From a virus: DNA of 64,000 nucleotides. A model generated the notes under the pieces. That model did not search any database and was not told the origin of the DNA. It saw only the letters and a list, made by a program, of their open reading frames with translations. Below are positions 1-64,000 of this stretch, piece after piece; within the stretch, counting starts at the first letter, position 1; the number at the start of each line of letters is the position of its first letter. Where the stretch lies: IMG/VR virus record IMGVR_UViG_3300027771_000009, positions 1 through 64,000 of that record. One strand, written 5' to 3'. The translations under genes were made by a program, and so were the position numbers.

Positions 1-1
1 A

Positions 2-757
2 ACTATAACTGGTTCATTATTAGTAAGTGGTTCAACTACTCAGATTGGAAACAATACATTGGATGGTAATACTACACTAAGTGGAACAGTTGAAATTAAC
101 GGAGATACTTTAATTACTGGTTCTATTGATATAACAAACGGAGTTAAATCAAACGGAACTGAATATTCATCTTCTTTATTCCAAAGTAGTTCAATATCAG
201 GTTCGGTAATACAATTTACCAAAGGAGATGAAACTACTCAATCCGTAACAATACCAAAAGGATTGGGTTATAGTGGATTGGGTTGGGCAAGATATAATGA
301 TACAACTTATACAACTTCATCTGCGTTTGATATCAACGATGGTGTTGATGTTAAAATTCCTTGCAATTCATCATCATCTATTGAAACCCATATGCACTCA
401 TCCGTTCCATTTTTCAATCCAATTACACAAAGAATACAAACGGAAAATGAAGGAGATGTATATTCTATCACTATTGATTTCAGTATGAGAGCAACTCGAA
501 ACCCATCTGATGGCGATGATATAAGATTATCTATGAATAATACAGTCGGAACTCCATATTCAAGAGCTAGTAGAGATTTACACTTCGCAAAGAAAGATAC
601 CTCATGGCACAAGTTCCATGAAATATTCCAATATTATGCAGATGCAGATTTTGTGGCAAATGGAAACGAATTTAATTTACAACCAAGAGGTGTTGATGTT
701 GAAGTTGCAGATGTAATCATTTTCATCCAAAGAACGCAAAACCATTCCCAACATTAA
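2..757 (+). CDS. Fibre-type structural protein, 5'-truncated
   Basis: The frame is open from the first base, so the gene starts upstream of the window; a TTG at 59 is internal and is not a credible start. The visible 251 residues begin with short SGS/TGS-rich beta repeats (ITGSLLVSGS, SGTVEINGDTLITGS) of the kind found in the giant fibre genes downstream. They end in a compact domain of about 120 residues (from about nt 390) with alternating hydrophobic strands and a His-rich tail (NHSQH). The repeats suggest a trimeric fibre or head/neck decoration; the C-terminal domain may be the receptor-facing or capping knob. No catalytic motif is visible. It lies just before the gp13 gene, where T4 carries fibritin (wac), but there is no sequence evidence that it is fibritin. 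Confidence 0.7.
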   Translation, partial: TITGSLLVSGSTTQIGNNTLDGNTTLSGTVEINGDTLITGSIDITNGVKSNGTEYSSSLFQSSSISGSVIQFTKGDETTQSVTIPKGLGYSGLGWARYNDTTYTTSSAFDINDGVDVKIPCNSSSSIETHMHSSVPFFNPITQRIQTENEGDVYSITIDFSMRATRNPSDGDDIRLSMNNTVGTPYSRASRDLHFAKKDTSWHKFHEIFQYYADADFVANGNEFNLQPRGVDVEVADVIIFIQRTQNHSQH

Positions 758-798
758 AATATAGAGTAATACTATCCTCACATCAATTATTAGAGTAG

Positions 799-842
799 GT
801 TAGTATAATGTAACTAACTGACTATCAGACATCTATGATAGT
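799..842 (+). other. Two adjacent hairpins in the fibre/gp13 intergenic region
   Basis: Two inverted repeats lie back to back: GTTAGT (799-804) with ACTAAC (813-818), and ACTATCA (821-827) with TGATAGT (836-842; perfect 7-bp stem, 8-nt loop). No T-run follows directly, so this is not a standard intrinsic terminator. It may be an RNA processing site or a weak transcription boundary. The remaining 758-949 sequence holds only the promoter-like box at 911. Confidence 0.35.
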
Positions 843-910
843 GAACACGTAAACAAATTAATGAGTTATGTATAGATTCCATATTTAAAAAACCTATTCT
901 TCTTTTTCTT

Positions 911-920
911 TATATTTATA
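911..920 (+). promoter_or_regulatory. Putative phage late promoter box, neck operon
   Basis: TATATTTATA lies 29 nt before the gp13 start and follows a T-rich run. The same box recurs before most structural units in this window (see findings). Function is inferred from position and recurrence. Confidence 0.55.
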
Positions 921-949
921 GATAAGTTAAACAATATAGGAATAGATAA

Positions 950-2095
950 ATGGCAGTAGAATACATATATCCGGGCTCATCATCCTTTTCTGAGGGACAA
1001 ACTCCATTTGGTACATTTGATACTGATGCAATATTTCAAGCCGATGCACCGAAAATAGCTAATTGGTGTGCTAAAAGACTTGGATACCCAATACAAAACG
1101 TTGAATTAGTTGATGAAAGTTTTTATTCATGCTTCGAAGAGGCAACCGCTGAATATGCTGCACAAGTAAATCAATTTAATATCAGAAATAATCTCGATGT
1201 ACTTAAAGGAGTACCAACGGGAACCAATTATTCACAAAAATTAGTAGAAGGTTCGATTTTACCAACATTGATTGGTATTTCGGATGCTTATGGTACTTTA
1301 GCTGGTGTGGGTGGTAATACTGATGTAAAAAGTGGTTCTATTGATGTAGTAGCTGGACAACAAACTTATGATTTAGATGTATTCGCTAGTTCATCTGAAG
1401 GTGGTAATCGTATTGATGTAGTAAAGGTGTTCTTTGAAGCACCACCAGCATCAGCGAGATTCTTTGACCCATATGCCGGAAGTGGCCAGGGTACTATGCA
1501 GATGATGGATGAATTTGGATTTGGTGGAATGTCACCAGCATCACAATTTGTTATGATGCCTGTATATCAGGATATGTTACGAATGCAAGCAATTGAATTT
1601 AATGACCAAATAAGAAAATCAGCACACTCATTTAATATCACAAATAATAAATTACAAATATTTCCAATACCAGCAAACGATGAGAAAATGTGGTTTGAAT
1701 ACTTTGTAAGAAAAGAATTTATAGAAAATTCAACAAACGTACAATCGGATGTAGTATCTGATTATTCAAATATTGGATATAATTTTATTCCTTACTCATT
1801 TATAAATGATGTAGGTAAGCAATGGATTAGAAAATATACACTTGCACTTACTAAGGAATTATTAGGAGCAATTAGAGAAAAATATAGTTCGGTTCCAATT
1901 CCAGGTTCTGAAATTTCATTAGATGGAGCAGCGCTAAGAGCAGAAGCTTCAACTGAGAAAGATGCGTTGGTAGAACAACTTAGAGAAAACTTGGATGAGT
2001 TAAGTAGAAAAAATCAATTTGAAATTAGGAACAATGAATCTAACTTTCAACAAGAGATGTTGAGAAAAGTTCCATTAGCAATATACGTAGGATAA
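950..2095 (+). CDS. 13: Neck protein, T4 gp13-like
   Basis: In T4, gp13 with gp14 forms the neck collar that closes the filled head and gives the docking site for the tail. Both ends of this 381-residue protein resemble T4 gp13 as I remember it. The N-terminus has KRLGYPIQNVELVDESFYSC (about residues 41-61; T4 has a similar RRLG-P-INVELT segment). The C-terminus has W(I/V)RK-TLALTKEL, then PG-EISLDGAALR-EA, and a terminal (I/L)-VG. The middle is Gly/Met/Pro-rich and about 70 residues longer than in T4 (309 aa). It starts with ATG 29 nt after a late-type box and ends 4 nt before the gp14 gene. The 13-14-15 order matches T4. Confidence 0.85.
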   Translation: MAVEYIYPGSSSFSEGQTPFGTFDTDAIFQADAPKIANWCAKRLGYPIQNVELVDESFYSCFEEATAEYAAQVNQFNIRNNLDVLKGVPTGTNYSQKLVEGSILPTLIGISDAYGTLAGVGGNTDVKSGSIDVVAGQQTYDLDVFASSSEGGNRIDVVKVFFEAPPASARFFDPYAGSGQGTMQMMDEFGFGGMSPASQFVMMPVYQDMLRMQAIEFNDQIRKSAHSFNITNNKLQIFPIPANDEKMWFEYFVRKEFIENSTNVQSDVVSDYSNIGYNFIPYSFINDVGKQWIRKYTLALTKELLGAIREKYSSVPIPGSEISLDGAALRAEASTEKDALVEQLRENLDELSRKNQFEIRNNESNFQQEMLRKVPLAIYVG

Positions 2096-2099
2096 GAAT

Positions 2100-2555
2100 A
2101 TGCCAAGATTTGCGTTAGATAGAGATATAAGATTCTTTGAAGGAATCTCAAAGGAATTAGTGGATGCGGTTATAGAAACAACTGTAATCCTATTTAAACT
2201 TGCCATTGAGGATTTATCAACAAATCTATATGGGGAATCCCTAAATAAAACATATTATCAGGGTACACAATGTTCTGCTGTAATTGATAGGGATGATACT
2301 ACTACTTCTTATGAAGGATTCGGACCTGATTCGGGTCAAAGTGTAGAATTTAGATTTAATCGTATTACATTGAAGGATAAGGGATTCTACCCAGAAATAG
2401 GGGATATCATTTCCCACAATGATGCATACTTTGAAATTGATAACGTAAAAGAGGACCAATTAATTGGAGGGCAGAGTGGTGAGAAATTCTCAATATTATG
2501 TTCAGCATTTATGACACGAAAAAGTTCAATTCAAACTGAAATGAGAGTTATCTAA
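2100..2555 (+). CDS. 14: Neck protein, T4 gp14-like (short)
   Basis: This 151-residue protein sits between gp13 and gp15 homologues. Its central part, LYGESLNKTY through GDIISHNDAYFEIDNV (about residues 42-118), resembles the gp14 core, including the GDLI-F-ND-LFEI strand pair that T4 gp14 also carries. T4 gp14 is 256 aa, so the protein is shortened at both ends. The expected role is to join gp13 in the head-tail connector. The stop overlaps the next start as TAATG, which suggests translational coupling. Assignment rests on position plus one recognisable segment. Confidence 0.7.
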   Translation: MPRFALDRDIRFFEGISKELVDAVIETTVILFKLAIEDLSTNLYGESLNKTYYQGTQCSAVIDRDDTTTSYEGFGPDSGQSVEFRFNRITLKDKGFYPEIGDIISHNDAYFEIDNVKEDQLIGGQSGEKFSILCSAFMTRKSSIQTEMRVI

Positions 2556-3619
2556 TGAATAAACGAGAAACAAATAGAGCAAATCAAATGAGTATTAGTA
2601 AGGAGTTCACTAAAGGTGTGAAACTTATTGATATTGATACGACTATTGCTGAATATATGGTAGACTCCATTATTCCAAATGTAGAAGAAAATGGTAATCA
2701 AGTTAAGGTACCTCTTTTATATGGAAACGCTGAACGATGGAATAATGCAAGAACAAAAGGATATCTAAGAGATAGTAGGGGTAAGATTCAATTACCTTTA
2801 GTAATGTTTAAAAGAAATTCTATCGATAGACAAGATGGAATGGCGCAGTTTAAAGATGTAAACACATTACCAGCTTACAAAAAGTATTCGCAGAAAAACA
2901 AATATGAAAGATTCAGTTTACAAGTAGGTGCATCTAAGGCATTGGAGCAATATGAAATATCGGTACCCGATTATGTTACTGTTACCTATGAGGTGATGGT
3001 ATGGACATCATTCACCGAACATATGAACGCTATTATTGAACAATTTCAATATGCAACCGATAGATATTGGGGAACTGATAGTGGATATAAATTTAGAACA
3101 CGTATTGATTCATTTGATAATCAACAAGAAGTAGGTGAAGGTTCTGAGAGAGTAATTAGAACATCATTTACAATGGTGACTAACGCTTACTTATTACCTG
3201 AAACATTTGATGATAAGCCAACTGTTAAAAAATCATTCACTCCAAAGAAAGTAGTATGGGGTGTTGAAACTGATTTAACTGGTACATCATTTTCAAATCC
3301 TAATATTTACAACGAATATCAATCAGTAATTGATTTTGTTGCAACTAGAAGCTCACAAAGTGGGGGTTTTGTTGATTATAGAACTATTACTCTAAGTAAT
3401 GTAAGATTACCAATATTACCAGGTGAGTTAATTGGTTCGTTTGATACATTGAATTGGTTTAGAGTATATATAAACTCAGAATTCAAACCATCGACAACTT
3501 ACACATATTCGTTTAATGGTACAACCAACGAAATAGTATTTATATTCAATGCAACTTTAGGTTTTGAATTGGATGCTAATGATGAAGTTGATGTTGTTGG
3601 TAAATACGAACAACTATGA
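2555..3619 (+). CDS. 15: Proximal tail sheath stabiliser, T4 gp15-like
   Basis: T4 gp15 caps the top of the finished tail tube and sheath and joins the tail to the neck. Three segments here correspond to T4 gp15: NQVKVPLLYGNAERW (T4 has FIRVPITYASKEHF), VTYEVMVWTSFTEHMNAIIE (T4 has MIYELSIFTRYEDDMFQIVE), and a strand ending FTMVTNAYLLPE (T4 has TFEVNGWMYPP). At 354 aa it is longer than T4 gp15 (272 aa). The extra C-terminal 130 residues (after about residue 220) form an additional predicted beta domain (ITLSNVRLPILPGE, then TYTYSFNGTTNEIVF). The start shares one base with the gp14 stop, and the end overlaps the next gene by ATGA. Confidence 0.85.
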   Translation: MNKRETNRANQMSISKEFTKGVKLIDIDTTIAEYMVDSIIPNVEENGNQVKVPLLYGNAERWNNARTKGYLRDSRGKIQLPLVMFKRNSIDRQDGMAQFKDVNTLPAYKKYSQKNKYERFSLQVGASKALEQYEISVPDYVTVTYEVMVWTSFTEHMNAIIEQFQYATDRYWGTDSGYKFRTRIDSFDNQQEVGEGSERVIRTSFTMVTNAYLLPETFDDKPTVKKSFTPKKVVWGVETDLTGTSFSNPNIYNEYQSVIDFVATRSSQSGGFVDYRTITLSNVRLPILPGELIGSFDTLNWFRVYINSEFKPSTTYTYSFNGTTNEIVFIFNATLGFELDANDEVDVVGKYEQL

Positions 3620-3990
3620 ACATAAAGACTCTTAAAAACATAATGAAAGAGGTTAATCAACCTAAAGAGTTTACATTAACACCTGTAAATCTAACACATG
3701 AATTGTATTGGATTTGGAAGGTTACTAATTGTAGATTAAAAACTTTAGATAGTAGATTGGAATCTCTTAGGAAGCCTGATAGTAGATTTGATATATTTGT
3801 ATGGGGTGGATTCATATCACATAACGATTTCAAATTTGAACAAGTTGGAAATGATTTTCATATAAAATTTATAAGAACAAACTTTCCATCAACTATTTTA
3901 AATCCAAATGACCCTAATTATGGTCAACCTTGGGGTTTTGAAGATAGTGATTCGGTGAAAATTGAAGGTGATTTAGAAAATGTAATATAA
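3616..3990 (+). CDS. Unknown protein in neck operon
   Basis: A 124-residue protein that I do not recognise. The first 65 residues look helical and basic (LKTLDSRLESLRKPDSRF). The rest is beta-rich with aromatic residues (DIFVWGGF, FHIKFIRTNFP). It has no signal peptide, membrane segment or known motif. The ATGA overlap with the gp15 gene and the TAATG overlap with the next gene place it firmly in the neck-to-fibre operon. A small virion or tail-completion role is plausible but is inference only. Confidence 0.75.
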   Translation: MNIKTLKNIMKEVNQPKEFTLTPVNLTHELYWIWKVTNCRLKTLDSRLESLRKPDSRFDIFVWGGFISHNDFKFEQVGNDFHIKFIRTNFPSTILNPNDPNYGQPWGFEDSDSVKIEGDLENVI

Positions 3991-4376
3991 TGGCTAGAAA
4001 AAAACCAAATATTGATTTAGGTAATATTACCAAACGTAGAGATAGGGAATCCTTTAAAAACTTTGTATTAGAAGTTATAGAGGATACTTTTTTATATGAG
4101 GCAGCACCTACTACAATACCATTAGATGGTGATACTCAAACATTATTTACATTAGTGTTGGATGGGTATAGATTTGTTTACGAAGAATTAGTCGTTTCAG
4201 ATTCTAAAGATTACTTAGATGTATATTTATATGGAGTGAAGCAAATAGATAATTACGATGTAACATTTGATGCTACATCAATAACAATTACTTTTACTGA
4301 GAGTATAACGAGAGTTCCTACTGATGTGGTACGAACTGATTTTGAAATCAAAGGTAAAATTACAGAAATAGTATAA
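3990..4376 (+). CDS. Unknown small beta-rich protein
   Basis: A 128-residue protein. A basic N-terminus (MARKKPNIDLGNITKRRDRE) is followed by a short helix and then a strand-rich domain in which hydrophobic and polar residues alternate (LFTLVLDGYRFVYEELVVSD, DVYLYGVKQID, SITITFTESI). The pattern suggests a compact beta-sandwich such as a fibre attachment or adaptor domain. It overlaps both neighbours as TAATG and directly precedes the 5098-aa fibre gene, so it may connect that protein to the particle. That function is inference; no family is recognised. Confidence 0.75.
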   Translation: MARKKPNIDLGNITKRRDRESFKNFVLEVIEDTFLYEAAPTTIPLDGDTQTLFTLVLDGYRFVYEELVVSDSKDYLDVYLYGVKQIDNYDVTFDATSITITFTESITRVPTDVVRTDFEIKGKITEIV

Positions 4377-7300
4377 TGGCTAGATTAATACCACAGAAGC
4401 AGATTGAAGAGATTAGTATTTTTAAGGATAATGTATCCGCAAATAAATCTGTCTTTATATCTGGCTCACTTATAGTATCCCAATCAATAAACATTGGTAG
4501 TGAATTAACAACACCACAAAGTATAACTGGTTCAGTAGAAATTACTGGTTCATTGGAAATTGATGGTAATTTAATATTCGCAAATTCTGAAAACAGATTA
4601 GATGCAACCGCATCGTTTGCTGATGAATCGGTAGATACTCAACGATTTGGTGGAATATTAGCAAAAGACTTTGGTGAGAGTGATGCTACCTTATATGTAT
4701 CATCTACTAATGGTAGTGATGATAACGATGGTAGAACTCCCCAATTCTCATTAAGAACGATTAAGAAGGCAGCTAAGATTGCAACTGATGGGGATGATGG
4801 TAGATATGGGTTACCAACTGGTTCTTTATTTAGTGGATTTGCTATTAAAATTGATACGGGTACTTACTTAGAAGAAAACCCAATTGAACTTCCAAAAAAC
4901 ACAACTGTTTGGGGAAGTGGTTTAAGGGTAACTAAAGTTCTTGCTAAAAACGAAAACGAAGATTTATTTTGGGTAAATAGTGGTAACTACTTATCTGAAA
5001 TGACTTTTGGAAATTTAAGAGTATTCCCATCAGTTGATGTATCCGAAAAGGGATTCGCTGTTGCATTTGCTCCTAACGCATTTATTACAACATCACCATA
5101 CGTTCAGAATTGTTCTATGATTTCAAATCAAGAGAATTCATTCTTAGAAAAGTATGAAGATATTCCTGCTGGGGGTGGTGGTTTAAATGTAGATGGAAAT
5201 AAGATACACCCAGATTCACCATTAGCATCTATGGTATTAGATGCATACACTCAGATTGCACCCAATGGTGTAGGTTGTCAAGTTGTTGGTAGGGGGTTCA
5301 TTCAATTAGTATCCTTCTTCACAAACTTCTCAGCATACTCAGTAAAGGTTATAGATGGTGGACAAGCAGTACTTCTTAACTCAAACACATCGTTTGGTGA
5401 TTTTGGTATGTATGCTAGTGGTTCTCGATTTATTACTGGTAGTGGTGGAAATGGAGATGCATTTTTTAATGTACAAAATAACTATTCAATTATTGTTGAT
5501 ACCATTAAAAATGGATTAACTGCAATACCTGATTTAGTTCCGAATACAGATAAGGGAAAACGATTAACTGACCTAACTGAGGTACCTCAGTATTTTGTAT
5601 CAGAGGATTCAACTACGGATGTAGCTGATAGAGTTAAATCAGATTTTAGAATAGTAAGTTCTATTGTAGAAGATGGTATCACAAATGTACCTAAGTTACT
5701 TGCTAAAAGTGGTAAAGGTGGGTATGGTCCTGAATCATTATATAATGTAGGTGGTAATATACAATATGTAAATGAAGCTACGGCTTCTAATACTGATGTA
5801 CAATTAATGGATACTAACTTTGATATTATAATAGATATCATTGAAAGAGGTAACAATGCTACATCATCATACGTACAAGCAAATAATGTATCATCATCCA
5901 TAAAGGTAGGTGGTATAACTGAATACACAACTTTTGCTGTATCCAACGATACGAGTAAATCTATTGTAGATAAATTTGATACTGTAATTAGTATTATCCA
6001 AAACGGATTAACTGCATCACCTATTGTTAGTAGTAGTACTATGGCTGGTTATAAGTTTACTGATACTACAATATATGAAACTGATGTAACTTCATCATTG
6101 GAAACTATCCAAACAGTAAGTTCATCCTTTTCACTTGTATATGATATTTTAGCAAATGGAACTGGTTCATTACCAACTACTGTTTTAAGTAGTTCGGTTG
6201 AAAATCCATCGGTTGATGTTCAGAATGCATATACATTATTAATAGAAAATATACCATTCATACAAGATGAAACTATTGCATATTTAAGTTCTTCTTGGAG
6301 TGAACATCCATACAATCAAGAAACGTGTAAAAGAGATGTAGGTTTCATAATCTCATCATCAGCACATGATTTATTATTTGGTGGAAATGAAGAATCAATT
6401 CGTAGTGGAGTATTCTATTACCAATTCCCTTCAAACGCAACAACAACCGAAAAAGACCCAACATTAACTGGTGTAAAGTATGCTAGTGAGTTGGCAATCA
6501 ATATATTAGATGGTAAGGTGTTTTCAGAGGCTTCTAGTGAGTTGGATAATGCATATGATGTAATCTATCAAAACAAAGATTTCGTTAGAGGGGAAGCAAT
6601 TGCATACATTTCTTCTTCTTGGAGTGAATTTGAATATAGTGATACTAAATGTAAAAGAGATATTGGATATATCTTAGATGCCGTAGCAACTGATATACAT
6701 TATGGTGGTAACGAACGAAGTGTAATAGCTGGTGAGTTTTACTATCAATATCCATCATTAGCAATTGTTGATAATAGAACTACGGGTCAATTACAACAAA
6801 CGTTAGATGCAGTTAAATATGCAAAACGTATTACTCAAAAGTTGGCTAATAATGAAACATTCATATTACCTTCAGCATCAGTACTTGCTGCAGTTAATTT
6901 GATAAAAGAAAATCGTTCATTAATCCAAAATGAAACAACTACATATATCGATACTCAATACCCTAACTTCTCATATGATAGAGTTAAGTGTAGACGAGAT
7001 GTTGGATATATTGTTGATAATGTGATAACTGATTTATTATATGGTGGTAACGAACGAAGTGAGTTAGCTGGATTGTACTACTTTAAATTTCCATCAATTG
7101 CTAATACAACTCAATTAGAGGAAACATTAGAAGCAATTAGATATACTAAGGAATTTACTAAAGCAATAGCGAAATCTATTGTATTAGAAACTCCACAGGT
7201 AATTCTAAACGATGCTGGTAATATTAGAGTAACTTCATTTGAACCAACAACTGGTTCAATATCTGCAACCGATACTGAGGTACAAATTGTTTCTCAATCA

Positions 7301-10300
7301 TTTGGCATAATTGAAGATATCATTAGATATGGTACGGATTCGGTACTAAGTTCAATCGCTGGTAATTCAGAGGATTATATTTGGAATTTAGAAAACCCAT
7401 TAAATGTTAGTGGTATAGCTCAAATTACATCCGATAATGTAGCAACAGAAGTTACTGAAAATTTAGTAACATCTAATTTCGATACTGTAATAAAAATTAT
7501 TGAAAGTGGTAGTTCAATTGAAACTGAACAAACCATTGGAACTGATTCTAAGGGTAATCCAATATCAACTGTTGGTATTCCTAAAAGTTCATATGGTGAT
7601 AACTTAGTAACAACTACAATTGGTACTACAATTCCATCTGATATAACTTTAGTAAAGAATACTGAAGCTGGTATTAAGTTTGGAAGTGGTGTACAAATAT
7701 CATCATCCATATCAGTAGATTCAACAACTATAAATAAAGTATCATCATCATTCTCAACAGTATCCAATATCATACAATATGGTGTTAGTGGTAGTTTAAA
7801 TATAATCGGTTCATCCGATGCATCTACTTACTTTGAGGTGGTAACATTATATGATGATAGTTTTAGTATAGCTAAAACACAAATACAAAAGTTTGATGAT
7901 GTTGATGGTAAAATATTAGGTGAGGATACTGGTTCATTTGATGATAGTGTAAAAGACCCTACCCTTACATTAAAGAGGGGGGATTTATATACATTCTCAA
8001 TAAATTCATTAAGTAATGTAAATGCAATACTAAGTGAAACACAACCATTTATTATAGCAACTAATAGAAGTACTGATACAAAATACAGATATAATGATGG
8101 AATTACTAATAATGGTTCTACATTCGGAACAATTACATTTATAGTTCCATTTGATGCACCTGATAGATTATTCTATGTAAACGGAAATAATGTAAATGCT
8201 AGTGGTATAATTAATATTGTGGATGAGTTGCCATTATCGGATACTCAAAAATATGTTGAAATACCATCTATTGGATTAGTTGAGGTTGTGACAAACAACT
8301 CCGATGCAATTAAGATATCTAATATAGAGCAATATACATTAACATATACGGCTTCTTTAAACGAATCAAATGAAATCAGTTCATCATTCGCAACTTCAAT
8401 TGATATATTAAAAAACGGAGTAGGTGTATTTACTCCTACAACAGCAACATACAATCCTGCTGATGGGGAATTTGTAATGACTATTTCTCAACATGGTTTA
8501 TATGTTGGTGATAGAATTTACTTAGAATCTGAATCATTTGTATTCACTTGTGATATGGACGGTAATAGAACTGAACATAAATTACCTTCAGTTGGTCAAC
8601 CTGCTTATGCTGGACAATTAACAATAAACTCAATAACTGATAATACCATAAGTGTAAACGTTGGTAAATCAGGCCCTAATATAAACTTTAATCCAACCAA
8701 TGCATCTTATGACCCAGCAACTGGTGAATTTAGTGCAACTGTTGGTAAACATAGTTTAAGTGTAGGAGAAGGCATTGTACTTTCTAATGAATCATTTGCT
8801 TTCACTTGTGATATGGATAATGACCAATCGGTTAAATCATATCCAAGAGTTGGTATTGACCCATTCGCAGTACGTTCTATTCCAATCACATCAGTAACCG
8901 ATACTACATTAACATTTAATGTTGGTGCATCTGGTCCAAATAAATACTTTACTCCAACCGATGTTAATTACAATGCATCAAATGGAGATATGTTAGTGAC
9001 TGTTGGTCAACATGGTTTAGGAATAGGTAGAAGTGTAGTATTAGAAAATGAATCTTTTGCTTTCACTTGTGACCAAGATGGTGATTCTACAACTCATTCT
9101 TATCCGAGATTAGGTTCTGACCCATATGCTGGAAAATCAATTGTAATAACTTCGGTTGGAACTACATCACACACACCAACAAAGGCTCCATATAATGCAT
9201 CAACTGGTTTAGTTACTTTAACAATAGCTGGTCATACGTTTAGTAATGGAGATTATATTAAAGTTGAAGATGGTGGATTAACTTATAGTTGTGTATTAGA
9301 TGGTAATACTGTAACTAAATCATACCCACGAGCTGGATATGATTACCCAAGCGGAAGATGGATTCAAATTTCAAATGTAACAACTGATACGTTTGATATT
9401 AATATAGGTTCATCATCGTACACTGGAGCACATACATTTGTATCTGCAACTACTGGTGGAATAAAAAGACAAACTGGTACATTTACAATTAATGTTGGAA
9501 ATGCTGGAACTGCTCAAAATTCTTTACATACTTTTGTATCGGCATCAGCTAACGCTGTGAAGCATGAACCACAATCACCACATACTTTTGTATCGGCATC
9601 AAATTCAGCAATACAACATTTACCTCAATCCAATCATACGTTTGTAAGAACAACTACAAATTCGGTAAGTAAATTACCAATAGTAGTAGAAAATACATCT
9701 GAATTGGTTAAGGTTACTAATACAACTCAATATACATCATCAGTATCACCTCAATTAAGTGAAATAACTTATGTAAGTTCATCATTCGCTGTGGTAATTG
9801 ATGTATTGGAAAATGGTATTGGTTATACACCAACTACCGCAACATACAATCCTGCTGATGGTGAATTCGTAATGACTATCCCAAATCACAATTATAGTGT
9901 TTCTGATAGTATTTACCTAAGACCGGAATCATTCACATTTACTTGTGATATGGATAATAACAAAACTGAACACAATTTACCATCAATTGGTCAAATTGCC
10001 TATACTGATAAGTTAATTATAACATCTGTAACCAATAATACTATAAGTGTTAACGTTGGTATATCGGGACCAAACGTAGAATTCACTCCAACAACCGCAT
10101 CGTATGACCCATCAACTGGTGATTTCGTAATGACTGTTACAAGTCATAGTTTAAGTGTTGGTGAAGGAATAATAATGGATGCAGAATCATTCGCATTTAC
10201 TTGTGATATGGATAATGACCAATCAGTTAAATCTTACCCTCGATTGGGTATAGACCCATACGCTGGTCGTTCAATGAAGATTACTTCAATAACCGATACA

Positions 10301-13300
10301 ACAATGACGGTTAATGTAGGAACTTCAGGTCCGAATAAATATTTTACTCCAACTGATGTTGATTATAATGCATTGACTGGAGATATGATTTTAACTGTTT
10401 CTGAATCATTTGGTTTAGGAATTGGTAGAAGTGTAGTATTAGAAAACGAATCGTTCGCATTTACTTGTGACCAAGATGGAAACACAACTACTCACTCTTA
10501 CCCAAGAAGTGGTTCTGACCCTTATGCTGAACAATCAATTGTAATTTCATCAGTTGGTAAATCATCACACACTGTAATCGATGCACCTTATGATGCATCA
10601 AATGGGGATGTTACTATAACAATCTCTAATCATAATTTCAGTAATGGTGACTACATTAAACTTTCTGATAATTCATTAACTTATACTTGTATATTAGATG
10701 GTAATACAACTCAAAAGAGTTATCCAAGAACTGGAATAGATTATCCATCTGGTAGATGGCTAGAGATTTCTAACATAACTACAAATACATTTGATATTAA
10801 TATTGGTTCTTCTCCATATACAGCAGCTCATACATTTGTATCAGCTACAACAAATGGATTAGAAAGACAAGATGGTACCTTTACAATTAATGTAGGTGAC
10901 GGTGGTAGTGCATCTGGTTCAATCCATACATTTGTATCATCATCGATTGATGCAGTAAAACATTTACCTCAATCAGTTCATACTTTTGTATCGGCATCGA
11001 ATGGGGCTGTAAAACACTTACCTCAATCAAATCATACATTTGTTAGAACTACTGAAAATTCAATAAGTAGTTTACCTAATGAAATTTCAAATGTAGCAAA
11101 TACTATAAAGGTAACGGATGTATCTCAATACATTTCATCTTCGGTAAGTGGAACATTGGAAAATATAGAGTTTGTATCTCAATCAGTATCGATTGTTTAT
11201 GATATTGTAAAAAGTGGTATATCATCATCTACACCAACAAGTGCTAGTTATGACCCATCTAATGGTAATTTTGTAATTACTATACCAAACCATATATTTG
11301 AAGTATCGGATTCAATTTATTTAAATCCAGAATCATTCACATTTACTTGTGATATGGATAATAATAAAACTGAACATAATTTACCTGGCGTTGGTCAACC
11401 TGCTTATAATACTGAATTAGAAATCACATCAACAACTGATGATACTATAACTGTAAATGTTGGAGTATCTGGACCTAATGTATCGTTCAATCCAACTACT
11501 GCTAGTTACGACCCATCAACTGGTGATTTCGTAATGACTGTTGCAAGCCATAGTTTAAGTGTTGGTGAGGGAATTATATTAGACCCTCAATCATTCGCAT
11601 TTACTTGTGATATGGATAACAATCAATCTACTAAATCATATCCAAGAATCGGAATTGACCCATATGCGGGTCGTTCAATGAAGATTATTGGTATAACTGA
11701 TACTACAATGACCGTTAACGTAGGGGTATCTGGTCCAAATAAATACTTTACACCAACTGATGTTAATTATAACGCATTGACTGGTGATATGATTTTAACT
11801 GTTTCTGAATCATTAGGATTGGGAATAGGAAGAAGTGTAGTATTAGAAAATGAATCGTTTGCTTTCACTTGTGACCAAGATAGTAATGTATCAACTCACT
11901 CTTATCCAAGAAGTGGTTCTGACCCTTACGCTGAACAATCAATAGTTATTACTTCAGTTGGAACTACATCCCATACTATAACTGATGCTCCTTATAATGC
12001 ATCTACTGGTGATGTCACTATAACAATAGTTAATCATAATTTCAGTAATGGTGATTATATAAAAATTGATGATAATGGTTTAACTTATACTTGTTTATTA
12101 GATGGTAATAGTGTTGAGAAATCATATCCTAGAACTGGAATAGATTATCCATCTGGAAGATGGTTAGAAATATCTAATGTAACATCAAACAAATTTGATA
12201 TCAATATAGGTTCTTCACCATACACATCAGCTCATACATTTGTATCAGCTACAACAAATGGTTTGGAAAGACAAGATGGTACGTTTACTATAAATGTAGG
12301 AGATGCAGGTAGTGCTTCTGGTTCGATACACACATTCGTATCAGCATCAAATAATGCAGTAAAGCATGAACCACAATCACCTCATACATTTGTATCAGCA
12401 TCAAATGGAGCAATTAAACACTTACCACAATCAGTTCATACATTTGTTAGAACTAAACAAAATTCAGTAAGTGTAACAAAGCATCCTGAACTATATGAAA
12501 TTCGTTCTACTGATGAATCTACAATAGCGGCATATGAAATTATTAAAAATAATATTCCATTTATTCAAAGTGAAACTCTCGCTTATCTATCATCATCTTG
12601 GAGTACTTCTTCATATGATGAATCTAAGTGTGGTAGGGATATTGGATTAATTATTAGTGGAGCAGCTGAAGATTTAGTTTGGAACACATTATCAGCATCA
12701 GCAGTAAATGGAAACTACTATTTAGAGTATCCATCTCAAGCTGAAACATCTCAGTTAAATCAAACATTGGATGGTATTGAGTATGCTAGTAAACTCACAC
12801 AAAAATTAATTCAAAACATAGAGTTTGTTACTGCTTCTTCTGAAGCAACAACATCACATACTCTATTATTAGATAATAAATTACTTATCCAAAATGAAAC
12901 TATTGAATATATTTCATCTTCTTGGAGTGACTTTAGTTATTCGGAAGGTTTATGTAGAAGAGATATAGGACATATTATAGATGCAGCAGCAACTGATGTA
13001 TTATATGGTGGTAACGAAAGAGCAGTTCAAGCCGCATCTTTCTATTATAGTAATCCTTCATCTGCAACTGGTTCACAATTGAATCAAACTGTTGATGCTA
13101 TTAATTACGCTAGAAGATTATCTAACGAAATTATACAAAGTAACTTATTAGTGTTACCATCTTTACAAACACTACAAGTTGCTGAATTGGTTACCCAAAA
13201 TAGAAGTTTGATTCAAGAGGAAACAATTCAGTTCTTATCATCATCTTGGAGTACATTTGAATATAATGAAGCTAAGTGTAGAAGAGATACTGGATATATA

Positions 13301-16300
13301 ATTGATGCAGTTGTAACTGATTTCGTATATGGTGGTAATGAGAGAAGTGTTAATGCAGGAGAATTTTATTACCTGTACCCATCATCTGCTACTGGTTCTC
13401 AATTAAATCAAACTGTTGATGGTATTGAATACGCTCAACGATTAACAAACAAAGTAATAAACAATGTAACATTGGTAAGTGCTTCAATAGAAAGACAAAC
13501 CGCTCATAGTTTATTATTCGATAATAGGGATTTAATCCAAACTGAAGTAATTTCATATATGAGTTCTTCTTGGAGTAATTTCGAATATGATGAAATTAAA
13601 TGTAAAAGAGATGTTGGGCATGTTATTGATGCAGTTGCAACGGATGTATTATATGGTGGTAATCAGAGAAGTGTAAACGCTGGTGAATTTTATTACCTAT
13701 ATCCATCTCAAGCAACCACAACACAATCAGACCAAACAATAACTGGTATATTACATGCGGCTGGTTTAGCTAATAAGATAGTACAAAGTACAACGTTGGT
13801 AAACGCTAGTTCAGAAAAGATATCAGCATACACTACAATTTTAGATAACAAAAAATTAGTACAAAATAACGTAACTGAATTTATAGACCAATTGTATCCA
13901 TACTTTACTTATGATAGAGTTAAGTGTAGAAGAGATACTGGATATATCGTTGATGCTATTGCAACCGATTTATTATGGGGTGGTAATGAAAGAAGTATTG
14001 TAGCTGGTGATTATTATTATAGATATCCATCACAAACAACTTCATTGGAGTTAACTGAAACAACTACTGCAATTGATTACGCTAGAGTGATGGTTAATAA
14101 ATTAATCACTAATGTTGATTTAGTAGTTCCTTTAATAACAAAAAATACAAATAGTAATATTAGATTCAATGATACTGAACAATATAGTGGTTCACTTTCA
14201 ATTAGTGGAAGTAACATAACTAATATCAGTTCATCATTTGAAATGGTTAGTGGAATTATAACTGATGGAATAAAATCATTTACACCAACAACCGCAACAT
14301 ATGAACCTTCTAATGGTGATTTTGTAATGACTATACCAAGTCATACATTAACACCAACGAATGGACTTTACATCAAACCGGAATCATTCGTATTCACTTG
14401 TGATATGGATGGTAATAGAAGTGAACATAAGTTACCTTCAATCGGACAACCTGCTTACAATAGTAGATTAGGTATCCAATCGGTAACTGATAATACTGTT
14501 ACTATAAATGTAGGTAAATCAGGTCCTAATGTAGAATTCAATCCAACTACTGCTTCATACGACCCATCTAATGGTGAGTTTGTAGTAACTGTTGGTACTC
14601 ATAGTTTAAGTGTAGGTGAGGGTATCGTTATGAAACCTCAATCATTCGCATTCACTTGTGATATGGATGATAATCAATCTACTAAATCTTATCCTAGAGT
14701 TGGAATAGACCCATTTGCAGTACGTTCTTTGCCAATTACTTCGGTAACCGATACTACGTTAACTTTTAATGTAGGTGTATCTGGTCCAAACAAAACATTC
14801 ACACCAACTAATGTTGATTATAACGCATTGACTGGTGATATGATTCTAACTGTTTCTGAATCATTTGGTTTGGGTGTTGGAAGAAGTGTTGTATTGGAAA
14901 ATCAATCTATCGCATTTACTTGTGATATGGATAGTGATACAACAACTCATTCTTATCCGAGATTAGGTTCAGACCCTTATGCTGGAAAATCAATTGAAAT
15001 TACTTCAGTTGGTACAACACAGCATACTGTATCTGATTCAACATATACACCATCATCTGGATTAGTTAGTTTAACTATATCTGAACATGGTTTCTCAAAC
15101 GGAGATTATATTAAACTTTCGGATAACTCATTAACGTTTAGTTGTTTATTAGATGGAAACGTTGTAGGTAAATCGTATCCAAGAGCTGGAACTGACTTCC
15201 CAAGCGGAAGATGGTTGGAAATTTCAAATGTAACAACAAACTCATTTGAAATCAATATAGGTTCTTCATCATATGATACACCACATACATTTGTATCGGC
15301 TGTATCTAATGGATTAGAAAGACAGAATGGAACGTTTACAATTAACGTAGGAAACGCTGGAAGTGCTTCTGGTTCTATACATACATTTGTATCAGCATCC
15401 AATGAAGCAGTAAAACACTTACCACAATCGGTTCATACATTTGTATCAGCATCTTCTGGAGCTGTAAAACACTTACCTCAATCACTTCACACATTTAAGA
15501 GAACTGATGGTAATTCAATAAGTACGTTACCATATGAAGTAAGAAGTATTGATTCATTAATAAAAGTAACAAACGCAACTCAAACCACATCTTCATTAAG
15601 TGGAGGTGATACTCAGGTTGGTATTGTATCTGCTAGTATTAATATGATTACTGATATTATTAGATTAGGTTCTGATAGTATCCCATTCACTATTGCTAAG
15701 CATTTCCAAACTTCTGAATTAGATAATCCACAAAATATAACCTCTGGTTCATATGTAAAAGTAAGTGGTACATATGATATTTCTAATCAATTAGCAACTA
15801 CAACTGGTTCGTTTACACAAATAAACGAAATCATAACAAATGGAACTGGTTCACTACCAACATTGGTAAATAATGTTAATTCAAACATTAAAGTAACGGA
15901 TACAAGCCAATATACTTCTTTAGTTACTGGTTCATCTGTTGAAATCGATATTGTAAGTGATAGAGCTGGGTTAGTTGAAAATATAGTTACTAATGGTGTT
16001 AGTGTAATACCAACAATGGTATCTAATAACACAAATATTTCTAACTTAATAAAAGTTGGAAACGTAGAACAATACGTATCAGCTAGTGGAGCGGATAAGA
16101 TTCAATCTAAAATTGTTTCATCATCATTTGGAATGGTGATAAATGGTTTAACAAACGGAACTGGTTCATTACCTACAATTACCGATTATAGTAAATTGGT
16201 AGATGCACCTAAGACTGTATTGGCTTACAATTTAATAAAAGAAAACATTGAATTCATAAAAGAGGAAACTATATTGTTTATGAGTTCTTCTTGGAGTACA

Positions 16301-19300
16301 TTTGTGTATGATGAGGAAAAATGTAGAAGAGATGTAGGTTTAATAGTAAGTGGAGCAGCTGAGGATTTAATTTGGAATTCAAATTCAGCATCAGTTGTAA
16401 ACACTAAGTTCTACTATGAATTCCCATCTGCAGCAACTGGTTCACAATTGAATCAAACTGTAACAGCTATTAAGTATGCTGGTAATTTGGTACAAAATAT
16501 TGTAAGAAACTACGAATACACTACGGCATCGGCTGAGGTATCTGCTTCTTATGATTTATTAATAGCAAACAAAGAATTTATCCAAAATGAAACAATTGAA
16601 TTTGTATCATCATCTTGGAGTGGATTTGATTACCCTGAATTAACTTGTAAGAGAGATGTAGGGTATATCGTAGATGCAGTTGCAACTGATTTATTATATG
16701 GTGGTAATGAAAGAACAATCACCGCAGGTAAATATTATTATGATTACCCATCAGCGGCAATTGTTGGAGGAGTACCATCGGTATCTCAACAAAAAGACCC
16801 AACTGTAACGGCAATCAATTATGTAAAAGGATTATCAACTGAATTAGTTGGTGGAAATATATTTGTAACATCATCAAATGAAATTGATTTTGTTTATGAT
16901 TCAGTTAAATTGAATAGAGGATTTATTCAAAATGAAACTGTTGCGTTTGTAAACGCTAAATATCCAAACTTACAATACAATGAAGTAAGTTGTAGTAGAG
17001 ATACTGGATTTATCGTAGATGCAGTAATAACTGATTTAAAATATGGTGGTAACCAAAGAACATTAACTGCTGGTGAATTCTATTATAGATTCCCATCTAA
17101 AGCAACTAATGTTCAATTAGGTGAAACAACTGATGCAGTAACTTATATATCTGATTTAGTTAACGAAATTGTATTACAAAATACTTTAACAATTCCAACA
17201 TTAACTGAGAATTCTGAAAATGTAATAAAAACTACATCAGAAACTCAAACATTAGGAAGTGGAACAACTGAAGTATCGGTATTAAACGCTGTAAGTTCAT
17301 CATTTGGTATTGTAATGGATATTGTTGTAAATGGAACTGGTTCTTTACCAATAACATCTGAATATACATCATCAATTGGTGATTCAGAAACGTTAGAAGC
17401 TTATTCATTGTTAAAATCAAACATACCATTTATACAATCGGAAACTATTGCATATTTATCATCGTCTTGGTCAGAAGCATCTTATAACGAATCAAGTTGT
17501 AGTAGAGATATTGGTTCAATCGTTAGTGGAGCAGCTGAAGATTTATTATTCGGTTCAGTTTCATCATCTGTATTTAATGGAAAATATTATTATGATTTCC
17601 CATCACAAGCACAGGGTACTCAATTGAATCAAACATTAGATGGAATTCGATACGCTAGTAGGTTGGCTAACAACATAATACAAAGTGTAACATACGTTAC
17701 CTCTTCAATAGAGAACGTTACATCACATAACTTAATTAGAGATAATAAAGAGTTCATTCAATCAGAATCAATCGCTTACATATCTTCTTCTTGGAGTTCA
17801 TTCGGATACAACGAAGAAACTTGTAAGAGAGATGTGGGGCACATTGTAGATGCAGTTTCTACTGATATTTTATATGGTGGAAATGAGAGAAGTGTAACTG
17901 CTGGTGATTTCTATTATAGATACCCATCGAACGCTACAACTTCAGAATTAGAACCAACTACAACTGGTATTGAATATGCTGGTGATTTAGTAGAGAAGTT
18001 AATTGTAAATAAAATATTCGTTTCACCATCAGTTGAAAGAATTGCTGGTAATGAAACGATATTAAAGAATAGAGAATTTATTCAGACGGAAGTTATATCA
18101 TATGTTTCTTCTTCTTGGAGTAATTTTGAATATAACGAAGCGAGTTGTAGTAGAGATACTGGATATATCTTAGATGCAGTAGCAACTGATTTCCTATATG
18201 GTGGAAATGAGAGAAGTAGAACTGCTGGAGAATTTTATTACAAATATCCTTCATCGGCTACTGTTGCTGGTGATACATCGCCAACTGTAAACGCTCAATT
18301 ATATCCTACTTTAGATGGTATAAAATACGCTAGTGGTATTTCGCAAGAATTGGTTCAAAATATAGAATTTGTAACAGCTTCAAATGAAGTATCATCTTCT
18401 TGGAACTCATTAAGAGAAAATAAAGAGTTTATTCAAAACGAAGTAATAGCATATGTTTCTTCTTCTTGGAGTGGTGTATTCTATAACGAAGATAAGTGTA
18501 AAAGAGATGTTGGTCATTTAATTGACGCAACTGCAACGGATTTATACTATGGTGGAAATGAACGAAGTGTAAATGCTGGTTCATTCTATTATTTATTCCC
18601 ATCTGCAGCAACTGCAAAGGGAGTTCCTTCAACTACATCTCAATTAGACCCAACTGTTGATGGTATCAGATATGCTGGTAACTTATCAACTAAGGTAATT
18701 AAGAATGAAACTTTCTTACAACCATCGGCATCCGTATTAGTAGGAGCTGATTTGTTAGTTGGTAATAAAACGTTTATTCAGAAAGAAACAATCGCATTCC
18801 TAAGTTCATCTTGGAGTGAGTTTGAATATAATGAAGCTAGTTGTAGTAGAGATATTGGATATATCATCGATGCAGTTAGAACGGATTTAGTTTATGGTGG
18901 AAATGAAAGAAGTGTTCAGGCTGGAACATTCTATTACTATATTCCTTCAGTAGCAACTACTGAACAAAAGCCACAAACAACTGATGGTATTGATTTTGCT
19001 AAAGGATTATCTGAAAAAGTAATCTTAAAAGAACAATTGACAAGAGCATCATTCCAAACTAGACAATCAGTTGATTATTTAAGAGCTAGTAAGAAAGAAT
19101 TACAATCAATTGCAATTTCATATACAAATGCGGCATTTCCAAATTTCGAATATAACGAAGATAAGTGTTATAGAGATACTGGGTTTATCGTAGATGCAAT
19201 CGCAACTGATTTATACTATGGTGGAAATGAAAGAAGTATTGCAGCTGCAGAATCGTATTACACTGGTGTATATGGTTCAGCCGCAGAGGTAATTAATAAC

Positions 19301-19672
19301 CAACAATATGAAACTGCAGATGTTAACCGATATTTACGAACTCAATTCCAACGAATTGTGAGAAACTCACCTTTAGAAGAATTTGGTTCATTAATTATTA
19401 CAACTGGACATGATTTCTCATACGCTGGTGCTGGTGTAACTTATAAAGCATTACCTCCTAATCAGGGTGGTGCTGGTGTACCTGACCCAACTAAAGAAAT
19501 TACTGAAATAGCTGGTGGTAGAGTGTTCTTTACTTCAGGTAATGAACTTGGGGATTTTAGAATTGGTACGGGACTTGTAATTAATCAGGCAACTGGTACA
19601 TTGCAGGGTAGAACATTCTCTCGTTCACTATTTTCATTAGTTACACCATTCTCTCTTGCATTGGAAGGGTAA
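4376..19672 (+). CDS. Giant modular fibre/baseplate-associated protein (5098 aa)
   Basis: One uninterrupted frame of 15.3 kb. Residues 1-100 are SGS-type beta repeats. Residues about 104-365 resemble the start of a right-handed beta-helix (YVSSTNGSDDNDGRTPQFSL, then VWGSGLRV), as in phage tail spikes. After this come three module types: (a) about 40-residue SSSF--V-DI--NG---P linkers; (b) 17 copies of a Cys-containing module (C-RD-GYI-DA--TD--YGGNER) in four arrays; (c) four copies of a roughly 467-residue block with FTCDMD and HTFVSA motifs. A degenerate cupredoxin-like domain lies at about residues 1190-1287. The C-terminus (GDFRIGTGLVINQATGTLQG) resembles the end of large tail proteins of marine T4-like phages as I remember them. 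No enzyme motif is seen. The role is probably adsorption or tail decoration. Its start overlaps the previous gene (TAATG). Confidence 0.8.
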   Translation: MARLIPQKQIEEISIFKDNVSANKSVFISGSLIVSQSINIGSELTTPQSITGSVEITGSLEIDGNLIFANSENRLDATASFADESVDTQRFGGILAKDFGESDATLYVSSTNGSDDNDGRTPQFSLRTIKKAAKIATDGDDGRYGLPTGSLFSGFAIKIDTGTYLEENPIELPKNTTVWGSGLRVTKVLAKNENEDLFWVNSGNYLSEMTFGNLRVFPSVDVSEKGFAVAFAPNAFITTSPYVQNCSMISNQENSFLEKYEDIPAGGGGLNVDGNKIHPDSPLASMVLDAYTQIAPNGVGCQVVGRGFIQLVSFFTNFSAYSVKVIDGGQAVLLNSNTSFGDFGMYASGSRFITGSGGNGDAFFNVQNNYSIIVDTIKNGLTAIPDLVPNTDKGKRLTDLTEVPQYFVSEDSTTDVADRVKSDFRIVSSIVEDGITNVPKLLAKSGKGGYGPESLYNVGGNIQYVNEATASNTDVQLMDTNFDIIIDIIERGNNATSSYVQANNVSSSIKVGGITEYTTFAVSNDTSKSIVDKFDTVISIIQNGLTASPIVSSSTMAGYKFTDTTIYETDVTSSLETIQTVSSSFSLVYDILANGTGSLPTTVLSSSVENPSVDVQNAYTLLIENIPFIQDETIAYLSSSWSEHPYNQETCKRDVGFIISSSAHDLLFGGNEESIRSGVFYYQFPSNATTTEKDPTLTGVKYASELAINILDGKVFSEASSELDNAYDVIYQNKDFVRGEAIAYISSSWSEFEYSDTKCKRDIGYILDAVATDIHYGGNERSVIAGEFYYQYPSLAIVDNRTTGQLQQTLDAVKYAKRITQKLANNETFILPSASVLAAVNLIKENRSLIQNETTTYIDTQYPNFSYDRVKCRRDVGYIVDNVITDLLYGGNERSELAGLYYFKFPSIANTTQLEETLEAIRYTKEFTKAIAKSIVLETPQVILNDAGNIRVTSFEPTTGSISATDTEVQIVSQSFGIIEDIIRYGTDSVLSSIAGNSEDYIWNLENPLNVSGIAQITSDNVATEVTENLVTSNFDTVIKIIESGSSIETEQTIGTDSKGNPISTVGIPKSSYGDNLVTTTIGTTIPSDITLVKNTEAGIKFGSGVQISSSISVDSTTINKVSSSFSTVSNIIQYGVSGSLNIIGSSDASTYFEVVTLYDDSFSIAKTQIQKFDDVDGKILGEDTGSFDDSVKDPTLTLKRGDLYTFSINSLSNVNAILSETQPFIIATNRSTDTKYRYNDGITNNGSTFGTITFIVPFDAPDRLFYVNGNNVNASGIINIVDELPLSDTQKYVEIPSIGLVEVVTNNSDAIKISNIEQYTLTYTASLNESNEISSSFATSIDILKNGVGVFTPTTATYNPADGEFVMTISQHGLYVGDRIYLESESFVFTCDMDGNRTEHKLPSVGQPAYAGQLTINSITDNTISVNVGKSGPNINFNPTNASYDPATGEFSATVGKHSLSVGEGIVLSNESFAFTCDMDNDQSVKSYPRVGIDPFAVRSIPITSVTDTTLTFNVGASGPNKYFTPTDVNYNASNGDMLVTVGQHGLGIGRSVVLENESFAFTCDQDGDSTTHSYPRLGSDPYAGKSIVITSVGTTSHTPTKAPYNASTGLVTLTIAGHTFSNGDYIKVEDGGLTYSCVLDGNTVTKSYPRAGYDYPSGRWIQISNVTTDTFDINIGSSSYTGAHTFVSATTGGIKRQTGTFTINVGNAGTAQNSLHTFVSASANAVKHEPQSPHTFVSASNSAIQHLPQSNHTFVRTTTNSVSKLPIVVENTSELVKVTNTTQYTSSVSPQLSEITYVSSSFAVVIDVLENGIGYTPTTATYNPADGEFVMTIPNHNYSVSDSIYLRPESFTFTCDMDNNKTEHNLPSIGQIAYTDKLIITSVTNNTISVNVGISGPNVEFTPTTASYDPSTGDFVMTVTSHSLSVGEGIIMDAESFAFTCDMDNDQSVKSYPRLGIDPYAGRSMKITSITDTTMTVNVGTSGPNKYFTPTDVDYNALTGDMILTVSESFGLGIGRSVVLENESFAFTCDQDGNTTTHSYPRSGSDPYAEQSIVISSVGKSSHTVIDAPYDASNGDVTITISNHNFSNGDYIKLSDNSLTYTCILDGNTTQKSYPRTGIDYPSGRWLEISNITTNTFDINIGSSPYTAAHTFVSATTNGLERQDGTFTINVGDGGSASGSIHTFVSSSIDAVKHLPQSVHTFVSASNGAVKHLPQSNHTFVRTTENSISSLPNEISNVANTIKVTDVSQYISSSVSGTLENIEFVSQSVSIVYDIVKSGISSSTPTSASYDPSNGNFVITIPNHIFEVSDSIYLNPESFTFTCDMDNNKTEHNLPGVGQPAYNTELEITSTTDDTITVNVGVSGPNVSFNPTTASYDPSTGDFVMTVASHSLSVGEGIILDPQSFAFTCDMDNNQSTKSYPRIGIDPYAGRSMKIIGITDTTMTVNVGVSGPNKYFTPTDVNYNALTGDMILTVSESLGLGIGRSVVLENESFAFTCDQDSNVSTHSYPRSGSDPYAEQSIVITSVGTTSHTITDAPYNASTGDVTITIVNHNFSNGDYIKIDDNGLTYTCLLDGNSVEKSYPRTGIDYPSGRWLEISNVTSNKFDINIGSSPYTSAHTFVSATTNGLERQDGTFTINVGDAGSASGSIHTFVSASNNAVKHEPQSPHTFVSASNGAIKHLPQSVHTFVRTKQNSVSVTKHPELYEIRSTDESTIAAYEIIKNNIPFIQSETLAYLSSSWSTSSYDESKCGRDIGLIISGAAEDLVWNTLSASAVNGNYYLEYPSQAETSQLNQTLDGIEYASKLTQKLIQNIEFVTASSEATTSHTLLLDNKLLIQNETIEYISSSWSDFSYSEGLCRRDIGHIIDAAATDVLYGGNERAVQAASFYYSNPSSATGSQLNQTVDAINYARRLSNEIIQSNLLVLPSLQTLQVAELVTQNRSLIQEETIQFLSSSWSTFEYNEAKCRRDTGYIIDAVVTDFVYGGNERSVNAGEFYYLYPSSATGSQLNQTVDGIEYAQRLTNKVINNVTLVSASIERQTAHSLLFDNRDLIQTEVISYMSSSWSNFEYDEIKCKRDVGHVIDAVATDVLYGGNQRSVNAGEFYYLYPSQATTTQSDQTITGILHAAGLANKIVQSTTLVNASSEKISAYTTILDNKKLVQNNVTEFIDQLYPYFTYDRVKCRRDTGYIVDAIATDLLWGGNERSIVAGDYYYRYPSQTTSLELTETTTAIDYARVMVNKLITNVDLVVPLITKNTNSNIRFNDTEQYSGSLSISGSNITNISSSFEMVSGIITDGIKSFTPTTATYEPSNGDFVMTIPSHTLTPTNGLYIKPESFVFTCDMDGNRSEHKLPSIGQPAYNSRLGIQSVTDNTVTINVGKSGPNVEFNPTTASYDPSNGEFVVTVGTHSLSVGEGIVMKPQSFAFTCDMDDNQSTKSYPRVGIDPFAVRSLPITSVTDTTLTFNVGVSGPNKTFTPTNVDYNALTGDMILTVSESFGLGVGRSVVLENQSIAFTCDMDSDTTTHSYPRLGSDPYAGKSIEITSVGTTQHTVSDSTYTPSSGLVSLTISEHGFSNGDYIKLSDNSLTFSCLLDGNVVGKSYPRAGTDFPSGRWLEISNVTTNSFEINIGSSSYDTPHTFVSAVSNGLERQNGTFTINVGNAGSASGSIHTFVSASNEAVKHLPQSVHTFVSASSGAVKHLPQSLHTFKRTDGNSISTLPYEVRSIDSLIKVTNATQTTSSLSGGDTQVGIVSASINMITDIIRLGSDSIPFTIAKHFQTSELDNPQNITSGSYVKVSGTYDISNQLATTTGSFTQINEIITNGTGSLPTLVNNVNSNIKVTDTSQYTSLVTGSSVEIDIVSDRAGLVENIVTNGVSVIPTMVSNNTNISNLIKVGNVEQYVSASGADKIQSKIVSSSFGMVINGLTNGTGSLPTITDYSKLVDAPKTVLAYNLIKENIEFIKEETILFMSSSWSTFVYDEEKCRRDVGLIVSGAAEDLIWNSNSASVVNTKFYYEFPSAATGSQLNQTVTAIKYAGNLVQNIVRNYEYTTASAEVSASYDLLIANKEFIQNETIEFVSSSWSGFDYPELTCKRDVGYIVDAVATDLLYGGNERTITAGKYYYDYPSAAIVGGVPSVSQQKDPTVTAINYVKGLSTELVGGNIFVTSSNEIDFVYDSVKLNRGFIQNETVAFVNAKYPNLQYNEVSCSRDTGFIVDAVITDLKYGGNQRTLTAGEFYYRFPSKATNVQLGETTDAVTYISDLVNEIVLQNTLTIPTLTENSENVIKTTSETQTLGSGTTEVSVLNAVSSSFGIVMDIVVNGTGSLPITSEYTSSIGDSETLEAYSLLKSNIPFIQSETIAYLSSSWSEASYNESSCSRDIGSIVSGAAEDLLFGSVSSSVFNGKYYYDFPSQAQGTQLNQTLDGIRYASRLANNIIQSVTYVTSSIENVTSHNLIRDNKEFIQSESIAYISSSWSSFGYNEETCKRDVGHIVDAVSTDILYGGNERSVTAGDFYYRYPSNATTSELEPTTTGIEYAGDLVEKLIVNKIFVSPSVERIAGNETILKNREFIQTEVISYVSSSWSNFEYNEASCSRDTGYILDAVATDFLYGGNERSRTAGEFYYKYPSSATVAGDTSPTVNAQLYPTLDGIKYASGISQELVQNIEFVTASNEVSSSWNSLRENKEFIQNEVIAYVSSSWSGVFYNEDKCKRDVGHLIDATATDLYYGGNERSVNAGSFYYLFPSAATAKGVPSTTSQLDPTVDGIRYAGNLSTKVIKNETFLQPSASVLVGADLLVGNKTFIQKETIAFLSSSWSEFEYNEASCSRDIGYIIDAVRTDLVYGGNERSVQAGTFYYYIPSVATTEQKPQTTDGIDFAKGLSEKVILKEQLTRASFQTRQSVDYLRASKKELQSIAISYTNAAFPNFEYNEDKCYRDTGFIVDAIATDLYYGGNERSIAAAESYYTGVYGSAAEVINNQQYETADVNRYLRTQFQRIVRNSPLEEFGSLIITTGHDFSYAGAGVTYKALPPNQGGAGVPDPTKEITEIAGGRVFFTSGNELGDFRIGTGLVINQATGTLQGRTFSRSLFSLVTPFSLALEG
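6217..7195 (+). repeat. Capped Cys-module array A (3 copies)
   Basis: Three copies of a roughly 70-residue module with linkers, pattern NxxFIQ-ET-AY-SSSWS-F-Y---C-RD-GYI-DA-ATD--YGGNERS--AG-FYY-YPS. The first copy is a variant (IISSSAHDL). The last carries YPNFSY in place of SSSWS. The same first/middle/last order recurs in the other three arrays of this protein. Confidence 0.8.
7945..8235 (+). other. Cupredoxin-like domain without copper ligands
   Basis: Within the 5098-aa protein, DPTLTLKRGDLYTFSI, PFIIAT, VPFDAPDRLFYV and GIINIVD align without gaps to the intact cupredoxin domain at 28385-28702 (LTLVKGELYYFDV, PFAIRL, VPEDAPNSIVYQ, GTISIVN). The four ligand positions are Q1223, N1269, N1272 and A1275 instead of His, Cys, His and Met, so it cannot bind type-1 copper and is probably structural. 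Confidence 0.65.
8430..12460 (+). repeat. Three tandem 1.4-kb FTCDMD/HTFVSA blocks
   Basis: Blocks begin near 8430, 9829 and 11230, a 1.40-kb period (about 467 aa). Each contains four subdomains with an F-C-x-D signature (FTCDMDGN, FTCDMDN, FTCDQD, C-LDGN), each followed by a YPR or LPS motif. Several HTFVSA...KHLPQS strands then close the block. Intervening SSSF linkers separate the blocks. A fourth copy is at 14281. Confidence 0.8.
12517..14110 (+). repeat. Capped Cys-module array B (5 copies)
   Basis: Five copies of the YGGNER module. The first is the SGAAEDL variant, in which WNTLSASAVNG replaces YGGNERS. Three standard SSSWS copies follow. The last has DQLYPYFTY in place of the SSSWS segment. 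Confidence 0.8.
14281..15500 (+). repeat. Fourth FTCDMD/HTFVSA block
   Basis: A dispersed copy of the 1.4-kb block, separated from the tandem three by Cys-module array B. It has the same order of four F-C-x-D subdomains and closing HTFVSA strands. The subdomain variant with FAVRSLPITSV resembles block 1 (FAVRSIPITSV) more than blocks 2 and 3 (YAGRSMKI). Confidence 0.75.
16222..17160 (+). repeat. Capped Cys-module array C (3 copies)
   Basis: Three module copies: SGAAEDL-type first (WNSNSASVVN), one standard copy with YGGNERT, and a last copy with NAKYPNLQY in place of SSSWS. Confidence 0.8.
17395..19340 (+). repeat. Capped Cys-module array D (6 copies)
   Basis: Six copies: SGAAEDL-type first (FGSVSSSVFNG), four standard copies, and a last copy with NAAFPNFEY. 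The array runs almost to the C-terminal domain of the 5098-aa protein. Confidence 0.8.
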
Positions 19673-19686
19673 TAATTAAAAAGATA

Positions 19687-19695
19687 ATATTTATA
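19687..19695 (+). promoter_or_regulatory. Putative late promoter box
   Basis: ATATTTATA lies 18 nt before the ATG at 19714, in the short gap after the 5098-aa gene. It would start the second fibre transcription unit. Confidence 0.5.
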
Positions 19696-19713
19696 TAGGA
19701 AAAAGACAATAAA

Positions 19714-20580
19714 ATGGCAGATGTATTTGTACCGCTAAATGCGTTTAAATCGATTGTAACAACTCTGACCGGTGAAGATGATATTGTATATTCCACACCA
19801 AGTGGGGTTTCAACTATCGTTCTATCTGCTCAGATTACTAATAATAGTAATTCCAATACGGAAGAGGTTACTGTAAAATTAGATTCAAACCGGAAAATAC
19901 CAGAACCACAATTACAAAATGTGGTAAATACTGGTAGTTTTTATAGTGCTTCGGCATTATTAGAAATTAATAGAACTTATATTGAAAAGGAAGCAGCAGC
20001 ATACGTTGGATTCCAAAACAATTTACAAGATATACCATTTTCATTTACATCATCAATATTTGAGGAAAGAATACATACTGCATTTGATGGTATTGTGTTT
20101 GATATCGAAAATGGTGGTACATTGAGAACGAAAAAAGCAGCATTATCATTTTATGATAAAAACGGAGTTAGTTTAATCATAGGTGATGCTCAATTGACAT
20201 CATCATATGATGCTATCACTTACGCAAATACTCTAACCAATCAAATTTTACTAAATGAATCAGTAACTGGTTCAGCGGATGTACTTAGATTATATCAAAC
20301 TACATTTACTCAATCATACGATGAAAGTATAGTTCCTGAAAGTGGTTCTATTTCGTTAATAACAGATTTACTTACAATAGTAGCAGATACTGTATATAAC
20401 CCAACAAGAGTACCACAAGAAAAAATTGAATTTATTAGTAACTTTCCTATACCAAAGGGAGATTCACTATCACCCGTTGTGGCCGGAAAATTAGTATTAG
20501 AGCAAGATTTTGGGTTAGTATTTTCTGGTTCGGAGGATTTAAAAGTTGTACTTTCTATTTTGGAAAGTGCAAATGAATAA
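19714..20580 (+). CDS. Beta-sandwich fibre-associated protein with inserted helical module
   Basis: A 288-residue protein. Its first 60 residues (VYSTPSGVSTIVLSAQITNN) and last 45 residues (IPKGDSL, AGKLVLEQ, LKVVLSILE) match the two halves of the 110-aa protein at 34104-34436 (VYSCPAATSATVIGVNVAN; LPQGSS, GGDQKVVLE, VDVVVSVLE). The middle (about residues 70-225) resembles a divergent, Cys-free copy of the repeat module of the 5098-aa protein (LLEINRTYIEKEAAAYV, then KKAALSFYDKNG). So it looks like one small beta-sandwich with a module inserted in a loop. It probably acts as an adaptor or tip component of the fibre apparatus. It is preceded by its own late-type box and is 22 nt from the next giant gene. 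Confidence 0.75.
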   Translation: MADVFVPLNAFKSIVTTLTGEDDIVYSTPSGVSTIVLSAQITNNSNSNTEEVTVKLDSNRKIPEPQLQNVVNTGSFYSASALLEINRTYIEKEAAAYVGFQNNLQDIPFSFTSSIFEERIHTAFDGIVFDIENGGTLRTKKAALSFYDKNGVSLIIGDAQLTSSYDAITYANTLTNQILLNESVTGSADVLRLYQTTFTQSYDESIVPESGSISLITDLLTIVADTVYNPTRVPQEKIEFISNFPIPKGDSLSPVVAGKLVLEQDFGLVFSGSEDLKVVLSILESANE

Positions 20581-20602
20581 TAGTTAAGTTGAAAAATAAT
20601 AG

Positions 20603-23600
20603 ATGAGTCAATTATTAAGCGGTAAGGTAAGAGTAGTTCGTCCGCAGGATGTATCGGATGATAGATATGAGTATTTATCGCTACAGGAAGCGGAACCTAA
20701 TTTAGGTATTCCACTAAGTGGGAGTATCGCAAGTGGCTCGGTTGCACTTATTGCGTCAGATGTAGATGGAAATCGTTTATTTATCACTAAAATCCAATTA
20801 GAAGAATTTAGTGGTTCATTTAGTGGTTCTTTTGCAGGTGATGGTTCCGAATTAAATAACCTACCTTTTTCAAGTCAATTAATAAGTGGGTCTGCATCCG
20901 CATCAATAGCACCAAACACTGGATTCTTAGTAAACGTATCTTCATCATTTGATGGTGATGTGGATGTGAATGGTGATGTTAGAGTTACTGGTGATTTATA
21001 TGTAGATGATAGAATAGTAGCTAGGGAAATCTTAGTAGAAATAGTATCATCATCAATTATATTCTCATCTGGTTCAAACAAGTTTGGTAACACACCAGAT
21101 GATTTGCAAGAATTTACTGGTTCAGTTGGAATGAATGGTTCGTTAAACGTAGAGGGTGATATCTCAACAACTAATGTAACCGCTTCAATCGTATCATCTT
21201 CACTTTTTATCGGAGATGGTAGCCAATTATTCAACCTACCAGCCGCAGAGCAATCATCAAGAATAGCAGATGGTGCAGTAAGTGCTTCGGTAGATAACGA
21301 AACCGGATTTATTGTAATATCAAAAGAAAGTGGTTCACAATTCACTGGTTCATTATTTGTAAGTGGTGGTATATCACTTGGAAGTGGTAGTGTATTTAGT
21401 GGTAGTGGGGCAAATCTATTTGATATACCAAAAGCAGCATTAACCCCTGATGCATTATTATCATCATTCATTACAAGCGGGTCTGTTACCGCATCTGTTG
21501 ACCCTAACTTTGGATTCAAATTAGAGGGTACCGATAGAGCAGAATTTAGTTCATCACTTTTCGTAAGTGGTGGAGTTTCATTAGGAAGTGGTTCAGTATT
21601 TAGTGGTAGTGGTGCGGATTTATTTGATATACCCCGTTCAGCACTTACACAAGATGCTTTATTATCCAATGTAATAGTAAGTGGTTCCGTAACCGCATCT
21701 GTTTCACCAAGCAAGGGACTTGTGGTAACTTCAATAGAAAGTGGTTCAACATTCTTCGGAGATATAAAATTACAAACTGGTTCATTTAGTGGTAGTGGGG
21801 CAAATTTATTCAACATACCCAGATCAGCAATAACTGAAGATGCTGATTTATCAACATTTATAACAAGTGGTAGTATAACTGCTTCTGTAACACCTGATGA
21901 TGGATTTGTTGTAACTTCAATAGAAAGTGGTTCAACTTTCTTTGGGGATGTTAGGGTAGAAAGTGGCTCAACCTTTAGTGGTAGTGGAGCAGATTTATTT
22001 GATATACCCCGTTCAGCATTTACTGGAGATGCATTTAGAATTGCTAGTGGTAGTGTAACTGCCTCTGTAACACCTAATGACGGATTTGTTGTAACTTCAA
22101 TAGAAAGTGGTTCAACTTTCTTCGGTGATGTTACATTATCATCTGGTTCAATATTTAGTGGTAGTGGTGAGGGGTTATTTGATATACCTCGGTCAGCACT
22201 TACTAACGATGCATTATTATCAACTGAAATTGTTACTGGTTCAATTACAGCATCGGTAACTCTTGAAGAAGGACTTGTAGTTACTTCAGTTGAGAGTGGT
22301 TCTACATTCTTTGGAGAAGTGAGAGTAGAAAGTGGCTCGGCATTTAGTGGTAGTGGTGAAAAGTTAAGAGATATACCATTTTCAGCACTTTCAACAGATG
22401 CACAAGATTCAATTACATCATTAGTATCTGATGAATCGAAAATATTAGTAAGTGGTTCGGTTTCTGCATCTGTTGATGCTGAAAATGGATTCATAGTAAC
22501 ATCAATCGCAAGTGGTTCAACTTTCTTTGGAAATGTAGGTGTAGCTAGCGGTTCTTCTTTTAGTGGTAGTGGTGCATTATTAAACGATATACCATTCGCA
22601 GCTATCTCAACAACATCTGATGATACATTTTCTTCAATAATCTCAGGCGATTCAAAACGATTGATAACTGGTTCCATAACGGCATCAGTTGATATAAATA
22701 AAGGATTCGTAATTGAATCGAAAGAAAAAGGAACTCAGATTACTGGTTCTGTTAATATTAGTGGTTCAATATCATCTTCAGTATTTGAAGGAGATGGTAG
22801 TGGATTAGTTAATATACCTCGCTCGGCACTTACTGAAGATGCACTTGTATCAACGGAAATTACTACTGGTTCCATAACGGCATCTGTAACACCAGAAAAT
22901 GGATTTACAGTAACATCAGTAGAACTTGGTTCTACATTTAGTGGTTCTATAAATGTTGATTTAGCAGTAACTGCGTCTGGATTCAAAGGTAGTGGTAGGG
23001 ATTTAACTGATATAGTAACTACACAATTAGTTAGTGGAGCTGTAATTGCTGATGTATCACCTGACGCTGGATTTAGAGTAGTATCTCAAACAGTTGGTTC
23101 ACAATTTACTGGTTCAGTAAGTGTGGATACATCAATGCAAGCTGTAACATTCGTATCAGCATCTACGTTTAAAGGTAGTGGTGCTGAATTAACTGATATA
23201 GTAATTACTGAAATAATAAGTGGAGCAGTTTCTGCAACGGTTACACCTGATGATGGATTTGTAGTAACCTCTAATGATAGTGGTTCTACATTTGTTGGTA
23301 GTGTTGATGTGGATGGTTTAGTTACTGTAACTGATTCAATTAACATAACAGGTAACGTATCCGCATCTATGTTTACTGGAAGTGGAGCTGGGTTATTCAA
23401 TATACCTCGTTCGGCACTTACTGAGGAGGCTTTACTAATAAGTGAAATTGTAAGTGGTAGTATAACTGCATCTGTATCACCTGATTCTGGGTTTACTGTT
23501 ACTTCAATAGAAAGTGGCTCAACCTTCTTAGGTGAAGTTAGAGTAGAAAGTGGGTTTACATTTAGTGGTAGTGGGGCAAATTTATTTAATATACCTCGCT

Positions 23601-26600
23601 CGGCACTTACTGAAGATGCTGATTTATCAACATTTATTACAAGTGGTAGTGTAACTGCATCTGTAACACCAGAAAATGGATTTGTTGTAACTTCGATAGA
23701 AAGTGGTTCTACATTTAGTGGTTCTGTATTTTTATCATCCGGCTCATTCTTTAGTGGTAGTGGAGAACAGTTATTCGATATACCAAAATCAGCAATATCT
23801 GATTTAGATACTTCATTAATATTTAGTGGTAGTGTATCTGCTTCAACTAGACCATCTACCGGTTTTACTGTTACTTCAATAGAAAGTGGCTCAACCTTCT
23901 TAGGTGAAGTTAGAGTAGAAAGTGGTTCCGTATTTAGTGGTAGTGGAGAAAAGTTATTCGATATACCAAAATCAGCAATATCTGATTTAGATAGTTCATT
24001 AATTTTTAGTGGAAGTGTAACCGCATCGGTTGAACCTACTGATGGATTTATTGTAACATCTATCGTAAGTGGTTCAACATTCTTCGGAGATATAAAATTA
24101 CAAACTGGTTCATTTAGTGGTAGTGGTGCTAAACTATTTGATATACCAAGAACAGCACTAACCCCTGATGCATTAGTTAGTACATTAATTACATCTGGTT
24201 CGGCAACGGCATCTATTTCACCAAACTTTGGGTTTGTTGTTAACACCTCATCATCTATTGAAGGTGATTTAACTGTTGATAATGATTTATATGTAGGTGG
24301 AGCAATAAACGCAACTGAACTTAATGTAACATTCATAAACTCAGAAGTAATTTATTCTTCTGGTTCAAATCAGTTTGGTGATAGTATTACTGATAGACAA
24401 GAATTTACTGGTTCTATAAACGTTAGTGGTTCACTTAACGTTGATGATGGAATCATTGGTGGTGATGGTAGTGGTCTATTTAATATACCACAATCAGCAT
24501 TAACTGAAGCTGCAACCTTAATCGCAACTGGTAGTGTAACGGCATCAGTACATCCGATACGTGGGTTTGAAGTAAATTCAAAAAGTAAATTTGAAGATAC
24601 TCTAACTATTACTGGTAGTTTAATTGTAAATAACCAAAATAGAGTAACAGATAATTTAACTAAAGTAATTACAGTACAATCTACTGATGCTGGTAACAAA
24701 TATTTTGTAGATGGTATTTTAAGACCTCTTATTTACTTAACTGTTGGTAACACTTATACGTTTAATCAATCAGATTCAAGTAATTCAACTCATGAAATAA
24801 GATTCTCCACTACCGATGATGGTACGCATGGTGGTGGTAGTTCATATACAACGGATGTAGATAATGGTAGTATAGCAGCTGGAACTAATGGTTCTGCAGT
24901 TACTATTGAAATAACTTCAGAGACACCAACAACTTTATATTATTATTGTTTAAATCACTCTGGAATGGGTGCTAGTACTTTACAATTAAATGTATTCCCA
25001 TCATCAAATTCATTAATTGAAGATGATGTTAAAATAAGTGGTTCATTAATTGTAACTGAAAATATAACTGCAAATATAATAAACGCTGAACAATATAGTG
25101 GTTCATTCTTTAGTGGTAGTGGACGGGATTTATTTGATATACCATTCTCTAATTTAACTGGAGATGCATTCAAAATCGTAAGTGGTTCAGTAACCGCATC
25201 AGTTTCACCAAATGATGGATTTGTAGTAACCTCAAAAGATAGTGGTTCACAATTTACTGGTTCATTATTTATAAGTGGTGGAGTTGAAATAAATAGTGGT
25301 TCATCGTTTAGTGGTAGTGGTGAGAATTTATTCAACATACCTTTAGCAGCATTTACACCGGCTGCACAAGATGCAGTTGATGCTATCTTATCGTTCGAAG
25401 CTGGTAGAATATCAACTGGTAGTGTAACGGCATCGGTTGATGTTGAAAGAGGATTCATCGTAGATTCTGTAATTAGTGGTTCTACTTTTAGTGGTTCATT
25501 ATTTGTAAGTGGTGGTATTAGTGTAATTAGTGGTTCTGTATTTAGTGGTAGTGGTGCTGATTTATTTGATATACCATTTACCGCACTTTCGCAAGAAGCT
25601 ATTAACGCACTTATATCTACCGAAATAAAAAGTGGTAGTGTTACAGCTTCAGTTGCACCTGATACTGGATTTGTAGTAACTTCTATTGAAAGTGGTTCTA
25701 CATTTACGGGTTCAGTTGATATTAGTGGTTCAATCTCAGCTTCATTATTTGAAGGAGATGGTAGTGGATTAACAAACATACAATTGGCAAACTTATCGTT
25801 AGAGATAAGTCAAATAACATCTGGTTCTGTAACTGCATCGGTTGACCCAATTGAGGGATTTGTAGTAACATCATTAGATAGTGGTTCTACATTTACAGGC
25901 TCAGTTGATGTAAGTGGTTCATTTACTGTTACTGGTGGGATTATAACTGGTGATGGTAGTGGTATTACAAATATTGATTTGGCTAACTTATCGATTGATG
26001 CATCCAGTATCTTTACGGGTTCAGTTACTGCATCTGTAAAAGAAGATGGTCGATTTATAGTTGAAGATTCCACACACGTAGTTAAATCAGAATTTAGTGG
26101 TTCAATATTTGTATCAGAATCTGTAATAGCTAGAGCATTTATTGGTGATGGTAGCCAAATTACAAATGTACAAGCCGCAGCATCCCCAAAGATAGCTAGT
26201 GGTTCGGCAACCGCATCAGTTGAGAGTGGTGAGTTCTTCATTGTAAACTCATTTAGTGGTTCACAATTTACATCATCAGTTGATATTAGTGGTTCTGTAT
26301 CAGCATCACTGTTCATTGGTGATGGTGGTGGTTTATTCAATATTCCATTAGATGCACTTGAAGATTTACAATTAGTAAAAATTAACTCTGGTTCCGGTGA
26401 AGCAATAATTGACCCTGATAAGTTATTTGTGAATGTTCCAATAACCGCATCTCGATATGATGGTGATGGTAGTGGATTATTTAACATACCAGCGGAATCA
26501 TTACAAGATTTAAAATTAGATAAAATTGAAAGTGGTTCAGCTGTTGCAATTATTTCACCTGATAGAGGGTTAGAAATAAATGTAGGAGTTAGTGTATCTC

Positions 26601-29600
26601 AATCACTTAGTGTAAGTGGTGGGTTATTCATAACTGGTAGTGATGTTATTGCTGCAAGTGGTTCAACATTCGTTGGTGATGGTAGTGGGTTAAGTAATAT
26701 TAACATCGCTAACTTAGCATTTGAAACTTCCTTATTAGAAAGTGGTAGTGCAACTGCAGAAATTTCACCAAACTTAGGATTACAAATAAACACATCAGCA
26801 TCCATTAGTGGAGGATTGAGTGTAGAAAAAAATATATACTCACCAATTATTAATGGTGGGCAAATTACTGGTTCACTTTATGGTGGGTACTATGGTGAAG
26901 GCGATGCAGTAGATAGGGATATTCTTATTTATGATGATGCTCGTTCTAAATATGTACCTGTACCTGAATCAACACCAACAATTGCTGAACCATTTACAAA
27001 CGTAACTGAGGTAACTATTGTACACAACTTTGATGTTGAATATCCAATAGTACAGGTTTACGAAACTGGTTCAAATGGAATGATTATTCCACAAGCTATT
27101 GAACCTCTTAATAGTAACTCTATTAAAGTAACCTTTAGTGGATTGACAAGTGGACACGTTGTTGTTGGTAGTGGAGGTTCTAAAATAAGTGGAGCAGTTA
27201 GTGGAGATAATGTAATTGGAATTGTACCATCGGCATCTAGAGCAAGTTCAGCACTTATTGCGGATACTGCAACAAATGTTGCTGGATTAGATTCAGCATC
27301 TATTGCTTTACTTAATAATTTAGAAAACTTTGTATTAAACGAACAAACCGCATCTATGACGGTGTTGAGTTCATCGTTCGCTCTTACCGCATCATATGCA
27401 TTAAACGCAGCTTCATCTGATTCATCTGGTGATATTAGTAGTGATATAACTGCTTCTATGAGTGTTGCAACCGCATCATACTCACATTACGCATTAACTG
27501 CTTCTTACGCATTAAATGCTGGAGAAGCTGGTGGGGGTGGAGATTTAACTTCGGCACAAACGGCATCGATGTATGTTTACTCATCATCTTTTTCCTCAAT
27601 TGCAGAATTTGCTTTAAACGCTGGTGGTAGTGGAGCTGGATTCCCATTTGAGGGATATGCTGAACTAACTGGTAGTTTAGATATAAGTGGTAGTTTAATA
27701 ATCACAGGTAGTACGTTTATACAAAACTTAGAAAGTGGTTCATCTGATTTCGTAGTAACATATAACGAAACAACTGGTAGATTAGAAAAAAGAGATATAG
27801 AAGCAGCGCAAGGCGCCGATGGTACTTCTGGTAGTAGTGGTACATCTGGTAGTAGTGGTACATCTGGTTCATCGGGTACTTCTGGTTCATCTGGAACATC
27901 TGGTTCAGATGGTACATCTGGTTCATCTGGTACTTCTGGTACTTCTGGAACTTCTGGAACTTCTGGGACAAGTGGTACGAGTGGTACTTCTGGTTCTTCT
28001 GGTTCGTCTGGTTCAAGCGGAAGTAGTGGTAGTTCTGGAACGAGTGGTACAACTGGTACTTCTGGTTCATCTGGAACATCTGGTACTTCTGGAACATCTG
28101 GTACTTCTGGAACATCTGGTTCATCAGGCTCAAGCGGTAGTAGTGGAAGTAGTGGAAGTAGTGGTTCATCTGGTACAACTGGTTCGCATGGAACATCTGG
28201 TTCTTCTGGTTCTTCAGGCTCAAGCGGAAGTGGTGGTACATCTGGTTCATCTGGTAGTAGTGGAACATCTGGTTCATCTGGTAGTAGTGGTACATCTGGT
28301 TCATCCGGTTCATCTGGAACATCAGGTTCTTCTGGTTCTTCTGGTTCTTCTGGAACATCGGGTTCAACCGGTAGAGAAGGTGGTAGATTATACACAGTAA
28401 CCAACAATGGCTTTAATTATTCTTTTGCTGGATATGTTGGAAATTTCCCAACATTAACATTAGTAAAGGGAGAACTTTATTACTTCGATGTAAGTGGCGT
28501 AAGTATATCTCACCCATTCGCTATACGATTAGCAGATGGTGATTCAACATCAGTACCTGGTATTGATAATAATGATACTGTTAGTGGAAAGTATGGTACC
28601 GATGTATTAATAAAATATAGAGTTCCCGAAGATGCTCCTAATAGTATAGTTTATCAATGTGTTAATCATTCTGGGATGATTGGAACGATTAGTATTGTAA
28701 ATAAAAATGGTACTTCTGGTACATCTGGTTCATCTGGTACTTCTGGAACGAGTGGGAGTAGTGGTTCGTCTGGAACTTCTGGAACATCTGGTTCTTCTGG
28801 AACATCTGGTTCTTCTGGAACATCTGGAACTTCTGGTTCAGCAGGTTCAGCAGGAACGAGTGGAAGTAGTGGTACATCTGGTACAAGTGGTAGTAGTGGA
28901 AGTAGTGGAACATCTGGTTCTTCTGGAACGAGTGGTACATCAGGTTCATCTGGTTCGTCTGGAACGAGTGGAAGTAGTGGAACATCTGGAAGTAGTGGTT
29001 CATCTGGTTCATCTGGAAGTAGTGGTACTTCTGGTACATCTGGAACTTCTGGTAGTAGTGGAAGTAGTGGTTCTTCTGGAAGTAGTGGAACATCTGGAAG
29101 TAGTGGAACATCTGGTTCATCTGGTAGTAGTGGTAGTAGTGGAAGCAGTGGTTCTTCTGGAAGTAGTGGAACATCTGGAAGTAGTGGATTGAGTGGTAGT
29201 AATGGAACTTCTGGTTCTTCTGGTTCAAGTGGAACGAGTGGGGAGAGTGGTTCTTCTGGAACTTCTGGGACATCTGGAACGTCTGGGACATCTGGGACAA
29301 GTGGAGAAGCTGGTTCATCGGGTACATCTGGAACAAGCGGTACATCTGGTGTAAGCGGTTCTTCTGGAACTTCTGGAACTTCTGGAACTTCTGGGACAAG
29401 TGGAACTTCTGGTGAAGCTGGTTCATCTGGAACGAGTGGTACGTCTGGTTCTTCTGGAACAAGCGGTACTTCTGGAACGAGTGGTAGTAGTGGTTCTTCT
29501 GGTACATCTGGTACTTCTGGTTCAAACGGAACATCTGGTACATCTGGTACATCTGGTAGTAGTGGTACATCTGGTTCATCTGGTTCATCTGGTTCATCGG

Positions 29601-32368
29601 GTACTTCTGGAACTTCAGGTTCAAATGGAACATCTGGAACGAGTGGGAGTAGTGGTTCTTCTGGTACATCTGGTACATCTGGTAGTAGTGGTAGTAGTGG
29701 TTCAACTGGTACATCTGGTACATCTGGTACATCAGGTTCATCTGGTTCGTCTGGAACTTCTGGTTCAACTGGTACTGATGGTACATCTGGAACAAGTGGT
29801 ATAAGTGGTTCTTCTGGAACGAGTGGCACATCAGGTTCGTCTGGTTCATCTGGGACAAGTGGTAGTAGTGGTTCTTCTGGAACTTCTGGAACATCTGGTT
29901 CTTCTGGACAAGATGGTACATTATTTGGTAGTAGTGGTACATCTGGTAGTAGTGGTAGTAGTGGTACTTCTGGTTCTTCTGGTTCTTCTGGAACATCTGG
30001 TTCTTCTGGACAAGATGGTACATTATTTGGCTCATCTGGAACGGCTGGAACGAGTGGGAGTAGTGGTTCTTCTGGTACTTCTGGTTCTTCTGGTACAACT
30101 GGTACATCAGGTTCATCTGGGCAAGATGGAACTTTCTTTGGTTCATCTGGTTCATCTGGTACATCTGGTTCTTCTGGTAGTAGTGGTACTTCTGGTTCTT
30201 CTGGTACAACTGGTACATCAGGTTCGTCTGGGCAAGATGGTACTTTATTTGGAAGTAGTGGTACATCTGGAACGAGTGGAAGTAGTGGTTCTTCTGGAAC
30301 TTCTGGAGAAAGTGGTTCAGCAGGTACATCTGGTTCATCTGGACAAGATGGAACTTTATTCGGTTCTTCTGGTACATCTGGAACGAGTGGAAGTAGTGGT
30401 TCTTCTGGAACTTCTGGAGAAAGTGGTTCAGCAGGTACATCTGGTCAAACTGGAACATCTGGGCAAGATGGTACTTTCTTTGGAAGTAGTGGTTCTTCTG
30501 GAACTGCTGGAATATCTGGTTCATCTGGAACATCTGGATTGGGTAGTAGTGGTACTTCGGGTATCTCTGGAACATCTGGGCAGGATGGTACTTTCTTTGG
30601 CTCATCTGGTTCATCTGGGACAAGTGGGGAGAGTGGTTCATCTGGGACATCTGGATTAGGAAGTAATGGAACATCTGGTATTAGTGGAACATCTGGACAA
30701 GATGGTACTTTATTTGGTTCATCTGGTTCATCTGGAACTTCTGGTTCAAGCGGAAGTAGTGGTACATCTGGATTAGGGAGTAATGGTACATCTGGTATCT
30801 CTGGTTCATCTGGACAGGATGGTACTTTCTTTGGTTCATCTGGTTCGTCTGGGACAAGTGGGGAGAGTGGTTCGTCTGGTACTTCTGGTTTAGGTTCAGA
30901 TGGTACATCTGGAACTTCTGGTTCATCTGGACAAGATGGTACTTTATTTGGTTCATCTGGAACGGCTGGAACGAGCGGTGAGAGTGGTTCATCTGGAACA
31001 TCTGGATTGGGTAGTAGTGGTACTTCGGGTATCTCTGGAACATCTGGGCAAGATGGAACTTTATTTGGAAGTAGTGGTACATCTGGAACGAGTGGAATAA
31101 CTGGTTCATCTGGAACATCAGGATTAGGAACTAATGGTACATCTGGTTCTTCTGGACAAGATGGAACTTTATTCGGTTCTTCTGGTTCTTCTGGTACGAG
31201 TGGAATAACTGGTTCTTCTGGAACATCGGGATTAGGAACTAATGGTACATCTGGTTCTTCTGGGCAAGATGGAACTTTATTTGGAAGTAGTGGTTCTTCT
31301 GGTACTTCTGGTGAAAGCGGTTCTTCTGGAACATCTGGGTTAGGAAGTAGTGGTACTTCTGGTGTTAGTGGAACATCTGGGCAAGATGGTACTTTATTTG
31401 GGAGTAGTGGTTCTTCTGGTACTTCTGGTGAAAGTGGTTCTTCTGGAACGTCTGGATTAGGTTCATCGGGTACATCTGGTATCTCTGGAACATCTGGGCA
31501 AGATGGTACTTTATTTGGTTCATCTGGTTCATCTGGAACTTCTGGAGCTGGTTCATCTGGAACTTCTGGATTATCAGGTTCATTTGGTACATCTGGTATC
31601 TCTGGAACATCTGGATTGGATGGTACAAACTTCGGAACATCTGGTACTGCTGGAACATCTGGAGCTGGTTCATCTGGAACGTCTGGTGTAGATGGAGTAC
31701 TTGGTTCAAATGGAACATCTGGAATATCCGGATTGGATGGTACAAACTTCGGTTCAGCTGGTAGTAGTGGTTCGTCTGGTACTTCTGGAGAAAGTGGAAG
31801 TAGTGGTACTTCTGGAGCTGGTTCTTCTGGAACTTCTGGTGAGAGTATAACCCAATTTGGTACAGCTAATGATGGTGTAGTTCGTTGGGATAATGATTTA
31901 GAATCTAATTACGTTAATACTGATTTAGTATATAATGGAACTTTACTAAGTGTAACTGGTAGTGTTAACACAACTGTGGATTTAATCGCTGGTGGTGATT
32001 TAATAGCAAGTGGTGAAGTTAGTGGTTCTACATCAATACATACGAAAAACTTTGTTGAACTTTATTCAACATTGGGAACAGGTGGTAGTACATCAATTGA
32101 TTTAACATCAGCAAATAATTTTGAATATACTGTAAACGCAACTTCTACAATAGCATTCGCAAACTCACCAACGGCTCCGAAAGCATTTGGATTTACATTG
32201 GTATTAAACAATGGTGGTTCACAGGCGATAACGTGGCCAACTGGTACATTATGGGCAGGTGGAATAGCACCAGCATTAACTGCTAGTGGAACGGATATCT
32301 TGGTATTCTATACTTATGATGGAGGGGTAAGTTATTACGGATTCCTAACGGCAGTAAATTTAAGTTAA
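20603..32368 (+). CDS. Giant collagen-like tail fibre protein (3921 aa) with two cupredoxin-like domains
   Basis: An 11.8-kb frame. Residues 1-60 form a probable attachment domain. Residues about 65-2100 hold more than 20 copies of a 50-60-residue beta repeat (SGSGANLFDIPRSALT, then SGSVTASV-P--GFVVTS, then GSTFFG). This is interrupted at about 1351-1468 by a cupredoxin-like domain. Next come an ALTASYALNA segment, a collagen-like tract (2404-2594), a second cupredoxin-like domain (about 2595-2702), and a 1044-residue collagen-like tract (2703-3746). The C-terminal domain (VRWDNDLES, then LVLNNGGSQAITWPTG and ILVFYTYDGG) is of a kind common at fibre ends. It probably forms a long trimeric receptor-binding fibre. 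It has no late box of its own and is likely co-transcribed with the gene at 19714. Confidence 0.85.
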   Translation: MSQLLSGKVRVVRPQDVSDDRYEYLSLQEAEPNLGIPLSGSIASGSVALIASDVDGNRLFITKIQLEEFSGSFSGSFAGDGSELNNLPFSSQLISGSASASIAPNTGFLVNVSSSFDGDVDVNGDVRVTGDLYVDDRIVAREILVEIVSSSIIFSSGSNKFGNTPDDLQEFTGSVGMNGSLNVEGDISTTNVTASIVSSSLFIGDGSQLFNLPAAEQSSRIADGAVSASVDNETGFIVISKESGSQFTGSLFVSGGISLGSGSVFSGSGANLFDIPKAALTPDALLSSFITSGSVTASVDPNFGFKLEGTDRAEFSSSLFVSGGVSLGSGSVFSGSGADLFDIPRSALTQDALLSNVIVSGSVTASVSPSKGLVVTSIESGSTFFGDIKLQTGSFSGSGANLFNIPRSAITEDADLSTFITSGSITASVTPDDGFVVTSIESGSTFFGDVRVESGSTFSGSGADLFDIPRSAFTGDAFRIASGSVTASVTPNDGFVVTSIESGSTFFGDVTLSSGSIFSGSGEGLFDIPRSALTNDALLSTEIVTGSITASVTLEEGLVVTSVESGSTFFGEVRVESGSAFSGSGEKLRDIPFSALSTDAQDSITSLVSDESKILVSGSVSASVDAENGFIVTSIASGSTFFGNVGVASGSSFSGSGALLNDIPFAAISTTSDDTFSSIISGDSKRLITGSITASVDINKGFVIESKEKGTQITGSVNISGSISSSVFEGDGSGLVNIPRSALTEDALVSTEITTGSITASVTPENGFTVTSVELGSTFSGSINVDLAVTASGFKGSGRDLTDIVTTQLVSGAVIADVSPDAGFRVVSQTVGSQFTGSVSVDTSMQAVTFVSASTFKGSGAELTDIVITEIISGAVSATVTPDDGFVVTSNDSGSTFVGSVDVDGLVTVTDSINITGNVSASMFTGSGAGLFNIPRSALTEEALLISEIVSGSITASVSPDSGFTVTSIESGSTFLGEVRVESGFTFSGSGANLFNIPRSALTEDADLSTFITSGSVTASVTPENGFVVTSIESGSTFSGSVFLSSGSFFSGSGEQLFDIPKSAISDLDTSLIFSGSVSASTRPSTGFTVTSIESGSTFLGEVRVESGSVFSGSGEKLFDIPKSAISDLDSSLIFSGSVTASVEPTDGFIVTSIVSGSTFFGDIKLQTGSFSGSGAKLFDIPRTALTPDALVSTLITSGSATASISPNFGFVVNTSSSIEGDLTVDNDLYVGGAINATELNVTFINSEVIYSSGSNQFGDSITDRQEFTGSINVSGSLNVDDGIIGGDGSGLFNIPQSALTEAATLIATGSVTASVHPIRGFEVNSKSKFEDTLTITGSLIVNNQNRVTDNLTKVITVQSTDAGNKYFVDGILRPLIYLTVGNTYTFNQSDSSNSTHEIRFSTTDDGTHGGGSSYTTDVDNGSIAAGTNGSAVTIEITSETPTTLYYYCLNHSGMGASTLQLNVFPSSNSLIEDDVKISGSLIVTENITANIINAEQYSGSFFSGSGRDLFDIPFSNLTGDAFKIVSGSVTASVSPNDGFVVTSKDSGSQFTGSLFISGGVEINSGSSFSGSGENLFNIPLAAFTPAAQDAVDAILSFEAGRISTGSVTASVDVERGFIVDSVISGSTFSGSLFVSGGISVISGSVFSGSGADLFDIPFTALSQEAINALISTEIKSGSVTASVAPDTGFVVTSIESGSTFTGSVDISGSISASLFEGDGSGLTNIQLANLSLEISQITSGSVTASVDPIEGFVVTSLDSGSTFTGSVDVSGSFTVTGGIITGDGSGITNIDLANLSIDASSIFTGSVTASVKEDGRFIVEDSTHVVKSEFSGSIFVSESVIARAFIGDGSQITNVQAAASPKIASGSATASVESGEFFIVNSFSGSQFTSSVDISGSVSASLFIGDGGGLFNIPLDALEDLQLVKINSGSGEAIIDPDKLFVNVPITASRYDGDGSGLFNIPAESLQDLKLDKIESGSAVAIISPDRGLEINVGVSVSQSLSVSGGLFITGSDVIAASGSTFVGDGSGLSNINIANLAFETSLLESGSATAEISPNLGLQINTSASISGGLSVEKNIYSPIINGGQITGSLYGGYYGEGDAVDRDILIYDDARSKYVPVPESTPTIAEPFTNVTEVTIVHNFDVEYPIVQVYETGSNGMIIPQAIEPLNSNSIKVTFSGLTSGHVVVGSGGSKISGAVSGDNVIGIVPSASRASSALIADTATNVAGLDSASIALLNNLENFVLNEQTASMTVLSSSFALTASYALNAASSDSSGDISSDITASMSVATASYSHYALTASYALNAGEAGGGGDLTSAQTASMYVYSSSFSSIAEFALNAGGSGAGFPFEGYAELTGSLDISGSLIITGSTFIQNLESGSSDFVVTYNETTGRLEKRDIEAAQGADGTSGSSGTSGSSGTSGSSGTSGSSGTSGSDGTSGSSGTSGTSGTSGTSGTSGTSGTSGSSGSSGSSGSSGSSGTSGTTGTSGSSGTSGTSGTSGTSGTSGSSGSSGSSGSSGSSGSSGTTGSHGTSGSSGSSGSSGSGGTSGSSGSSGTSGSSGSSGTSGSSGSSGTSGSSGSSGSSGTSGSTGREGGRLYTVTNNGFNYSFAGYVGNFPTLTLVKGELYYFDVSGVSISHPFAIRLADGDSTSVPGIDNNDTVSGKYGTDVLIKYRVPEDAPNSIVYQCVNHSGMIGTISIVNKNGTSGTSGSSGTSGTSGSSGSSGTSGTSGSSGTSGSSGTSGTSGSAGSAGTSGSSGTSGTSGSSGSSGTSGSSGTSGTSGSSGSSGTSGSSGTSGSSGSSGSSGSSGTSGTSGTSGSSGSSGSSGSSGTSGSSGTSGSSGSSGSSGSSGSSGSSGTSGSSGLSGSNGTSGSSGSSGTSGESGSSGTSGTSGTSGTSGTSGEAGSSGTSGTSGTSGVSGSSGTSGTSGTSGTSGTSGEAGSSGTSGTSGSSGTSGTSGTSGSSGSSGTSGTSGSNGTSGTSGTSGSSGTSGSSGSSGSSGTSGTSGSNGTSGTSGSSGSSGTSGTSGSSGSSGSTGTSGTSGTSGSSGSSGTSGSTGTDGTSGTSGISGSSGTSGTSGSSGSSGTSGSSGSSGTSGTSGSSGQDGTLFGSSGTSGSSGSSGTSGSSGSSGTSGSSGQDGTLFGSSGTAGTSGSSGSSGTSGSSGTTGTSGSSGQDGTFFGSSGSSGTSGSSGSSGTSGSSGTTGTSGSSGQDGTLFGSSGTSGTSGSSGSSGTSGESGSAGTSGSSGQDGTLFGSSGTSGTSGSSGSSGTSGESGSAGTSGQTGTSGQDGTFFGSSGSSGTAGISGSSGTSGLGSSGTSGISGTSGQDGTFFGSSGSSGTSGESGSSGTSGLGSNGTSGISGTSGQDGTLFGSSGSSGTSGSSGSSGTSGLGSNGTSGISGSSGQDGTFFGSSGSSGTSGESGSSGTSGLGSDGTSGTSGSSGQDGTLFGSSGTAGTSGESGSSGTSGLGSSGTSGISGTSGQDGTLFGSSGTSGTSGITGSSGTSGLGTNGTSGSSGQDGTLFGSSGSSGTSGITGSSGTSGLGTNGTSGSSGQDGTLFGSSGSSGTSGESGSSGTSGLGSSGTSGVSGTSGQDGTLFGSSGSSGTSGESGSSGTSGLGSSGTSGISGTSGQDGTLFGSSGSSGTSGAGSSGTSGLSGSFGTSGISGTSGLDGTNFGTSGTAGTSGAGSSGTSGVDGVLGSNGTSGISGLDGTNFGSAGSSGSSGTSGESGSSGTSGAGSSGTSGESITQFGTANDGVVRWDNDLESNYVNTDLVYNGTLLSVTGSVNTTVDLIAGGDLIASGEVSGSTSIHTKNFVELYSTLGTGGSTSIDLTSANNFEYTVNATSTIAFANSPTAPKAFGFTLVLNNGGSQAITWPTGTLWAGGIAPALTASGTDILVFYTYDGGVSYYGFLTAVNLS
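20800..26850 (+). repeat. SGSG-LFDIP / GSVTASV beta-repeat array
   Basis: Tandem 150-190-bp units encode FSGSGANLFDIPRSALT-DA-LST-ITSGSVTASVTP--GFVVTSIESGSTFFG. The period is uneven. Two units share an identical 62-bp stretch (23492-23553 and 23864-23925). The array is interrupted by the domain at 24653-25005. Confidence 0.8.
24653..25005 (+). other. Cupredoxin-like domain 1, full type-1 copper ligand set
   Basis: Within the 3921-aa protein: H1397 (STHEIRF), then C1449, H1452 and M1455 in YYYCLNHSGMG. The CxxHxxM spacing is that of amicyanin. The upstream His lies 52 residues before the Cys, close to the plastocyanin spacing of 47. Fold and ligands are seen in sequence; copper binding is inference. 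Confidence 0.7.
27812..28384 (+). repeat. Collagen-like Gly-X-X tract 1
   Basis: About 190 residues of GTS/GSS/GSN-type triplets with no proline. Glycine occupies every third position. It encodes residues 2404-2594 of the 3921-aa fibre. At DNA level it is a low-complexity mixture of TCT, TCA and AGT serine codons. Confidence 0.9.
28385..28702 (+). other. Cupredoxin-like domain 2, full type-1 copper ligand set
   Basis: Set between the two collagen-like tracts: H2637 (ISHPFAIRL), then C2686, H2689 and M2692 in VYQCVNHSGMIG. The His-Cys spacing is 49. Strands LTLVKGELYYFDV and GTISIVN fit the beta-sandwich. It differs from domain 1 in sequence but keeps all four ligands. Confidence 0.7.
28709..31840 (+). 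repeat. Collagen-like Gly-X-X tract 2 (1044 residues)
   Basis: A Ser/Thr-rich Gly-X-X tract. From about 29900 it becomes a higher-order repeat of 105-120 bp marked by 15 copies of GQDGT(L/F)FG and two of LDGTNFG. The GTLFG unit adds one residue to the triplet register. Many units also contain GLG, which removes one. Reverse-strand and out-of-frame open frames here arise only from the low-complexity composition. Confidence 0.9.
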
Positions 32369-32388
32369 AAAGGTAATAGTTATGAATT

Positions 32389-33264
32389 ATGAGTATAGCA
32401 AGGAGATTAATCGCATCATCAGGAGGAGGAGAAGTGGAACCATTTAAATTTCAATTAACATTATCCTCTGGTCAAACCTATGGGTTACCATTATTCTCAG
32501 TAGCTGGTACTCAACCTAACATTATAGTAGATTGGGGTGATAGTTCTGAAAGTACTGTAACAAATGTAAATGATGCAAATCGTTTTCATACATATACATC
32601 TGGTGGAACTTATACAGTTTCAATCATCGGTTCATTACCTGGATTTAGAGTAGATAACGATACCTATAAATTATTGTATAGTGCAATATTAGACTGGGGT
32701 AATGTTGGACTTCGTAGTTTAAATTTCTACGGATGTGTAAACATAACATCAATACCATCTGCAACGAATGGATTAAGTAGGGTAACTCAATGGAACAATA
32801 CATTTAGAGGTACAAGTATAACATCGATACCATCTGGTTTATTTGCTTTTTCAACATCTGCATACGAATTTGTGGATACTTTTTCATTTACAAAGATAAC
32901 ATCAGTTCCTAACAATTTATTTGATAATAATACGGGTGTATCTTCATTCGCATCTACATTCAATGCATGTACATCTTTAGTGACTGTACCAAATGAGTTG
33001 TTTAGATATAATACAATTGTAATTAACTTTTCATCAACATTCAGAAACAATAGAGCATTAACAAACATACCAACATTTCAGTATAATCAAAATGTTAGTA
33101 TCTTTTTAAATGTATTTAATATGTCATCGACTAATAATGGTTCCTCAAATTGGGGAACTGTTGAAGCATTATGGAGTAGAAACCCCGAACCTTTAGGTGT
33201 AAACGCATTTAACAATTGTACTGGGGCAACAAATTTTAGTTCAATACCTATAAATTGGAAATAA
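32389..33264 (+). CDS. PKD-like / leucine-rich-repeat-like adhesin
   Basis: A 291-residue protein. Residues about 20-85 look like a PKD-type beta domain (IIVDWGDSS, then FHTYTSGGTYTVSI). Residues about 95-260 contain irregular repeats of about 23 residues with the pattern F--C-SL--VP--LF--NT (TSIPSGLFAFS, TSVPNNLFDNN, VTVPNELFRYN). These resemble the BspA-like/DUF285 leucine-rich repeats of Bacteroidota and Mycoplasma surface proteins. It is a probable receptor-recognition or glycan-binding fibre accessory. It follows the 3921-aa fibre by 20 nt and precedes a fibre chaperone gene by 2 nt. Such domains may have come from host surface proteins; that is inference. Confidence 0.7.
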   Translation: MSIARRLIASSGGGEVEPFKFQLTLSSGQTYGLPLFSVAGTQPNIIVDWGDSSESTVTNVNDANRFHTYTSGGTYTVSIIGSLPGFRVDNDTYKLLYSAILDWGNVGLRSLNFYGCVNITSIPSATNGLSRVTQWNNTFRGTSITSIPSGLFAFSTSAYEFVDTFSFTKITSVPNNLFDNNTGVSSFASTFNACTSLVTVPNELFRYNTIVINFSSTFRNNRALTNIPTFQYNQNVSIFLNVFNMSSTNNGSSNWGTVEALWSRNPEPLGVNAFNNCTGATNFSSIPINWK

Positions 33265-33266
33265 TT

Positions 33267-33716
33267 ATGTATTTAAAGATAGACAACGAAAATATAATAT
33301 ATCCATATACAATTAGTGATTTAAAAGCTGAAAATAGTAATATAAGCTTTCCTACATCACTTACTAATGATTCTTTGGAAGATTTTAACGTATATCCAGT
33401 CACTTCAATTAATTGTGGTAGTGATTATACAAAAAACTACGAAGAGGATACTCCGATACTATCTGGTTCGGTATATATCCAAGTTTGGAACGAAACAAAC
33501 GCTTCAGATGAAGAAATTTCAACAAAAGTTGAAGAAAAGTGGTTAGAAATTAGAGAACTTAGAGATACTTTACTTACACAATCGGATTGGACTCAATTCC
33601 AAGATTCACCAATAACAGGTTCTACTCTAACTGAGTGGCAAACTTACAGACAATCCCTAAGAGATATAACATCTCAATCAAATCCATTTTCTTTGAGCTG
33701 GCCAGCTCGACCTTAG
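33267..33716 (+). CDS. Tail fibre assembly chaperone-like protein
   Basis: A 149-residue protein starting at the ATG at 33267; a TTG 12 nt upstream overlaps the previous gene and is less likely. The C-terminal half has the signature of phage tail-fibre assembly chaperones (Phage_tail_APC type): RELRDTLLTQSDWTQFQDSP, then W-TYRQSLRDITSQ and a terminal F-LSWPARP. Proteins of this kind help tail fibres fold or trimerise and are usually encoded next to the fibre they serve. Its position after a fibre and its accessory, and before another giant fibre, fits that role. The N-terminal half is family-variable and probably sets fibre specificity. Confidence 0.75.
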   Translation: MYLKIDNENIIYPYTISDLKAENSNISFPTSLTNDSLEDFNVYPVTSINCGSDYTKNYEEDTPILSGSVYIQVWNETNASDEEISTKVEEKWLEIRELRDTLLTQSDWTQFQDSPITGSTLTEWQTYRQSLRDITSQSNPFSLSWPARP

Positions 33717-33736
33717 AAGGTAAAAGATAAATACTT

Positions 33737-33746
33737 TATATTTATA
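33737..33746 (+). promoter_or_regulatory. Putative late promoter box
   Basis: TATATTTATA lies 26 nt before the ATG at 33773, in the 56-nt gap after the assembly chaperone gene. Confidence 0.55.
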
Positions 33747-33772
33747 TCTAAATAGAATAGATTTAAAGTGAT

Positions 33773-34093
33773 ATGAGAATAGATTCACCAAGTTTTTCGG
33801 GTTCAATCAACCAAGCACCATCGGCATACGCTGATTTGAGTGGTTCCTTTACTGGTTCCTTTACTGGAAGTTTTAAAGGTGATATATCAGTAGATACAGC
33901 GGAGTTTACTAACCTAAGTGTAAAGGATTCCCTTCAAATTGGGTATGAGAAAGATAATACAACTGAATTTGTATTAGTATCAAGTGGTTCAATAAATGTT
34001 TCTGGTTCAATTGATTTACAGGGTGGTTCATATAATGTGGATGGGGTAAGTGTATTAGATTCAGCAATAGCATTCGCAATAGCATTAGGATAA
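33773..34093 (+). CDS. Small SGS-rich fibre-type protein
   Basis: A 106-residue protein. The N-terminal half has GSFTGSFTGSF repeats like the N-terminus of the 3921-aa fibre (FSGSFSGSFAG). The rest has short beta segments (FVLVSSGSINVSGSIDLQGG) and a hydrophobic alanine-rich end (VLDSAIAFAIALG) that could be a coiled-coil or tip helix. No enzyme motif is present. It is probably a minor fibre or fibre-adaptor component, or a fragment left from a larger fibre gene. It is the first gene behind a late-type box. Confidence 0.65.
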   Translation: MRIDSPSFSGSINQAPSAYADLSGSFTGSFTGSFKGDISVDTAEFTNLSVKDSLQIGYEKDNTTEFVLVSSGSINVSGSIDLQGGSYNVDGVSVLDSAIAFAIALG

Positions 34094-34103
34094 AACATAA
34101 AAT

Positions 34104-34436
34104 ATGGCAAATACATTTAAAAATAGTATAAAAGGACCCGCTGGAACCAGTGGGTTATCAGTTTATTCCTGTCCAGCGGCAACATCTGCAACTGTGATTG
34201 GTGTGAATGTAGCTAATATCGTAGCACAAAATATAGAAATTGATGTTGAAATAACTGATAATTCGGCTGGGGTAACAAAATATTTAGTAAAGGGGGCAAC
34301 ACTCCCACAAGGTTCATCAACTATTTTAGTAGGTGGTGACCAAAAAGTAGTATTAGAAGCAAATGATTCAATAACTGTAACATCTTCGGTAAATTCATCG
34401 GTAGATGTTGTAGTATCGGTATTGGAAATTACATAA
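34104..34436 (+). CDS. Small beta-sandwich virion protein
   Basis: A 110-residue protein with a short collagen-like KGPAGTSG stretch at residues 10-17, then a beta domain (VYSCPAATSATVIGVNVAN, DVEITDNSAG, GGDQKVVLEANDSITVTS, VDVVVSVLEIT). Domains like this accompany fibre genes in marine T4-like phages, as I remember; function there is unassigned. It is the uninterrupted form of the fold that carries an insert in the protein at 19714-20580. It ends 13 nt before the third giant gene and probably works with that fibre. Confidence 0.7.
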   Translation: MANTFKNSIKGPAGTSGLSVYSCPAATSATVIGVNVANIVAQNIEIDVEITDNSAGVTKYLVKGATLPQGSSTILVGGDQKVVLEANDSITVTSSVNSSVDVVVSVLEIT

Positions 34437-34449
34437 AATAAAAAAGTGA

Positions 34450-37400
34450 ATGAAATACACAGGTAAAAACCCAAATGGTTTAAATCAAATCAGTCAAAGT
34501 TTACTATCATTAGATGTAAATGGAGTTGAGCAACTAAATATTTCAACTGATTCGGTTATTATTAACACCGAATTATCAGTTGAGAAAGGTATTTCTGCCG
34601 TTTCATATACTGGTTCGGTATTTAGTGGAAGTGAGGTGGTTACATCCACACTTACTGCAGATGGTATCGTTGTAGGTACGATAGATGGTACAATTATTAG
34701 TGGTACTGAATTTAGTGGCTCATTTAGTGGGTCTTTTGAAGGTGACGGAAATTCTATAACCAATATACCTACATCAGCATTGGTTGGTGATATCAATAGA
34801 ATTGCTGAAGGTGATTCTAACGCAACTATAACTGATGATAAACTTTCAATAAATGTTGATACTGATATAACTGGTTCAGTATTAGTAACAAACACACTTT
34901 CAGCATCTTTTGTAGAAGGTGATGGTAGTAGGTTGTTTAATATATCAGCTGATTCGGTTGGTGATATTAATAGATTACAATCTGGTTCCGCAACAGCTAT
35001 AATCTCTCCTAATGAAGGTTTAGTTACCAATGTAGGAATTGTAACTCAAAAGTATTTGGGTGTGTCTGGTTCTGCTAATATAGCTGGAGACTTAGATGTA
35101 GAAGGAACTGCAACAATCCAAAACTTAAATGTTGAGGGAATAATTACAACAACTGAGTTAAAGGCAACTTACATTTCATCATCAATAATTTACGCAACTG
35201 GTTCAAACAAATTTGGAGATGATTCTTCAGCTGTTCAAGAGTTTACTGGTTCGGTTAGAATAAAAGATACAATACAAATACCAAAATATTCATCAGACCC
35301 TGCATCTGGTAGAGTTGGTGAAATATATTACAACGATACTGATACTAACATATATCGATATACAGGTACCGAATGGTTAGAGGCAGCTGGAACGGCTGGT
35401 TCTTCTGGAACATCTGGAACATCTGGAACATCTGGTACTTCTGGTTCTTCTGGTACATCTGGTACATCTGGTTCTTCTGGAACATCTGGTGAAGATGGTA
35501 CTGATGGAAGCGGTGGTACTTCTGGTACTTCTGGTACTTCTGGTACATCTGGAACATCTGGTTCTGGTGGTACATCTGGTTCTGGAGGCACATCAGGAAC
35601 TTCTGGTACATCTGGAACGTCTGGTTCTGGTGGTACATCTGGTACTTCTGGAAGTAGTGGTACAAGTGGTACATCTGGTTCTTCTGGTGAAGATGGTACT
35701 GATGGTAGTGAGGGTACTTCTGGTACTTCTGGAACAAGCGGTACTTCTGGTACTTCTGGTTCTTCTGGTACAAAGGGAACTGCTGGTAGTGGAGGAACAT
35801 CTGGTTCATCTGGATTTGGTTCGTCTGGTACAAGTGGTAGTGGTGGAACTGCTGGAACTGGTGGTAGTGGTGGTACTTCTGGTACTTCTGGTACTTCTGG
35901 TACTTCTGGTACTTCTGGTACTTCTGGTGAAGATGGTACTGGTGGAACATCTGGGACAAGTGGAACATCTGGGACAAGTGGAACAAACGGAACTGCTGGA
36001 ACTGGTGGTAGTGGAGGTACTTCTGGTACTTCTGGTACATCGGGAACTTCAGGTACATCTGGTACATCTGGTACATCCGGATTGGATGGAGCTACTGGAA
36101 CTGGTGGAGCTACTGGTACATCTGGGACAAGTGGAACATCTGGAACATCTGGAACATCTGGAACAACCGGTACTTCTGGAACAAGCGGTACTTCTGGAAC
36201 ATCTGGAACTAACGCAACGGCTGGTTCTGGTGGAACGGCAGGTACTTCTGGAACTTCTGGAACTTCTGGTACTTCTGGAACAAGCGGTGTTGATGGTACA
36301 TCAGGAACATCTGGGACAAGTGGAACATCTGGAACATCTGGAACTAACGGAACTGCTGGTAGTGGTGGTACAAATGGAACTGCTGGAACTGGAGGAACTT
36401 CAGGAACGAACGGAACTGCAGGAACTGGTGGTACAAATGGAACTGCTGGTAGTGGAGGTACATCTGGTAGTGGTGGTACAAATGGAACTGCTGGAACTGG
36501 AGGAACTTCAGGAACGAACGGAACTGCAGGAACTGCTGGAACTGGTGGTACAAATGGAACTGCTGGTAGTGGGGGTACATCTGGTACATCTGGGACAAGT
36601 GGAACATCTGGAACATCTGGAACATCTGGAACAACCGGTACTTCTGGAACAAGCGGTACTTCTGGAACATCTGGAACGAACGGAACTGCTGGTAGTGGTG
36701 GTACAAATGGAACTGCTGGTAGTGGAGGTACATCAGGAACAAATGGAACTGCTGGTAGTGGAGGTACATCCGGAGCATTAGCATTAACTGGTACTACTAA
36801 CAATGGTTTACTTACCTATGATGGTACTGGGGCAAACGTTGAGAGTAATCTTACTTTCGATGGAACAACATTAAACTTAACTGGTAACTTAAATGTTACT
36901 GGTACACAAACAACTGTCAATACTGAAATAATTCAATTGGCAGATAATATTATAACTCTTAATTCAAACTTTACAACTGGTACTCCATCGGAGAATGCAG
37001 GTATTGAAGTATTAAGAGGTTCATCATCAACAAAATCATTTTATTGGAAAGAATCATCAGATAGATGGTATTCAGATTCAAACTTTGAAGTGTTTGGTGA
37101 TTTATATACACAACGCATAAATACTGGACAAGGACTTACTGAGGTTTACAATATGAACCAAAACGTTCGTTCAACTGATTCACCTACATTCGATGGATTA
37201 ACCATTGGTGATAGTGGTAACACAGGTACAACTCTAAACATTATAGCAACAAATACTGCTGGTTCTGGTGCACAAACCGCTATGATTAATATGAGTGGTT
37301 ATGAAGGTAGAGCAATTGGTACTATGTTTACTGATGTATCTTATAGTGGTAGAGAATGGTTTGCTGGTTTACGATATAGTGGTGGATTCGCAAATTACCA

Positions 37401-40400
37401 AATTGGATACGATTTAACTGGTGGACAAGCTGAATACGCAACGAACTCAATGCTTACCATAAACGATAGTGGAAACGCATTTTTCAAAGGGTATGTATCA
37501 GCTACGAGTTTTAGACCAACTAACATAGTAACAAATAGAATTGTTAAATTTGATGGAACTGATTTAGATGATTCTATAATGAGTGATGATGGTTCTACTG
37601 TAACTCTTAGTGGTAATTTAAGTGTAACTGGTAACATTGTTGGTGACCTAAGTGGTGTTGCTAATGATGCAAATAGATTAAAAGCCGAAGATAATAGAAC
37701 TATCTCACCATCGGAATTAGGTGTAGGTAGATTAAAATTTGGATTCACATCATACAATAATAATAATTCAGGTCCTTGGGCTGATTTCTTACATCTACGT
37801 TCGTACACCGATTCATCTGGTGGCTCGGATAACTTAGTGATGTTTAATAAGAGTGGTATTGGAATGAGAATCTGGCAACAAAGCTTCGGTTCTGCAACCG
37901 CATACTCATCTTATGTAGATGTGTTAGATACTGGTGCTGGTAACCAAACAAAGAGTGGATATATACAATCCAATTCTTCGTTAAGAGCACCGATATTCTA
38001 CGATTCAAACAATACTGGGTATTATGTAAATCCAGGAGCTACTGATTATTCAGCTGTATTTAGACAGCACGTTACAATAGGGGATAGTTCACAATATAAA
38101 CCTAACTCAGGTAATTGGGGAGCAAGATTGAACGTAGTAGATAATGTCCATGCTAAAATAACAGTTGGGCAAGATGCTAACGATATGTTGAGTGTATGGT
38201 ATGCTCATACAGGACAATCATCTGCTAAATTTGGAATGGAATCAAACCATAACTTAGAATTTATTACAAATAATAGTACTAAGTTAACAATTGATACTAA
38301 CGGTAACACCCAAGCAACAACCTCGTTAAGAGCACCGATTTTCTATGATTCAAATGATACTGGAAGATATGTAAATCCAAATGGTACATCACAACTGGGT
38401 ACTATCAATATGAACAATGGTAATTTAACCGGAGTTAATCATATTACTATTAATGACCCTGGCCCAACTGAAGGTATTTCTTGGGCTGGTGGCAATCTTT
38501 GGAGAATTGTAGAATCACCTGATAATATATCAACTAATAGCGGTGGTAATTTACAAATAATTCAAAACTCTACCCGTAGAGCAACATTTAGAACTGATGG
38601 AAGTTTAAATTTACCATCTGGTGTGTTATTATCAAATGTAACAACAAATTGGCAACAATCTGCTAATAAAACAAACTTATTAAGAGGAGGTTCTTTTAGT
38701 AATACATTAAGCAACGATACATCAACCATAAAAATATTCCCAGCAACTGCTGGTAGAGGAATTGGAAACTATTGGGGTGGTATGTACTTCATGCACTTAG
38801 ACCCTCAGAATTCTGGATGGGGCTCATCTTATACTGGTGGGCAAATGTGGATTGGTGGTAGAGTAATTGACCAACCTGGTCAAGAACGAAGTGCATTAGT
38901 ATTCGCTACAAATAATTCAACAAGTGCAGGTTCACATCCATCTGAGAGAATGACTATTTTACCTGATGGTAATGTGTTAATCGGACAAACTTCGGTATCA
39001 TATACAAATTCAGATAATACTCCGTTAGTGGGTGCTAAAACAAATAGTAAGTTACACATCAACGGTGGGATACAATTAACTAACGACAACGATGCTATCG
39101 TATTTGGTAGAGGTACTTCTACCTTTATGAAAGATGAAGAGCTTGGCTTCGGATGGGGTGGTGGTTTATATATGACCGATACTACTTACCTAAGAATCCG
39201 AAATAATAAAATTGTTTACAATACTAATGAATTTAGAGGTAATTTATTTAGAGATGTTAATAATTCCGCATACTATGTAGACCCAGCATCAACATCAAAC
39301 TTAAATTCAATTACCGCTCAAGCAATAACTGTAAAGGGTAATCAGGTAAGAACTTATAAGCATTCTGGTTCTGATTTTACAAATGGTACATTAGTACAAA
39401 CTGATATACCATCATCATCAACTTCAGGAGCATCATTTGTGTTAGAGGCAACTGGTAAAAGTTATAGTGCGGATACTCCATTCTCATTTATGGCACAGGG
39501 GTATTTGTATAATAACACTATTATAAATTCAAGTGGTGTACACTTTGGTAAACCAGGGTTCACTCAAATGAAGGTATTTAATAATGGTGGAACATTAGCA
39601 TTCTGGTGGCCAAGAGTATCTTATTGGAATTCATTCTCAGTTAACGTTAGAGATGCTGGTGGTAGTGAGTTTAATAGAGTAACCTCTATTGGTAACTCAA
39701 CTGAACCAACTGGTACTAAGAAGGTAACGATAACAATGAAGGTATCGACTGTGTATAACCAAAACATCAATACTGGTGATTTATACGCAACTCGTTATTA
39801 TGATTCAAATAGTACTGGTTATTATTTAGACCCTGCTTCTACATCATACTTAAATGATGTAAGAGCTGATATATTTTACGATAGGAATGATACAAACTAT
39901 TACACAAACCCAGCTTCAACTTCTAGGTTAAATACTGCTAATATAACAACATTAAATACCTATGGTACAACTACTTTAGGTAATGGTAACAATGATACAA
40001 CTAATATCAATGATACTCTTAAATTATGGGCTACCGATAGTGGTGATGCTCACTTCTACTTTGGTGAAAGTTCATCTAGTGGATATGGTGACCATTATTA
40101 TTGGGATAGTAGTTATACAACATATCATTACAGTAGAAATGCTGGAACTGATTCATTAATATCGAAACATGATACTCGTAATACCGATAGGATAACATAT
40201 GGTAGAAATATTTCGTTTGATGATTATGGTAAGGGAATTACAGGTAGATACTCAGCAAGTAGATACCAATTACTATTCTCTATGGGGGATGCATATCAAC
40301 TGCCTGATAGTGGTACAAGTACTGGTAACTTATATGGTGTAGCTTGGTCACATCCAAACGCTGGAGGTGCTGCAAGTAACCTAAATGACCACGGTATGTT

Positions 40401-43400
40401 AATTCTACTGAATGGTACTTTTAAGGCAGCAATATCAAGTAGAGCAGTATTTACAGATGAAGTAAGAGGAACATTATTCAGAGATTATAATAGTAGTGGA
40501 TATTACTTAGACCCTGCATCAACATCAAACTTAAATGTTGTAAATGCAAATACATTTAATGGTACTTTTAATGGTACATTAACTGGTACGGCTCAAAACG
40601 CAAATCATTTAAATACAACGAGAGATACTCCTGAGAACTCATTACAATATTGGCAAGCATCTGGTCTTGGTATTACTGAGGCACCAACAACGGATTGGCA
40701 TAATACTATAAGAATGGGACATGGTTCACCATTATCCTATTATAGTAATACATTGGCAATTCGTATGACTGGTTCTAATGTGGGTGATATCTACACCCAA
40801 ACCATTCAGAGTGGTAATAGACAAGGTTGGAAAAGACATTGGAATGATGGTATAGCTATTAATTCAACATATGATATATCGGCACCAATATTCTATGATA
40901 TAAATAATACTGGATATTATGTAAACGCTGCTTCAACTTCTAGATTTAATAGATTAGACTTCGGTAATAGTTCGTATTACATTCACTCTGGTGATTGGGG
41001 TATGCGAAACACAACACCATCTGGTTGGATTCAATTTGGACCTGCTAATACAAGTCATGCACACATTTATACTGATAGAAGTAACTTCTACTTTAATAAA
41101 CAGATTAATGTATTGGGTGGTTCTCAGATGAATCAAAGTGATGTTAGAGGTAACATATTCTATACTAAGAATAATACTGCATATTATATTGATGGTGACG
41201 GTCAATCTAGATTAAATACGCTTACCTTAGTTGGTAATCGGATTGGATTCGTTAACACATCATTTGATGCTGAAATTAGAGTAAGTGATGATAATCCAAA
41301 CGGAACTGGAGCTGAATTTGTATTCTATGGTGATACTCTTGCTGGACATGCACAACTTACTGCTAAGGTTGGTAACTTTACATCAAATGTAAGAACTCCG
41401 ATAATGTACGATTCAAATGATACTTCGTATTATATAAATGCAGCATCCGATAGTAGACTGAATGGAAAATTACAAGTAGATGGTTCACATGGTGATACAC
41501 AAATAGGTCTTAGATTACCTGCGGCTAGCAACGGAGCTGGTACTGGTGATGTAAATTTACAAATGTGGGTTTCTGAACCAGGTAATACTTGGGATTGGGC
41601 TGGATTTGGATATAACGTTAGTAATAGTATTAATGGTGGTGGTGGTGCACCAAACTTTGGTAGACATAATACTTCACATGGACAGGGGTATATGAGATTC
41701 AGTACTGGTGGTGATATCTATTTCTATAACACAAATACATCAGGTACTCGTTATCAGACGATGTCGTGGAACGCAAATAACACTGTTACTGCTAACAACT
41801 ATTTAACTGGAACAAATTCATTAAGAGCACCAATTTTCTATGATTCAAATGATACTGGACATTACTTAAATCCTGCATCTACTTCTAGACTTAATAGAAT
41901 AGATGTTGATATAATGTATGATAGAGATAATACATCATATTATGTTAGACCTGGTTCAACATCGTTATTTAATGATGCAAGAGCTAACATATTCTATTCT
42001 CGTAGTAATACTGGATACTATTCAGATCCTGAATCGACATCACGTCTAAATCAGGTAACTGCTAACTCAATTGATGCAACTAACATTAACAATACGGATG
42101 TATGGTCTGGTGATATTAATGTTGGGGGTGATGCAAATACATATTATCCTGTAACGTGGTATGGTGGAAATCAAGCTATTGTTTGTGAGATAGAAATTTA
42201 TAGAAATTACAATGAAACCGCACCTTGGGACCCAATCGGAACAGGATCTCATAAAGGTGGATTAACGTTCAGACATACTACCAACTTTGGTGGATGGGGT
42301 GGAGCATCCTATGAAAGCAATATTGAAGATTTTAGAGAATCATATACAACAATGGTAGCTGATGTACAAAGATTCGCTAATAGTAGAGGATGGTGTATAT
42401 GGTTAAGAGGTGGTGGAGCAGTATATCACGTTAGAATTAAAGGTAGAAGTGTTGGACCAACTGTAACCCTTGGAGCTTATGACCCTGGTGGTAATGGTAC
42501 TGGTGTTACATCAAGAACTGATACACCTAAAACTAATTTATATAGTAGATTTCATTTACGTAATCAATACGTATATGCTGATAGATTTTATGATAACAAT
42601 AATACTGGATATTACTTAGACCCTGCATCTACATCGTATTTAAATGATGTAAGGGCTAACATTTACTATGAAAGAGAAAACACCGCATACTACTTTGGTA
42701 GTTCGCAAGGTGATTTCAGAATGAGAAATGGTAGAATGGGTAGTGTTACCATTGAAAATGGTTCAACTCTTACATCGGTTAATGGAAATGGTAGAATTTA
42801 TATGGGTGGTAACTTCCATATTGATGCATATAATGGAAACGATATCTATGTAAACTATTATTCTAATAGAAGATTCAGAGTATTCAATGGTTCATCTAAT
42901 GAATCGTTTAGAGTAGATACTGATAGAATTGTTTACGCATACTCACAACTTCGTACTCCAATTGTTTACGATTATAATGATACTGGATATTATTCAGACC
43001 CTAGAAGTACATCTAGATTCAATGAGATGCGTGCAACGTATAGATTACACATTGGTGATGAATCTAATTTATACAATGGTGTAGTTGGTGAAGCTCGTAG
43101 ACCTGACTTAACTATTAAAGGACAGTATCCTCAGTTAAACTTAATGTCATCTGAGATTAACAATAGTACTCATGGACCTACTCTTAGATTTGTTGCATAT
43201 GATGGTGCAAACGCATCTTCTGGTAACAAAAAACATTGGGTAATTGGTACTGCTGGTACAAACGCAACCGCATTACACTTTGGATACACTCCAAATAACA
43301 ATAATCCTCATTATGGAATTGGACAAGGTTGGAGTAGTGGAAACAATGTTTCTATGTTCTGGTTACAAAACGATAGACATGTTTACGCTCAAAATGATGT

Positions 43401-46365
43401 AAGAGCTGGATTATTCAGAGATAGAAATAATACTGGATATTACGTAGACCCGGCATCTAATTCTGTTTTAAACACAGCAACTTATAATGGTACGATACGA
43501 CTTAATACTCGTCATGGTACGGTAGCAACTAACTATGGTTATGGTAACTATGGTGTATATAGTGCTTCTAGGTATCAATTATTATGGTCAATGGGTACTT
43601 CATACAATTTACCGAATGGTGGTGAAAACACTGGTAACTTATATGGTGTAGCTTGGTCACATCCAAACGCTGGAGGTGCTGCAAGTAACCTAAATGACCA
43701 CGGTATGTTAATTCTACTGAATGGTACTTTTAAGGCAGCAATATCAAGTAGAGCAGTATTTACAAATGAAGTAAGAGGAACATTATTCAGAGATTATAAT
43801 AGTAGTGGATATTACTTAGACCCTGCATCAACATCAAACTTAAATGCAGTAAATGCCAACTCTATGAATGTTGGTGGTTCACCGGTTGTAACTGGTACGT
43901 CTATTCAAAACTACACTCGTAATGTAGATGATGGTAATTTCTTCAATATTACGGATGATATGAACGCTACTGAAGTTGCTCGTCAAGTTTCTGGTGGAGG
44001 TGGAACTTCTAGACTTACTAAAGTGGATGATAACACCGCACCAGCTGCTGGTTGTTTCGAAGTAAACGGACAGTGGTCCCCAACTCATTCGGATTACATC
44101 AAAATTGATGCAAACTCCGAATATGTGTTCGAAGTTTGGATAAAATATGTTGCAGGTACTGATAGTAGTTGTGCATTGTATATGGGTGGTTCCGCATATA
44201 ACGCTTCAAAATCATACTTTGGTAATACAAATAGATATTGGGCAGCATCTTATGTAGAAGTCGATTCTAATACTAGAAACAATGGTTGGTATAAAATAAG
44301 TGGTAAAATTGGTGGTATTGGTGGAACGGCATTTACGGCAGGAACTGAATACATCAGACCGTTATTCTTATTTAACTATGCTGGTAATAGTACACATAGA
44401 ACGAGGTATTGTGGATTAAAACTTTACAAATCGGAAAAGACAGTTAGTAAATTACACTTCCATAGTCAAGGTAGATATGTACACACCGAATCGGATGAAT
44501 TGTATCCATTCTTACGTGGAGAAGGTAATCAATCTCTAGTAATCCAATCTGGTACAGGTTGGGCTAAAATGGGTTCTAGAAACACATCACATTTACATAT
44601 GGAAACGGATAGAAGTTCTTGGTACTTCTATAATCGTATTGAAACTCCATCTGATATTAGAGCAGGTTTATTCTACGATAGAAATAATACTGCTTATGTA
44701 GCAAATCCCGCTTCTACATCGTACTTTAACGATATGAGGGCAAATATCTTCTATGATAGAAACAATGCTTCATATTATGGACATTTCGATTCTACATCTC
44801 GATTTAATAGAGCAGATTTAAACGATACTCGTTCAGATATATTCTACGATAGAAATGACACTGGTTATTATATAAATCCTGCTAGTGTTAACTCTTCTCG
44901 ATTCGAAGGAGTTAATGATAGAACGAGAGCACAATTAGGAAACGCCGCATCACGTCATAGTAGTGCAGCTACATTCATGCGTAGACCAAACTATACATCT
45001 GACCAAAACTATTGGGTAGGTTCAATGGGGTGGGGTACTCAGAATATGAACAACGTATTCAATTGGGGTTCTGGATTTACTGATTCTTGGTCTAATCCAG
45101 GTAATCAACCATCTGGTACATCGCATTGGGTAGGTATACAATCACTACACTATACTAATGGTTCAACTCGTTATGGTTGGCAAATGACTGGTGGTCCAAT
45201 TGATAACCTACGATTCAGAAATCAATGGGGTGGTTCACCAAAAGCTTGGAGAACTATTCCTGTACTTGATATCAATAACGGTAATGGTGGTTCAATGTAT
45301 GCGGGCAGATATTATGATTCAAATAATACTGGATATTACGCAGACCCTGCATCTACATCTGTATTTAATGCATTAACTGTAAACGGAACATTATCAGCAA
45401 ATTTACCTTGGAGTAGAGTTACTTCAAAACCTGATGGTTGGTTAAATGCAGGAACTCTAACCAGAAATGCGGCACCAACTGGAATTAAGCCAAGTGGGTT
45501 CTATGATTCATATCAAGGTTCTGGAAATCCTACTGGTACTTGGATGTCTTACTATAATGTACGACATACCAACAGCGGCAACAACTACGGTCATCAGGCT
45601 GGTATGAGTTTCTATGATGATACCTTTTGGTTTAGAGCGTTTACAAACAATAGTTATAGACAATGGCAATTTGTACTATCATCTAATGGCACTGCACAAA
45701 CAAAATCAGGTGTATTACAATCCAACTCATCTTTAAGAGCACCGATATTCTACGATAAGGATAATACTGGGTATTATACAAAGCAAAGTGGTGTATCGGA
45801 AATGTCAAATATAGCTATTGATAGTTACATCAGACATAGAGGTGATACTAACACATATATGCAGTTCCATGCGGCTGACCAATGGAGAGTTGTAACTGGT
45901 GGTACTGAAAGATTTGAGGTGAATAACTCTCAAATCTATATGACTAGAGAATTGAGATGTACACAAGATGTTATCGCATTTTATTCTGATGAAAGATTAA
46001 AAGAAAAGACTGGTAAGATTGAATCTCCATTAGATAAGATTTCTCAATTGGATGCATTCTATTATGTAAATAATGATTTAGCAAAATCAGTTGGATATGA
46101 AGATGATAAACAACAAATAGGTTTATCAGCTCAGCAAGTTAAAGAAGTAATGCCTGAGGTTGTTCATTCAGCACCATTCGATACTGATTTTGATGAGGAT
46201 GGTAATATGTTCTCTACATCTGGTGAAGATTACTTAACTCTTAAATACGATAGATTAGTTCCATTATTAGTTGAAGGTATTAAAGAACAAACTGAAATTG
46301 TGAAATCTCAACAAAGAGAAATAGATGAATTGAAGGAAATGGTAAAACTTTTACTAAATAAATAA
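34450..46365 (+). CDS. Giant collagen-like tail fibre with S74 intramolecular chaperone (3971 aa)
   Basis: An 11.9-kb frame. Residues about 1-313 are SGS-type beta repeats like those of the 3921-aa fibre. Residues 314-775 are a collagen-like Gly-X-X tract rich in GTS, GTA and GSG. From about 850 to 3800 the protein has some 22 copies of a repeat centred on (A/G)xIFYDSNNTGYYVDPASTSRLN. These are separated by diverse beta domains rich in Trp/Tyr that could bind glycans. Residues from about 3844 are a peptidase S74 chaperone (SDERLKEKTGKIESPLDKIS). It should trimerise the fibre and then be cut off. The N-terminal SGS repeats may bind the particle. It lies 13 nt after a small beta-protein gene and ends before a hairpin and the sheath promoter. 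Confidence 0.9.
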   Translation: MKYTGKNPNGLNQISQSLLSLDVNGVEQLNISTDSVIINTELSVEKGISAVSYTGSVFSGSEVVTSTLTADGIVVGTIDGTIISGTEFSGSFSGSFEGDGNSITNIPTSALVGDINRIAEGDSNATITDDKLSINVDTDITGSVLVTNTLSASFVEGDGSRLFNISADSVGDINRLQSGSATAIISPNEGLVTNVGIVTQKYLGVSGSANIAGDLDVEGTATIQNLNVEGIITTTELKATYISSSIIYATGSNKFGDDSSAVQEFTGSVRIKDTIQIPKYSSDPASGRVGEIYYNDTDTNIYRYTGTEWLEAAGTAGSSGTSGTSGTSGTSGSSGTSGTSGSSGTSGEDGTDGSGGTSGTSGTSGTSGTSGSGGTSGSGGTSGTSGTSGTSGSGGTSGTSGSSGTSGTSGSSGEDGTDGSEGTSGTSGTSGTSGTSGSSGTKGTAGSGGTSGSSGFGSSGTSGSGGTAGTGGSGGTSGTSGTSGTSGTSGTSGEDGTGGTSGTSGTSGTSGTNGTAGTGGSGGTSGTSGTSGTSGTSGTSGTSGLDGATGTGGATGTSGTSGTSGTSGTSGTTGTSGTSGTSGTSGTNATAGSGGTAGTSGTSGTSGTSGTSGVDGTSGTSGTSGTSGTSGTNGTAGSGGTNGTAGTGGTSGTNGTAGTGGTNGTAGSGGTSGSGGTNGTAGTGGTSGTNGTAGTAGTGGTNGTAGSGGTSGTSGTSGTSGTSGTSGTTGTSGTSGTSGTSGTNGTAGSGGTNGTAGSGGTSGTNGTAGSGGTSGALALTGTTNNGLLTYDGTGANVESNLTFDGTTLNLTGNLNVTGTQTTVNTEIIQLADNIITLNSNFTTGTPSENAGIEVLRGSSSTKSFYWKESSDRWYSDSNFEVFGDLYTQRINTGQGLTEVYNMNQNVRSTDSPTFDGLTIGDSGNTGTTLNIIATNTAGSGAQTAMINMSGYEGRAIGTMFTDVSYSGREWFAGLRYSGGFANYQIGYDLTGGQAEYATNSMLTINDSGNAFFKGYVSATSFRPTNIVTNRIVKFDGTDLDDSIMSDDGSTVTLSGNLSVTGNIVGDLSGVANDANRLKAEDNRTISPSELGVGRLKFGFTSYNNNNSGPWADFLHLRSYTDSSGGSDNLVMFNKSGIGMRIWQQSFGSATAYSSYVDVLDTGAGNQTKSGYIQSNSSLRAPIFYDSNNTGYYVNPGATDYSAVFRQHVTIGDSSQYKPNSGNWGARLNVVDNVHAKITVGQDANDMLSVWYAHTGQSSAKFGMESNHNLEFITNNSTKLTIDTNGNTQATTSLRAPIFYDSNDTGRYVNPNGTSQLGTINMNNGNLTGVNHITINDPGPTEGISWAGGNLWRIVESPDNISTNSGGNLQIIQNSTRRATFRTDGSLNLPSGVLLSNVTTNWQQSANKTNLLRGGSFSNTLSNDTSTIKIFPATAGRGIGNYWGGMYFMHLDPQNSGWGSSYTGGQMWIGGRVIDQPGQERSALVFATNNSTSAGSHPSERMTILPDGNVLIGQTSVSYTNSDNTPLVGAKTNSKLHINGGIQLTNDNDAIVFGRGTSTFMKDEELGFGWGGGLYMTDTTYLRIRNNKIVYNTNEFRGNLFRDVNNSAYYVDPASTSNLNSITAQAITVKGNQVRTYKHSGSDFTNGTLVQTDIPSSSTSGASFVLEATGKSYSADTPFSFMAQGYLYNNTIINSSGVHFGKPGFTQMKVFNNGGTLAFWWPRVSYWNSFSVNVRDAGGSEFNRVTSIGNSTEPTGTKKVTITMKVSTVYNQNINTGDLYATRYYDSNSTGYYLDPASTSYLNDVRADIFYDRNDTNYYTNPASTSRLNTANITTLNTYGTTTLGNGNNDTTNINDTLKLWATDSGDAHFYFGESSSSGYGDHYYWDSSYTTYHYSRNAGTDSLISKHDTRNTDRITYGRNISFDDYGKGITGRYSASRYQLLFSMGDAYQLPDSGTSTGNLYGVAWSHPNAGGAASNLNDHGMLILLNGTFKAAISSRAVFTDEVRGTLFRDYNSSGYYLDPASTSNLNVVNANTFNGTFNGTLTGTAQNANHLNTTRDTPENSLQYWQASGLGITEAPTTDWHNTIRMGHGSPLSYYSNTLAIRMTGSNVGDIYTQTIQSGNRQGWKRHWNDGIAINSTYDISAPIFYDINNTGYYVNAASTSRFNRLDFGNSSYYIHSGDWGMRNTTPSGWIQFGPANTSHAHIYTDRSNFYFNKQINVLGGSQMNQSDVRGNIFYTKNNTAYYIDGDGQSRLNTLTLVGNRIGFVNTSFDAEIRVSDDNPNGTGAEFVFYGDTLAGHAQLTAKVGNFTSNVRTPIMYDSNDTSYYINAASDSRLNGKLQVDGSHGDTQIGLRLPAASNGAGTGDVNLQMWVSEPGNTWDWAGFGYNVSNSINGGGGAPNFGRHNTSHGQGYMRFSTGGDIYFYNTNTSGTRYQTMSWNANNTVTANNYLTGTNSLRAPIFYDSNDTGHYLNPASTSRLNRIDVDIMYDRDNTSYYVRPGSTSLFNDARANIFYSRSNTGYYSDPESTSRLNQVTANSIDATNINNTDVWSGDINVGGDANTYYPVTWYGGNQAIVCEIEIYRNYNETAPWDPIGTGSHKGGLTFRHTTNFGGWGGASYESNIEDFRESYTTMVADVQRFANSRGWCIWLRGGGAVYHVRIKGRSVGPTVTLGAYDPGGNGTGVTSRTDTPKTNLYSRFHLRNQYVYADRFYDNNNTGYYLDPASTSYLNDVRANIYYERENTAYYFGSSQGDFRMRNGRMGSVTIENGSTLTSVNGNGRIYMGGNFHIDAYNGNDIYVNYYSNRRFRVFNGSSNESFRVDTDRIVYAYSQLRTPIVYDYNDTGYYSDPRSTSRFNEMRATYRLHIGDESNLYNGVVGEARRPDLTIKGQYPQLNLMSSEINNSTHGPTLRFVAYDGANASSGNKKHWVIGTAGTNATALHFGYTPNNNNPHYGIGQGWSSGNNVSMFWLQNDRHVYAQNDVRAGLFRDRNNTGYYVDPASNSVLNTATYNGTIRLNTRHGTVATNYGYGNYGVYSASRYQLLWSMGTSYNLPNGGENTGNLYGVAWSHPNAGGAASNLNDHGMLILLNGTFKAAISSRAVFTNEVRGTLFRDYNSSGYYLDPASTSNLNAVNANSMNVGGSPVVTGTSIQNYTRNVDDGNFFNITDDMNATEVARQVSGGGGTSRLTKVDDNTAPAAGCFEVNGQWSPTHSDYIKIDANSEYVFEVWIKYVAGTDSSCALYMGGSAYNASKSYFGNTNRYWAASYVEVDSNTRNNGWYKISGKIGGIGGTAFTAGTEYIRPLFLFNYAGNSTHRTRYCGLKLYKSEKTVSKLHFHSQGRYVHTESDELYPFLRGEGNQSLVIQSGTGWAKMGSRNTSHLHMETDRSSWYFYNRIETPSDIRAGLFYDRNNTAYVANPASTSYFNDMRANIFYDRNNASYYGHFDSTSRFNRADLNDTRSDIFYDRNDTGYYINPASVNSSRFEGVNDRTRAQLGNAASRHSSAATFMRRPNYTSDQNYWVGSMGWGTQNMNNVFNWGSGFTDSWSNPGNQPSGTSHWVGIQSLHYTNGSTRYGWQMTGGPIDNLRFRNQWGGSPKAWRTIPVLDINNGNGGSMYAGRYYDSNNTGYYADPASTSVFNALTVNGTLSANLPWSRVTSKPDGWLNAGTLTRNAAPTGIKPSGFYDSYQGSGNPTGTWMSYYNVRHTNSGNNYGHQAGMSFYDDTFWFRAFTNNSYRQWQFVLSSNGTAQTKSGVLQSNSSLRAPIFYDKDNTGYYTKQSGVSEMSNIAIDSYIRHRGDTNTYMQFHAADQWRVVTGGTERFEVNNSQIYMTRELRCTQDVIAFYSDERLKEKTGKIESPLDKISQLDAFYYVNNDLAKSVGYEDDKQQIGLSAQQVKEVMPEVVHSAPFDTDFDEDGNMFSTSGEDYLTLKYDRLVPLLVEGIKEQTEIVKSQQREIDELKEMVKLLLNK
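35389..36774 (+). repeat. Collagen-like Gly-X-X tract in third giant fibre
   Basis: Encodes residues 314-775 as GTS, GSG, GTA, GTN and GED triplets without proline. It is richer in Gly and Ala than the tracts in the 3921-aa fibre. Reverse-strand open frames with VPxVPxVP repeats are by-products of this composition. Confidence 0.9.
40321..40537 (+). repeat. 217-bp near-identical repeat, copy 1
   Basis: Matches 43630-43846 base for base except G40456/A43765. It covers a fibre segment starting TGNLYGVAWSHPN and running through the YYLDPASTSNLN repeat. The flanking sequence upstream codes for similar protein but has diverged at DNA level. Confidence 0.9.
43630..43846 (+). repeat. 217-bp near-identical repeat, copy 2
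   Basis: Second copy of the duplicated segment at 40321-40537, in direct orientation, with a start-to-start distance of 3309 bp (a multiple of three, so in frame). Confidence 0.9.
45979..46365 (+). other. Peptidase S74 intramolecular chaperone domain
   Basis: The last 130 residues of the 3971-aa fibre. S3846 and K3851 (SDERLK) match the Ser-Lys dyad of the endosialidase chaperone family. Further family features are LDKISQLDAFYY, QIGLSAQQVKEVMPEVV, LKYDRLVPLLVEGIKEQ and a C-terminal coiled coil. Cleavage at S3846 would release a fragment of about 126 residues. Confidence 0.85.
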
Positions 46366-46381
46366 AAAAAACACCTATGAC

Positions 46382-46417
46382 TATAACCAATTTACTCTTT
46401 TGAGTTTTTTGGTTATA
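46382..46417 (+). terminator. Hairpin between giant fibre and sheath genes
   Basis: TATAACCAA (46382-46390) pairs perfectly with TTGGTTATA (46409-46417; 9 bp). Inside it is a second stem, ACTC-TTTT-GAGT (46394-46405). The second arm overlaps the late-type box at 46414, and no clear U-tract follows. So it could be a terminator, a promoter-associated structure, or both. Confidence 0.45.
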
Positions 46418-46423
46418 TTTATA
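46414..46423 (+). promoter_or_regulatory. Putative late promoter box of sheath gene
   Basis: TATATTTATA lies 48 nt before the sheath ATG. A ribosome-binding-like TTGGAG lies about 11 nt before the start. Confidence 0.55.
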
Positions 46424-46471
46424 GTTGTATTTGGTATAAAATCAAAATAAACTTATTGGAGAAATAAAAAT

Positions 46472-48736
46472 ATGGCAGAAAGAATTGTATCACCTGGAGT
46501 ATTTACGAGAGAAAACGATTTATCGTTCTTGGCTCAAGGTATCGGAGAGATTGGAGCAGCATTTGTAGGACCTTTTAAACAAGGACCAGCATTCGTTCCA
46601 ACAATTATTAGAACTCAATCAGAATTTGAGGATAAATTTGGTAAACCAGACGGAACTTACTACACAGAATATGCAGTACAAAACTATCTTAGAGAAGCTG
46701 GTACTGTAACAGTTGTAAGAGTAATGAGTGAAGGTGGATATACACAAACAACACCTATTGGTTTAGTTGTTAGTGGTTCATTGATTTCATCTATTCATTC
46801 AACCAACGCTGGTGATGAAGAAGTTGGATTTGGAGCATTTACTGTAAATAGTGGAACGGCATCTGGTTCGTTTGTGGTTAGTGGAAGTGGTATCGGAAAC
46901 GTATCATCATCATTAAAACCATCAGACACTAATGATGTTAGTGATGTATTTGGTGAATCACCATTTGGTTCAAAGGATGGATATGTATATTCTTACTTTG
47001 AGAATGTAGCAACATCAGCTGATTATTCAGGTGGAGTATCTGCGGTAGTATTACCATCGCAAGTATTTGGAGGCGCTTCGGCAGCATCTACACCATTTGT
47101 AAAATCACAATTGATTTCTGGTGTAAGAAGTGAATTATTTAAGTTCCATACGTTGGGTTATGGTACTAATGAAAATAAAAGATTTAAAGTATCTATCTCA
47201 AACGTAAAAGCAGCCGGAGAAGATGGTGGAACTGATTACTCATCGTTCTCAGTAACTATTAGAGGATTCGCTGATACTGATAAGAGAAAAGTTGTATTAG
47301 AATCATTTAATAACGTAAACTTAGACCCAGCATCACCTAATTTCATCGCAAGAAGAATTGGTGATATGTATAGAACAATTGATTCTAATGGTAAGGTTAC
47401 CGATAATGGTGATTGGTTAAATAACTCTAAATACCTAAGAGTGGAAGTTAAAGCAGAAGGTTCATACCCTGTTTCAGCTGCACCTTTCGGACATGGAGCT
47501 TATTCTAACCCTATTAAAGCTACGGATGCAACTATTATACCTGCAGCTGTTTACCAAACAAACTCATCAGATAATACTGCTGGTTCATCAGCAAAATATG
47601 CTGGTTTCGATTTCGAAACAATTGGTGTAAAAGGAGATAACGCTCATTATTTGAACGCAATCCCAACAACATCTGGAGTTGGTAACAACGTAGATTTCGG
47701 ATTTGATTCTCAACTATCTTATGTAATGAGTGGTTCAGATTCTTCTGATATGGTTAAGAGACAGTTTACTTTAGGATTCCAAGAAGGTTTTGATGGAAAA
47801 TCTCCATCTATTCCAAATAACTTAGGAGCAGATATAAATGGAGCTAACACTCAAGGGTTTGATTGTTCAACTTCAGTATCAGCTGGTTCGGTAGGATACA
47901 TTAAAGCATTGAACGCAATTTCAAATGTGGATGAGTATGATATCAATATGTTGGTAACACCAGGTATTGTTAGAAAATTCCACCCATCAGTAACTACAAA
48001 AGCAATTGATGTTTGTGAAGCTCGTTCTGATGCATTTTACATCGCTGATTTCAACGGAGTTAGTGATACTATAAGTGAAGCAACTACTCAATCATCGGCA
48101 GTAGATACAAACTACGCAGCATCTTATTACCCTTGGGTTAAGACTGTTGATAGTAATACTAACAAACTAATTTCAGTTCCACCATCAGTATTGATGCCGG
48201 CTGTATTCGCAGCGAATGACGCTATCGGAGCAGAATGGTTCGCACCTGCTGGTTTGAATAGAGGTGGTATTGTTGGAGCAGTTAGTGTATTGAATAGATT
48301 AACACACTCTGAAAGAGATACTTTATATGAAAACAAAGTAAATCCAATCGCTTCTTTCCCTGGGCAAGGTATTGTAGCATTTGGACAGAAAACGTTGCAA
48401 GATAAAGCATCGGCATTGGATAGAATCAACGTAAGAAGATTACTAATCACTGTTAAGAAGTTTGTGGCATCTACATCTCGATTCTTAGTATTTGAACAAA
48501 ATACGGCTCAGACAAGAGGTAGATTCATAAATACTGTACAACCTTACTTAGAAGCAATTCAACAAAGACAAGGGTTATACGCATTTAAAGTAGTAATGGA
48601 TGAATCTAATAACGGCGCTGATGTTGTTGATAGAAACATACTTGCTGGACAAATATTCTTACAACCGGCTAAGACCGCTGAATTCATTGTAATAGATTTC
48701 AACATCTTACCAACTGGAGCAGCTTTTTCAGCATAA
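46472..48736 (+). CDS. 18: Contractile tail sheath protein, T4 gp18-like
   Basis: Polymerises around the tube and contracts to drive it through the host envelope. The N-terminus (ERIVSPGVFTREND) and the segment GEIGAAFVGPFKQGPAFVPT with FEDKFG are the typical start of phage sheath proteins. The C-terminal domain has FINTVQPYLEAIQQRQGLYA and a FIVIDFNILPTGAAF end, which is the conserved inner domain linking subunits and tube. Length is 754 aa, against 659 in T4; residues about 95-400 hold the extra surface domains. It sits 106 nt after the giant fibre gene behind a hairpin and late-type box, and 54 nt before the tube gene, the order found in T4. Confidence 0.95.
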   Translation: MAERIVSPGVFTRENDLSFLAQGIGEIGAAFVGPFKQGPAFVPTIIRTQSEFEDKFGKPDGTYYTEYAVQNYLREAGTVTVVRVMSEGGYTQTTPIGLVVSGSLISSIHSTNAGDEEVGFGAFTVNSGTASGSFVVSGSGIGNVSSSLKPSDTNDVSDVFGESPFGSKDGYVYSYFENVATSADYSGGVSAVVLPSQVFGGASAASTPFVKSQLISGVRSELFKFHTLGYGTNENKRFKVSISNVKAAGEDGGTDYSSFSVTIRGFADTDKRKVVLESFNNVNLDPASPNFIARRIGDMYRTIDSNGKVTDNGDWLNNSKYLRVEVKAEGSYPVSAAPFGHGAYSNPIKATDATIIPAAVYQTNSSDNTAGSSAKYAGFDFETIGVKGDNAHYLNAIPTTSGVGNNVDFGFDSQLSYVMSGSDSSDMVKRQFTLGFQEGFDGKSPSIPNNLGADINGANTQGFDCSTSVSAGSVGYIKALNAISNVDEYDINMLVTPGIVRKFHPSVTTKAIDVCEARSDAFYIADFNGVSDTISEATTQSSAVDTNYAASYYPWVKTVDSNTNKLISVPPSVLMPAVFAANDAIGAEWFAPAGLNRGGIVGAVSVLNRLTHSERDTLYENKVNPIASFPGQGIVAFGQKTLQDKASALDRINVRRLLITVKKFVASTSRFLVFEQNTAQTRGRFINTVQPYLEAIQQRQGLYAFKVVMDESNNGADVVDRNILAGQIFLQPAKTAEFIVIDFNILPTGAAFSA

Positions 48737-48756
48737 ACTAAAAATAATAATTACTA

Positions 48757-48766
48757 ATATTTATTA
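48757..48766 (+). promoter_or_regulatory. Putative late promoter box of tube gene
   Basis: ATATTTATTA is a variant of the late box, 24 nt before the tube ATG. It lies inside a perfect 7-bp inverted repeat, ACTAATA-TT-TATTAGT (48753-48768). An AAGGAG ribosome-binding site follows at 48773-48778, so the tube can be made independently of the sheath. Confidence 0.5.
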
Positions 48767-48790
48767 GTATAAAAGGAGAAAAACAAAAAA

Positions 48791-49279
48791 ATGGCAGAAG
48801 TATTAGAATTTAACGAAATGATGTTCACCAACTTCGAACCGAAGATGAAGAACCGATTTATAATGGAGATTGATGGAATTCAATCTTACCTTATAAAAAC
48901 TGCGGCAAGACCTTCAATCAACTTCGAAACTGTGAAACTAGACCATATCAATACTTACCGCAAATTGCAAGGTAAGGGAGAGTGGCAAGATATAACAATC
49001 TCACTATATGACCCAATTGTACCTTCAGGTGCACAGCAGGTTATGGAATGGGTACGTTTAGGATATGAATCTTTAACTGGTAGAAAAGGTTACGCCGATT
49101 TCTACAAAAAGGATATTGATTTTTATATGTTAGGACCTGTTGGTGATAAGATAGAGCAGTGGAAGTTAAAAGGAGCATTTATTACTTCGGCAAACTTCAA
49201 TGATTTAGATTTCTCTTCTAATGATGCAGCTGATATCGAATTAACGTTATCTTATGATTACGCGATTTTAGAATTCTAA
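48791..49279 (+). CDS. 19: Tail tube protein, T4 gp19-like
   Basis: Forms the inner tube through which DNA passes. The 162 residues match the length and layout of T4 gp19 (163 aa). Features include an N-terminal F--M---NFEPKMKNRFIMEIDG and the P-INFETVKLDHINTYRK segment. These are followed by WQDITISLYDPIVPSGAQQVMEWV and a C-terminal GAFITSANFNDLDFSSND with a final strand LSYDYAIL. These fit the Hcp/tube beta-barrel with its subunit-joining loop. It follows the sheath gene and ends at a strong intrinsic terminator, which fits very high expression of both. Confidence 0.93.
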   Translation: MAEVLEFNEMMFTNFEPKMKNRFIMEIDGIQSYLIKTAARPSINFETVKLDHINTYRKLQGKGEWQDITISLYDPIVPSGAQQVMEWVRLGYESLTGRKGYADFYKKDIDFYMLGPVGDKIEQWKLKGAFITSANFNDLDFSSNDAADIELTLSYDYAILEF

Positions 49280-49305
49280 AATATAACACATATTTTATAT
49301 AATAG

Positions 49306-49338
49306 AAAGGTTCCCTTGATTGGGAACCTTTTTTTTAT
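49306..49338 (+). terminator. Strong intrinsic terminator after tube gene
   Basis: AAAGGTTCCC (49306-49315) pairs with GGGAACCTTT (49322-49331) over 10 bp with a 6-nt loop, followed directly by a run of T (to 49336). Confidence 0.9.
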
Positions 49339-49354
49339 TCTTTTTTAACTTTTA

Positions 49355-49364
49355 TATATTTATA
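49355..49364 (+). promoter_or_regulatory. Putative late promoter box
   Basis: TATATTTATA lies 22 nt before the ATG at 49387 and just after the tube terminator, so a new transcript must start here. This gives positional support for the box being a promoter. Confidence 0.6.
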
Positions 49365-49386
49365 TACGAACAAATAAAGGTTAAAT

Positions 49387-50145
49387 ATGACAAAGCATGA
49401 CTTTCCAACTGAAGTGATTAGTTTACCATCTGAAGGTAAATGTTATCCTTCTACAAATCCACTTTCTTCCGGTCAAATTGAAATAAAATATATGACAGCA
49501 AGGGAAGAAGAAATACTAACATCGCAAAACTTAATCAAAAAAGGTGTAGTTTTAGATAAATTATTTGAAGCTATTATAGTTGATAAGGGTGTTAATCCAG
49601 ACGATATCATATTGGGTGATAAGAACGCTATTATGTTAGCAACTCGATTATTGGGATATGGTAAGGAATATACTGTTGAGATGTTAGATTCCGAAGAAAC
49701 CAAACATAAGGTTGTAGTTGATTTATCAACAGTACAAACAAAGGAGATTGATATAACAACTTTAAACCCAGAAAATACGTACAAATTCACAACACCATTT
49801 GGTAAAAATGAACTTGAGTTCAAATACCTAACACATGGTGATGAAAAGGCAGTTGATATTGATGTAAAGGCATTAGCTAAGTTTAATAAAGGTGGCACTT
49901 CATCAGAATTAACAACTCGATATAGATATATGATTAAATCAGTAGATGGTGAATCGGATACTAAATCAATAGTTCATTTTATAAACAATAAGTTTTTAGC
50001 TAGAGATACAAGAGCATTTAGAGATTTCGTAAAGGCAAATCAACCTGATATGAAAATGGAGTTTAACTATATAGACCCAGAATCGGGAGAAGAGGAGGTA
50101 CGCTCGATTCCTATGGGCGTAGGGTTTTTTTGGCCTTCCGAGTAA
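49387..50145 (+). CDS. T4 gp26-like baseplate/tail-assembly chaperone protein
   Basis: A 252-residue protein. The N-terminus (LPSEGKCYPSTNPLSSGQIEIKYMTAREEEILTSQNLIKKGVVLDKL) is what I recall for gp26-type baseplate hub proteins of T4-like phages (T4_baseplate family). It lies between the tube gene and the tape measure gene. Many tailed phages keep their tail-assembly chaperone in this place, expressed as a short and a frameshifted long form. The gene ends in IPMGVGFFWPSE on a GGG-T7-GG run (50122-50133), and a second open frame without ATG continues for 72 codons beyond it. The short form is the zero-frame product. Whether it is a virion part or a chaperone cannot be decided from sequence. 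Late-type box 22 nt upstream. Confidence 0.8.
   Translation: MTKHDFPTEVISLPSEGKCYPSTNPLSSGQIEIKYMTAREEEILTSQNLIKKGVVLDKLFEAIIVDKGVNPDDIILGDKNAIMLATRLLGYGKEYTVEMLDSEETKHKVVVDLSTVQTKEIDITTLNPENTYKFTTPFGKNELEFKYLTHGDEKAVDIDVKALAKFNKGGTSSELTTRYRYMIKSVDGESDTKSIVHFINNKFLARDTRAFRDFVKANQPDMKMEFNYIDPESGEEEVRSIPMGVGFFWPSE
50122..50133 (+). promoter_or_regulatory. Probable programmed ribosomal frameshift site
   Basis: Zero-frame codons GGG TTT TTT TGG form a T7 run. A shift of +1 or -2 on Phe codons leads into the frame open to 50338. The spacing to the zero-frame stop (50143-50145) is 10 nt. The long product would be about 316-317 aa. Confidence 0.6.
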
Positions 50146-50338
50146 CTATTCTAAGTTATTGCACACACAAATTTTTGAATTATGTTACTATGGTAATGGA
50201 TTCATTCAATCGGATGTGTATAGATTACCGGTCCACCTACGAAACTTCTACTATAAAAGTTTGTTAGATACAAAGAAAAAAGAGAAGGAATCGCAAGAGA
50301 AATCAGAAAGACAATCAAAAGTGAAGGTTAGAAAATAA
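50123..50338 (+). CDS. Frameshift-extension domain of the tail-assembly chaperone
   Basis: An open frame of 71 sense codons with no ATG (first near-cognate start is TTG at 50159). It encodes LLHTQIFELCYYGNGFIQSD, then VYRLPVHLRNFYYKSLLD and a Lys/Glu-rich tail. The pattern (I)FEL-YYGNG-F--S-VY-(M/L)P-(H/Y)LR-FY is what I know from short ORFs or C-terminal extensions found next to gp26-like or chaperone genes in T4-like and other phages. With no start codon and no ribosome-binding site, it is probably made only as a fusion with the upstream protein. It would bind the tape measure during tail assembly. Its stop lies inside the following terminator. Confidence 0.65.
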   Translation, partial: GFFGLPSNYSKLLHTQIFELCYYGNGFIQSDVYRLPVHLRNFYYKSLLDTKKKEKESQEKSERQSKVKVRK

Positions 50339-50353
50339 TCTTCACTTTTTTTA
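50317..50353 (+). terminator. Intrinsic terminator overlapping the frameshift ORF end
   Basis: AAAAGTGAAG (50317-50326) pairs with CTTCACTTTT (50340-50349) over 10 bp with a 13-nt loop, with the T-run extending to 50352. The stop codon at 50336-50338 lies in the loop. Confidence 0.8.
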
Positions 50354-50359
50354 TATCTA

Positions 50360-50368
50360 ATATTTATA
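50360..50368 (+). promoter_or_regulatory. Putative late promoter box of tape measure operon
   Basis: ATATTTATA lies 21 nt before the ATG at 50390, directly downstream of a terminator. Confidence 0.6.
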
Positions 50369-50389
50369 AGAGTACAAATAGAAACATTT

Positions 50390-50653
50390 ATGAAAATAAC
50401 AGAAAATCAAAAGAAACGATTAGTTTCAGCTGTTGCCAAACAACATAATATGAATGAAGGAATTGTAAGTACACTTCTAAAGTATGTATTGGCAAAAAAG
50501 CTTATGAGGGACCCTGATATTAAACGAATAGCTAAAAACTTAGATAAAGTAACTAAGGATGCTAGAGCTAAGTTTGATGATATGGAGGCTAAGGGTGAAG
50601 TAAAACGAACACCTGAATTAATTGCATTGAGAAAATCATTGGGTATAGAATAA
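50390..50653 (+). CDS. Small helical protein before tape measure
   Basis: An 87-residue basic, helical protein (MKITENQKKRLVSAVAKQHN, then LAKKLMRDPDIKRIAKNLDK). It has no membrane segment, signal peptide or known motif. It is the first gene of the tape measure/baseplate operon and lies 9 nt before the tape measure gene. It might help tape measure assembly, but that rests on position alone. The length and charge could equally fit a small DNA-binding or virion protein. I do not recognise the family. Confidence 0.7.
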   Translation: MKITENQKKRLVSAVAKQHNMNEGIVSTLLKYVLAKKLMRDPDIKRIAKNLDKVTKDARAKFDDMEAKGEVKRTPELIALRKSLGIE

Positions 50654-50662
50654 TAACTACAA

Positions 50663-53179
50663 ATGGCCGATAACTTAGATAAAAACGCAGCTAAACAAAG
50701 GGAATCTATTAGATTAGAGAAAGAATACCAGGAAGCACTAAAGATGTCATCATCTTTATCTAATCAAATTACCAGTGCGTTAAGTTCCCAAGTCGATTTT
50801 AGAACTAAGTTAGGTAAAAAAGTTAAGGAGTATTATAAGGATTTGGAATCCAATATTTCTAATTTGGAATCATCGGACGATATTGCAAAGGAACTTTTAA
50901 GAATAGAAGAAGAAAAGGCTAAGGTTAGTAAAAACTACTTTGGTACAAATGAAAAGGTTGGTAAGCAAAAATTACAAGCATTAAGTATAACCGAAGAAAG
51001 TTTAAAAGTTGAACAAGGTAGGGTAGGTGCAATTGAAGAAGTTGCTAAACGAACTGAAGCATTTACTGATTCTTTAGGAAGTGGTTTAGATAGTGCTTTA
51101 TCTGGATTTGATGCAATACCTGGTATAGGTAGTTCATTAAAAAATATGGCACAGGGCCCAATTAACGGATTAAAGAGTAGTTTCAAAGAAGTTGGTAAAT
51201 CATTTACAACCAACTTCGCTACAAATTTAAGAGGTGGAGCTGGTATGATGAAATCTCTACAAATGGCCGGTGGTATCGCTGGTAAGGGTTTAATTGCTGC
51301 ATTAACCGGACCACAAGCTATTATAGCTCTTATAGTTGCCGGAATTGCAGTAGGTATAGCTAGATTTGTGGCAATAGAAGCAGCAGCTAAAAAGTTTAGA
51401 GAGGAAACTGGTTTATTAAATTCCCAAATGGGTAATTTAAAGAAGGATATAAATAGTGTATCTACATCTATGGCAGATTTGGGTGTAGATGCATCCGATG
51501 TTGCTGGAGCGGCAGCAGCTTTCTCCAATGAAATGAAGGGAACTTCTATGGCTAGTAAAGGTGTACTAACATCAATGGTTGCTATGGAAAAGAGTTTTGG
51601 GGTATCTGCCGCAACTCAAGCAAAAGTAAATAATACATTCCAATTAATGTCTGGGGCATCTGATACAACTGCCCAAAAAATGATTCAAACCACTATTGCA
51701 GCTGCAGAATTAGCTGGAGTAGCACCAGCAGCAGTTATGCAAGATATTGCAGAAAATGCTGAAGCTGGATTGATGCACTTTAGGGGTTCTACGAAAGCAT
51801 TAGCAAACGCAGCAATTGAGGCTAGGAGAATGGGTACATCTATTGGAGAAACTACTAAAGTAGCCGAAGGTTTATTAGATTTTGAATCATCAATTACAAA
51901 AGAATTGGAATTGGGTGCTATGTTGGGTACTCGTGTTAACTTCAATAAGGCAAGAGCGTTAGCATTTGAAGGTAAGACTGTTGAAGCTCAAAAAGCTGTA
52001 AACGCAGAAGTAAGTAAGTTAGGTGATATCAACAAAATGAATATGTATCAGAAGCAGGCCTTAATGGGTGCAACTAATATGGATTTAAAGAGTTTGATTA
52101 AACAACAATCAATAGCTAAAAAATTCAAAGGTATCGATGGAGACCGATTAGCAGCAGTAAATTCATTATTGGATGCTGGGATGTCAATCGAAGCTATAAG
52201 TGATAAGGCACTTGAAAACGAAGCTAAGAAATTGGGTGCACAAAAGGCAATGCAATCTGAAACTGATAAGATGGGAAATACATTTAGTGCTCTTGGGACA
52301 GCTGTATCAGATATGTTCATGCCACTTGGTACATTCTTAATGCCATTACTTAGCGATGTATTTGAAATGGTTAATAATGTTTTACTACCGGTATTTAGTA
52401 TGATAGGAACTGTGCTTAGAATTGCATTTGGAGTATTATCAGCAGTACTAAGACCTGTATTTGCTCTAATAAAAACATTAGCAGCTGCATTAATGGAACC
52501 ATTCAGAGCTATTAGTGAGGCAATTAGACCAATTGGTGATAAATTTGAAGAAATAGGTCCAAGAATATTAAAAGCTATGGCACCTGTATTATCATTCATA
52601 AAAGTATTAGGTAAAGTAATTGGTGAAATAGTTGGGTTTGTGGTTGGTGGTCTTGTAGATGGGTTTATATTCGCATTTGATATAATATTTAGTATATTTG
52701 AAGGCGCCTACAATTTTGTAGATACCTATTTAATATCACCACTTATGAGTATGATTGATATGATTCAAACGGGAATTGATGCATTAGCATCTTTAAATCC
52801 ATTTGGTAGTAGTGATGATGAACTTGTAAGTGAAGCTAGCCAACTACAATCAGGTGGAAGTATAGATGATGGTATTGTACAAGATGGTAAGATTATATCA
52901 ACACATCCAGAAGATACGTTAATAGCAACAAAAACTCCAGAAAGCTTATTTAATGAATCAACGGGTGGTGGTGTTTCTAACGTTGTAGGTGGTATTGGTG
53001 AAATGATGGGTGGTCTTTTTGGTGGTGATAGTGGTGATTCGCAAATTGGTACTAAATTGGATGAACTAATCATTGTGATGAAAGCTAACAAAGATTTTTA
53101 TATAGATGGTAAGAAAGTAACAGCATCCGTTTCAAGCACTGTTGATAAGATAGGTTCTAACTCATACGCAATAGTTTAA
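50663..53179 (+). CDS. Tail tape measure protein
   Basis: Sets tail length and sits inside the tube before infection. The 838 residues start with a helical, charged segment (about 1-150; coiled-coil-like EEEKAKVSKNYFG). A hydrophobic Gly/Ala-rich stretch follows at about 209-238 (QAIIALIVAGIAVGIARFVA), then a long helical Ala/Met-rich middle. A second hydrophobic zone lies at about 575-690 (VLRIAFGVLSAVLRPVFAL; GEIVGFVVGGLVDGFIFAF), and the end is Gly/Ser-rich (GGSIDDGIVQDGKIISTHPE). The hydrophobic zones fit the membrane-active parts of tape measures. Position after tube and chaperone genes and before the baseplate genes supports the call. A full-length tape of this size suggests a tail of roughly T4 length or longer. 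Confidence 0.85.
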   Translation: MADNLDKNAAKQRESIRLEKEYQEALKMSSSLSNQITSALSSQVDFRTKLGKKVKEYYKDLESNISNLESSDDIAKELLRIEEEKAKVSKNYFGTNEKVGKQKLQALSITEESLKVEQGRVGAIEEVAKRTEAFTDSLGSGLDSALSGFDAIPGIGSSLKNMAQGPINGLKSSFKEVGKSFTTNFATNLRGGAGMMKSLQMAGGIAGKGLIAALTGPQAIIALIVAGIAVGIARFVAIEAAAKKFREETGLLNSQMGNLKKDINSVSTSMADLGVDASDVAGAAAAFSNEMKGTSMASKGVLTSMVAMEKSFGVSAATQAKVNNTFQLMSGASDTTAQKMIQTTIAAAELAGVAPAAVMQDIAENAEAGLMHFRGSTKALANAAIEARRMGTSIGETTKVAEGLLDFESSITKELELGAMLGTRVNFNKARALAFEGKTVEAQKAVNAEVSKLGDINKMNMYQKQALMGATNMDLKSLIKQQSIAKKFKGIDGDRLAAVNSLLDAGMSIEAISDKALENEAKKLGAQKAMQSETDKMGNTFSALGTAVSDMFMPLGTFLMPLLSDVFEMVNNVLLPVFSMIGTVLRIAFGVLSAVLRPVFALIKTLAAALMEPFRAISEAIRPIGDKFEEIGPRILKAMAPVLSFIKVLGKVIGEIVGFVVGGLVDGFIFAFDIIFSIFEGAYNFVDTYLISPLMSMIDMIQTGIDALASLNPFGSSDDELVSEASQLQSGGSIDDGIVQDGKIISTHPEDTLIATKTPESLFNESTGGGVSNVVGGIGEMMGGLFGGDSGDSQIGTKLDELIIVMKANKDFYIDGKKVTASVSSTVDKIGSNSYAIV

Positions 53180-53183
53180 GATT

Positions 53184-54980
53184 ATGCCAACATTACAAGA
53201 ATTATTTAAAACTAAACAATTACCATCTCAGAATGGTAAGACTGCCGAAGAGGCTTATGATATCCAAAATTCAAAGGATATCCGTATTTCATCGTCTGAC
53301 CCCTTAGTAAATAATACTGGATTTGCGGCAGCAAGATTGTTAAGAAAAGGATTAGGTGTAAGAGGGAGTGAAACTCTCTTAGAAGAAGAGGTAGTAGGTG
53401 TAAGAATCATACGAGGATTATCAATCCCAGTTATATATGGTTCGGATTTACCAAGACTCCTACTTAGAACTACTCCATTATTAGATGCAATGAAATCTAA
53501 TGCAGGTGGTACTGAAGGTGATGGTGGATTAATTGGTGGAGCAATCTCAGGAGCAACCGCAGCAGTTAGTAAATTTTTAGGATTACCACAAACTATAATA
53601 CCAACCAGAGTACATAAATACGAAAAAGTTGGAGGCTTAGAGAAATTTAATAGAAAGGGTGAAACTCAAAATATAATGGTTGAGTTGGCTAAGATTAAAC
53701 AATCTGGTGAAGGTTCTCTATTAGGTAAATTCTTAAAAGATGGTGGTGGTGGAAACCTTAAAACTATTGGTAAGCAAGCAGTTGGTGGAGCAATCAATTT
53801 ATTAAAAGATAAAATAAGAGGTAAATTATTTGGAGACCGTTCAAAGACTGGATTCAACACAGCTGGCTCAAATAAAGATGGTTCAAATACAAGTGTAAAC
53901 TATGGTAGTTATGATAATGAACTTGGTGTAACTATTAAGACCAACAAAGAAACTGGTGTAAGAGATGTAGGTGGTTTGATGTATTCAAAAACATTTAACC
54001 TAACCTTCAGAGATGATGATGAGCCTGGTAAATTAAACTTCATAGATTCAACTGATGAAGGTGAAGGTGGATTAGCAGCTAAAACCCCACAAGTAGTAAA
54101 ACGTAGATTACAGGTACCCTCTATAATGGGTTTACCAGCCGATGAATATGACCTACCATTATATAGTACGTTGTATAACACAATTGTAAGAAAAACGATT
54201 GAGGATGCTGCAAATGAAGATGGTACCCTTAAAGAAACTGAAAAAGTTGGGTTTAAATCAATCGATGAGGCAATTGATGAGGGTGAAGAAAATAGTGCTA
54301 TTTTTGGTGAAAACGGAACACAAAAGTTTACTGATAAGTTAGAATTAACAATTGAACGAAATCGATTATCACCTGAAATTGATAAAGAAGGTAAATCATT
54401 AGTTAGTAAATACAAAATTGATACTAAATCAGATGGTGTTAATCAATTAGCAGTTGGTAGTGAAGATGATGCTTTAGATGTAGCACCCTTAAAATTTAAA
54501 TCAATCGCTGGTGGAAAGACTGTTCAATTTAGACCAACCATAAGTGGATTAAGTGAAACCTTATCTCCATCTTGGGATAGTAATAAATTTGTGGGTAACC
54601 CATTTAGTTATCATACATACAGTGGTATTGAACGAAGTATTAGTTTTAACTTTAAAGTGTTTTCTTTAAATTTAGATGAGCATAAAATAGCATGGGATAA
54701 ATTAAACTTTCTAACAGGATTAGTTTACCCACAATACTATTTTGATAATTCAGCAGTAGCACCACCATTTATTCAATTTACATTGGGTGATTTATATAAA
54801 AATAAATATTCATTTATAGATTCATTATCATACACATTTGATGATAGTACTCCTTGGGAAATTGATGAGAAGAATTTTAGATTACCTATGGTTATAGATG
54901 TAGCAGTAGGATTGAAATTTTTAGAAAGTAGAGGAAATACTTCTGGTAAGAAATTCTATTCATTTGACGTAACAACATAA
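53184..54980 (+). CDS. Baseplate tube-initiator-like protein (gp48/gp54-like, tentative)
   Basis: A 598-residue protein 4 nt after the tape measure gene. The C-terminal 150 residues look like a baseplate domain that starts the tail tube: IERSISFNFKVFSLNLDEHK, KLNFLTGLVYPQYY, APPFIQFTLGDLY, SLSYTFDDSTPWEID, FRLPMVIDVAVGLKFL. This layout (PPF--FTLGDLY---GFI-SLSY--DD--PW-I------P--I-V) resembles gp48/gp54-type or tail-tube-cap proteins, but I cannot name the exact homologue. Residues about 105-240 include Gly-rich flexible stretches (GGTEGDGGLIGGAISG; DGGGGNLK). The gene order tape measure, this protein, then LysM protein and hub fits a baseplate component. Confidence 0.55.
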   Translation: MPTLQELFKTKQLPSQNGKTAEEAYDIQNSKDIRISSSDPLVNNTGFAAARLLRKGLGVRGSETLLEEEVVGVRIIRGLSIPVIYGSDLPRLLLRTTPLLDAMKSNAGGTEGDGGLIGGAISGATAAVSKFLGLPQTIIPTRVHKYEKVGGLEKFNRKGETQNIMVELAKIKQSGEGSLLGKFLKDGGGGNLKTIGKQAVGGAINLLKDKIRGKLFGDRSKTGFNTAGSNKDGSNTSVNYGSYDNELGVTIKTNKETGVRDVGGLMYSKTFNLTFRDDDEPGKLNFIDSTDEGEGGLAAKTPQVVKRRLQVPSIMGLPADEYDLPLYSTLYNTIVRKTIEDAANEDGTLKETEKVGFKSIDEAIDEGEENSAIFGENGTQKFTDKLELTIERNRLSPEIDKEGKSLVSKYKIDTKSDGVNQLAVGSEDDALDVAPLKFKSIAGGKTVQFRPTISGLSETLSPSWDSNKFVGNPFSYHTYSGIERSISFNFKVFSLNLDEHKIAWDKLNFLTGLVYPQYYFDNSAVAPPFIQFTLGDLYKNKYSFIDSLSYTFDDSTPWEIDEKNFRLPMVIDVAVGLKFLESRGNTSGKKFYSFDVTT

Positions 54981-54985
54981 ATATA

Positions 54986-55276
54986 ATGGCGAGTAGATAT
55001 AAAAATAATGAAATAAAAAACACTAATGATGGTAGGAGAGTATATCGTTCTAAGATATATCCTCAGATACCATTAAGAGATGATGATAAATATGTAGCTA
55101 GTGAAACTGGTGATAGATTAGATACACTTGCTTATCAGTATTATGATGATGCATCACTTTGGTGGATTATTGCATCTGCAAATAACATACACAATGCACC
55201 ATTTGGATTAACCGATGGTACAATTCTAAGAATACCACAAAACTATATACAAATATTATCAAACTTCAACCAATAA
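54986..55276 (+). CDS. 53: LysM-like baseplate protein, gp53-like
   Basis: A 96-residue protein with one LysM-type motif: GDRLDTLAYQYYDDASLWWI, then IASANNI and GTILRIP. This is the pattern of T4 gp53-type baseplate wedge proteins and of small LysM proteins in contractile tails (P2 gpX type). In such machines it joins the hub to the wedges or the spike complex. It starts 5 nt after the previous gene and ends 3 nt before the hub-like gene. The missing N-terminal half relative to T4 gp53 (196 aa) means only the LysM core is shared. Confidence 0.75.
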   Translation: MASRYKNNEIKNTNDGRRVYRSKIYPQIPLRDDDKYVASETGDRLDTLAYQYYDDASLWWIIASANNIHNAPFGLTDGTILRIPQNYIQILSNFNQ

Positions 55277-55279
55277 GTT

Positions 55280-57493
55280 ATGTCAGATTTTCCAAATTTT
55301 ACTCAAGTCCCGCCGCATGTAAATGCTCGTATTTCGGAAAGAATTGGAAACCCTAAGAAAGTTTCCAGTTTAAATTCTTGGATAAGAGTATCATCAGCTA
55401 ATGGAACGGGTTTAATGTTATATTCAAATCCAAATATATCTACATTCAAAAAAGCTGGTGACAATAATATGGCATCAATCTATGGTAATGGTAAGGTATC
55501 TGGTATATTGGGTACCGATTGGTCTGGTGGAGCTGTTTATGCAAATGAGGGACAGGGATTCAAACCATCGCCAATTATTTCATCAATAGAAGTTGATGAA
55601 GGAGCTGGTGATTTATCAAGAAAGGCAAGCTTTTCCATAACTGCATTTACAAAAGAGCAGATGGAAAAATTATTAGAATATTTTCTTGAGCCCGGATATA
55701 CTGTATTTTTAGAATGGGGATGGAATACTGCAAATTCAGTAAGTGGTTGGGAAAGTAGCTTGTCTGGTCCAAGTGTTGCTAAATTTCAATCATTTAAAGA
55801 AGTAAATAAACGAAGAGCTGCTACTGGTGGTGAATATGATAATTATTTAGGATTTATTACTGGTGGAGGACTTTCACAAGATGGTGATAAATGGACAATA
55901 AGTGTACAACTTACTGGATTTACTGAATTGCCAGGTTATATGATGTCAACTGAAAATGCAGAAGATGAGATAACTATCGATGGTAAATCAGACCCTAAGA
56001 TTGACCCGGCTGACCCTTTCGGAGCTAATTTAATCGAAAACGCTGGTAAAGCTGGTGAATTAGGTAAGGAACGTTTTATGCGAATGTTCAATGCTCTACC
56101 TGATAGTAGAAAAACACCAAGAGTACAAGAGTTAATAACAACATTATCTAACATTGAAAATTTTATTAATTGGGATGAAGATGTTTCGGAACAAATTAAT
56201 GGAGAAACTGAAGGTGGGTTTTGGTCTGGTAAATCTAAGAAAGATGTAGGTGGGACTGCGGTAGAGTTACCGAAAGGAACCCAATTAATATCAGAAAACA
56301 AATTTATAAAATTTGGTGCAATGATGGAGATTGTGTTTGCAATTGGTTGCAATGGATTTAAATTATCAAATAAAAAAACTGTAAATTTCAGAGTAAATAC
56401 ATCAAGCACATATTGTATGGCATTTGACCATATGTATAGTTTAGACCCTACTATATTATACATACCAAATCCAAATACACCTAAATTTAAAGTAGGAAAA
56501 GATAAAGTTGGATTAGATATAACCGATGTAAGTGATAATAGTAAAGGATTAAATGGAATTAAATTTCCAAATCAAGATCCATTAGAAGTAACTACTAAAG
56601 GTGGTGCTCAAATTAAACAGGCAGGTAAATTTTGGGGCAAGTTAGATGACTTATATGTTAATTTTGACTTTGTTAAAGGAATTTTAGAAACAAAAAACAA
56701 TACAACAAAGGATGCACTTTATCAAATACTTAATGGTATGTCATCTGCGGTAAACGGATTATGGGATTTTCAAATAGTAGAAAAGGAATCTGAATTAGAT
56801 GAAGGTGTAACCGAACTAACAGTTATAGATTTAAATTTCGTATCATCAGCACCTGGTGCAATTAACCTTACTATGAATACTCAAGGTGAACAATCTATAC
56901 TAATCGATTCATCATTAGATTTAGGAATTTCATCTGCAAAGATGAACTCAATAATTGGACAACGATTAAGTACAAGTTTAAATGGGAATGGTAAAGCAGT
57001 TCCATCTACATTATTTTCTGGAAACAAAGACATGGTGTTGAATCAAATGGATAAAAAAACTGATGCACAAAAACAACTAACAGCAGCAGCAGCTGATGCA
57101 GCTGATGCTAAAAAGCAAGAAGCATTGGATGTTTTATTAGGTAAGTTATTCTTATACCCGCTTGTAACATTCAAAGAAGCATCTGAGGTAAAGGATAAAG
57201 ACTTATATGATATATGTTATATAGGTGCATATAAGGATGTTGAGACATTTGCAAAGATAAAGAAAAAGGAATTGGGTGAGATAGTTGGTTCTGGTGCATT
57301 AATGCCAATTAACTTTTCATTTAAAATACATGGTATTAGTGGTATAAAGAGAGGGGATATGTTTAGAGTGAATGGATTACCCTCTATGTATGAAAAAGTG
57401 GGTTCATTTTTCCAAACACTTTCTGTAAAGCATGTTATTGATGGTATGCAATGGACAACTGAAATAACTGGAGGATTTAGACCTAAAAATTAA
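55280..57493 (+). CDS. Baseplate hub-like protein (gp27-like, tentative)
   Basis: A 737-residue protein. Near residues 94-155 it has PSPIISSIEVDEGAGDLSRK, then ASFSITAFTKEQMEKLLEYF and EPGYTVFLEWGWNT. That is a hub-type beta domain, often annotated as baseplate structural protein in marine T4-like phages. The C-terminus has LMPINFSFKIHGISGIKRGD, then FRVNGLPSMYEKVGSFFQTL and VIDGMQWTTEITGGFRPKN. This matches the way gp27/late-control-type hub proteins end (a GI-G---GD-F strand and W-T-I-G-fR). A helical Ala/Lys stretch (about 600-620) may be a linker. It follows the LysM protein by 3 nt. A role at the tail-tube to spike junction is inferred. Confidence 0.6.
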   Translation: MSDFPNFTQVPPHVNARISERIGNPKKVSSLNSWIRVSSANGTGLMLYSNPNISTFKKAGDNNMASIYGNGKVSGILGTDWSGGAVYANEGQGFKPSPIISSIEVDEGAGDLSRKASFSITAFTKEQMEKLLEYFLEPGYTVFLEWGWNTANSVSGWESSLSGPSVAKFQSFKEVNKRRAATGGEYDNYLGFITGGGLSQDGDKWTISVQLTGFTELPGYMMSTENAEDEITIDGKSDPKIDPADPFGANLIENAGKAGELGKERFMRMFNALPDSRKTPRVQELITTLSNIENFINWDEDVSEQINGETEGGFWSGKSKKDVGGTAVELPKGTQLISENKFIKFGAMMEIVFAIGCNGFKLSNKKTVNFRVNTSSTYCMAFDHMYSLDPTILYIPNPNTPKFKVGKDKVGLDITDVSDNSKGLNGIKFPNQDPLEVTTKGGAQIKQAGKFWGKLDDLYVNFDFVKGILETKNNTTKDALYQILNGMSSAVNGLWDFQIVEKESELDEGVTELTVIDLNFVSSAPGAINLTMNTQGEQSILIDSSLDLGISSAKMNSIIGQRLSTSLNGNGKAVPSTLFSGNKDMVLNQMDKKTDAQKQLTAAAADAADAKKQEALDVLLGKLFLYPLVTFKEASEVKDKDLYDICYIGAYKDVETFAKIKKKELGEIVGSGALMPINFSFKIHGISGIKRGDMFRVNGLPSMYEKVGSFFQTLSVKHVIDGMQWTTEITGGFRPKN

Positions 57494-57511
57494 ATATAAG
57501 GTTTTGTGATT

Positions 57512-57868
57512 ATGACAAATAACGATAATTATAATAATATTAAGAAATTACCAAATGGTTTGGAAAAGTTAAAAATATTAACTTATATCCCTAAGCCAAC
57601 AAAAGGTGATTATTTAACTGGTTACATAACTCGATTTTTTATACAAAAGGTAAATGATAAAAGTTCACCTATATATGAGATTAAAGCAAGTTATGCATCT
57701 AATATAGAATCCAAAGTTTATTATGCGTTAACATCATTGGATTGGAGATTAAATGGAACACCCGAACAAATTAAGAAATCAAACGCAGCATCGGTGAAGT
57801 TAGCATCAGCTGATATTCCTAAGATTGGCTTATATTTACCAAACCTATTACAATTTCATAAGAAATAA
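57512..57868 (+). CDS. Unknown small protein after hub gene
   Basis: A 118-residue protein starting at the ATG at 57512; a GTG 6 nt upstream is possible but less likely. It contains YLTGYITRFFIQKVNDKSSP and YYALTSLDWRLNGTPEQIKK, a beta-then-helix pattern with a basic surface. I recognise no family. It ends the tape measure/baseplate operon, 18 nt after the hub-like gene. It could be a baseplate wedge or accessory part. A host-type promoter begins within 2 nt of its stop, so transcription of the next gene is separate. Confidence 0.7.
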   Translation: MTNNDNYNNIKKLPNGLEKLKILTYIPKPTKGDYLTGYITRFFIQKVNDKSSPIYEIKASYASNIESKVYYALTSLDWRLNGTPEQIKKSNAASVKLASADIPKIGLYLPNLLQFHKK

Positions 57869-57869
57869 T

Positions 57870-57900
57870 TTTGTAATTCAATATATTTTTTGTATATTTG
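57870..57900 (+). promoter_or_regulatory. Bacteroidota-type promoter of glycosyltransferase gene
   Basis: TTTG (57870-57873), 19-nt spacer, TATATTTG (57893-57900), 20 nt before the ATG. Shares the spacer motif TCAAT...TTTTGTATATTTG with four other promoters in the window. Confidence 0.75.
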
Positions 57901-57919
57901 GTATCAAACTAACAAATAG

Positions 57920-58876
57920 ATGAAAGTTACCATAGTAGTAAGAACATTCAAAAGAGCAGAATTCTTAAAACAAGCATTATCTTCAATCCAATTACAAACG
58001 TATAAAGATTGGGAAGTTATTTTGTTTGATGATAGTGGTTCGACTGAAAATCTTAACATCTATAATACTTTCAAAGCTTACAATCCCACTAAACGTATAG
58101 TTTACATCACATCAGCAACTCCTTATGATATGTTTAAGGATTCTTGGACTATTTCACCTAAGTTATCAAAGGGAGAATTGATAGTAAGGCTAGATGATGA
58201 TGATTTATTGACTGAAACCTCAATTGAATTTATTGTTAGTACCTATATAAAGAACCCATCATTGGATTTTAGTTATGGTTCGGCTACATTCTTTGAAAAT
58301 GATGAACTACGAAGTAAGATAACCACACAAACACCAATAGAGGCACCAAAGACAGTTGATATATGGGAAGGTTACTTACATGAACACCCATATAACATAC
58401 CTTGGAGGTTTAAGCACAATCATTTTGATGAACCACAGCATCATAGTTCAATAATTCATTGTTCTAAGGCTAATCATATGTGCGTATATCATACATACGT
58501 AATGCGAGTATCATCTATATTGAAGGTTATTGATAAAGTGGAGGTAACATCCAACTTTGTTGATGATTTGGAAGCAATGGGTATAATGGATTATTTGGGA
58601 TTATCACATACTTCCATAAAAAAGACATTAACTTACGCTAGAATCCATAATAATGGTAGAGTTACTGATAGTAAAGGAAATGGTGAAGATACGTTATGGA
58701 ACAACATACTCAGAATCAGAGATGATGTAGAAAATTATAGAACTAAAGGATTTCAATCTAATATTTACCCTAACTCAATAGAGGGTGATGAGAATGATGA
58801 AATAACGGATTATCAAAGACAGAGATTTAGTGAATATCTAAGTAAAATAAAAAATAATTCAAAAACATTGGGATAA
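57920..58876 (+). CDS. Family 2 glycosyltransferase
   Basis: A 318-residue GT-A fold enzyme that should transfer a sugar from a nucleotide-sugar donor. The N-terminus is classic for the family (VTIVVRTFKRAEFLKQALSS, then WEVILFDDSGS). The metal-binding DxD motif is in RLDDDDLL (D92-D95). The second half has a His-rich stretch (FKHNHFDEPQHHSS, about 165-178) and MRVSSILKVIDKVE, with conserved-looking D residues in VDDLEAMG. No signal peptide or membrane segment is visible, so it acts in the cytoplasm. Target unknown: phage DNA bases, virion proteins (the Ser/Thr-rich collagen-like fibres are an attractive candidate) or host glycans. It has its own promoter, unlike the structural genes upstream. 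Confidence 0.85.
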   Translation: MKVTIVVRTFKRAEFLKQALSSIQLQTYKDWEVILFDDSGSTENLNIYNTFKAYNPTKRIVYITSATPYDMFKDSWTISPKLSKGELIVRLDDDDLLTETSIEFIVSTYIKNPSLDFSYGSATFFENDELRSKITTQTPIEAPKTVDIWEGYLHEHPYNIPWRFKHNHFDEPQHHSSIIHCSKANHMCVYHTYVMRVSSILKVIDKVEVTSNFVDDLEAMGIMDYLGLSHTSIKKTLTYARIHNNGRVTDSKGNGEDTLWNNILRIRDDVENYRTKGFQSNIYPNSIEGDENDEITDYQRQRFSEYLSKIKNNSKTLG

Positions 58877-58899
58877 TCCAATTATTATTCGTATATTTG
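58868..58899 (+). promoter_or_regulatory. Bacteroidota-type promoter of polymerase gene
   Basis: TTG (58868-58870), then TATATTTG (58892-58899) with the shared CAATTATTATTC spacer. The start codon is only 4 nt after the -7 element, so the transcript should be leaderless or nearly so. Confidence 0.7.
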
Positions 58900-58903
58900 T
58901 AGG

Positions 58904-60172
58904 ATGGTAATAGTTGAATCGCAAAGTGAAGTAAATGAGTTCCTGCAAATGTGGGAAACAACTCCATCTACAATAATTCCGATTTGGAATGATTTGGATA
59001 AGCATCCTATGAATAATGAGTTATCATTTCTATTCATTAGGTTGGGAAATACTGACTTTATCCTTATATACAACCATATTGATGGTAAATCCCAACAAAT
59101 AGACCTTTCAACCTCTACACAACCAAAATGGGTATTGAATAAGAAGGGTTTACTACAAATGGATACCAACATCCAAAACTTATTTGATATATCTACACAT
59201 ACCTTCTTTGAGGAGAGTAAATTATTAGAATTAAAAAACGAAGAGAAGCAATTCATCAACCATTATAGTAGAATGGGTATACGAGATAATTTAGGTAAGA
59301 TAGCACCTTTAATGAAATGGGGTGAACACCTTAAATCATTTGTAGACTCTCTTACATTACCTACTCCAACTCCTTCTTGGATGAATAACGATGTGATTCC
59401 CCTTCTCTCAGATATAGAACGTTTTGGGGTTCGGGTCGATGAGAAAAAATTTATTGATAGATGGCCTCAAGCTACTAAACACTTAAAAGATACAACCCTT
59501 TATACCGAATACAACCCATACACCATTACATCCCGTCCATCCAACCGATACGGAGGTATTAACTTTTCGGCGTTGAACAAAAAGGATGGTACGAGAGATG
59601 TGTTTGTACCAAAAGAGAATAGTATCTTTCTACAAATGGATTATGATGCATATCACCCAAGAATCATTGGTAAGTTGATTGATTACGAATTACCGAAAAC
59701 TTCCGTTCACCAATGGTTGGCAGACCAATATGGAGTTCCATACGATGAATCAAAGGGAATTACCTTTCAATTACTATATGGTGGTATACCTGAGGAGTTT
59801 GATGAAATACCTTATTATAAGGGTGTTAGAGAGTTTATTGAGAAATTATGGAGTAAGAGTAGTGAAGTGGGTTATCTTCAAACACAACATAGGAGAATCC
59901 CTCTGAGTAGTATAGAAGGAGTGAATCCGCAGAAGTTATTTAATTATTTACTACAAGCGACTGAAACTGAGTTGAATATGGGTATAATGAAGAAAGTTGT
60001 TGAGTTTATTAAACAAACAAAAATTGAGCTTACTCTTTATACTTATGATTCATTTTTATTTAGTTATCCATTAGATACTCCTAAAGAAGATGCAAAAAAA
60101 TTAAAAGAAATTATAGAATCCTTTGGATTTCCTATTAAAGCTGATTGGGGAACCGATTATGGAAAACTTTAA
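58904..60172 (+). CDS. Short family-A DNA polymerase, thumb nearly absent
   Basis: A 422-residue protein. Palm/finger motifs are in order. FGVRVDEKKF (about 169-178) is the LxxIExxGVxVD entry. TITSRPSNRYGGINFSAL (about 206-223) corresponds to TGRLSS--PNLQ. Motif A is at D246 (MDYDAYHPRI). Motif B is at K284/F288/Y292/G293, with normal K+4/F+4 spacing but Tyr280 in place of the usual Arg. Motif C is YTYDSFLF with catalytic Asp382, Ser instead of Glu next to it. Only about 30 residues separate the first two motifs; E. coli Pol I has about 140, which form the thumb. The first 165 residues occupy the exonuclease position but show no DxE motif. It has its own host-type promoter. Active as a polymerase or not, it is not a fragment. 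Confidence 0.75.
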   Translation: MVIVESQSEVNEFLQMWETTPSTIIPIWNDLDKHPMNNELSFLFIRLGNTDFILIYNHIDGKSQQIDLSTSTQPKWVLNKKGLLQMDTNIQNLFDISTHTFFEESKLLELKNEEKQFINHYSRMGIRDNLGKIAPLMKWGEHLKSFVDSLTLPTPTPSWMNNDVIPLLSDIERFGVRVDEKKFIDRWPQATKHLKDTTLYTEYNPYTITSRPSNRYGGINFSALNKKDGTRDVFVPKENSIFLQMDYDAYHPRIIGKLIDYELPKTSVHQWLADQYGVPYDESKGITFQLLYGGIPEEFDEIPYYKGVREFIEKLWSKSSEVGYLQTQHRRIPLSSIEGVNPQKLFNYLLQATETELNMGIMKKVVEFIKQTKIELTLYTYDSFLFSYPLDTPKEDAKKLKEIIESFGFPIKADWGTDYGKL

Positions 60173-60180
60173 TATTTATA
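60172..60180 (+). promoter_or_regulatory. Putative late promoter box
   Basis: ATATTTATA overlaps the last base of the polymerase stop codon and lies 27 nt before the next ATG. It switches from the replication-type gene back to a late-type unit. Confidence 0.55.
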
Positions 60181-60207
60181 AGATATAGGGATTGAAAACA
60201 CCACATT

Positions 60208-62361
60208 ATGAATAAAAATGAATTTATTGACGAGTTATTATCAGAGTTATCTTATCGTTCAGATGAGGGATATCCTATATTAACTAAGTCTACGCATATA
60301 ACTCTAATATCTGAAATATTGGATGAATGGGATATGAGTGGAATAAAAAATATACTAATTGAGAATCTTATTGAAGCTGATAAAAATCCAGATGATGATA
60401 AATATTCAGGTATTGGTGGTAATCCTTCTAGATATGTAAAAAAATCCGATTACGCAAAGTGGCAACAAAACCCAGACGAATTTACAGGTGATAAATTTGA
60501 TAAATCTGATAATGGTAAGTATTCGCAAGTAGAAGATGATGGTACTAAGCAAGAACCTGAAGTAGAAAAAAAATCAACTACATATGATGCATCAACTCCA
60601 GATGGACTAGCTTATATAAAATCATTAGGACCAAACGATGCTGCATATAAAGCGGCAGTTAAGGCTGGTCATATAACGGATGATGGTGAAGAAGTTAAAA
60701 CATCAAAAGTTATAAAATCTCCAAACGTAACAGATAAGGTTTATGGTAAGGTAGGTGAAGGCGATACTGATGTGAAGAACAATATGTTCAAATATGGGTT
60801 CAAAGGATACCTAAAAGGAACAGGTTCAAAACCAGCTCCGGGTTCCGCAGGTTCAGCATTTAATGAGATAGCATCAGGTGAGGGGGTTCATATGATAGAT
60901 GAAAATCCAAATATAACTGAAGAGGAATTAGCTCGTAAGATGTATGAAGAATACAAAGAAACTAAATTAGGTAAAGAGCAAAGTAAATCATCTGGTGTTG
61001 GTAAAATACCAAAGGATATCAAAAATGCTAAGTTATGGTCTAAGTGTGTAATATCAGCTCGTTCAGCTAGAACAAAATACAACACAACTCAACAAAGAGT
61101 TAAAAATCTTCAAAAAGATGGTAAATTCGGTACTATTGATAAGATAAACACTTACTATGGAGCAGCCGAATCCATAGACGCACAAGTTTTAGCTATCAAT
61201 GATTCTAACAAAGTTATTTTACCAAATGGTACTGAAGTATCTAAAGAAGATGCTATTAAGTTTGTTAAAGCTGGTGGTGGTGGAATCAATCCATCTGATA
61301 CTGCTACATTTGTAAACGATAAAAGTGGTAACTTGTTGATTCAATTTCATTCTGATAAAACATCAACTTCTGATATTCAAGACAACTCTACGTTAGCTCA
61401 AGAAGGAGAAAATTATAAAAACTCTATTGATAATAGTAACTTATCTGATGAAGATAAGGTGGAATCTAAATCTATTGTAGATGGGTATTCAACTAAAATG
61501 GTAGCTATCGAAGAAAACTATAACAAACAAGCAGCTATTATTGCTGGTAGATTATCTGAATTACCAGTAGATACCCAAGTAGACATTATAGAAAAGGATA
61601 CCCAAACCCTAAAACAAAACATTGAGGTAGCTATATTTGGTAAGGATGGTAGCCCTAAAAAACAATTTAAGAAATATCTACCTGTTGATTCTACTACAAC
61701 TTCGTTATCAATGCAGGAAAAATACGAAGCTATTCGTAGGCTGGTTGCCGATGGTAATGGTAAAACAAATGAAGTTAAGGTAATAACAAAAGTAGGACTT
61801 ATTTTACAATCAAAAGATTCATCCATTGAAGGTATTGATGTAAAAAAACTTATATCTGATGAAAGAGCAGAAGTTGTAAATTTACAAAGAGAAAGAGTTG
61901 ATGTACTTAATAAAAAATCGGTAGATGTAGATGGTGTCCCAGTACCATTGGGTAGATTAATGGAAGCTGAAGAAACAATTAGAGGATTTCATTTATCACT
62001 TATGGATTATCCACCTAAGAAATATGAAAGTGGAAATCCATCATCTATGGTTGGTTCATCATTGGATGTAAATATGGGTGGTGCTACAGTTAATGGTGAA
62101 GTACTTAGGGGGTGTATTGGTGTAAATAGTACAACTGAATTTAAACAAAAGTTTAGATTAAAGGAGTCTGAAGAATTAGTTAAAGATGATGAGGGTAATG
62201 TAACTGGAAAAACTGTATTTGTTTACGCTATTGATTCCGATGGAAAAGAAATTGAAATTGGTAAAAAAAGTTATCGTTCAAAAGCTGGTGCAACTGGAAA
62301 AACAAATAACACATTCCAATATAGTAAAGGAATGCAAGATTGTTTTAAATCCAAATCTTAA
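60208..62361 (+). CDS. Large unknown protein, late-type promoter
   Basis: A 717-residue acidic, hydrophilic protein that I do not recognise. The first 55 residues are helical (NEFIDELLSELSYRSDEGYP). Residues 60-130 are low-complexity and charged (NPDDDKYSGIGGNPSRYVKK). The middle is Lys/Glu/Asp-rich with helical stretches. One segment (about 368-386, NDKSGNLLIQFHSDKTSTSD) is a hydrophobic strand followed by polar residues, as in some nuclease or fold cores, but no catalytic set is clear. The C-terminus has GSSLDVNMGGATVNGEVLRG and a final NTFQYSKGMQDCFKSKS. The late-type box and the size suggest an abundant virion or internal protein, or an injected host-modifying protein. This is inference. 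Confidence 0.7.
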   Translation: MNKNEFIDELLSELSYRSDEGYPILTKSTHITLISEILDEWDMSGIKNILIENLIEADKNPDDDKYSGIGGNPSRYVKKSDYAKWQQNPDEFTGDKFDKSDNGKYSQVEDDGTKQEPEVEKKSTTYDASTPDGLAYIKSLGPNDAAYKAAVKAGHITDDGEEVKTSKVIKSPNVTDKVYGKVGEGDTDVKNNMFKYGFKGYLKGTGSKPAPGSAGSAFNEIASGEGVHMIDENPNITEEELARKMYEEYKETKLGKEQSKSSGVGKIPKDIKNAKLWSKCVISARSARTKYNTTQQRVKNLQKDGKFGTIDKINTYYGAAESIDAQVLAINDSNKVILPNGTEVSKEDAIKFVKAGGGGINPSDTATFVNDKSGNLLIQFHSDKTSTSDIQDNSTLAQEGENYKNSIDNSNLSDEDKVESKSIVDGYSTKMVAIEENYNKQAAIIAGRLSELPVDTQVDIIEKDTQTLKQNIEVAIFGKDGSPKKQFKKYLPVDSTTTSLSMQEKYEAIRRLVADGNGKTNEVKVITKVGLILQSKDSSIEGIDVKKLISDERAEVVNLQRERVDVLNKKSVDVDGVPVPLGRLMEAEETIRGFHLSLMDYPPKKYESGNPSSMVGSSLDVNMGGATVNGEVLRGCIGVNSTTEFKQKFRLKESEELVKDDEGNVTGKTVFVYAIDSDGKEIEIGKKSYRSKAGATGKTNNTFQYSKGMQDCFKSKS

Positions 62362-62403
62362 AAAATAATTATACCTATAAAACATCCCTTTGTGTAAGTA
62401 GTT

Positions 62404-62413
62404 TATATTTATA
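62404..62413 (+). promoter_or_regulatory. Putative late promoter box
   Basis: TATATTTATA lies 37 nt before the ATG at 62451. It lies between inverted arms CCTTTGT (62387-62393) and ACAAAGG (62418-62424). Confidence 0.5.
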
Positions 62414-62450
62414 TTCAACAAAGGAATTCTCATTATAGAGAAATATAAAT

Positions 62451-62852
62451 ATGAAAACACAATTACTGTGTACATTTACAACAAAGGCTGAGTTACAGAA
62501 GGTTCTACAAGATATTAGAGAGACTTATGTAATCGTATATAACTACATCTACATCTTGCAAAACAAAGCAGATTTAGATGAATTATACATTACATATAAT
62601 ATCAATACTGAATATAGACCAACCCAACCATTGAGAGATACGATATTGATTCATCGTAAAAAAGAATCAAACTCACTATATACAATTAATGCTTTAAATC
62701 AACTTGTAAGAGAGGAGAATGGTGGAGTATTGGATAAATCCTTTATCATTGATTGGCAGAAATTTAGAAACTCAATAATACTTACAAATACAGAGGGTAC
62801 TAAGAAAATCCAAACTCGTATCTTTGAGGTTATAGAATTTAATCAAAAATAA
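62451..62852 (+). CDS. Unknown small protein
   Basis: A 133-residue protein with an alternating strand/helix pattern (LLCTFTTKAELQKVLQDIRE, then YVIVYNYIYILQNKADLDEL). It has a basic middle (LIHRKKESNSLYTINALNQL) and a C-terminal IDWQKFRNSIILTNTEGTKK. No known motif. The first half has the look of a small alpha/beta fold of the ferredoxin type. It starts the unit that also carries the probable cell-wall enzyme 11 nt downstream, behind a late-type box. Function unknown. Confidence 0.75.
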   Translation: MKTQLLCTFTTKAELQKVLQDIRETYVIVYNYIYILQNKADLDELYITYNINTEYRPTQPLRDTILIHRKKESNSLYTINALNQLVREENGGVLDKSFIIDWQKFRNSIILTNTEGTKKIQTRIFEVIEFNQK

Positions 62853-62863
62853 CAGAGTAACAA

Positions 62864-63475
62864 ATGGCAAAATTTACAAGAGAACAAATCGAAGAAACAT
62901 TAAAAGGTAAAGGTTATAAGTACTTTACAAATGATAAGGGGTATGATGTTAACATTGTTGGTATTAGAAATTCCGATACACATGGTGAGGTAACAAATAA
63001 GTTTGATGATACTTTAACAATATCATATAAGGATTCAGATGGTAAGTGGATTTATAATGAATATAAAGCAACAACTGACCCTGGTTCACATTGGGAAAAG
63101 AACTTATTGAACAAAGATGGTGTTGCAATTCTAAAACCAGGTCAATATAGAGGTTCACATAAAATTGGATTACACCAAGGTAAGTATGAAGCACTAAGAC
63201 AACAAAAGCCCGTTAAAGTTTATAGAGATAAAAACAAAGATGGTAAGTATGATATGATTGAAGAGAATGTACAAGAGGGTATATTTGGAATCAACATTCA
63301 TAAAGCTGGTAAGTTTGAAAATGGTTCAACTCAAATTGATAAATGGTCTGCTGGTTGTCAAGTATTTTCTAAACAATCCGATTTCTATGAATTTATGGAA
63401 ATATGTAATAAGGCTAAAGATGTATGGGGAAACTCTTTCACATACACATTAATAGAATCTACCGATATCGTATAG
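62864..63475 (+). CDS. Probable cell-wall-active enzyme (L,D-transpeptidase-like His/Cys motif)
   Basis: A 203-residue protein. The second half has GINIHKAGKFENGSTQIDKW followed by SAGCQVF. That gives H146, S162 and C165 in the H-(15)-SxGCQ arrangement of YkuD/L,D-transpeptidase-type catalytic centres. I also recall ATTDPGxxW, AILKPGQYRGSHKIGLHQGKY and VYRDKNKDGKYD from phage lysis-type proteins with this fold, so this family may cleave or rearrange peptidoglycan cross-links. There is no signal peptide; export would need a holin or injection. It ends a late-type unit, followed by a terminator, a typical position for a lysis gene. No holin was recognised next to it. Confidence 0.65.
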   Translation: MAKFTREQIEETLKGKGYKYFTNDKGYDVNIVGIRNSDTHGEVTNKFDDTLTISYKDSDGKWIYNEYKATTDPGSHWEKNLLNKDGVAILKPGQYRGSHKIGLHQGKYEALRQQKPVKVYRDKNKDGKYDMIEENVQEGIFGINIHKAGKFENGSTQIDKWSAGCQVFSKQSDFYEFMEICNKAKDVWGNSFTYTLIESTDIV

Positions 63476-63500
63476 ATACATAAAAACAAAACAAATTTAA

Positions 63501-63530
63501 AAAGGGGGAAAGAAATTTCCCTCTTTTGTT
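63501..63530 (+). terminator. Intrinsic terminator after the lysis-type gene
   Basis: AAAGGGGGAAA (63501-63511) pairs with TTTCCCTCTTT (63516-63526), one G-T pair included, with a GAAA loop. A T-rich stretch TTTTGTTGTTT follows. Confidence 0.7.
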
Positions 63531-63559
63531 GTTTATACCAATTATTTTTTGTATATTTG
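63525..63559 (+). promoter_or_regulatory. Bacteroidota-type promoter, tandem copy 1
   Basis: TTG (63529-63531), 20-nt spacer with CCAATTATTTTT, TATATTTG (63552-63559). The downstream ATG at 63568 is followed by a TAG stop codon. Confidence 0.65.
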
Positions 63560-63618
63560 TTTAACAAATGTAGAAAGATACACATTACACGTCTATTATT
63601 AAAAAACTTTCAAAAACA

Positions 63619-63650
63619 TTTGGTAGTATCAATTATTTTTCGTATATTTG
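63619..63650 (+). promoter_or_regulatory. Bacteroidota-type promoter, tandem copy 2
   Basis: TTTG (63619-63622), 20-nt spacer, TATATTTG (63643-63650). The ATG of the 15-codon ORF follows 9 nt later. Confidence 0.7.
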
Positions 63651-63658
63651 TTTAACAA

Positions 63659-63706
63659 ATGGAGAAAGATACCAAAATACTGCCACTCAAAAAGTTTTTC
63701 AAATAA
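63659..63706 (+). CDS. Possible 15-aa micropeptide
   Basis: ATG to TAA encodes MEKDTKILPLKKFFK. It is speculative and is listed because the next repeat encodes a related peptide (63770-63835: KDTKIKPLNK at its end) with mainly synonymous differences (GAT/GAC, CTC/TTA). The first repeat has the same KDT frame but ATG-TAG. These could be micropeptides, leader peptides, or remains of a duplicated gene start. No function is known. Confidence 0.3.
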   Translation: MEKDTKILPLKKFFK

Positions 63707-63708
63707 TG

Positions 63709-63740
63709 TTTGGTAGTATCAATTATTTTTCGTATATTTG
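63709..63740 (+). promoter_or_regulatory. Bacteroidota-type promoter, tandem copy 3
   Basis: TTTG (63709-63712), 20-nt spacer, TATATTTG (63733-63740), 114 nt before the gp32 start. Confidence 0.7.
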
Positions 63741-63769
63741 TGAAACAAACCATCAGGAAGTACCTTAAA

Positions 63770-63835
63770 ATGAGGTTTCTTGATATTTATATGTGGTGTA
63801 GGAAAGACACCAAAATAAAACCATTAAATAAATAA
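63770..63835 (+). CDS. Possible 21-aa micropeptide
   Basis: ATG to TAA with a C-terminal CRKDTKIKPLNK that resembles the micropeptide at 63659. The late-type box at 63783 lies inside it. Speculative. Confidence 0.25.
   Translation: MRFLDIYMWCRKDTKIKPLNK
63783..63791 (+). promoter_or_regulatory. Putative late promoter box of gp32
   Basis: ATATTTATA lies 63 nt before the gp32 start, so gp32 carries both promoter classes. A small hairpin, GGTGT-aggaaag-ACACC (63795-63811), follows in the leader. Confidence 0.45.
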
Positions 63836-63854
63836 ACACTTAAATTTTTAAAAC

Positions 63855-64000
63855 ATGGGACTAGATTTATCCGCAATCAGAGGTAGACTGAACAAACTAC
63901 AAAACACTGGAAACTCAAAGAGTAATCTTTGGAAACCATCACCTGGTAAACATCAAGTACGTATCGTACCTTACCTATTTAACAAAGAGAATCCTTTCAT
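63855..64000 (+). CDS. 32: Single-stranded DNA-binding protein, T4 gp32-like (3' end outside window)
   Basis: Only the first 48 residues are visible. They match the start of gp32-type proteins: MGLDLSAIRGRLNKLQN (an N-terminal helical segment, which in T4 drives cooperative binding through the LAST-type motif) and then LWKPSPGKHQVRIVPYLFN (entry of the OB-fold core with W-P--G-h-VR-(I/V)P). gp32 covers single-stranded DNA and supports the polymerase and recombination. The leader has four promoter-like elements and a small hairpin; T4 gene 32 is likewise under several promoters and is controlled at its leader. The sequence continues beyond the window. Confidence 0.85.
   Translation, partial: MGLDLSAIRGRLNKLQNTGNSKSNLWKPSPGKHQVRIVPYLFNKENPF

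What the first reader, a model, noticed from the sequence alone, without database searches (positions are those of the whole stretch)
50122..50338. Programmed +1/-2 frameshift joining the gp26-like protein to an ATG-less second domain
The zero frame ends 10 nt after a GGG-T7-GG run. The frame reached by a +1 (or -2) shift is open for 71 codons, has no ATG, and encodes FELCYYGNGF...VYRLPVHLRNFYYK, a pattern familiar from tail-assembly-chaperone extensions. Lambda G/GT, P2 E/E' and Mu use the same strategy between tube and tape measure genes, but most shift by -1. A frameshift in the gp26-type locus of a T4-like phage would tie gp26 to the chaperone family. The -1 frame is also open for a while but lacks the conserved motif.
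Basis: partly seen in the sequence, partly recalled or inferred. Interest (0 to 1): 0.75.

Follow-up and report, generated by a model that had tools for sequence, protein, structure and literature searches.

The report
Forward frameshift in T4-type tail chaperone
A virus gene very probably makes a short and a long form of a tail-building helper protein because some ribosomes skip one letter at a fixed spot; distant relatives appear to do the same job by stepping backwards at the same spot, and phage T4 does it with two separate genes.

Summary
The 252-aa gp26-type ORF (49387-50145) ends just after GGG-T7-GG. The +1 frame (50123-50338) is open, lacks ATG, and encodes a conserved 68-aa domain.

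In 190 homologous loci (74 clusters at 80% identity) the +1 frame runs from a Phe-Phe codon pair past the stop in 188. The other two lost the slippery codons, and there the domain ORF has its own ATG. The second frame is under purifying selection (pN/pS 0.25, against about 1.2 in the other frames). The second Phe codon is never TTC. Variants such as TTC TTT TGG favour +1 over -2 and over transcriptional slippage.

The gene sits between tail tube and tape measure and belongs to the T4 gp26/gp51 family, already identified as tail assembly chaperones (Vladimirov 2022, which I could not read). The second domain matches the C-terminus of T4 gp51, so the short form corresponds to gp26 and the long form to gp51.

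Cyanophage-type relatives have a -1 arrangement at U UUU UUC at the same place, with a 3' hairpin. The +1 group shows a weaker 5' hairpin instead.

Verdict: a new variant (+1, direction-switched) of a known kind. Frameshifting itself is inferred, not measured.

The parts
49387..50145 (+). Zero-frame ORF, 252 aa: short tail assembly chaperone (TAC-N), T4 gp26-like; stop TAA 50143-50145
   Evidence: phrog_150 baseplate hub E 3.1e-8; relatives above the PF12322 cut-off; AlphaFold pLDDT 90.5, best structural matches T4-type baseplate hub proteins
50099..50121 (+). 5' hairpin TACGCTCG / TGGGCGTA, 3 nt before the first Phe codon; suspected +1 stimulator
   Evidence: moderate at family level, not significant for the window alone (p 0.12 and 0.20)
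50125..50133 (+). Slip site UUU UUU UGG; P-site UUU (50128-50130) re-pairs one base forward on UUU (50129-50131), next codon GGC (50132)
   Evidence: motif tally over 190 loci; second Phe codon never TTC
50123..50338 (+). Open +1 frame, 71 codons plus stop TAA (50336-50338)
50132..50335 (+). C-domain (68 aa) of the long form (TAC-NC, 316 aa); helical, corresponds to the C-terminus of T4 gp51
   Evidence: pN/pS 0.25; hhalign 94%, E 1.1e-7 against -1 class plus gp51 C-domains; AlphaFold pLDDT 81
48791..49279 (+). Tail tube protein gene, gp19-like (context)
   Evidence: PF06841 E 1.4e-9, phrog_4542; upstream of the gene in 186 of 187 testable relatives
49304..49333 (+). Terminator-like hairpin between tube and chaperone gene
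   Evidence: similar hairpin in 44 of 73 clusters against 1 of 73 controls
50317..50349 (+). Terminator-like hairpin at the end of the second frame
   Evidence: 35 of 65 clusters
50663..53179 (+). Tape measure protein gene (context)
   Evidence: phrog_167 E 2.7e-11; downstream in 129 of 149 testable relatives

Best explanation
The locus encodes the tail assembly chaperone of a T4-type contractile-tailed phage. Most ribosomes stop at 50143 and make the 252-aa short form (TAC-N, gp26-like). A fraction, with Phe-tRNA on the second UUU of UUU UUU UGG in the P site, slip forward one nucleotide onto the overlapping UUU, read GGC next, and make a 316-aa long form (TAC-NC, gp51-like). By analogy with lambda G/GT, both forms would coat the tape measure protein, the C-domain would recruit tube subunits, and neither would stay in the virion. 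A 5' hairpin next to the E-site codon may favour the forward step. Shown here: conserved frame, site, coding selection, gene order, homology. Inferred: the slip itself, its ratio, the hairpin's role and the chaperone function.
For: +1 frame open from the Phe-Phe pair past the zero-frame stop in 188 of 190 loci, 21-100% identity. pN/pS 0.25 in the +1 frame against 1.2-1.3 in the others. Second Phe codon TTT in 67 clusters and TTC in 0, although TTC is 185 of 699 Phe codons in the same genes. L185 and L190 lose the site and gain an own ATG together. Tube upstream in 186/187 and tape measure downstream in 129/149. gp26/gp51 family; C-domain matches gp51. Single copy in this record, so no second gene could supply the long form there.
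Against: No expression data. The record is incomplete (80,880 bases), so a second copy elsewhere cannot be excluded for this phage, although several larger relatives also have one copy. Foldseek match to the HK97 chaperone 2OB9 is not significant (E 0.91, prob 0.35). No SD-like element is conserved and the hairpin is weak in the window.
Confidence: 0.9

Rival explanations
1. The same frame is reached by a -2 slip (as reported for phage Mu), giving one extra Phe (317 aa).
For: In the window's T7 run both shifts can re-pair.
Against: In TTC TTT TGG (14 loci), TTC TTT CGT and TTC TTT TAC a -2 step puts Phe-tRNA on UCU, while +1 gives UUU or UUC.
Confidence: 0.05
2. The second ORF is a separate gene started at a non-ATG codon (TTG 50159) or by re-initiation after the stop; no fusion is made.
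For: Two relatives, L185 and L190, have a separate ORF with ATG just after the stop.
Against: Only 12 of 66 clusters have any ATG/GTG/TTG in the first 16 codons of the second frame, at varying places. The frame stays open back to the slip codons, which are constrained at the synonymous level. T4 gp51 and the -1 class link the same domains.
Confidence: 0.03
3. RNA polymerase slips on the T7 run and makes mRNAs of mixed length.
For: T7 run in the window.
Against: Relatives keep the arrangement with runs of only 3-4 T (TTTCTTTGG, TTCTTTTGG, TTCTTTCGT).
Confidence: 0.015
4. Sequencing or assembly error, or a decaying gene.
For: A homopolymer lies at the junction.
Against: Same state in 188 of 190 loci from independent assemblies and complete phage genomes, with purifying selection in the second frame.
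Confidence: 0.005

Closest known systems
T4 gp26 and gp51 (PF12322 / phrog_150), T4-like tail assembly chaperones of Vladimirov, Gautam and Davidson 2022 (known here only through citing papers)
   Same: Homologous N-part; the long form has the gp51 C-domain; hub assembly chaperones in T4 (PMC3004832)
   Different: T4 and KP15 have two separate paralogous genes; here one gene has the C-domain in the +1 frame
-1 frameshift arrangement of cyanophage-type relatives (P-SSM2, S-PM2, HTVC008M, KVP40, phiM12, PhiW-14)
   Same: Same gene, same Phe-Phe position, homologous C-domain, single copy
   Different: -1 at U UUU UUC/U with a strong 3' hairpin; here +1 with no U before the run and no clear 3' structure
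Lambda G/GT, P2 E/E', SPP1 17.5/17.5*, Mu tail assembly chaperones
   Same: Short and long forms from one gene between tube and tape measure
   Different: Mostly -1 (Mu -2); no sequence similarity detected. The archaeal myovirus HSTV-2 is noted as very likely +1 (PMC5009743)
RF2 (prfB) +1 frameshift and the designed upstream hairpins of Huang et al. 2018 (PMC6321510)
   Same: P-site re-pairing onto UUU, with a duplex beside the E site that favours +1 and opposes -1
   Different: RF2 shifts at a stop codon with a Shine-Dalgarno helix; here a sense codon (UGG/UAC) follows and an intramolecular hairpin is suspected. Their hairpins were designed constructs

Membership tests
Tail assembly chaperone (G/GT type) | Gene lies between tail tube and tape measure genes | tested here: met
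   tube 186/187, tape measure 129/149 of relatives
Tail assembly chaperone (G/GT type) | Shifted frame near the 3' end adds a conserved C-domain to the short form | tested here: met
   188 of 190 loci, pN/pS 0.25
Tail assembly chaperone (G/GT type) | Both forms are made in a fixed ratio, bind tape measure and tube, and are absent from the virion | not testable with these tools
   needs expression, binding and virion proteomics
Tail assembly chaperone (G/GT type) | Fold like HK97 gp13 | tested here: inconclusive
   2OB9 is rank 5, E 0.91, prob 0.35
T4 gp26/gp51 family (PF12322, phrog_150) | Sequence or profile match of the N-part | tested here: met
   phrog_150 E 3.1e-8 for the window; relatives above the PF12322 cut-off; the window itself has no Pfam hit
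T4 gp26/gp51 family (PF12322, phrog_150) | C-domain homologous to the gp51 C-terminus | tested here: met
   hhalign 94.3%, E 1.1e-7; reversed and shuffled controls E 0.07-0.7
-1 frameshift site (X XXY YYZ with 3' structure) | U UUU UUU/C heptamer, C-domain in the -1 frame, 3' hairpin | tested here: not met
   run preceded by G; C-domain in the +1 frame; no 3' structure above control
RF2-like +1 site | P-site codon can re-pair one base forward | tested here: met
   UUU U or UUU C in 72 of 74 clusters, or CUU U
RF2-like +1 site | Conserved Shine-Dalgarno-like sequence just upstream | tested here: not met
   GTAGGG in the window, but GTTAAC, GTAAAC, GTTACG and others in relatives
Upstream-hairpin +1 stimulator | Stable stem ending beside the E-site codon | tested here: inconclusive
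   recoding z -1.35, GC-matched z -0.87 (controls -0.35, -0.33); stem end 0-4 nt before the first Phe codon in 52 of 74

The most novel reading that the evidence does not exclude
Within one homologous chaperone family the direction of programmed frameshifting has switched between -1 and +1 at the same Phe-Phe codons. With it the stimulator moved from a 3' hairpin (-1) to a 5' hairpin beside the E site (+1): a natural case of the upstream-hairpin mimic of a Shine-Dalgarno duplex so far shown with designed mRNAs, perhaps favoured because Bacteroidota ribosomes hide the anti-Shine-Dalgarno sequence.
Probability: 0.45. Interest if true: 0.78.

Novelty: new variant of a known kind. Interest (0 to 1): 0.62.

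Why it matters
The 2022 identification of the T4-like chaperones stresses, by its title, a mechanism other than frameshifting. Here a large group of T4-type phages, mostly from Bacteroidota-associated sources, appears to make both forms from one gene by a +1 shift. Cyanophage-type relatives have a -1 arrangement, T-evens a duplicated gene pair, and two contigs a split gene. One homologous position with four solutions is a direct test bed for what sets the direction of a frameshift. It also corrects annotation: in phages immuto and SP-15 the second domain is missing or cut to a short hypothetical ORF.

Tried and rejected
Direct HMMER of the fused family against T4 proteins was too weak; profile-profile comparison was used. 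Sequence search of solved structures gave no hits; Rfam none; the C-domain model has no PDB match. A dinucleotide-shuffle test for 3' structure in the +1 class showed nothing above control (z -0.66 against -0.54). The 5' hairpin looked strong under codon-usage recoding (z -1.35, 38% of clusters at p<=0.05) but fell to z -0.87 with GC matched (12 of 72; controls -0.35 and -0.33), and its register varies, so it is kept only as a moderate claim. The idea that Firmicute phages use an internal Shine-Dalgarno sequence instead (LIS04 has GGAG beside the site and no hairpin) rests on one case. The Vladimirov 2022 paper is not held.

Full report
WHAT IS THERE. The zero frame 49387-50145 encodes 252 aa and stops about ten bases after a GGG-T7-GG run. 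The +1 frame has a stop (TAG 50120-50122) directly before the run, is then open to 50335 and stops at 50336-50338; it has no ATG. Skipping one base at the second TTT gives a 316-aa protein. The window lies in an 80,880-base virus record. Upstream is a gp19-like tail tube gene, downstream a tape measure gene.

IS IT REAL. I collected 190 homologous loci with the junction present, 74 clusters at 80% identity, from viral contigs, named phages, and phage contigs in mostly Bacteroidota-labelled bins. In 188 the +1 frame is open from a Phe-Phe (or Phe-Leu) codon pair past the zero-frame stop, to the end of the domain or of the contig. Identities reach down to 21-27%, in Bacillus phage SP-15, Listeria phage LIS04 and Streptococcus phage GXN1. 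After the zero-frame stop the +1 frame has 0 stops in 3300 codons, the other frames 349 and 138. pN/pS is 0.25 in the +1 frame and 1.2-1.3 in the others. A sequencing error or decaying gene is excluded.

THE SITE. The motif is TTT TTT TGG CCT (112 loci) or TTT TTT TAC CCT (48), with variants TTC TTT TGG, TTT CTT TGG, TTT CTA TTC, TTC TTT CGT and TTC TTT TAC. The second Phe codon is TTT in 67 clusters and TTC in none, although TTC makes up 185 of 699 Phe codons in the same genes (log10 P about -11.6 if clusters were independent, which they are not fully). TTC TTT NNN allows Phe-tRNA to re-pair forwards on UUU or UUC, but a -2 step would put it on UCU. Runs as short as three T keep the arrangement, which argues against polymerase slippage. 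Two contigs, L185 and L190, have TTC TTG TAT and TTC CTT TGG instead; there the +1 frame closes and the C-domain ORF starts with its own ATG just after the stop. Loss of the site and gain of a start go together.

WHAT THE PROTEINS ARE. The zero-frame product belongs to the T4 gp26/gp51 family: phrog_150 E 3.1e-8, Pfam T4_baseplate in more distant relatives, and predicted structures of T4-type baseplate hub proteins, E down to about 1e-19. T4 gp26 and gp51 are paralogues (hhalign E 3.6e-20); gp51 carries an extra C-domain. The +1-frame domain matches that C-domain (probability 94%, E 1.1e-7; reversed and shuffled controls E 0.07-0.7). So the short form corresponds to gp26 and the long form to gp51. 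T4 gp26 and gp51 are listed as hub assembly chaperones (PMC3004832). Vladimirov et al. 2022 identified the tail assembly chaperones of T4-like phages; I know that paper only through PMC10885494, which says some T4-like phages carry a short gene and a fused long gene, and PMC12846349, which mentions poly-T -1 signals in T4-like TAC-N genes. The -1 class below may therefore already be described.

RELATIVES AND DIRECTION. P-SSM2, S-PM2, HTVC008M, phiM12, KVP40 and PhiW-14 have one copy of the gene; T4 and KP15 have two. In the former the zero frame ends in FF plus at most two residues at TTT TTC or TTT TTT preceded by T, and the C-domain is in the -1 frame. Among 80 S-PM2 relatives the -1 frame is open in 80 and the +1 frame in none. 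The huge phage LR756511 and three related contigs also have the -1 arrangement. T precedes the run in every S-PM2-type -1 locus and before none of the TTT TTT +1 sites among the 74 clusters. The +1 group is compatible with one clade (AU p 0.56); the -1 group is rejected as one clade (p 0.0004), so the direction changed inside this family. The root, hence the ancestral direction, is not known.

STIMULATORS. In the -1 class a hairpin follows the site (GC-matched recoding z -2.51, 32 of 58 at p<=0.05); upstream there is nothing (z 0.02). In the +1 class the structure signal peaks directly upstream. The stem's 3' end is 0-4 nt before the first Phe codon, which is the E-site codon at the moment of slipping, in 52 of 74 clusters. 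This signal is moderate: z -1.35 under codon usage (controls -0.02 and -0.11), z -0.87 with GC matched (controls -0.35 and -0.33). The register varies and the window's own hairpin is not significant alone. Huang et al. 2018 (PMC6321510) showed with designed mRNAs that a hairpin beside the E site promotes +1 and opposes -1, like the RF2 Shine-Dalgarno duplex. Bacteroidia ribosomes occlude the anti-Shine-Dalgarno (PMC8710568). That makes a hairpin a sensible substitute, but this is inference; the same paper notes that Bacteroidia prfB still keeps its Shine-Dalgarno-type +1 site.

VERDICT. The gene very probably makes a short and a long tail assembly chaperone by a +1 programmed shift. The kind of system is known. 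The +1 direction in the T4 gp26/gp51 family, its wide conservation and the direction switch at one homologous position are, as far as the held literature shows, new. Product, ratio and function are not shown here.

Noticed in passing
49304-49333 and 50317-50349: Terminator-like hairpins flank the chaperone gene, suggesting its own transcription unit. A similar hairpin lies upstream of the gene in 44 of 73 clusters (1 of 73 in control windows) and at the end of the second frame in 35 of 65; SP-15 has an annotated terminator at the upstream place.
   Followed up: partly
50390-50653: An 87-aa ORF between the chaperone and tape measure genes, found in only 27 of 165 testable relatives; no family match.
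   Followed up: partly
L081 4845-4955 and L088 3764-3883: Short annotated 'hypothetical proteins' in phages immuto (36 aa) and SP-15 (39 aa) are the 3' end of the chaperone's +1-frame C-domain read from an internal start: annotation artefacts.
   Followed up: partly
L094 1501-2795: In Klebsiella phage KP15 (and Citrobacter phage CfP1, L095) gp51 and gp26 lie in tandem next to each other, unlike the divergent pair of T4; consistent with a local duplication.
   Followed up: partly
L089 around 3670-3700: Listeria phage LIS04 has GGAG directly upstream of its slip site and no hairpin, which resembles the RF2 internal Shine-Dalgarno arrangement; a single case.
   Followed up: no
34450-46365: A 3971-aa ORF with long TSG/GTSG repeats, many 'FYDxNNTGYYxDPASTS' repeats and a C-terminus that looks like a self-cleaving fibre chaperone domain (recalled, not tested); probably a tail fibre.
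   Followed up: no

Follow-up and report, generated by a model that had tools for sequence, protein, structure and literature searches.

A thumbless, exonuclease-dead family-A DNA polymerase in a conserved replication gene block of a phage lineage

Introduction

Without a thumb, a family-A DNA polymerase would be expected to lose its grip on primer-template DNA, and the locus described here raises the question of what a thumbless enzyme of this type may do for a phage. The window, the whole stretch of 64,000 nucleotides analysed here, is part of an 80,880-base virus contig from IMG/VR, which belongs to a large phage from an aquatic source. A preliminary description based on its letters had pointed to a 422-aa family-A polymerase almost without a thumb, and offered three explanations: a minimal polymerase, a repair or primer-processing enzyme, or a subunit whose thumb is supplied by a partner protein.

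Polymerases of this kind are already published under the name divPolA1, which Yutin et al. 2024 (PMC11348598) reported from 14 phages, the immuto phages among them. In their account, divPolA1 is an additional PolA in which the thumb is truncated, the exonuclease inactivated and the catalytic residues conserved. Its gene lies beside replication genes, and the same genomes possess a regular PolA, PolB or PolC as well. What we add are details: a wide spread, a syntenic block with an orphan protein termed p133, and an invariant His and Tyr in the active site. The text of PMC11348598 does not address the steric-gate His, the linkage to p133 or the wide spread.

Results

Identity and fold of the protein

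58904..60172, + strand: divPolA1 gene with ATG start, encoding a thumbless, exonuclease-dead family-A DNA polymerase of 422 aa (open reading frame, PHROG_17 match, AlphaFold2 model, PDB matches)

The protein matches PHROG_17 (DNA polymerase) over residues 182-421 (E = 1.8e-14). With the Pfam model DNA_pol_A (PF00476) it scores 26.7 bits (E = 3.3e-6) and does not reach the curated cut-off of 34.3, which marks it as a diverged family-A enzyme. A profile of the divPolA1 family retrieved Klenow from the PDB (E = 7.1e-9). We computed an AlphaFold2 model from an alignment of 69 sequences, all of them the window protein or fetched related loci (mean pLDDT 93.3, pTM 0.90). Over residues 1-422, this model aligns with residues 301-875 of the large fragment of Bacillus Pol I, with Z 26.6 and 17% identity for 393 residues at 3.7 A, and Klenow is its top Foldseek match (E = 3.7e-19). 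As modelled, the protein thus folds like Pol I and contains motifs A, B and C. Its alignment over the whole length together with the first rank of Klenow indicates that palm and fingers are complete and that no second thumb is located elsewhere. The original assignment to family A agrees with all these results, and the suggested structural comparison with Klenow returned the Klenow fold minus the two thumb helices.

The gene evolves under purifying selection: across 12 pairs of homologues, dN/dS ranges from 0.06 to 0.27, and in every pair except one or two the N-terminal half shows the higher value, the polymerase half the lower.

Thumb and exonuclease domain

59438..59527, + strand: thumb remnant, residues 179-208 (34 versus 122 residues; two short helices in the model)
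58904..59377, + strand: exonuclease-like domain without catalytic acids, about residues 1-158 (model alignment to Bacillus Pol I; no DxE)

In E. coli Pol I, 122 residues separate GVKI (at 544) from TGR (at 666). The corresponding distance between the start of GVRV (residue 175) and TSR (209) is only 34 residues in the window protein, as had been estimated from the sequence (about 30 residues in place of more than 100). The modelled thumb region contains helices 180-186 and 188-193 and nothing more. A complete thumb elsewhere in the chain, raised in the preliminary description as an outcome that would overturn this view, was looked for in the AlphaFold2 model of the full 422 aa and is absent. 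The same short segment is common to 109 complete homologues of 408-452 aa; a hidden frameshift or sequencing error that conceals further codons, the other objection raised there, is thereby ruled out.

From residue 1 onwards, the model has its counterpart in Bacillus Pol I in the exonuclease-like domain. Reading of residues 1-158 revealed no DxE motif. Exonuclease motifs II and III were placed by eye only, because global hhalign comparisons with single sequences did not align the N-terminal half correctly. This mapping is consistent with the reported replacement of all three exonuclease aspartates in divPolA1 (PMC11348598). The earlier statement that no exonuclease motif is visible therefore holds for the catalytic acids, whereas the exonuclease fold itself is still there in the model (about residues 1-158).

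Active-site residues

59528..59569, + strand: TSRPSN...N element, residues 209-222; R211 = Klenow R668 (hhalign), present in 109/109 homologues
59633..59674, + strand: motif A, residues 244-257 (QMDYDAYHPRIIGK); D246 = D705, H251 = E710 (steric gate), R253 = R712; D246 and H251 in 109/109
59741..59782, + strand: motif B, residues 280-293; Y280 at the R754 position, K284 = K758, F288 = F762, Y292 = Y766; the latter three in 109/109
60035..60055, + strand: motif C, residues 378-384 (LYTYDSF); Y381 = H881, D382 = D882, S383 = E883; Y381 and D382 in 109/109

All 109 complete homologues were read at these positions, with Klenow numbering transferred by hhalign with E. coli Klenow. D246, K284, F288, Y292, R211, Q351 (Klenow Q849) and D382 are identical throughout, and the five motif residues named in the preliminary description (K284, F288, Y292, D246 and D382) were all placed correctly. 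Two further positions are just as invariant and differ from Klenow: H251 replaces Glu710, the residue that acts as the ribonucleotide steric gate in E. coli Pol I (PMC13228545), and Y381 replaces His881. The full-length PolA of the immuto phage reads DYTSLEPH in motif A, with Glu at the matching site; the steric-gate His is thus specific to the divPolA1 group and not a trait of phage PolAs in general. The Arg of motif B and the Glu of motif C, already noticed to be replaced, are Tyr280 and Ser383 in the window protein. Among the homologues, position 280 (Klenow Arg754) is Tyr, Val, Thr, Leu or Ile, and position 383 (Klenow Glu883) is Ser in 72 and Ala in 37.

In comparison to E. coli Klenow, the protein therefore shares the palm, fingers and exonuclease-like folds and D705, K758, F762, Y766, D882, R668 and Q849. 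It differs by a GVxI-to-TGR distance that is 88 residues shorter, the loss of the exonuclease acids, and the replacements E710H, R754Y, H881Y and E883S. Judged from sequence comparison, the invariant residues and the low dN/dS argue for a working enzyme. With Glu710, Arg754, His881 and Glu883 all changed, its activity could be low or altered.

Relationship to divPolA1 and distribution

The window protein is almost certainly a member of divPolA1. It agrees with the published kind in every feature tested: homology, thumb, exonuclease, catalytic residues, occurrence in addition to a regular polymerase, and replication genes downstream. Its identity to gp001 of Flavobacterium phage immuto is 29.7% over 71% (tblastn, E = 1e-36; MW353176, NC_055915), and to members in named phage records about 24-39%. 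The immuto phage members co-align with it with the same invariant columns, and immuto gp001 has the same truncated thumb, dead exonuclease and intact palm, a regular polymerase besides it in the genome, and the same replication genes downstream. The divPolA2 proteins of barbaviruses are likewise second PolAs in genomes with a regular polymerase and have no thumb that can be recognised, but differ by an unrelated N-terminal globular domain, the lack of an exonuclease domain and a variable neighbourhood (PMC11348598). Membership in divPolA2 was rejected, since the N-terminal part of the window protein matches the exonuclease-like domain of Bacillus Pol I; this group is set apart here by its published description.

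divPolA1 extends far beyond the 14 published genomes. In a profile scan of viral contigs, at least 578 stretches passed tblastn, the best 80 of which were read. One relative (L051, 10001-11138) has a frame that is interrupted after 83 codons, which reflects either a damaged gene or a fault of the assembly. Scanning of bacterial genomes gave only five matches (L225-L229), all in metagenome-assembled bins, three of which are named Flavobacteriales or its members (names include Flavobacteriales, Winogradskyella and Flavobacteriaceae). These five relatives are probably phage contigs and point to Bacteroidota hosts.

A conserved gene block with p133

57506..57868, + strand: p120, 120-aa protein upstream of divPolA1 (same strand in 86 of the 88 loci with room)
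62451..62852, + strand: p133, 133-aa orphan protein downstream of divPolA1, candidate partner (50 of the 51 loci with room)

The neighbourhood shows a constant order on one strand, gp53-like - hub - p120 - divPolA1 - p133 - gp32-like SSB - RecA - FEN - DnaB, in which SSB and the later genes often lie outside the 10 kb flank of the compared loci. The neighbours are named by Pfam as gp32, RecA (RecA/UvsX), 5_3_exonuc and DnaB_C, and NCBIfam concurs. FEN, a Pol I-type 5'-nuclease, reaches 141.6 and 136.8 bits with models of DNA polymerase I and at most 97.8 bits with those of stand-alone 5'-3' exonucleases, and its acidic motifs are legible in the sequence. In contrast to E. coli Pol I, the 5'-nuclease is here encoded by a separate gene.

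p133 is the only candidate found for a partner that might lend a thumb. In a reverse search starting from p133, divPolA1 was present in 25 of 25 loci having at least 9 kb upstream, and in the annotated phage collection both occur in the identical six records and no others. The protein carries an invariant motif (HRKK..N..YTIN) and has no match in Pfam, PHROG or NCBIfam. Its AlphaFold2 model is confident (pLDDT 93). Assignment to a known fold was rejected, because neither Foldseek (best E 0.08) nor VIA (best Z 6.1 over 64 residues) gave a clear match in the PDB and its sequence profile retrieved nothing convincing there.

Between p120 and divPolA1, a glycosyltransferase-like gene (57920-58876, +; 318 aa, PHROG GtrB-like) occurs in 18 of 88 loci, and this site is a variable cargo position within the otherwise constant block. 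A 203-aa protein encoded between p133 and SSB (62864-63475, +) matches phrog_3000 and an endolysin PHROG and is found in 7 of 51 relatives. Elsewhere, the window contains three giant open reading frames on the + strand, 4376-19672 (5098 aa), 20603-32368 (3921 aa) and 34450-46365 (3971 aa), the second of which is overlapped by long antisense frames of up to 661 aa.

Other replication proteins

The suggested search for a replicative polymerase elsewhere in the genome found a match to a regular family-B polymerase (PolB) in the same contig (80253-80876, cut by the contig end), 20 kb downstream of divPolA1. Eight other IMG/VR records and Microcystis phage Mel-JY01 have PolB as well, with complete frames of 841-855 aa in related records and Mel-JY01. 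The immuto phage has a full PolA, and LR756508 a PolC match plus PolB matches. With PolB in the same contig and regular polymerases in divPolA1 phages, the window protein can be regarded as an accessory PolA. A role as sole replicative polymerase was rejected, since this contig and the majority of the records examined contain a regular polymerase. An accessory PolA fits the proposed minimal polymerase, repair or primer-processing enzyme; the preliminary reading as a whole is partly supported.

A DnaG-type primase of about 310 aa is encoded in the related large genomes G004, G009, G011, G012 and G014 and in immuto, which makes a primase role for divPolA1 unlikely. No PF01807 primase was found in this contig, G001 and G007, all three possible fragments, nor in Mel-JY01 and LR756508; several related contigs are fragments, so that such absences are weak. 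An ATP-type DNA ligase (PF01068) was detected in one of seven genomes. The search for a PF02916 sliding clamp gave zero matches, likewise in the control genomes. Beyond the window, a thioredoxin gene (CGPC, 89 aa; contig positions 72490-72759) directly follows an nrdA-like reductase gene. The ribonucleotide reductase is therefore its likelier client, and thioredoxin is disfavoured as a processivity factor.

Discussion

We propose, with a probability of roughly one half, that divPolA1 is an accessory family-A polymerase of a phage lineage with T4-like tails, which acts with FEN as a gap filler in the manner of a split Pol I. Jointly, the two proteins would perform the work of the single-chain E. 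coli Pol I: FEN would trim RNA primers or flaps, while divPolA1, expected to be distributive, would fill short gaps at Okazaki junctions or recombination intermediates, whatever the family of the replicase. Since the loss of a thumb costs processivity, it should do little harm in short gaps and great harm in genome replication. Without the thumb, divPolA1 presumably needs FEN, SSB or p133 to remain on DNA, and the steric-gate His may permit extension from, or tolerance of, ribonucleotides. That divPolA1 is kept whichever replicase family is present suggests a task separate from that of the replicase. The invariant core residues, the Klenow-like model, purifying selection, the constant gene order, the regular replicase and the DnaG-type primase of relatives speak for this role. 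Against it, the gene order fits translesion or recombination-coupled synthesis equally well, a regular PolB might fill gaps alone, an ATP-type DNA ligase is found in just one of seven genomes, activity could be low or altered because of the four changed active-site residues, and the literature that we found contains no measured activity for any divPolA1 member. A stricter form of the proposal, an obligate two-protein 'split Pol I' that is held by FEN or p133 and uses a ribonucleotide-tolerant His gate at RNA-DNA junctions, is speculative, and we give it a small chance.

Foremost among the rivals, if still improbable, is a polymerase of the translesion or end-joining-like type. As a PolA without exonuclease, similar to polymerases nu and theta, it would act at damaged or recombining ends with RecA and SSB. 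The dead exonuclease domain, the common block with RecA and SSB, and the presence of nu and theta among the Foldseek matches are in agreement with such a function. However, these matches rank below Klenow, the chain is too short for the insertions of nu and theta, and the position with FEN and a helicase suits replication equally; moreover, the gene is found in every testable locus of the lineage, which would be unusual for an enzyme devoted to damage only. The next rival, for which the prospects are slimmer, is a replisome subunit that borrows a thumb or processivity factor (p133, SSB or another protein) for long synthesis, as T7 DNA polymerase does with thioredoxin. The T7 enzyme is likewise a phage family-A polymerase alongside a separate helicase, but it is the replicase, with an active exonuclease and a full thumb that carries the thioredoxin-binding insertion. 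A lost thumb combined with invariant catalytic residues, as well as the co-inheritance of p133 in all testable loci, would fit a borrowed thumb. On the other hand, a regular replicase is already there, p133 may be a mere lineage marker and its fold lacks a clear match, and the nearby thioredoxin probably serves the adjacent reductase.

A primase or RNA polymerase is a distinctly unlikely third candidate. The missing thumb could be read in this way, as could motif C with its YDS or YDA, which recalls the HDS in T7 RNA polymerase, and the invariant His at the rNTP gate, where the full PolA of immuto keeps Glu. Nevertheless, F288 is retained as in DNA polymerases, related large genomes encode their own DnaG-type primase, and the N-terminal part is exonuclease-like. 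We consider a catalytically inactive relic or structural adaptor very improbable indeed: four usual active-site side chains are altered, which would fit such a protein, but the metal-binding aspartates and dNTP-binding residues are invariant, and in nearly all pairs, with one or two exceptions, selection is stronger on the polymerase half than on the N-terminal half.

Returning to divPolA1 as an accessory gap filler, a thumbless polymerase that holds a fixed place across a phage lineage next to any kind of main polymerase suggests a role that the main polymerase cannot assume. The invariant His gate, the separate 5'-nuclease and the co-inherited p133 provide concrete and cheap points at which a thumbless enzyme can be tested biochemically. 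If true, the two-protein 'split Pol I' would be a mode of action of family-A polymerases that, as far as we found, has not been described before.
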